This document shows positions 1-25,805 of a stretch of 25,805 nucleotides of DNA, piece after piece. The stretch lies in contig JALGPX010000137.1 in NCBI GenBank assembly GCA_023515795.1, forward strand, positions 1-25,805, given 5' to 3'. The notes beneath the pieces are model-generated. The model was not told the origin of the DNA, did not search any database, and saw only the letters and a list, made by a program, of their open reading frames with translations. Position 1 is the stretch's first letter; every line of letters begins with the position of its first letter. The DNA is from Amoeboaphelidium occidentale (lineage: Eukaryota > Aphelidiomycota > Aphelidea). Made by a program: the position numbers and the translations under genes.

Positions 1-120
1 AAAGACATAGATCGTTTTAAATATCGTTTATTGTGAAAAGGAAGTTCTTCACGACCTTAGAAGCACTTGCGGTGAATGGACTTGTCTCAAACTTCGAGGC
101 CTGTGCGTTTCGAAACGATC

Positions 121-1217
121 ATGTTGTTGACATGGTTTAAAAGTATCATTTTGATACAATCCTTGGCGTATGCTGTTCATATCAACAAGAGACAGAATTT
201 ATGCGCAGCACCTCGCTTGAGACAAGAATGGAGAACACTCTCTACTGATCAGCAACAAACGTTTGTTAATGCTGTGAACCAACTGCACAGTACCTCCTCA
301 TTCTTTAATGATATGGCCAATGCGCACTCGTTGTTGTTTAGATCATGGCACAATAATGCCTTGTTTTTGCCTATTCATAGAGAATTCTTGTTCAGGTTTG
401 AAGATGCCCTTCTGAGGATTGATCCATTTGTTGTTTTGCCTTACTGGGACTGTAAGTTCTATGTGATACTTTTTATTGTGTAGGGTCTTTGGACGCTGCA
501 GATCCTGTGCAAAGTGTTATCTTCCAGACTTTTGGTCAGTCAGAGTCAGGAACCTGCATCCCAAATGGTCCTTTTGCGAGATGGACTGTTTCAAACCCAT
601 CGCCTCACTGCCTGACTAGAACATGGGCTAGAGGTACTGGAGTTACGTTGACTGCACCAGCTGTACTTCAAGACGGTATCACTAGATTCCAGGATTATGA
701 TACATTCCAGTCTTGGTTAGAGTTCCAGCATAATATTCTTCACAGTGCTATGGGAGGTGATATGGCAACACAGTATTCTCCTAACGATCCTATATTTTAC
801 TTGTATCACGCATCAATTGACAAATTGTGGGACGACTGGCAATCTGTTGATGTTTCCACTAGAAAGTTTCAAGTTGGTGGTGTTGATGGGTTTGGCATTG
901 TTCTCACAAGCGGAACAGGATTACCAGGATTTCAGGGAAGAACAGTGGCGGATACTTTTGATTTGGAATCTCGCTGTGTCAGATATGCCAGATCTGCAAC
1001 TGTTCAAGTTTCAGGGTTTAGAAGTTTGCTTTCTGTCAAAAATGCTACAGCAAACCAAGGCCCTTTGCTACCACCACGTCCTCAACCGCTGTCTGAAGAG
1101 TTCATCAGAAATATGAACATGTCGGTTGAACACGTTAGAGAGATGGAAAGATTGCTGAAAGAGCAGTACGATCGTGTGGAAAAGAATTTAAGCCCTAACG
1201 CCGGAGTTTTCGCTTAA
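121..1217 (+). CDS. secreted tyrosinase (type 3 copper phenol oxidase), two exons
   Basis: Coding exons are 121..451 and 484..1217, giving 354 residues. Tyrosinases oxidise mono- and diphenols to quinones, the first step to melanin-like polymers. I see a CuA site with His69, His77 and His86 (H-x8-H between the last two) followed by PYWD, and a CuB site with HNILH (His193, His197) and His219 in the stretch SPNDPIFYLYHASID. All six copper ligands are therefore present. Splicing restores PYWDWSLDAADP across the junction. I chose the ATG at 121 because it places a hydrophobic signal peptide (about residues 1-18) at the N terminus; the ATG at 76 would put 15 polar residues before it. A dibasic KR at residues 23-24 is a possible kexin site. 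No C-terminal membrane anchor is seen. The gene converges on a protease gene whose stop is only 13 bp away. Family assignment is firm; substrate is unknown. Confidence 0.93.
452..483 (+). other. 32-nt spliceosomal intron of the tyrosinase gene
   Basis: The intron starts GTAAGT and ends GTGTAG. Removing it joins TAC TGG GAC T to GG TCT TTG and restores the family motif PYWDWS in frame (phase 1). Read through, it gives a stop after a few unrelated residues. It is among the shortest class of spliceosomal introns. Confidence 0.92.
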
Positions 1218-1220
1218 GTA

Positions 1221-1226
1221 AATAAA
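1221..1226 (+). terminator. AATAAA-like poly(A) signal after tyrosinase
   Basis: AATAAA lies 4 nt past the tyrosinase stop and before the convergent protease stop, so the 3' untranslated regions of the two genes must overlap. This is a motif match only. Confidence 0.4.
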
Positions 1227-1230
1227 TACT

Positions 1231-2094
1231 CTATTCTTTTAGTTCCTTTATGGACTCTAAAATAAATGAACTGTAGTATCGTACATTCATAGCAACGGAA
1301 GGATACATTGAATTATACCTTACAGCACAGTGACCGTCTCGATCTGCGAACGTGAATACACCTCTTATGACAGGATTATCATTGTAGTATTCAAAGAGCG
1401 GCCCACCACTGTCACCCTCGCAGTTTCGAGAAACATTATCCAAAGACGCAAAGCATGTAACCTGTTGCTCAGCATCTTTGAAGTATCTGTTATTCTTTTT
1501 GAGGTACTGAGCGCATGTATTTGCATCTGTTTCAAGCACAGACATCACTTTAACAGGAGTATCAGCATCAGACGTAATATTTCTTCCGTGTCCTGCGGCC
1601 ATCAAGGTAGCGTCGCGAGCTATATATCCACGATTTGTAACTTTGTCTAGAGAATATTGTAAATCTTGATGTGATGCGAATTTAGGAAACACAGGAATAT
1701 TAGGGTCTTTCGAGTTCTTCTTTCTGACTTTTAATAATGCGATATCACCACGACCATCAGAACTTATCTCTAATGGAATGAAATGCGAATGGTGTATTCC
1801 ATCAATGTATTCATATTCAACTGGCGGATCTTGGTTAGTTTTTATCACAGAGATTCTGCCACCGTTTGATCTCATACAATGAGCTGCAGTCAAGACGAGA
1901 TCGTGAGACAGAAAAGATCCCGTGCAAAATTTTGTTAAGTTGCCATTCTCGCTACTATTCCTGTGCATTGTTGCTATCCAAGGGAAAACAGATTTGTCTG
2001 CTTCGATTCCGTGTTCCATTCTCTTGCCAAGTTCCACCGGAACACTCGTTACCAAATAAATGTAGAAATTCACTATAAGCAGAATCCAAATCAT
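1231..2094 (-). CDS. secreted trypsin-fold (S1) serine protease with unusual S1 pocket
   Basis: 287 residues on the minus strand. Start chosen at the ATG at 2094, which gives a hydrophobic signal peptide (about residues 1-17); the open frame extends further upstream but without an ATG. Catalytic triad: His72 in LTAAHC, Asp117 in GDIALL and Ser229 in GDSGGPL, so activity is likely. A dibasic KR at residues 24-25 marks the probable propeptide cut. The new N terminus would be MEHG rather than the usual I-V-G-G, which is odd because residue 16 is normally Ile or Val and forms the activating salt bridge. Six residues before the catalytic Ser, where trypsin has Asp189, this protein has Arg, so specificity for Lys/Arg is not expected. 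Asp194 is kept. It is head-to-head with a second S1 protease across 289 bp and converges on tyrosinase. Fold is sure; specificity is inferred. Confidence 0.9.
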   Translation of the reverse strand: MIWILLIVNFYIYLVTSVPVELGKRMEHGIEADKSVFPWIATMHRNSSENGNLTKFCTGSFLSHDLVLTAAHCMRSNGGRISVIKTNQDPPVEYEYIDGIHHSHFIPLEISSDGRGDIALLKVRKKNSKDPNIPVFPKFASHQDLQYSLDKVTNRGYIARDATLMAAGHGRNITSDADTPVKVMSVLETDANTCAQYLKKNNRYFKDAEQQVTCFASLDNVSRNCEGDSGGPLFEYYNDNPVIRGVFTFADRDGHCAVRYNSMYPSVAMNVRYYSSFILESIKELKE

Positions 2095-2383
2095 GTCTGT
2101 GTTAAAGTTGAAACAAGATATTATTGATAAGATCTTACGCACAGAGATTGATTGATCATTCTTGATGTAACCGGGTAACTTCTAGTAGCACAGGATGAAA
2201 TATAACGCGCCGGTATACTCCAGAGAATAGAAAAAGACCTGATTTACCTTAATATATAAGAAAGTCATGGTATTGTATGGTTGTTTGCTTTAGTACATAA
2301 CTCTCTCTTAGCACCAGCCAATCAGATACTCCCATCCATCAACCGCCATTATCTGATAGTGGAATAATGCTGTAGACAATTAA
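2095..2383. promoter_or_regulatory. divergent intergenic region between two protease genes
   Basis: The 289 bp between the ATG of the minus-strand protease and the ATG of the plus-strand protease must hold both promoters. A TATA-like AATATATAAG lies near 2251-2260, about 125 nt before the plus-strand ATG. No other motif is convincing. The head-to-head layout allows shared control, which is inference. Confidence 0.5.
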
Positions 2384-3487
2384 ATGCTGGTGCGACTCAT
2401 TTCCTCTATTCAACGGCAAATGTTCGTGAAGATCTTTCTAGTCGCGTTATGCATGGAACTGAGTTTGGGCCAATTTATCAATGTTCCAAAAGGATTCTCC
2501 GGACTGCCTGTCAACTTGAACAAGAGAATCATCAACGGAGAACAAGCCCCAGATAGACTTCCATGGCTTGTTTCCATTCGCGATTCTAAACAAAAGCATT
2601 TCTGTGGGGGTTCTTATATTGCGCCGAATTTGATCTTGGCTGCAGCACATTGTTTCAAGAACATGGATGCTAATACTTACAGAAAATTCACAATATCTGG
2701 AGGCCGTTACGATCTAGCAAAGTCTACAGAGGAAGAAGGTGGTGTGGACTTTGATATTGTGCACGTTAACACACATCCTCAGTACGTCCAGCAAACATAC
2801 AAGAACGATATCGCCGTCATTGAAGTTCGTCCACGTGCTGGTTTTGAACAGAACTTGAATAGGATGAAGTTTATAACTTTGGATGACACTGATGCTGGTA
2901 AGAATGGTATTCCTTTGAAAGGCATGCAGGGAACATCATATTCTCCAACTAGACAGCCTTCGTTGGCCGTGAGAAACGCAAATATTCAGTCTGGCAGCTC
3001 TACGGAACAAAAGTATCAAAAGGCTTTAGATAGGAATGAGGTCGAGACAGAAAATGCCGTTAACGCGAACATCTTTGCTACTGGTTGGGGTGCGCGAAGT
3101 GAAAGCGACAAAACTCCATTTCCTATTTTAGTTCGAGCTCCTATGTTCATGACCAGAATGTCACGATGCGAAAAACATTTGAACGATTTAGATAGGAACT
3201 CAGTGTTGTGCGTTGTTGGTGCAGATTTTGCTTCTGATACATGCGCTGGTGATTCTGGAGGACCGCTATTCACAGATGATGGAAAATCTCAGACTTTGGT
3301 TGGAATTGTCAGTTTTGGGATTGGTTGCGCAAGACAAGAAGTTCTAAGCAATGGTGAAAAACGTGCTGTAGCTGCAGTTTATCAAAAAGTTTCATATTTC
3401 CGACCACATGTAGAACAGATCGCGCAACAACTGGGAAAATCACTGGTTCCATGCCAAAAGATAAACGACCCTTCATCTGTTTGGTAG
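2384..3487 (+). CDS. secreted trypsin-like (S1) serine protease with a central insertion
   Basis: 367 residues. A second in-frame ATG at 2420 would put the hydrophobic signal peptide (FVKIFLVALCMELSL) right at the N terminus, so either start is possible. The zymogen junction is clear: KR then IING, the classical Ile16 start of the mature enzyme, here after a dibasic kexin-type site. Counting from 2384, the triad is His89 (AAAHC), Asp142 (NDIAVI) and Ser291 (GDSGGPL). The residue six before Ser291 is Asp (DTCAGDS), equivalent to trypsin Asp189, so cleavage after Lys or Arg is expected. S214-x-G216 is present as VSFG. Between the catalytic Asp and the ATGWG strand there is an extra low-complexity, polar stretch of roughly 50 residues (about residues 175-225) not usual in trypsins. 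It is head-to-head with the minus-strand protease and tail-to-tail with the WW-domain gene. Confidence 0.93.
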   Translation: MLVRLISSIQRQMFVKIFLVALCMELSLGQFINVPKGFSGLPVNLNKRIINGEQAPDRLPWLVSIRDSKQKHFCGGSYIAPNLILAAAHCFKNMDANTYRKFTISGGRYDLAKSTEEEGGVDFDIVHVNTHPQYVQQTYKNDIAVIEVRPRAGFEQNLNRMKFITLDDTDAGKNGIPLKGMQGTSYSPTRQPSLAVRNANIQSGSSTEQKYQKALDRNEVETENAVNANIFATGWGARSESDKTPFPILVRAPMFMTRMSRCEKHLNDLDRNSVLCVVGADFASDTCAGDSGGPLFTDDGKSQTLVGIVSFGIGCARQEVLSNGEKRAVAAVYQKVSYFRPHVEQIAQQLGKSLVPCQKINDPSSVW

Positions 3488-3521
3488 ATGGATAATACTT
3501 CAAGAAAAGAAGTAGCTCTCT

Positions 3522-3527
3522 AATAAA
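3522..3527 (+). terminator. AATAAA poly(A) signal after the plus-strand protease
   Basis: An exact AATAAA lies 35 nt past the stop codon and before the convergent WW-domain gene ends at 3557. Motif match only. Confidence 0.45.
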
Positions 3528-3556
3528 GATCGATAGAACATAGAGATTCATCATTT

Positions 3557-4836
3557 CTATTTGTTCAACTTTCCTTGCTCCAAAGGACTTGAAGTGAAGA
3601 AAAGGAGCTTATCCTTAAAATTCATAACTTCACCGGCTTCAATTGCGTCCTTGGCTTTCTGTTTAGCTTTAACTCTGATAGTATCAGAACGTTTCGTGTT
3701 CTCATTCAGTAACTTGACCCAAGTAGGAACCAAATGCTTACCAGTAGCAGAAACCTGAGCTGGTCCTTGAGAAGCCATTTCCAAAGCTCTTGCAACTTCA
3801 GATTTCGCCTCTTCTGCGATATCCCTCAATCTCTTCAACTCGCCCTTCTCAATTTCCAATTGCTTTCTCAAGTTCAATAACTCCATTTCTCGCTCAACTC
3901 TCGTCATGTTCTTGGTTTCAGCTAATTGAGCTGCAACCGTTGAAGTGGCAGAATTATTCTTACTTGAGGCATCATCAGTGGTTGATACTTGATCTGCAAT
4001 ATTAATGGCCTGTTCTGCCTTTTCAGTGATCTTCTTCAACTGCTCAACATTAGGATTCTGCTTGGCAATCAAGTAAGTTTTCTGCATACTGTTCAATTCT
4101 TCTTGAACCTTGACTCTCTTTCTGGATTCTTCATCCAATTGTCTTGTGACTTCAGCTATTTCATCTTGAACCTGCTTCTGACGCGCCAATTGATCATTAT
4201 CATCACTCTCCAATGTGGTGACAACAGTCTTCATCTCGTTCAACTTCTCAGAGGTTGATTGCAAATACTCTTCCAAGTTCTGGACTTCTTCTTCAAGAGA
4301 TTCCAATTTTGGTGCAGTTGAAACGGTGGCAGGTGCAGCAGATGGTGCTGGAGCAGCTTCTTCATGTTTAGATTCTTGAACAGTCGGATTAGAAGCAGCC
4401 AAAGCCTCCTTCAATTTCTTCATTTCTTCCTTCTTCAACTTAAGTGTCTTTGTCTTGTGATCGACTTCCTGAGACGTCTTTTGAATGATCTCCTGAACAG
4501 CTTTCAATTGTTCCTTTGGCTTTGCACTACGAGGATCATCAATAACGTTTCGCTTATTGATGTGATCAATGAAGTATCTGCCAATGAGGGGATCATCAGA
4601 AACTACACAAGAAGGAATAAGATCGCACTAATATCACTCAAACCTTCCCATCCGAATGGGACTTCATCAGGTCCACATTCTTCCCATGTCTTCTTTTTCC
4701 AATGAACATCTCTTGGGTCAAACCACTGAGTCTCCTTTGTAGCTTCGTTAATGAAGTATGCTTTGCCTCCATGCACTTTGGAGTGTGCTTTTTTCCAACC
4801 GGCAGGCAGAGGATATTCGTCTGATTTGGTCTTCAT
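3557..4836 (-). CDS. KIBRA/WWC-like protein: tandem WW domains plus long coiled coil
   Basis: Two exons on the minus strand (4836..4644 and 4602..3557), 412 residues. WW1 spans about residues 8-42 with Trp14, Tyr27-Phe28, Trp38 and Pro41. WW2 spans about 58-89 with Trp63, Tyr74-Phe75 and Pro88, but its second Trp is Val84. The same loss of the second Trp in WW2, the short linker and phrases such as GRYFIDH and DDPR match WWC1/KIBRA, whose WW pair binds PPxY motifs. Residues about 93-340 are rich in E, K, Q and L with heptad character, a coiled coil, with an Ala/Pro/Ser-rich break near 120-140. The tail is basic. KIBRA's C2 domain is absent and the protein is much shorter. In animals KIBRA acts at the cell cortex upstream of the Hippo kinases; whether that holds here is unknown. 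It lies 42 bp downstream of the methyltransferase stop on the same strand. Confidence 0.82.
4603..4643 (-). other. 41-nt intron inside the second WW domain
   Basis: On the minus strand it begins GTTTGAG and ends TTGTGTAG, with a CTTAT branch-like motif. Splicing joins GGATGGGAAG to TTTCTGATGATCC and rebuilds a complete WW2 (GWEVSDDPLIGRYFIDH). Without splicing the frame stops. Phase 1. Confidence 0.9.
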
Positions 4837-4862
4837 TTAGAACGCTGAAACAAGTCAAATAG

Positions 4863-4868
4863 TTTATT
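4863..4868 (-). terminator. AATAAA poly(A) signal of the methyltransferase gene
   Basis: TTTATT on the plus strand reads AATAAA on the minus strand, 10 nt past the methyltransferase stop and 26 nt before the next gene's ATG. It supports two separate transcripts despite the 42-bp gap. Motif only. Confidence 0.4.
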
Positions 4869-4878
4869 AGCGACAAAC

Positions 4879-5775
4879 TCATCGACGACGGAATTTGCAC
4901 TGAACCCAGACACGGTGCATCTTCTTCTTCTCTAATCTGTTAACAATCAGCCTTCTATCGTAGCCACTCTGAACAATTTCAAACTGATCATCAGCAGTTG
5001 CCAATGATTCCATCTCTTCCAGAGTAAAGAAGTGAACTAGAGTATTATCACCGCGAATATAGACTTCATTATCCTTATTGATTAGTCTTTCAGGTTTGAA
5101 ACGCAACTGAGCCATATCAAATCTACCATAATCTCTGATGAGCAGCATACCACCAGGCTTTAACCATTTGTGAAACTTTTTCATTACACGAGAAAGGGCA
5201 TGTGGTTCGACAGCACTTAGCACAAACACAGCGAGAATAGCGTCAACTGAGTTCTCCTCGAAAGCTTGTTGTAAGTTTCCATCTCGATCAACCATCGGAA
5301 TATCAGATTCAGTTGAAGTGAGGTCATACTGAACAGCTGTGATCTTTGAAGCATCGTACTCTGGGTGACTTTTAACTAAATCTACAGCAACATCACTAAC
5401 ATCCAAAGCAATAACCTTTGAAAGTTTATCATTACTTTGCACAATAGGATACACAGAATTTCCAGCACCACAACCACATTCCACGACAACTTGTGCCTCC
5501 AACAACTCTGGAAATTCATTGCCAAACCAGTTACGATCTTTAAAGAATTTGTTTTCGTGTTTACTGTAGAAATCATTCCAGTTAACACGCGAATCTGGAG
5601 CTTCTTTATCAGATGCTAATTCCTTCTGTTGATTTATTCTATCAATTGCAGCTTGCTCCTGTTCAGAGGTCATTTCTACATGATCCCATGCGTTATGGTT
5701 GAACACGTCCGCAGAATCTTTGAGATATCTTGTCCCGAAATTATTCGCGCCAGCTTCCTTGTTCTCAACTGTCAT
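4879..5775 (-). CDS. METTL2/Trm140-type tRNA N3-methylcytidine methyltransferase
   Basis: 298 residues, start at the ATG at 5775; the upstream in-frame codon is TTG, so it is not the start. The family makes m3C at position 32 of the anticodon loop of certain tRNAs (Thr, and Arg or Ser depending on species), using S-adenosylmethionine. Family hallmarks visible: FGTRYL (13-18), NAWDHV (28-33), W-x-x-FYSKHENKFFKDR-W (66-83), EFPEL, SAM-binding motif I ECGCGAGNS (99-107) and the acidic ALDVSD (123-128). A Rossmann-fold core follows, with DAILAVFVLSAVEP and LKPGGMLLIRDYGRFDMAQ. Length matches stand-alone METTL2-like enzymes; there is no actin-binding N terminus as in yeast Abp140. A tRNA-Val gene lies 40 nt upstream on the same strand, so the promoter must be very short or overlap it. 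Confidence in subfamily is high. Confidence 0.92.
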   Translation of the reverse strand: MTVENKEAGANNFGTRYLKDSADVFNHNAWDHVEMTSEQEQAAIDRINQQKELASDKEAPDSRVNWNDFYSKHENKFFKDRNWFGNEFPELLEAQVVVECGCGAGNSVYPIVQSNDKLSKVIALDVSDVAVDLVKSHPEYDASKITAVQYDLTSTESDIPMVDRDGNLQQAFEENSVDAILAVFVLSAVEPHALSRVMKKFHKWLKPGGMLLIRDYGRFDMAQLRFKPERLINKDNEVYIRGDNTLVHFFTLEEMESLATADDQFEIVQSGYDRRLIVNRLEKKKMHRVWVQCKFRRR

Positions 5776-5804
5776 GACAAGCAAAAAGGAAAGACAGTTG
5801 GAAC

Positions 5805-5809
5805 AAAAA
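5805..5809 (-). terminator. RNA polymerase III terminator (T5) of tRNA-Val
   Basis: Five T residues on the minus strand lie 6 nt past the tRNA 3' end, in the place expected for a Pol III stop and about 30 nt before the methyltransferase ATG. Confidence 0.6.
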
Positions 5810-5815
5810 CTAACG

Positions 5816-5901
5816 TGGTCCTTCCCGGGTTCGAACCGGGGGCCTTCGCTGTGTACATATAAAATGTGAAAGCGATGTGATGACCACTACACCAAAGAAC
5901 C
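5816..5901 (-). tRNA. tRNA-Val(CAC) with a 13-nt intron
   Basis: Read on the minus strand from 5901. The acceptor stem GGTTCTT pairs with AAGGACC (one T-G pair), with discriminator A at 5816. The D arm TGGTGTAGTGG is a perfect A box and continues TCATCAC, as in eukaryotic tRNA-Val. The anticodon stem is TCGCT/AGCGA with loop TTCACA-C; anticodon CAC is at 5868..5866. The T arm CCGGG-TTCGAAC-CCGGG contains a consensus B box. The extra 13 nt (5864..5852) sit between positions 37 and 38, the canonical nuclear pre-tRNA intron site. Mature length is 73 nt without CCA, and CCA is not encoded. Position 32 is T, so this tRNA is not itself a substrate for the neighbouring m3C32 enzyme. Confidence 0.93.
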
Positions 5902-6034
5902 ATATCATTCGAAATGATCAAAGAAAACAGAAGTAGTATTTCTGAGATTGAAATCTATTTTGTCACGATTGTACTCGATTAAAAGTCTTTGGGTTTAAAT
6001 CTAAGAGCCAAATGACCCGGCCATCGCTCCATTT

Positions 6035-7705
6035 TCAGTGGCCAACGATCATCATGTCCTTTCTGGCTCTCGAAAGCTGCTCAAGTTCGCGATCAAACAT
6101 CGATGCATACTTTCCATTGTTGAAGCGACAAACTTGGTAAATATCCACCAGTTTGAGATCTTGCTTTTCCACGAGAGATCCGATAATTCTTGGCATGAGG
6201 TTCCAGTTGGCATTAGTTTTGTATCTGATCATTGAAAACTTTTCTAATCTTGGCATCTTGTTCAAAGTGTCCTGTAACACTAGAAAATTACCGTCCTGCA
6301 TCACAACATGATTTTCGCTATTCTCAATTACCAAAGTCTCGATAGCTGAATCTTGCTTCATAATAAAGTCATAACTTGGAATGTGACAGTCTTTGAAAGC
6401 AAGATGTTTAATATTCTTGTGCTCAAACACAGCCTCCAAGAATAATTTAGGATTAGACAAAAGCATATGGCGCAAAGTAAGAGAATCAATTTGTTTGAGC
6501 AAATGACCTAGTTGCCTGAAATTAAATCCTGGACTGTTGTCGCGAATTTCCAACTTCTTGACTGTGTTAGGAACAATGCTGTAGAAATTATAGTTAAACA
6601 GCGAACCACGAGCGTCCAATTTTTCTAAACTTGTCATTTCACTCAATTGGTTTAGCAACTTGAATTTAATGCCATCAAAAGAGTCAAGAAGGGTCAAGCT
6701 CTTCAAAGTTTTTGGGAGTGTTGGATAATTAGAATATCTAAAGCTGCCAGGTAAAGCCAAAGACTCTAAAGTTGTGGATGATCTGTTCAAGAAATCATTC
6801 AAGGAGTTTAGCTCTTCTGCTCTCAAGTCTTGCGTTTGAAACAGAATCTGTTTCAAATTCGACGGAAATGCATCAATTAACGTTTCCATAGATTCACTAG
6901 CCCTGTAAGTAAATTCAAAACTCTCAAGATTTTTAGCATCAGCCAGGAGCAGCGGGGGACCAGTAATCATCGTACCAGTCGCATACAAGTCGACAACAAC
7001 CGAAAACTTGATCGACTTCAAGTTTGCCATATTGATCATTCTACGGACTTCATCATAATGCTCCAAAGTATACTCTTCCTTAACAATAAGGTGAAGGTCA
7101 GTGACTTTCTTTAATTTTGCAACATCAAGTTGAGGAAATTTTTCTAAAGTCAATTGAACAGCCTGAACATTTTCCAGGAATTCATTTCTGTCCATTTCGT
7201 CAGTAATACTTCGGAAGTGCGCAAGACGGCCCCTCAACTTCACTGGACATGCCTTGGCCAAATTTGCAACTGATTTTTTCCGAAAGAATCTCATAGTTTC
7301 TGCACCAACCAACTCAAGCCTCAAAATGTAATCAGGAGCTATACCATAAACGCCACCAGCTTCACAATACGCGGCAACACTTTCAAGGCAAGAATCGACG
7401 CGAGAATTGTTGTGACCAATGAAAAAATATTCCAAACTTCTTGAGAGGAAACCATCATACCCATTCTCGTGGGGCCATGAATTTTCTAGAGATCTATCCT
7501 GAAACAAATCCCTGAAAACCTTTTGTTTAAACTCAGCAGGGCACGAGTCCTTAATAGCTTGACACAGAGAACCAATTCCAGGGCGTACCAATTCATATCC
7601 ACGATCACCATCACCTGCAAAAACGTTGCGTGTTGCAAATGCTGTTGAAACAACCAAAACCAAGCACAGAAATACGCGAGTAGTGCAATTATCGTGCAAT
7701 ATCAT
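6035..7705 (-). CDS. secreted leucine-rich-repeat-like protein of unknown function
   Basis: 556 residues, start at the ATG at 7705, the first ATG in the open frame; the frame upstream of it has no ATG. Residues about 9-26 (TRVFLCLVLVVSTAFA) form a clear signal peptide. From about residue 190 there are irregular repeats of about 25-40 residues of the type L-K-x-L-x-L or L-E-x-F-x-F (for example LESLALPGS, LKSLTLLDS, LEKLDARGS, VKKLEIRDN, IDSLTLRHM, IKHLAFKDC), about ten in all. This is like the degenerate LRRs of F-box proteins, but there is no F-box and the protein is predicted secreted. The N-terminal 150 residues hold several Cys (SLCQAIKDSCP, SCLESVAAYCE) that could form disulfides. No membrane anchor or catalytic motif is seen. 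It is divergent from the first WD40 receptor kinase gene, 220 bp apart. A role as co-receptor or ligand-binding partner is possible but unproven. Confidence 0.75.
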   Translation of the reverse strand: MILHDNCTTRVFLCLVLVVSTAFATRNVFAGDGDRGYELVRPGIGSLCQAIKDSCPAEFKQKVFRDLFQDRSLENSWPHENGYDGFLSRSLEYFFIGHNNSRVDSCLESVAAYCEAGGVYGIAPDYILRLELVGAETMRFFRKKSVANLAKACPVKLRGRLAHFRSITDEMDRNEFLENVQAVQLTLEKFPQLDVAKLKKVTDLHLIVKEEYTLEHYDEVRRMINMANLKSIKFSVVVDLYATGTMITGPPLLLADAKNLESFEFTYRASESMETLIDAFPSNLKQILFQTQDLRAEELNSLNDFLNRSSTTLESLALPGSFRYSNYPTLPKTLKSLTLLDSFDGIKFKLLNQLSEMTSLEKLDARGSLFNYNFYSIVPNTVKKLEIRDNSPGFNFRQLGHLLKQIDSLTLRHMLLSNPKLFLEAVFEHKNIKHLAFKDCHIPSYDFIMKQDSAIETLVIENSENHVVMQDGNFLVLQDTLNKMPRLEKFSMIRYKTNANWNLMPRIIGSLVEKQDLKLVDIYQVCRFNNGKYASMFDRELEQLSRARKDMMIVGH

Positions 7706-7925
7706 AATTGATAAATGAATCCTTTTTGAACTTTTCTGTCTCTTGAATGCCTCTCGGCACGTGGTAGCATTCTGTAACCTCAAAACTCCGATCAAGGTGT
7801 AGCATTCAACACGTGGGATACAACACAATCTTGGACTTCAAAGTTTCCATGAGAGATGAAATAACTTGGCAATTCCAGAAATCAGTGCAAATTGCAAACA
7901 ATTTCATTACCAGGATCATTTATCA
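7706..7925. promoter_or_regulatory. divergent intergenic region between LRR gene and first receptor gene
   Basis: 220 bp separate the two ATGs and must contain both promoters and leaders. No recognisable TATA or repeated operator stands out. Confidence 0.4.
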
Positions 7926-10900
7926 ATGTGGAAACTTACATTGATTTTGTTGCCACTACTTTGCTATATCAGTCATGGTTTTGATCATTCGAAAACATTC
8001 TTGTTACAGGATAGTGTGGATGCTGTAAGATCCGTCGGAGTATACAAAGAATCCTTTTTGTACAGCTACTCCACTGATATTGTCCAAAAGAATATCGAAA
8101 CAGGACGAATTGAGAGAACTTTAAGGGCACATCCTAATTCTATTCAATCTTTGCTCGTACTGAATAATCCTATAATGATATCAGGCTGTTATGGCAACTT
8201 TGTGATATTGTGGGATCTTGAAACAGGTTCAGTGTTGAAGCGATTCTACTTAGGATCAGCTGAAATTCTACTCAGTGGCTTAATCGTTCTGAATGATGTT
8301 GCGTTTACCAGTGGCCTGGATGGCAATGTTAGGAGAATTGATGTGACTTCAAATCGAGTGACGGTTCTGGCTCGATTTCCTAATCAAGTCACTTGCATCA
8401 CAGCGTACGGCGATTTCATGTTTGCTTGTGTCAGAACAACTCCATTACTTAGGAAATTTCTGATAAGTTCAGGAGCTTCATTAGGTTCATTCTCAGGGCA
8501 CCTTAGCCCCTGCTTAACTTTGGCGACTGTTCGTAATTATCTTTTCTCTGCATCAGGTGACGGTATGTTCATTCAATGGGATGCCGACACCGGGCTGTAC
8601 TTAAAAGATTTTGGAGATCTTGATGTTCCTGTTGATAAATTGCATTCATATAGAGGCTTTCTATATTCCTCTGATAGGAATGATATTGTGACTAAATGGG
8701 ATATTGAGACAGGAAAGGGCGTAATGAAATACATTATTCCAGATGCATTTTTTATTCAATGTTTTGATTTCAAGGATGATGTTATGCTCTTTGGTAATTC
8801 TAATGGCTTTGTTGCAGCTTTCAATGATTCCAGCGGAGAACAATTAGCAACTTACTCAGGTACAGCAAAAAGACTAAACGCTTTGGTATTTTGGAAAAAT
8901 TATATAGTAAGTGCTGGCTCAGGGTCTTTTTTGACCATGTGGGACTCGGCCTCTAATGGGTTTGAGCCTCTGAGAAGAATCAATGTTGACGGATATCACT
9001 TGTACTGCATGGTTGTCTATGAAGATTATGTTTACTTTGGTGGTTCCAGCTCTATTGCATACAAATGGGATTTGATTGATTTCAAGCCCATGTTGTTATA
9101 CAATGGCCATCTACGATCAATTGCTTCTCTCCTCGTTAATAATGATTTCTTAATTACTGGTGGTACAGATACGTTGATTTTTCAATTTAATGTATCTTCT
9201 GCTGAAATTATTCATGTCTTTGGAGGCCATACTTTGACTGTTAATTCCGTTAGGCTTGTCGACAATCTTTTGCTATCTGCGAGCGATGATAAGTACATCA
9301 TTACATGGGATCTTAACACAAGGGATGATGTTCGGAATTTCAGACTCACAGGAAACGTTAACGATATCCTAATTTTTGGAAACAATCTCTACGTAGCCGC
9401 CGCATATGGGATGGACTTGTACTCGGTTTCAACATATGAAGTGTTGGCTGCATTCCGTGAAAGTTTTGAATGTTTGACTCTAGCAACAGATAATGTCAGG
9501 CTGTTTGGTGGGTTTAAAGATTCCAGGATCAGAGTTCGGGATATGAATTCGCTTAACATTCTAGAAGTATACCAAGGTCACTCTGACGTCGTGACTTCGC
9601 TAAGTTTCAGTGACGGGTTTACTTTATTCTCCGCAGGATACGACGGAACGATAAAGAAGTGGAATATGATTTCAAGAAGAGTAGCTTTTTCATACGAAAA
9701 TAGGAATGGATCAATAACTACCATAGGTGCTATTGCAGGTCAACTACTTGTTGGTTATAGAAATGGGGTCATTGCAACTTTTGATATCACGACAGCAAAT
9801 TATGACAAACTCATTAGTGTCCATACAAGAGCTGTTTCTTCAATGATACCTGCTGATGATGGTTTCATTACCTCTGGTTTAGATGGATTGATAGTTTGGC
9901 ATAACCAGACGGACTCGAGTAATGCGTGGACAATTATGAGCCAGCAAGCAGATTCTGTCAGTGGTCTTGCCGCTTCGAACTCACTTCTTGCTTTTATTAC
10001 TAGAGATATCGAAATTCATTTCCTCTCCAAAAATAACTCTGAACACTTACCAGAAAATATAGTATCAGCAATACCGGTTCAATGTCTTGCAATCACTGAC
10101 TTTCTACTTCTAGCCGGTTCCAAATCTGGGGGAGTCTATGCTTGGAATTTGGAGGACGGCAAACTCGAGTTTGAAGTCAAAGAACACACTGGTGTTGTGA
10201 ACGATATTGTAGTTAACGGAGAAGCAATCCTTTCTGCATCTGATGACGGCTCGATTATTCAATGGTCATTGAAGACCTTAAATCCTGTTTTCATCATGAA
10301 GAGACAATCTTTAACTTCTATTGGCCATTCAGGACCTGTTATTTCGTTATCAACATGCAATGGTATATTATTCTCAGGTGGCTCTGATATGTCCATTCGC
10401 CGATGGAGCCTTGATAACGGAAGACACCAAGATGTTTACTTTGGTCCGACAAAAGCCGTCTCTGCTGTACTCTGTTACAATAACTCCGTTTACTCGGGCA
10501 GTGAAGATTCTGCTGTCTACTTGTACACTCCTGACAATCTCATCACTCCCGAAACGAAGGGTGCTTCTGAGGGATCAAGTCTAAGAAATGGTCCGAGAAA
10601 GGCTAGAAAAGTCACCAAGTCAGCCAATGAACTTCATTCCCTTCAAGTTTCCTCGTTCGTTATTCCTATTGCAGTTATTTTTGCTTGCTTTTCTTTGATT
10701 TTGTCATTTGGTTTTATGTTGCAGCTTTACAGGCGAAAGCAGAAGGAGCCTCTGAGAGAGAGTCAAATTACATCATACAGTTCTAATTTCACTACATCTG
10801 ATATGGCCACATTCGTGAATTCATCTATGGGTATCTCAAAACATGCAGCGTTCGAAATTTCATCATCTGATGTAGTCGCTGTCAAAAATTTGGCTACCGG

Positions 10901-11525
10901 CGGAGGCGGCTTAGTTAATATCGCAAAGCTTATGGATTCAGCACTTGCGAAACAGCATGGGTCTACAGTTATCCAGAAGAAAGTATTTGTTAGAGATGAA
11001 ATAAGCAAGGAATCGTTTGACCAAGAAGTCGGAATCATGGTCATGCTTTCAACGTATCCCCATTTTTGCAAAATTATCGGATACACTTTGAACCCGATAG
11101 CCTTGATACTGGAGTACTATCCAGATGGAAGTCTTGCAGATTGGATAAAGAGTCAAACTGCTTTATCACCATATGTGACCAAAGTATCTCGTGAAATTGC
11201 TGAAGCGCTGCTCACTATGCACTCCCGTTTTCTGGCTCATTGTGACATCAAGACCCAAAATGTTTTGATCAGAGTAGTCGGAGGAGTTCCATCATCTTAT
11301 TTGACAGACTTTGGTATTACGCAGGTTCTTTCTGAAACAATTGTGGATGCGAAATTCTTCTCTATTGTTAATTTGAGAGGATTATCCGTTAATTTCGCTG
11401 CACCAGAAGCATTTATGAACTTTCGCAGGAGGATAAATACCGTAATTGACTACAAGAAGTACGACATCTACTCGTTCGCGTGTGTTCTATATGAGATCAT
11501 GACAAGGAAAACATCATGGAAGTAA
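7926..11525 (+). CDS. WD40 receptor kinase 1 (signal peptide, about 21 WD40 blades, TM, non-RD kinase)
   Basis: Single exon, 1199 residues. Start at the ATG at 7926; the open frame begins earlier at TTG. Residues 1-19 form a signal peptide. Residues about 25-890 hold 21 WD40-like blades that I count by their strand-d cores (for example NFVILWDLETG, YIITWDLNT, GTIKKWNM, SIIQWSLKT, SIRRWSLDN). Residues about 909-933 are one transmembrane helix followed by RRKQK, consistent with kinase-inside topology. A juxtamembrane motif (MATFVNSSMGISKHAAFEI) precedes the kinase. Kinase elements: ATGGGGLV loop (about 989), VIQKK with the ATP-binding Lys, DQEVG with the helix-C Glu, HCDIKTQN (about 1104, catalytic Asp and Asn kept, Arg of HRD replaced by Cys), TDFG and APE, then YDIYSFACVLYEI. 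The protein ends at KTSWK, before helices G-I. AATAAA follows at 11539. First of a five-gene array. Ligand and pathway unknown. Confidence 0.88.
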   Translation: MWKLTLILLPLLCYISHGFDHSKTFLLQDSVDAVRSVGVYKESFLYSYSTDIVQKNIETGRIERTLRAHPNSIQSLLVLNNPIMISGCYGNFVILWDLETGSVLKRFYLGSAEILLSGLIVLNDVAFTSGLDGNVRRIDVTSNRVTVLARFPNQVTCITAYGDFMFACVRTTPLLRKFLISSGASLGSFSGHLSPCLTLATVRNYLFSASGDGMFIQWDADTGLYLKDFGDLDVPVDKLHSYRGFLYSSDRNDIVTKWDIETGKGVMKYIIPDAFFIQCFDFKDDVMLFGNSNGFVAAFNDSSGEQLATYSGTAKRLNALVFWKNYIVSAGSGSFLTMWDSASNGFEPLRRINVDGYHLYCMVVYEDYVYFGGSSSIAYKWDLIDFKPMLLYNGHLRSIASLLVNNDFLITGGTDTLIFQFNVSSAEIIHVFGGHTLTVNSVRLVDNLLLSASDDKYIITWDLNTRDDVRNFRLTGNVNDILIFGNNLYVAAAYGMDLYSVSTYEVLAAFRESFECLTLATDNVRLFGGFKDSRIRVRDMNSLNILEVYQGHSDVVTSLSFSDGFTLFSAGYDGTIKKWNMISRRVAFSYENRNGSITTIGAIAGQLLVGYRNGVIATFDITTANYDKLISVHTRAVSSMIPADDGFITSGLDGLIVWHNQTDSSNAWTIMSQQADSVSGLAASNSLLAFITRDIEIHFLSKNNSEHLPENIVSAIPVQCLAITDFLLLAGSKSGGVYAWNLEDGKLEFEVKEHTGVVNDIVVNGEAILSASDDGSIIQWSLKTLNPVFIMKRQSLTSIGHSGPVISLSTCNGILFSGGSDMSIRRWSLDNGRHQDVYFGPTKAVSAVLCYNNSVYSGSEDSAVYLYTPDNLITPETKGASEGSSLRNGPRKARKVTKSANELHSLQVSSFVIPIAVIFACFSLILSFGFMLQLYRRKQKEPLRESQITSYSSNFTTSDMATFVNSSMGISKHAAFEISSSDVVAVKNLATGGGGLVNIAKLMDSALAKQHGSTVIQKKVFVRDEISKESFDQEVGIMVMLSTYPHFCKIIGYTLNPIALILEYYPDGSLADWIKSQTALSPYVTKVSREIAEALLTMHSRFLAHCDIKTQNVLIRVVGGVPSSYLTDFGITQVLSETIVDAKFFSIVNLRGLSVNFAAPEAFMNFRRRINTVIDYKKYDIYSFACVLYEIMTRKTSWK

Positions 11526-11667
11526 TATGGAGCGTCTTAATAAACTCGATTAGTGATATCAGCGAAGACATTATAAAAGCATCAATGTCGAGTGTGATTA
11601 CAGGGCTTCTGTAGTCCAAGCAGTAGCGCTTGCTTGCTCTTACTGGCTGCATCTCTTCCGATCACCG
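11526..11667 (+). other. short spacer between receptor genes 1 and 2
   Basis: 142 bp hold the 3' end of gene 1 (AATAAA at 11539-11544) and the promoter and leader of gene 2. An open stretch at 11554-11614 could be an extra 3' exon of gene 1 (see findings), but the poly(A)-like motif argues against it. Confidence 0.5.
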
Positions 11668-14600
11668 ATGAAATCTCTCCCATCTCTGCTATCACTGATA
11701 CTTCCTATTTGTTTCAGTCTCGAATATGAGAAAAGCTTTCTAGTTATTCGTAAGTTTTTTAGAAGTGTTCTCTTATTGCTGTAGCTGATATACCGACCCT
11801 CCAAGAGATTGCTGTGTATCAGGATACTGTGCTGGTGACTGCAGGAAATGATATTAAACAGATCGATGTTGATACTGCATCCGTTCTAAGAACATTCAGG
11901 GGCCACTCTAAGCAAGTGGTATCATTCAGACTCCTTTATGGCTCCAGGATGATCACATCAAGTTGGGATGATGACATTATTGTCTGGGAACTTGAAACAG
12001 GCTCCATTTTGCGAAGAATGAACATTGACTATCCTGGTATGAGCATTAATAGCATTGATTTACATGCGAATGAAGTTATAGCCGCCGGCGCAAGCGGTTT
12101 CATCAGATCTCTCGATTTCTCTACTGGAGTATCATCAAGTCTCATAGGTAGCCTTTCAATACCAAACGCCAATTTTTTAGAATTGAATGGCCTCATATTC
12201 TGCATAAAGGCTTTTCTCGGCTTCTTATATGTCGGGGGACAGTTCCAAGGGTTTGCAAGCAAGATTGATTTGATCACTGGACAGAGAGTACTTGATTTCT
12301 CTGGTAAGCGAGTTATGCTTTAAACTGACTGTAGGCCACACGAACTCTGTCATATCACTTGATGTTGATAATGATTTTTTTACTGGGAGCGCTGACAATA
12401 CCATAATACGCTGGAATGCATATAGCGGCGCTCAAATTAGAACGTATGAAGGCCATTCCGATTTTGTCCACGTTGTAGTTTTTTACGATGATACCCTATT
12501 CTCAGGTTCGAAAGACAGGTATATTATCAGGTGGGATATAAACACTGGGGATATCTTGCAGAGGTTTCCCTTGGCTCACTCGTCAACGGTTTATGACTTG
12601 GCTTTCGGTGAAGAATTTATGTACAGTGGTGGTTTTTTCGGTGACATAATCAAATGGAATGCCTCTTCTGCGCAATTTGTGTCTAGATTTAAAGTTCCAT
12701 CTAAAAGATTACGAACTATGGCGATTTGGAGACAGTTCATTATAAGTGCAAATGAGTTAGGTGTATTAACTGTTTGGGACAGTTCAGTTGAAGCGAAACC
12801 TTTAACAATTATTAAAGCCCATGACTTTGCTGTCTTCGCATGCAAGATATATGATGAAACTCTTATCACGGCGGGTTATGATGATCGTATCAAGCAGTGG
12901 GATATGTTCGATCTCAAGTTGATTAAAGTTTTCAATGAGCCGTTTAGGCCATTTGAATCTTTAGAAATTATCGATGGCTCTCTTTACTTGGGCGATTCCT
13001 CTGGATTTCTTTCTGTTTGGGACATATCAACAGGCTCAGAAGTTACAGTAGTCAATGCTGATGGTGATGTCATTACATGTTTGTATTCTTCGGACTACGG
13101 TTTGCTATCAGGAAGCAGAAACTCATTGTTAAATTTATGGAACACAGTTAACTTGGTTAAGATTTGGAGCCATTCCCGTAAGTTCTCACGTCACTATCGC
13201 TTAAACCATTAGATTTTGAAAGAATTTTTGATATCATAGTCATTGACCTAGACGTTATTTTCTCTTCATTTGGAGTATTTAAAGCCTCGATTCTTGATGG
13301 ACACGAATTAACTTACATTCAAACTGATTTTCCAGTTTTTTGTTTGGTAAGTGATGGTTTCAACTTCTATAGTGGGAATGAAGACTCCAGCATTCACTTA
13401 CGAAGTGGCATGGACTTAACAGTTATACGATCACTTCTTGGGCACGCAGCATCAATAACCAGACTTGTGTTAGACAGCAGTGGAGTCTTGTATTCTTGCA
13501 GCATAGATGCTACCGTAAAAAAGTGGAATATGAACACTTTTAAAGTGGCCTTTTCTTTTGAAAACAAAACCTGGTCAGTTCTGTCTTTAGCTGCCCACCA
13601 GAATCAACTTTTCGTTGGCCTAGAGGACGGACTCATACACATGTTTGATACTGATACTGCAATGCTACTTACCGGAATTTATGGGCAAACAGGACCTATT
13701 AATTCATTATTTATTGAAAATCAAACACTTGTATCATGCTCGTCAGATGGAACGGTGATAGAAAGAAACTTAAAAACACTAACCGAGTCCGTAACGAGAA
13801 ATAATGGCACACGGCCCATCATTGGAGGCACTTTTGGTCTGGCTGGTTTATACTTTGTGCAAGAGAATTCTTTGATAAAACGATTTAACTCGACTATGAA
13901 GCAGCCAATGTCATTCATATACGATAGTGAAATGCTGATTAACACAATACATGCAAGTCAGACACATTTATTGGTTGGCTCTAGAAGTGGTAGCATTCTT
14001 GGATTCGACATTATCTCTGGAATTAAACAGTTCGAACTGCATTATCACTCCGCTGCTGTCAACTCAATTGTTGCTCAAACAGACGATATTTATTCTGCCT
14101 CAAGCGACAAATTGATTATCAAGTGGTCGCTGAGCTTACGATCCTTGATTCAGATCATGTCTAGATCAAGATTGAACTCTCTAGGCCACAATAGTGCTGT
14201 CAACAGCTTGACTCTCTGTAATAGTGTGCTCTTTTCAGGTGGCTCCGACTTAACCGTGAGAAGATGGAACACCATGAATGGAAAGCACGAAAATGTTTAC
14301 TTTGGACATTCCAAAGCTATTACTTCAGCTATTTGTCACAATGGATCTGTTTTCTCCGGAAGCTTAGACGGAGCAGTGTTGATGTACAGACCGGCTTTTT
14401 CTAGTATTACTCTGACTACTTTGGCCAAAAAATCTACGACAGATCGAGTTGTTTCGAGATTGCCTAGAAGAGTGGTTACTGTGAAAATTGATAATCGAGA
14501 AGAGACATCCAGCTCCTTATTACTAATTATAGTGATCGCAGCTGCTATTTTCTTAATAATAGTTGCCTGTATTTTAACATACATGGTTTCACAAAGGAAA

Positions 14601-15386
14601 CAGCATTTCTCCTCTCCTCAGTCTTCATCACAGATCGGAGGTACGACGTACACTGCCCGTGATATTCAAACTCTGGTCAATTCTTATATCGGTCTTTCAA
14701 AGCATGCTGCTTTGGAGCTGCAACCGGATGCTTTTACTACTCGCAGGCTTTTTGCCGCTGGTGGTGGCGGATCTTTATACTTTGTGGAAACTAATGATCC
14801 GAATTTGATGAAAGTTCATGGAAAAACATTAGTGCAGAAAGTCATTCTTATGAAAGGAAGTCGCATGAGAGATTTGTTCTTTCAGGAAGTCGCAATTATG
14901 GCTATGCTCAGGGACTATCCCAATTTCTCTGTGATTGTCGGATATACGGCGGAGCCTCTTTCGATTGTTATGAAGCTTTATTCAAAAGGTTCATTATCAG
15001 ACTGGCTTAAATCAAATCAGGTTTCAAAAGTTTCCATCAACAAAATATTGATTGATGTTTCAAAAGCCTTGGAAGTTATGCATAATCATCACCTGGCTCA
15101 TTGTGATGTAAAATCACAAAATATTCTTGTAGAAATCATTCGTGGTCTTCCATACTGCTTCTTGACAGACTTTGGAATAACTCAAGTGCTATCTTCTGAA
15201 GCTTTGGCTACGACTGCATTTGATGTTATTAACGCCCGTGGACTATCTGCACCCTATGCATCACCAGAGTCATTGCAAAACCTAAGCTCTAGAGTCTTCT
15301 TGAATGTTGATTACAAAACGTACGACGTATATTCATATGCCTGTGTTATGTTGGAAGTTTTAACTCGGAAGCCCGCATGGAGTTGA
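11668..15386 (+). CDS. WD40 receptor kinase 2, four exons
   Basis: Coding exons 11668..11749, 11785..12303, 12335..13177 and 13213..15386 give 1205 residues. The first exon encodes a signal peptide (MKSLPSLLSLILPICFS) and LEYEKSF, matching the start of paralogue 4 (LEHEKSF). Splicing restores continuous WD40 sequence at every junction (FSG-HTNSV, SHS-HFERI). I count 21 blades, as in the other complete members. The transmembrane helix is at about 916-940 (LLLIIVIAAAIFLIIVACIL), followed by SQRKQ. Juxtamembrane motif: LVNSYIGLSKHAALEL. Kinase: FAAGGGGSL loop (about 995), LVQKV Lys, FQEVA Glu, HCDVKSQN (about 1110), TDFGITQV, SPE instead of APE, YDVYSYACVMLEVL. It ends at KPAWS with TGA, at the same place as the paralogues. 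Blade 12 (near GVFKASILDGHE) is the weakest. Likely membrane receptor; partner unknown. Confidence 0.87.
11750..11784 (+). other. 35-nt intron 1 of receptor gene 2
   Basis: GTAAGT to GCTGTAG with a CTTAT branch-like motif. It separates the signal-peptide exon from the ectodomain; phase 1, codon C|CT. Confidence 0.85.
12304..12334 (+). other. 31-nt intron 2 of receptor gene 2
   Basis: GTAAGC to ACTGTAG, with CTGAC near the 3' end. It splits the Gly codon of the GH dipeptide that opens a WD40 blade; phase 1. Removing it joins VLDFSG to HTNSVIS. Confidence 0.9.
13178..13212 (+). other. 35-nt intron 3 of receptor gene 2
   Basis: GTAAGT to CATTAG with CTTAAAC before the end; phase 1. The downstream exon stays open from 13213 through the rest of the gene. 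Confidence 0.85.
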
Positions 15387-15454
15387 GTATGTAGATTGAA
15401 ATATTTGGTGAGAGGGATCGATAATCATAATGTTCCGTCTCCAATAATTAATGA

Positions 15455-15484
15455 AACACTTAGGCTCACTATAAACTAAGTGTT
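15455..15484. repeat. inverted repeat, 9-bp arms, 12-nt loop
   Basis: AACACTTAG at 15455-15463 is the exact reverse complement of CTAAGTGTT at 15476-15484. It could fold in the 3' region of gene 2; function unknown. Confidence 0.55.
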
Positions 15485-15537
15485 CACATACAAATGGCTG
15501 GATTTTGTTCTATTCATGCAGAACCACATCAATCAAC

Positions 15538-15560
15538 ACTTGTTTCGTAATGAAACAAGT
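15538..15560. repeat. inverted repeat, 9-bp arms, 5-nt loop
   Basis: ACTTGTTTC at 15538-15546 pairs with GAAACAAGT at 15552-15560. A tight hairpin; one such match is near chance level in a window of this size. Confidence 0.5.
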
Positions 15561-15684
15561 ATGATCCTAATGGAGCCTTTATAATAAACTGAATAACTGG
15601 CCCTATGCTGTTTTTTTAGCTTCAATGCGTTATTCGTCCACCATTAGTTTGACAAATTGCATTGTTTCATCAATTCAAATCAAG

Positions 15685-18600
15685 ATGAAGCTGACCGCCA
15701 GACTGATAACCCTCCTCATAGCCTTTATCATTCATAGTGCGCTGGGTTTGGGGCATATCAAGACCATCTTTATTCAAGATAATGTCGACGAAGCTAAGAA
15801 AGTCTTGGTCTATCAGAATTACATTCTGTTCCCTTACGATAAAGATATCGTGCAAGTGAACATTGAAACTGGGATAATTGAAAGAACCCTGAGAGGGCAC
15901 GGTATCGCTATTGATTATTTTGAAATCTCCAAAGGAAACAATCTGGCCACTGTCGACTTTGATGGTATCTTTTGCGTTTGGGATCTGGAAAGCGGTTCGA
16001 TCATTGGGAAGTATGAGCTTCCTTTCGGAGCCGGTGAATTCCTGGGAGTTTCTTTTGGACCAGATGCACTTTACCTTGGCCAACTATATGGTTCCTTTCA
16101 CAAGCTTAATCTACTTTCCAACAAGATTTCTGCAATCATTACACTGCCCTATTTTATCGAAAGCATGATAGCGTATAAGAATTTCCTTTTCGTTGGCATT
16201 AATGAGGCTCCCTTTTTGTTCAAGATAGATTGTGACACTGGCAGAATAGTTGGGACTCTGAGAGGTCATGAAGCCTCCCCTGTGGCGCTTGCCGTTGAGG
16301 GTAATTATCTAGTTTCAGCCGGAACCGATGGCTTGATCATTCTATGGAATGCAGATACCAGCGGTTTTTTGAAAAGCATTGGATCCAGAGAAGATTCTGC
16401 GTTTAATGTCGCCATTTACAATGGTTTTATATATGCTCACAGTTACGAGAACATGATTGTAAAGTGGAACATCGAGTCTGAAGCAAGGGCAAACATTCCA
16501 CAGATCGCATCCGCCGAGCGTAAATTGAAAGTTTCATTCTATAAGGACATGATTTTCATCGGTACACAGAAAAAGCGAATCCTAGGTTTAGATCAAGATA
16601 GTGGCGAAACAATATTTGAATACGTAGCAAAAAGAAAGCAGATCTTTGCCATAGCATTGTGGAAAAACTTTGTTTTAAGCGCAGGCTCAAACGAATATGT
16701 AGACTTTTGGGATACCGATTCGAGCTTTCAGGGAAGCTCTTTTGCTGTCGATGCAACAAGAAACAACATCTACAGTCTTCATGTTTACAGAGATTATTTG
16801 TTCTTTGCAGGAAATTTTTCAGCAATAGTCAAATGGTATCTTCCTGATGCCTTACCGATTATGGTATTCCAGGGGCATAATAGTACAGTTAACACAGTAG
16901 CTGTGGTCAATGATACAATGTTCTCTGGAGGTGCGGAGAATGATATTTTCGGATGGAATCTCACAACAGGAAATCTGATATCTAAATTGACGAGCCACTC
17001 TGGAGAGATAAATGTTTTGATTTACGGAAATCAGACGTTATTCTCTGGAAGCGACGATAGAACAGTTAAATTATGGAATGTTGTTTCACTAGAAACCGAA
17101 AGAACCATAAATGCAGGTGATCAGATTCTCGAGATGATTTTTGTAGAAGATGCCATATATACATCACTCTTTAGCGGGATAGTGAAATATTCTCTTTCTA
17201 CTGGGGAAAAATTGACTGAGTTTTATGATGGCGCTCCTTGTTTAGCTTTGGAGACCGACGGAACCTTGCTTTATGCTGGCTATACAAATTCAAGAATTTT
17301 AATAATGACTTTAGATGATTTTGATCCTGTCGCTTATCTTTTAGGGCACAAGGATCAGGTTACTTCCCTTGCTTGGGATTCAAGAAATTTTCTTTACTCT
17401 GCTGGACTAGACGGCACTGTCAAGTCTTGGAACTTGTTAACGCGAGACATCGCATATACATTTGCAGACAGTCGTCTTCATGTGGTTTCCCTGGCTGCGG
17501 ATAGAAATCTTTTATTTGTTGGATTGTTCGACGGTGCGTTAGCGTCATTCAATATCTCCTCAAATTTACCTAAAAGTCAGTTTGAAGAGCACCAGAAATC
17601 CGTAACATCTCTGCTAATCCATAATGAGAACCTGTACTCTGCTGGAATTGACGGGCTTATCAAAAGATATAATTTGAAAGATGAAGATGGCTTCATCGTT
17701 TACCAAAACCGCTCTGCAAGAATTAGACAGTTGATTTCAAATGGAAATAACCTAATCTTTCTATCAGGGTCAAATCGAATTTCAATTCTACCTTTGAATA
17801 GTGCTGTTGAAATTTCGCAAAGTGTCGTCTCTCCTTTCGATTTGCGAACTCTAGCTTCTTCTGACAGTTTGGTTTTTGCTGGGACAAATAATGGCCTGAT
17901 CTTCGCATGGAATATATCTTCGGGAAAAATTGCTTTTGAACTTCAAAAGACGACTGCTGCGATTAATTCCTTGTTGATTGAAAGGAATTCTGTCTTTTCT
18001 GCAAATGACGACGGATCCATATATGAATGGTCCATAGAAAGCTTGCAGATTGTGTTTAATTATTCAAGAATTCCTTCTTTAACATTGGGTCATGTTGGTC
18101 CGGTTCGTTCCATGACTTTGTGTAATTCTATTCTTTTTACGGGAGGCAACGATGCTTCGATACGCAGATGGAATATCACAAGCAGTCAACTAGAAGACAT
18201 TTACTTTGGACCAGAAAGTCCTGTGACATTATTGTATTGCAACAACATCTCTCTTTTTGCAGGGACTGTTGTCAGCGGGGTCTACATGTATGACCCTGGT
18301 TTTGTATTTGATTTGTTACCAGACAGCGCCTCAAGCACTGGCTCAGACAATAATTTTGATACTATGTCTTTGAGAACTCCTGCTAATACAAAGATAATTG
18401 ATACGTTTGGCGATACTACAACAAATGAGATTAATTCAACTTTGCTCATAATTCTGCTTATCATGTCTCTAATGTTAATTTGTCTTTGCGTTTGGTACTT
18501 TTGCAAGCAAAGAGCTCCGAGCAAGCCAAATTTTGATAATTCTTTAAGTACACAACTCTCTACACAGGACGCTAATCAAACGGCTACTGATTTAAACACT

Positions 18601-19317
18601 TTTGTCAATACATCTATCGGGATATCTAAGCACGCCGCACTAGAGATTCCTTCAGAATATGTCGCAGTTGTAAAGAAGATAGCTGCTGGCGGCGGTGGTA
18701 GTGTGTTTCTGGCAAAGCTGATGGACCCCAATCTTGCCAACAAGTTTGGAGAGGTTGTGATCCAAAAACAAATCTACATCAACAATAAGATTAATGAGGA
18801 AGCTTTCTACCAAGAAGTTGGTATAATGGTTATGCTGTCGTTGTTTCCGCAATTCTGCACAATTATCGGATATACTTTGGATCCCATGGCCATTATTCTC
18901 AAATTTTACCCCGCAGGATCGCTGGCTGAGTTAATCAGGGGTCAGTCTTACGGATTAAGGCTCATAATGAAAGCCTGCATGGACGTAGCCAAGGCGTTGA
19001 GTGTTATGCACAGCCAATTTCTTGCTCATTGCGATATGAAACCACAGAACATTTTGATTGAGATTAAGAATGGGAACATTTCATGTCTAATTACTGATTT
19101 TGGTATTACACAAGTCCTTTCAGAGAAGGTTATTGCGACAAAAATGTTTCATACGGTTAATTTGAGAGGCCTATCCGTGAATTACGCCAGTCCAGAAGCG
19201 TTCGCTTCATTCAGATCAAAAAATTATACTGGAGTCAAGTATACCAAGTATGATATCTACTCTTACGCTTGTATTATTTACGAACTCCTTGTAAAATCTG
19301 CACCATGGAGCCAATAA
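15685..19317 (+). CDS. WD40 receptor kinase 3, single exon
   Basis: 1210 residues from the ATG at 15685, chosen because MKLTARLITLLIAFIIHSALG is then a standard signal peptide; the ATG at 15625 would add 20 residues in front. No intron is needed. I count 21 WD40-like blades (for example IFCVWDLESG, LIILWNADTS, TVKLWNVVS, TVKSWNLLT, SIRRWNITS). Transmembrane helix at about 917-938 (LLIILLIMSLMLICLCVWYF) followed by CKQR. Juxtamembrane motif FVNTSIGISKHAALEI. Kinase: IAAGGGGSVFLAK (about 998), VIQKQ Lys, FYQEVG Glu, HCDMKPQN (about 1114), TDFGITQV, SPE, YDIYSYACIIYELL; it ends at APWSQ with TAA. The kinase core residues are intact apart from HRD changed to HCD, and the C-lobe is short as in its neighbours. 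Confidence 0.88.
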   Translation: MKLTARLITLLIAFIIHSALGLGHIKTIFIQDNVDEAKKVLVYQNYILFPYDKDIVQVNIETGIIERTLRGHGIAIDYFEISKGNNLATVDFDGIFCVWDLESGSIIGKYELPFGAGEFLGVSFGPDALYLGQLYGSFHKLNLLSNKISAIITLPYFIESMIAYKNFLFVGINEAPFLFKIDCDTGRIVGTLRGHEASPVALAVEGNYLVSAGTDGLIILWNADTSGFLKSIGSREDSAFNVAIYNGFIYAHSYENMIVKWNIESEARANIPQIASAERKLKVSFYKDMIFIGTQKKRILGLDQDSGETIFEYVAKRKQIFAIALWKNFVLSAGSNEYVDFWDTDSSFQGSSFAVDATRNNIYSLHVYRDYLFFAGNFSAIVKWYLPDALPIMVFQGHNSTVNTVAVVNDTMFSGGAENDIFGWNLTTGNLISKLTSHSGEINVLIYGNQTLFSGSDDRTVKLWNVVSLETERTINAGDQILEMIFVEDAIYTSLFSGIVKYSLSTGEKLTEFYDGAPCLALETDGTLLYAGYTNSRILIMTLDDFDPVAYLLGHKDQVTSLAWDSRNFLYSAGLDGTVKSWNLLTRDIAYTFADSRLHVVSLAADRNLLFVGLFDGALASFNISSNLPKSQFEEHQKSVTSLLIHNENLYSAGIDGLIKRYNLKDEDGFIVYQNRSARIRQLISNGNNLIFLSGSNRISILPLNSAVEISQSVVSPFDLRTLASSDSLVFAGTNNGLIFAWNISSGKIAFELQKTTAAINSLLIERNSVFSANDDGSIYEWSIESLQIVFNYSRIPSLTLGHVGPVRSMTLCNSILFTGGNDASIRRWNITSSQLEDIYFGPESPVTLLYCNNISLFAGTVVSGVYMYDPGFVFDLLPDSASSTGSDNNFDTMSLRTPANTKIIDTFGDTTTNEINSTLLIILLIMSLMLICLCVWYFCKQRAPSKPNFDNSLSTQLSTQDANQTATDLNTFVNTSIGISKHAALEIPSEYVAVVKKIAAGGGGSVFLAKLMDPNLANKFGEVVIQKQIYINNKINEEAFYQEVGIMVMLSLFPQFCTIIGYTLDPMAIILKFYPAGSLAELIRGQSYGLRLIMKACMDVAKALSVMHSQFLAHCDMKPQNILIEIKNGNISCLITDFGITQVLSEKVIATKMFHTVNLRGLSVNYASPEAFASFRSKNYTGVKYTKYDIYSYACIIYELLVKSAPWSQ

Positions 19318-19858
19318 CAACCTAAAATCGTGACCGTTTCGGGGTACGTACTGGTAATGCGCAATAGAGTCTCTTGATCCTACAAACTACCAACCCTATA
19401 TGTATAATAATCGGATGAATTTCTGACTCTTTCAAAGGACTAATAATCTATAAACGCTTTGGCTTGTAAGCTTAATTTTTTATGGCAAGCACAAAGCCGT
19501 TAATGAAATCCTTTCATCTTCGAAAAGGCGTTTCAAGAAAGCATCATAACGCACAGATGTAGCTGATGGGTTTATACGTTAAGACATTTTTCAATTACTT
19601 TGAAGGCGCCCTCAAAACGTTCATCTGGCAGAAAGTGGCCGAGTTTGAAGAGAGGATAACGGCAAGTTTCAACTTAAAAGATGCAAGTAAACCAAATGCA
19701 CTCTAAGAGCGCATCTCAGCTCGAAGAAAACCGAAAAGTATTGCTGATTTCACGCGGAACTCTTAATAACAAGATTTGATGCTTGATTCAGACTACGGCG
19801 GGGCTGTAACAAGGATTTTTTTCTTGACAACACCGTTTCAACTCAAATACTCAATATC
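19318..19858 (+). other. 541-bp intergenic region, no gene seen
   Basis: Longest non-coding stretch of the window, between receptor genes 3 and 4. No credible open frame, tRNA or long repeat was found. It must contain the 3' end of gene 3 and the promoter of gene 4. A GTGGCCGAGT stretch near 19636 looks like a tRNA D-arm but lacks the rest. Confidence 0.5.
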
Positions 19859-22800
19859 ATGCTTATCAAATTATTGGCTGCTTTGCTTGCCTTACTCTTC
19901 TCAAAAGCCTCATCTTTAGAACATGAAAAGAGTTTTCTCTTACAAGATGGAGCTACATTTGTGTATTCAATTGCTTTTTACAGAGATTCATTGCTGCTTA
20001 CTTCCTCAAACGATATCATCCAAAAAGACATTGAGACTGGTGCGATACAGCGAACATTTAGGGCCCATACCAACCAGATACAGTCATTTCTAGTGGTAAA
20101 CGATACTAGAATGATCACATCAGCATGGGACGACATGATCATCCTTTGGGACTTGGAATCCGGCTCTGTATTGAAAAGAATTTGGTTGAGAGCACTAAGA
20201 ACATCTGTTAATTGCTTAGCATTTCTTGATAATCAACTGTTTGCTGCAGGTTTTGACTTTACAGTAAGGAGGATTGACTTAGTTGGTGCAAAAGTGACGA
20301 CAGTTATCCGTAAGACATGATAAGGTCGGCTTCTTATCGCATAGGCTACGCTTTTTCAGTATCAAGTATCTTGGTTGACAGAGAATTCCTCTATCTTGGA
20401 ATGGAGGGTTCTTCAACAAAACTACAGAAGATCAACGCTCAATCATCAAGCTTAGTATTGAATTTTGATGGACATAGTGATTCTGTCTTTGATCTCGCCT
20501 TGTCTGCAAACTTGCTCTTTTCAGGATCTGCCGATAGGAGCATAATTTGTTGGAATCCTGATAACGGAGAACTCTTAAGGACATTAGTTGGACACACAGC
20601 TTATGTCTACGTATTGTACAATCTCGCAAACGATCTTTACTCTGGAGGGAGCGATGGTAATATCATTAAATGGAACATCCCGGATGGTCAAATGTTAAAG
20701 TTATATCCGAGCTACCACGATGGCACTGTAAGATGTATTGCAGCAAGAAATAATGTTTTATTCTCAGGATCAGAAGATACCGTAGTTATCAAGCGAAATA
20801 TTTCCACAGGATCGCCACTTTTCGTTTACAGAGGCCGGCAACGAACACTTACATCGGTTGTTTTATGGACAAACTTTGTAATCAGTGGTGGAGATGACGC
20901 GTTGGTAAGATCATGGGATTTATCTTTTGACAGCTTGGAATCTGCTTTTATCCTGGAAGGCCATTTAAATTGCGTCAACTCCCTTATCATTTATGACGAC
21001 TCTCTCTTCTCGGGAAGTTCTGATCTAACCGTTAGACAATGGAATATAACGGACTTTAGTTGTTTAAAGATCTTTTTGGGTTAGTTTCTTTTTTTTGATT
21101 ACTTAAACTTAGGGCATACAAGTTCCGTGATGACTCTGGCTGCTGGAAATTCTTTTCTTTATTCTAGCGGATACGACAGAATCATAATACAATGGAATGT
21201 CTTATCAGGAATTGCAATGAAGGAATTTATTGGTCATTCAGGTTCTGTCTTATCATTGCTACATAGTGATGATAATATAATTTCTGGATCGGAGGATTGG
21301 ACAATGAAGATCTGGGAAACTATGAACGCTCAAAATACCCAAACATTCAATGTCTATAGTCCTGTTCAATGCATTCTTTTGCTAGGTGATAGAATTGTTT
21401 CTGGTTCGGTAAGGGGATTTGATATGATTCAAATATCTACCGCAGAAAGTATCGTCAGTCTTGAAGAGTTCAGTGTTGCATATGCTATTGAAGCATCTGA
21501 TTCTCGAATTTTCAGTGGACATTTCCAAGGAGTCATAAATGCAAGAGATTTGAATTATTTGACAATATTAGATATTTATCAAGGACACCAAGACGTGGTC
21601 TCTAGTATTTGTATTGATTTGAACGGCGTTCTTTATTCTGCAAGTTACGATGGCTCTATAAAGAAATGGAATATGGCTGCTCGCAAAGTCGCATTTTCTT
21701 TTGAAAACCGTGAAGCTTCTGTAACTGCAGTAGCTGTATCAAGAAATTTCCTTTTTGTCGGAACAAGAAGCGGTCAAATCAATGGTTTTCAAATCAGTTC
21801 AGCTTTCAATATTCACTCTTTCAATTACCACAGCAAGTCGATAACAGCCTTCATGATGGCAGAAGATGGACTATATTCTTCTGGTTTGGATGGTCGCATT
21901 CTTAAGATCCCTTATGATAATGTTAATGATGCTATTATTATTTATGAAGATCAAGAAGCGCCTGTGAAGAGCCTCGCTTTAACATCAGAAAATTTGTTCT
22001 TAATCCGAGGCGAATTAGAAATCGCTCTTCTTCCTCGAAATCTTTCAACAGCTTTCACGAGAAAGATATACTCCGGAGCCCCATTAATCTCTATCATCGC
22101 CACGGAAAATTTGATATTGTCCGGGGCCAAATCTGGAGTAATTTATGGATTTATAGCTCAGACAGGGTCACTCAAGTTTGAGCTAAAAGGTCACACCGCC
22201 CGAGTCAATAACCTGTTAGTAGAGGAAGACATCCTGTTTTCCGCTTCCGATGACAAGACAATTATTCAGTGGTCTCTGAAGGATGCAAATGTAATGAAAA
22301 TATTGAAAAGATATAGTTTGAATGCCCTTGGTCACTTGGGTCCTGTGAATTCACTCTCGATATGCAACAACATGCTTTTCTCCGCCGGTTCAGACAACAC
22401 TGTAAGAAGATGGAGCAAGTTTACTGGCAAGCACGAAGATGTTTATTTTGGGTTCTCAAAATCTGTCTCCAGTGTAGTGTGTTATAATAACTCTATTTTT
22501 GCTGGAAGTGAGGATTTCTCAGTTTTGATGTTCCGTCTGCAGCCAACAGGCGAAGATACCACGGGGAAACCTCAGTTTACTCAAATGCCAACCAAAAGTG
22601 CAGGATTTAAACGCAAGATTATCAAGTCACCGAAAACGCCTGCATCAGAAGATTCTTTGCCCTTCTTGCAAATCGGAATAGTTTTAGTAATTGTCTTTAC
22701 TTTAATTTCAATATCTGTTCTACTGATCCGAAGAAAAGTAACTAGAGAACTAATGAAAAAATCAGAGTCTCCTACGGTTTCAACAGACTATTCTATATCT

Positions 22801-23532
22801 GTTACCAACTTGCAAACTGTAATCAACTCCGTGATGGGCATTTCTAAGCATGCTGAATTTTTGATTGAGAGTTCTTCCATTGCAAAATACAAAAAAATTG
22901 CTTCTGGTGGTGGTGGAGAATTGTTCCTAGCGAGAATAATGAACAGTTCGCTAGCAGAAAAATTTGGAGATACGGTTATCCAGAAGATTGTCTTTATCAA
23001 GAACCAAACGACCGTAGAGGCTTTTTATCAAGAAGTCGGAATCATGATTATGCTTTCAACTTTTCCGCACTTCTGTAAAATAATTGGGTACACGGAGAAG
23101 CCTCTATCCATGGTATTGAAGTATTATTCTGACGGATCCTTATTTGACTGGTTGCATAAGAATCAAAGTGGCACAGCTATCAATATCAAAATCTTAAAAG
23201 AAGTTGCAGAGGCTCTGAATACCATGCATTCCCACTATTTAGCACATTGTGATCTAAAGTCCCAGAATGTACTTATTGAAGTTTTTCAGGGTATCCCTTG
23301 TTGTTATTTAACAGATTTCGGAATTACTCAGATTCTTTCGGATCAAATTGTTGCTACTCGCATGTTTAATATTATCAACTTAAGAGGATTGTCCGTTAAT
23401 TTTGCAGCCCCTGAAGTCTTTAATTCTTTCAGGGATAAAATTTACATCGGAGCTGATTTCAAGAAGTATGATATGTACTCCTTCGCTTGCGTGACATATG
23501 AAGTTTTAGTCAAGAAGTTTCCGTGGTTATGA
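19859..23532 (+). CDS. WD40 receptor kinase 4, three exons
   Basis: Coding exons 19859..20309, 20345..21079 and 21113..23532 give 1201 residues. Signal peptide MLIKLLAALLALLFSKASS. I count 21 blades (for example MIILWDLESG, NIIKWNIPDG, LTVRQWNITD, SIKKWNMAA, TIIQWSLKD, NTVRRWSKF). Transmembrane helix at about 910-933 followed by RRK. Juxtamembrane motif VINSVMGISKHAEFLI. Kinase: IASGGGGELFLAR (about 992), VIQKI Lys, FYQEVG Glu, HCDLKSQN (about 1106), TDFGITQI, APE, YDMYSFACVTYEVL. It ends at KFPWL with TGA. Its intron positions differ from those of gene 2. Downstream of the stop the frame stays open for 25 codons, which may be remnant C-lobe sequence. Confidence 0.88.
20310..20344 (+). other. 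35-nt intron 1 of receptor gene 4
   Basis: GTAAGA to CGCATAG with CTTATC before the end; phase 1 (C|GC, Arg). It joins TTVI-R to YAFSVSS in one open frame. Confidence 0.87.
21080..21112 (+). other. 33-nt intron 2 of receptor gene 4
   Basis: GTTAGT to AACTTAG, with a T-rich tract and CTTAAAC. It splits the Gly codon of a blade-opening GH dipeptide (FLG-HTSSV), phase 1. Though 33 nt is a multiple of three, retention gives an immediate TAG. Confidence 0.9.
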
Positions 23533-23781
23533 TCAGATGTCTTGAATGAAATAGATCATGAATACGCTCTGAATGGTATCTCTATGCAAGATTTTGTGGC
23601 GGGAATTTAGCAGCGACACTCATCTGTCGATACATCGTGATAGTTCAATCACAGTTGAACCTGGTTCCACATAGAATAACTTCACTCATTACCGATATCA
23701 ATTGCGACGATATTCTGCTTATATTCTTAGCGGTTGTGATAGAGACAATCCGTAGCAAATCTCAAACTTGTGCAAACAATC
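23533..23781 (+). other. intergenic region between receptor genes 4 and 5
   Basis: 249 bp. The frame of gene 4 continues past its TGA for 25 codons to a TAG at 23608-23610. The rest shows no gene or clear motif. Confidence 0.45.
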
Positions 23782-25805
23782 ATGACTTCGACGTTCAAAG
23801 TCATCATATTGTGCCTATGTGCAGCGATCTCAGTTACAAGTGCTGACAATGACTTCAAGAAGTATCTGTCTGCAAAGAAATCAACAGTTGATTATCTTCC
23901 TGTATCAATTGTTGGAATGTATAAGAATTGGCACATCAGTTATGTGGACAGCGACATACATTTCATTGATGTCGATACAGGTGCTCTGGTGAAAACCATA
24001 ACAGGTTTCAGTTCCCTTATAAGCTTACTTTTTAGCCTCATACACTTTGACTGATGGTAATGGCTTGATATCCGGAGCTGAAGTGGTTGACAAGTACTTG
24101 ATGATCTACTATACAGACAGTGTAATCCAACAATGGGATCTTGAAACCGGAGAGATCCTAAGAGAAATCAAACCTTCAAGGAGTAGCACTCTCAGCAGGG
24201 ACTGCGTTTGGCATTTTGATTTAGACCTTGTCTTCTGCAGCTTGGCAAACGGCTTCGTAAGAAAGATCAACATGGCCACCAAAAGAATTGAGACTGAGTT
24301 CGATGCCCATGATAACTATTGTTACCTTCTTGTCAACGGATCTCTTCTGTACACAGCAAGGTTTGATGGTTTGGTCAAGAAGTTTGATCTCTTCGGAAAC
24401 TTGTTGAATACATATGAAATATCCCTTGGTTATGCTAATATTTTGGCCTGTGAAGGCGAATACCTTTTTGTTAATTACTACAACATTGATGTCGATAGGA
24501 AGATACGCATAGTCAGGTGGAATCATATCACAGGAATCCCGGAGGAGTTTCCTGTTCCTATGAACACAATACTGGATCCAAGAAGTGCATCGAGGGATTA
24601 CTACTTTGCTGTTTCTCTTGGGCCACTAGGTTGCGAATATGCACAATTTTTTAAATCTAATTTGTCGGTGGTTCGTGCTTATTTGAGCGGAGAAGGCGGT
24701 TATTGGCCATTGAAACTTCCAAGTAATGGAGAGCGTTTCTTCTTTGCCTCGAATAATACCATGGTTGAGCTCTTTTTATCAAATGAAGGACTGACTCGTG
24801 GTGAAAGTATTAACTTGAAGTATAGCAATCCAACGATTTCAAATTTTGTTGTCTTGAATGAATCCACTATAATCGCTGTTTTTTACACTCAAAGTAACGC
24901 ACAAATTGCCTCAAGATTTATTGATTCACCCAGCGGAGTTTTTTCAAAAGTTGCTGATACTTTTGATGGGCATTCAAGATTTCTTGTTTCCGGAGACTTT
25001 CTTTATGCCGCTGTTGGAACAAAAGTTGTGGCTTATCACATGGCTAATTTATCTTTGGCTTGGGCATCTCCCGATATATCCCCGCAGAATATCGTTTATT
25101 TTGAGGTGAAAGATGATGTTATTTATTTTACTTCTTTCAATTACGCCGGATGGTATAACGCTTCCACTTTGGAGAAGATTGGTTTGATTGTCATACAAGA
25201 TACATTTTTTGGATCACCTGCTTTCTCTAACGGTGTACTGTACGCTCATTATACAGCAAACTCTGCTTACGCATTAGACCTTACCGACGGTAGTATTCTG
25301 AGACGCTACGTTGGGATGTCCAATGTTGTCTACTATGTGCTGATTCATACTGATTATCTTTACGTCGCAAATGCAGACACTTTCATCCACAAATTTAATT
25401 TTGAAAGTGAAGCACCTTTACTAATATTTGTTGGTCATACTAGAGATGTGCTAACGATCCTGATAAGAGGCCAAATGATGTACTCTGGGTCAAAAGATCA
25501 GACGATTCGCAAGTGGAATATCGACACTGGCGAGTCGTTGTTTATCTATTACGGCCACACCGAGGGTGTAAATCAACTGTCTATTTACGACTATTACATG
25601 TTCTCTGCTACCAACAAAGAGGTGAAGATCTGGGATCTTAACAGAGATCGGTTATACAAAACATTATCGGATAGATCGACAAATGTTATATCCCTTCGTA
25701 ACTCAGGAATTAATTTACTGACTTGTACTTTGGATGGCACAATAACTTTGTGGAATACCGAAATAGGATACAAGGTCAACGACTTATTCAAGGGAGAAGA
25801 CGGAA
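23782..25805 (+). CDS. diverged WD40 receptor-like gene 5, 3' end beyond window
   Basis: Exon 1 is 23782..24004 and exon 2 starts at 24036 and is open to the window edge, giving at least 664 residues. Start at the ATG at 23782 with signal peptide TSTFKVIILCLCAAISVTS; the upstream in-frame GTG is not used. WD40-like blades are visible (SVIQQWDLETG, FVRKINMAT, LVKKFDLFG, TIRKWNIDTG, EVKIWDLNR, TITLWNTEIG); I count about 15, with the middle ones (near residues 185-330) strongly degenerate and longer. It follows gene 4 head-to-tail, so it is probably a fifth member whose transmembrane and kinase parts lie to the right, but this cannot be seen. The start of the ectodomain lacks the L-x-Q-D sequence found near the N termini of genes 1, 3 and 4. 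Confidence 0.78.
24005..24035 (+). other. 31-nt intron of receptor-like gene 5
   Basis: GTTTCA to TTTTTAG with CTTAC upstream of the acceptor; phase 1. The donor is weak, but it is the simplest junction joining the signal-peptide exon to the long open frame. Confidence 0.7.

Follow-up and report, generated by a model that had tools for sequence, protein, structure and literature searches.

A tandem array of receptor-like kinase genes with WD40-propeller ectodomains and a shortened kinase in the aphelid Amoeboaphelidium occidentale

Gene models and domain layout

The window (the whole stretch of DNA analyzed, 25,805 nucleotides) is an entire contig (C114) of the published Amoeboaphelidium occidentale assembly. 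Four complete genes (A to D) and one partial gene (E) lie on it, all head to tail on the plus strand (Table 1), the same count as was given by the first-pass annotation, which was made from the DNA letters alone. The spliced models contain no internal stops, and a stop codon closes each of genes A to D. Because the contig ends at 25805, gene E is cut by the assembly, and its transmembrane helix (TM) and kinase would fall past that end.

Table 1. Genes of the window and features of gene A.
Feature	Position	Strand	Description
Gene A	7926..11525	+	One exon, 1199 aa: start peptide, WD40 ectodomain, TM, short kinase
Gene A, signal-peptide-like start	7926..7979	+	Residues 1-18; hydropathy; low-confidence helix in structure model
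Gene A, ectodomain	7980..10535	+	Residues 19-870; 84 strands = 21 blades
Gene A, contiguous middle seven-bladed propeller	8859..9674	+	About residues 312-583
Gene A, transmembrane helix	10647..10703	+	Residues 908-926; hydropathy and structure model
Gene A, kinase and conserved juxtamembrane part	10806..11522	+	Residues 961-1199; end after helix F
Gene B	11668..15386	+	Exons 11668-11749, 11785-12303, 12335-13177, 13213-15386; introns 35, 31, 35 nt; 1205 aa
Gene C	15685..19317	+	One exon, 1210 aa
Gene D	19859..23532	+	Exons 19859-20309, 20345-21079, 21113-23532; introns 35, 33 nt; 1201 aa
Gene E (partial)	23782..25805	+	Exons 23782-24004, 24036-25805; 31-nt intron; start peptide and WD40; open to 25805

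By hydropathy and Pfam, every complete gene encodes a hydrophobic start, a long WD40 part, a single strong TM near residue 910-930, and a kinase. The WD40 model PF00400 scores 54.5-99.9 bits (cut-off 27) in the four complete genes, as measured in the last exon for B and D, and 52.8 bits in E; over the same four genes and exons, the kinase model PF00069 reaches 73.9-88.6 bits (cut-off 31.7). The WD40 repeats take up about 850 residues, in agreement with the roughly 860 residues of WD40-like blades described before. The signal peptide of the earlier description was recovered as a hydrophobic start in each gene, as judged from hydropathy only.

Family size, range, and alternative heads

When the genome was queried with the kinase, 135 matches were obtained, and at a threshold of 190 bits, which was our own choice, the family comprises at least 71 loci on 38 contigs. 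These loci were counted in 11,314,846 bases on 204 contigs; the published assembly is larger (13,559,732 bases, 951 scaffolds; PMC10608142), so the family counts are lower bounds. A neighbor lies within 10 kb for 46 of the 71 loci, and neighbors share the same strand in 30 of 30 pairs. Some loci are fragments or contain stops (e.g. C148:10677, C73:68807, C97:84980, C62:4059). Four open reading frames (ORFs) shorter than 300 aa were excluded before modeling, and the full layout was found in 41 of the 58 modeled copies, a recurrence that chance does not explain. The remaining 17 models, which count against the receptor reading, are truncated at the end of a locus, joined to a neighbor by the modeling (gene B included), of another type, or fail the start-motif test.

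Database searches returned 46 strong matches in one search and 20 in another; the named ones are all from A. occidentale and the rest are metagenome proteins. After these, the matches drop to E 3e-10 for a Megavirus kinase and E 4e-8 for a plant kinase. These sequence comparisons support a strongly expanded family that is lineage-restricted as far as the searches reach, consistent with the lineage-specific family proposed at first. Thirty-five metagenome proteins were compared with the A. occidentale copies; 10 match one of them at no less than 90% and 19 stay below 70%, which places the family beyond one strain.

The ectodomain is not always of the WD40 type. One relative (L005 2899-5664, contig C73) combines Kelch Pfam models above cut-off with a TM and a kinase ending PWSKFK. 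The match to it extends over Kelch and kinase alike for loci on C162 and C123 and covers only the TM-kinase part for one on C177, and two metagenome proteins (P0178, P0179) join Kelch repeats to the same short kinase.

Ectodomain and topology

WD40 is a fold usually found inside cells. Its assignment here comes from the PF00400 repeats, the propeller fold of the structure model, and fold matches, the WD40 domain of PkwA (5yzv) being among the best for the ectodomain. The structure prediction called for by the first-pass annotation was made with AlphaFold2 for gene A, and its 84 strands in 21 blades are compatible with three propellers; in this model, three seven-bladed propellers are the most likely arrangement. 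Fold matches of about 275 aligned residues run from residues 18-20 to 868-870 and suggest that the N-terminal strand may close the ring.

Conservation is uneven along the ectodomain. Mean column identity is low in blades 3-13 (0.22-0.38) and 16-18 (0.20-0.35), and high in blades 1-2 (0.53-0.55), 14-15 (0.46-0.52), and 19-21 (0.51-0.68), with blade 17 the least (0.20) and blade 21 the most (0.68) conserved, the blade register being taken from a single structure model. Variable blades 16-18 and conserved blades 14-15 and 19-21 are mixed within the last third; that variability is not limited to one propeller counts against the receptor reading. Between loops of the top and bottom faces, no clear difference in variability was seen in blades 1-14, whereas in blades 15-21 conservation is higher at the top (0.50, 0.57) than at the bottom (0.25, 0.21).

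An ectodomain, one TM, and a C-terminal kinase, together with a signal peptide by hydropathy only, give the layout of a receptor-like kinase. The basic C-terminal side earlier ascribed to the TM is evident throughout the family: summed over the 41 full models, the 12 inner residues hold 148 Lys plus Arg and the 12 outer residues 27. Besides the start and the TM, a further hydrophobic 19-mer occurs in 4 of the 41 models. A type I receptor-kinase architecture is strongly supported. Cysteine content (0.94 per 100 aa outside, 1.72 inside) is not decisive for topology. N-glycosylation sequons, considered as a sign of exposure, are not enriched in the ectodomains of the 41 models (270 observed, 347.3 expected by shuffling), which counts against the receptor reading; cytoplasmic parts hold 50, with 67.3 expected by shuffling. 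The sequon at gene A residue 852 is present in 41 of 41 models.

The same topology would be given by proteins of internal membranes (food vacuole, phagosome, or ER) that sense the contents of the compartment and not the cell exterior. Known sensors of the ER, IRE1 and PERK, are likewise composed of a signal peptide, a lumenal part, a TM, and a kinase. This placement is an unlikely alternative: in its favor, aphelids engulf host content into food vacuoles (PMC3975115), but the 71 or more divergent loci suit varied ligands better than one organelle signal.

The kinase ends after helix F

The protein kinase domain reported earlier stands in part: score and catalytic residues identify a kinase, but the domain is incomplete, lacking helices G to I, and in all four of genes A to D the PF00069 match ends at profile position 197-198 of 263. 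Searching the window and 40 loci with the kinase gave 64 ORFs. Of these, 62 extend as far as the query does, and a Trp plus 1-8 residues forms the end of 61 of the 62; the sole exception (L007 1-1104) continues with Pro-Tyr and 23 further residues. This end is shared by 47 of 55 database relatives. The other eight are partial, fused, or odd models (P0128, P0160, P0002, P0003, P0005), a protein with an extra tail (P0175), and the two of Kelch type (P0178, P0179); in P0175, P0178, and P0179, Pfam kinase matches end at or before profile position 207. Other kinases of the A. occidentale genome match to position 263, so the short end is no limit of the profile search. These comparisons show that the predicted kinase ends just after helix F, with helices G to I absent and both lobes kept as far as helix F. 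This truncation, the size of the family, and its Kelch-headed relatives were all absent from the first reading. Other shortened kinases exist, RIO kinases being without subdomains X and XI.

The catalytic residues are kept. All 41 full models share the catalytic Lys, helix-C Glu, H-C-D, Lys, Asn, DFG, and helix-F Asp, and 40 of the 41 the APE Glu. Across 56 kinases, with gene B and the Kelch type added, no change was seen in the Glu, H-x-D, Lys, Asn, DFG, helix-F Asp, or terminal Trp. The ATP-binding Lys and the HCD Cys do vary, each being conserved to at least 90%, and this variation counts against a receptor-kinase reading. The catalytic loop is HCD (non-RD), and by its motif, HCDxKxQN, we take it to be of the Ser/Thr type. 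Sequence and fold matches of the kinase are TK and TKL kinases such as MAP3K2, LIMK1, IRAK4, FGFR3, and JAK1, IRAK4 being one among many sequence matches. NCBIfam gave only matches far below cut-off for gene A.

Whether so short a kinase works is the point on which a second alternative turns, in which it would be catalytically dead and serve as a scaffold docking other kinases. The absence of helices G to I in 61 of 62 copies speaks for a dead kinase, as does the full-length model, where the pLDDT of the kinase C-lobe is only about 30-37. Modeled by itself, however, the kinase folds well (pLDDT 80.9, pTM 0.79, helix F about 91), and the full retention of catalytic residues in the 41 models also argues against loss of activity. 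Over the 820 pairs of these models, moreover, median pN is lowest in the kinase (0.252), compared with 0.435 for residues 25-560, 0.518 for 600-720, and 0.316 for 735-880. A dead kinase is improbable in our judgment.

Splicing beyond the kinase stop was considered and rejected. That an unseen kinase exon or a wrong first exon makes the truncation or the outside topology an artefact is very improbable: the models come from genomic DNA only, and P0175 and P0179 have residues beyond the usual end, but no donor pattern was found (a donor-like site lies within 7 nt of the terminal Trp in 1 of 62 copies, gene B, where the stop codon comes first), the sequence past the terminal Trp is not conserved, the same end recurs among the database relatives counted above, and only 142 nt separate genes A and B.

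Duplication, exchange, and selection

Expansion by tandem duplication, as first proposed, agrees with the family size and the same-strand arrays, but the array of the window itself is not the product of recent local duplication, since its genes are only 29-38% identical to each other and are not sister genes, grouping instead with genes from other contigs: in the tree, A is joined to a gene from C127, C to one from C133, and D to two from C36, and B has no such partner. The intronless genes A, C, L001_902, and L020 form one clade (support 1.0) together with L027 and L016_202, the last two having one doubtful model intron each, which suggests one old intron loss.

Kinase and ectodomain appear not to share a single history. 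L002/L003 is the only pair at 88% over at least 120 nt, in the kinase alone (two self-overlaps of fused models left out), and in four other pairs a part of the gene is 82-85% alike. Silent divergence was compared in three pairs selected because they stood out in the prior similarity comparison: kinase dS is 0.36 for L002/L003, and 0.74 and 0.62 for L025/L036 and L013/L017, which lie on different contigs, whereas dS is saturated over residues 25-720 in all three. Trees conflict as well, 2 of 5 supported kinase splits disagreeing with the tree of residues 25-560 and 7 of 13 supported splits of the latter with the kinase tree. Together, these data point to gene conversion or exchange of the kinase part between some loci. 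Kinase segments exchanged while ectodomains differ would fit many sensors feeding one pathway.

The comparison of dN/dS between blades and kinase suggested at the outset gave no positive selection: silent sites are mostly saturated over the 820 pairs (median pS 0.76-0.81), and 10 pairs of close orthologues are well conserved. In these 10 pairs the kinase is 94.7% identical, residues 600-720 are 90.2% and residues 735-880 93.2% identical, and the stalk and TM reach 89.5%, the comparison covering residues 600 onward because the metagenome proteins mostly lack the first half. With the comparable ectodomain part (90.2%) only slightly below the kinase (94.7%), fast diversification is not supported.

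Comparison with known systems

Plant receptor-like kinases, including non-RD immune kinases such as EFR, have in common with the aphelid family a signal peptide, a repeat ectodomain, one TM, a cytoplasmic Ser/Thr-type kinase, large arrays, and the lack of the catalytic-loop Arg. They carry leucine-rich repeats, whereas the aphelid family has WD40 repeats and a kinase ending after helix F; the likeness is one of architecture. Non-RD kinases have been tied to innate immune signaling across kingdoms (PMC8463890), and the non-RD loop may by analogy be a lead to immune-type signaling, although no proof of it.

Propellers outside the cell are also found in ROS1/Sevenless, a receptor kinase with three YWTD propellers (PMC11743138), which resembles the aphelid proteins in its three outer beta-propellers, one TM, and inner kinase. 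However, ROS1/Sevenless combines YWTD propellers and FNIII domains with a tyrosine kinase, and the aphelid family has WD40 propellers only, a Ser/Thr-type loop, and a shortened kinase. With WD40 over residues 19-870 and a stalk of about 37 residues, there is no room for FNIII, and the window genes fall outside the ROS1/Sevenless receptor tyrosine kinases. Receptor kinases with propeller ectodomains were thus known before, and what is unusual in the aphelid proteins is the WD40 type.

Bacteria also have WD40 kinases (PMC2176072; PMC5587647), and those of the PkwA type likewise unite a WD40 propeller and a Ser/Thr kinase in one chain. In PkwA, the kinase is N-terminal and the WD40 part C-terminal (residues 441-742; PMC6113231), while in the aphelid family WD40 is N-terminal, after the signal peptide; the order is reversed, in line with the different domain order or location given at first for bacterial WD40 kinases. 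Fungal WD40-NLR proteins have a NACHT or NB-ARC domain between effector and WD40. Neither occurs in gene A among the matches listed (25 of 40 Pfam families), and the succession of propeller (residues 19-870), stalk, TM, and kinase leaves no room for one.

Aphelids have been described as a sister lineage of Fungi consisting of algal parasitoids (PMC10608142). According to the same source, the genome paper of Mikhailov et al. (2022) had already noted differing receptor-like kinases in aphelids. Those receptor-like protein kinases are from the same organism as the window genes, and part of the present findings may already be in print. In our literature search on receptor kinases of aphelids or of WD40 type, receptor-like kinases of aphelids are mentioned by PMC10608142 only; the available portions of PMC6299283 and PMC11767097 mention neither WD40, kinase, nor receptor, and those of PMC8657485 and PMC10406608 do not mention WD40. 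A search on truncated kinases found no matching precedent among the papers listed, and among all papers listed, judged by title or the start of the abstract, no description of WD40-headed receptor kinases or of kinases ending at helix F was found. New here are the family of at least 71 loci with metagenome relatives, the kinase end at helix F, the Kelch heads, and the signal of kinase gene conversion.

Proposed working and meaning

Altogether, the reading we favor, and consider fairly probable, is that of a large family of single-pass receptor-like kinases with a sensing role, the propeller ectodomain lying outside or in a lumen and a non-RD kinase with its catalytic residues kept lying in the cytoplasm. 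It is partly supported: architecture and expansion argue for it strongly, and a ligand, a surface location, and kinase activity are what we infer beyond them. The chain would enter the secretory path, placing about 850 residues of WD40 propellers outside the cell or in a vacuole lumen, with one helix crossing the membrane and, as predicted from sequence and model, a Ser/Thr-type non-RD kinase in the cytoplasm. Binding specificity probably resides in blades 3-13 and 16-18, the most divergent ones among paralogues, and a constant interface between receptors, or with a shared partner, may be provided by conserved blades 1-2, 14-15, and 19-21. A ligand would bring kinases together, and phosphorylation would start. 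The non-RD kinase might signal through its own phosphorylation or through a partner at the site of the missing helices; speculatively, the surface bared by the absence of helices G to I could bind that partner or a second kinase. The likeliest use in this parasitoid would be the sensing of algae or of the state of the infected cell. As a first guess, the ligand would be algal surface material, because aphelids attach to, enter, and engulf algae, one strain being restricted to Chlorella (PMC3975115).

A bolder and rather doubtful extension of the receptor reading can be put forward, namely a receptor class in which WD40 or Kelch heads drive a minimal competent kinase. On ligand binding, a partner or a second receptor would complete its bare helix-F face in trans, so that activation would be the assembly of a kinase fold, and gene conversion would keep the kinase halves interchangeable, allowing dozens of sensors to feed one pathway for finding and entering algae.

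This is a real, large, and unusual family of receptor-like kinases, in which the truncation and the mixed heads are most worth a test. Because the family is large and conserved and its kinase stops at helix F, it allows a direct test of the minimum of C-lobe required for activity or signaling. If the receptor reading is true, a large receptor-kinase repertoire built from WD40 propellers exists on the fungal side of the tree, and these genes would be concrete candidates for how an algal parasite senses its prey.

Variants of the short kinase

The kinase of the receptor-like family ends shortly after the terminal tryptophan in all but one of 62 kinase ORFs, the sole exception being the related kinase at locus L007, which ends in Pro-Tyr plus 23 residues and which, in the piece seen, has a TM-like start and no propeller. 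At locus L005, a Kelch-type copy is flanked by WD40-type copies and runs on the opposite strand; its kinase is short as in the WD40 type, but carries the loop HSD rather than HCD.

Over the 36 nt compared directly downstream of the terminal Trp codon of the kinase, the copies L014 and L027 (contigs C134 and C143) are identical, and a search for a long high-identity stretch between these two loci found none. At locus L008, a kinase C-terminal piece stands alone beside a full copy, and the two resemble each other in sequence downstream of the stop; this piece may be a disrupted duplicate or else belong to a gene missed in modelling.

Frames upstream of gene A

The two tyrosinase-like frames are probably a single gene with an intron, and both trypsin-like proteases may be secreted. 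A Pfam search gave no match for the coiled-coil-like frame or for the long open frame, the latter being leucine-rich in appearance. Hydrophobic stretches were also observed at the start of the tyrosinase-like gene and N-terminally in both proteases and in the long open frame.

Features in the window and at other loci of the genome
Feature	Position	Strand	Pfam
Tyrosinase-like gene, two overlapping frames	window 76-1217	+	PF00264 in both pieces
Trypsin-like protease gene	window 1231-2181	-	PF00089
Trypsin-like protease gene	window 2384-3487	+	PF00089
Coiled-coil-like frame	window 3557-4627	-	no match
Methyltransferase-like gene	window 4879-5886	-	PF13649
Long open frame, directly upstream of gene A	window 6035-7837	-	no match
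Receptor-like kinase with Kelch ectodomain	L005:2899-5664	-	
Related kinase	L007:1-1104	+	
Kinase C-terminal piece alone	L008:2178-2735	-
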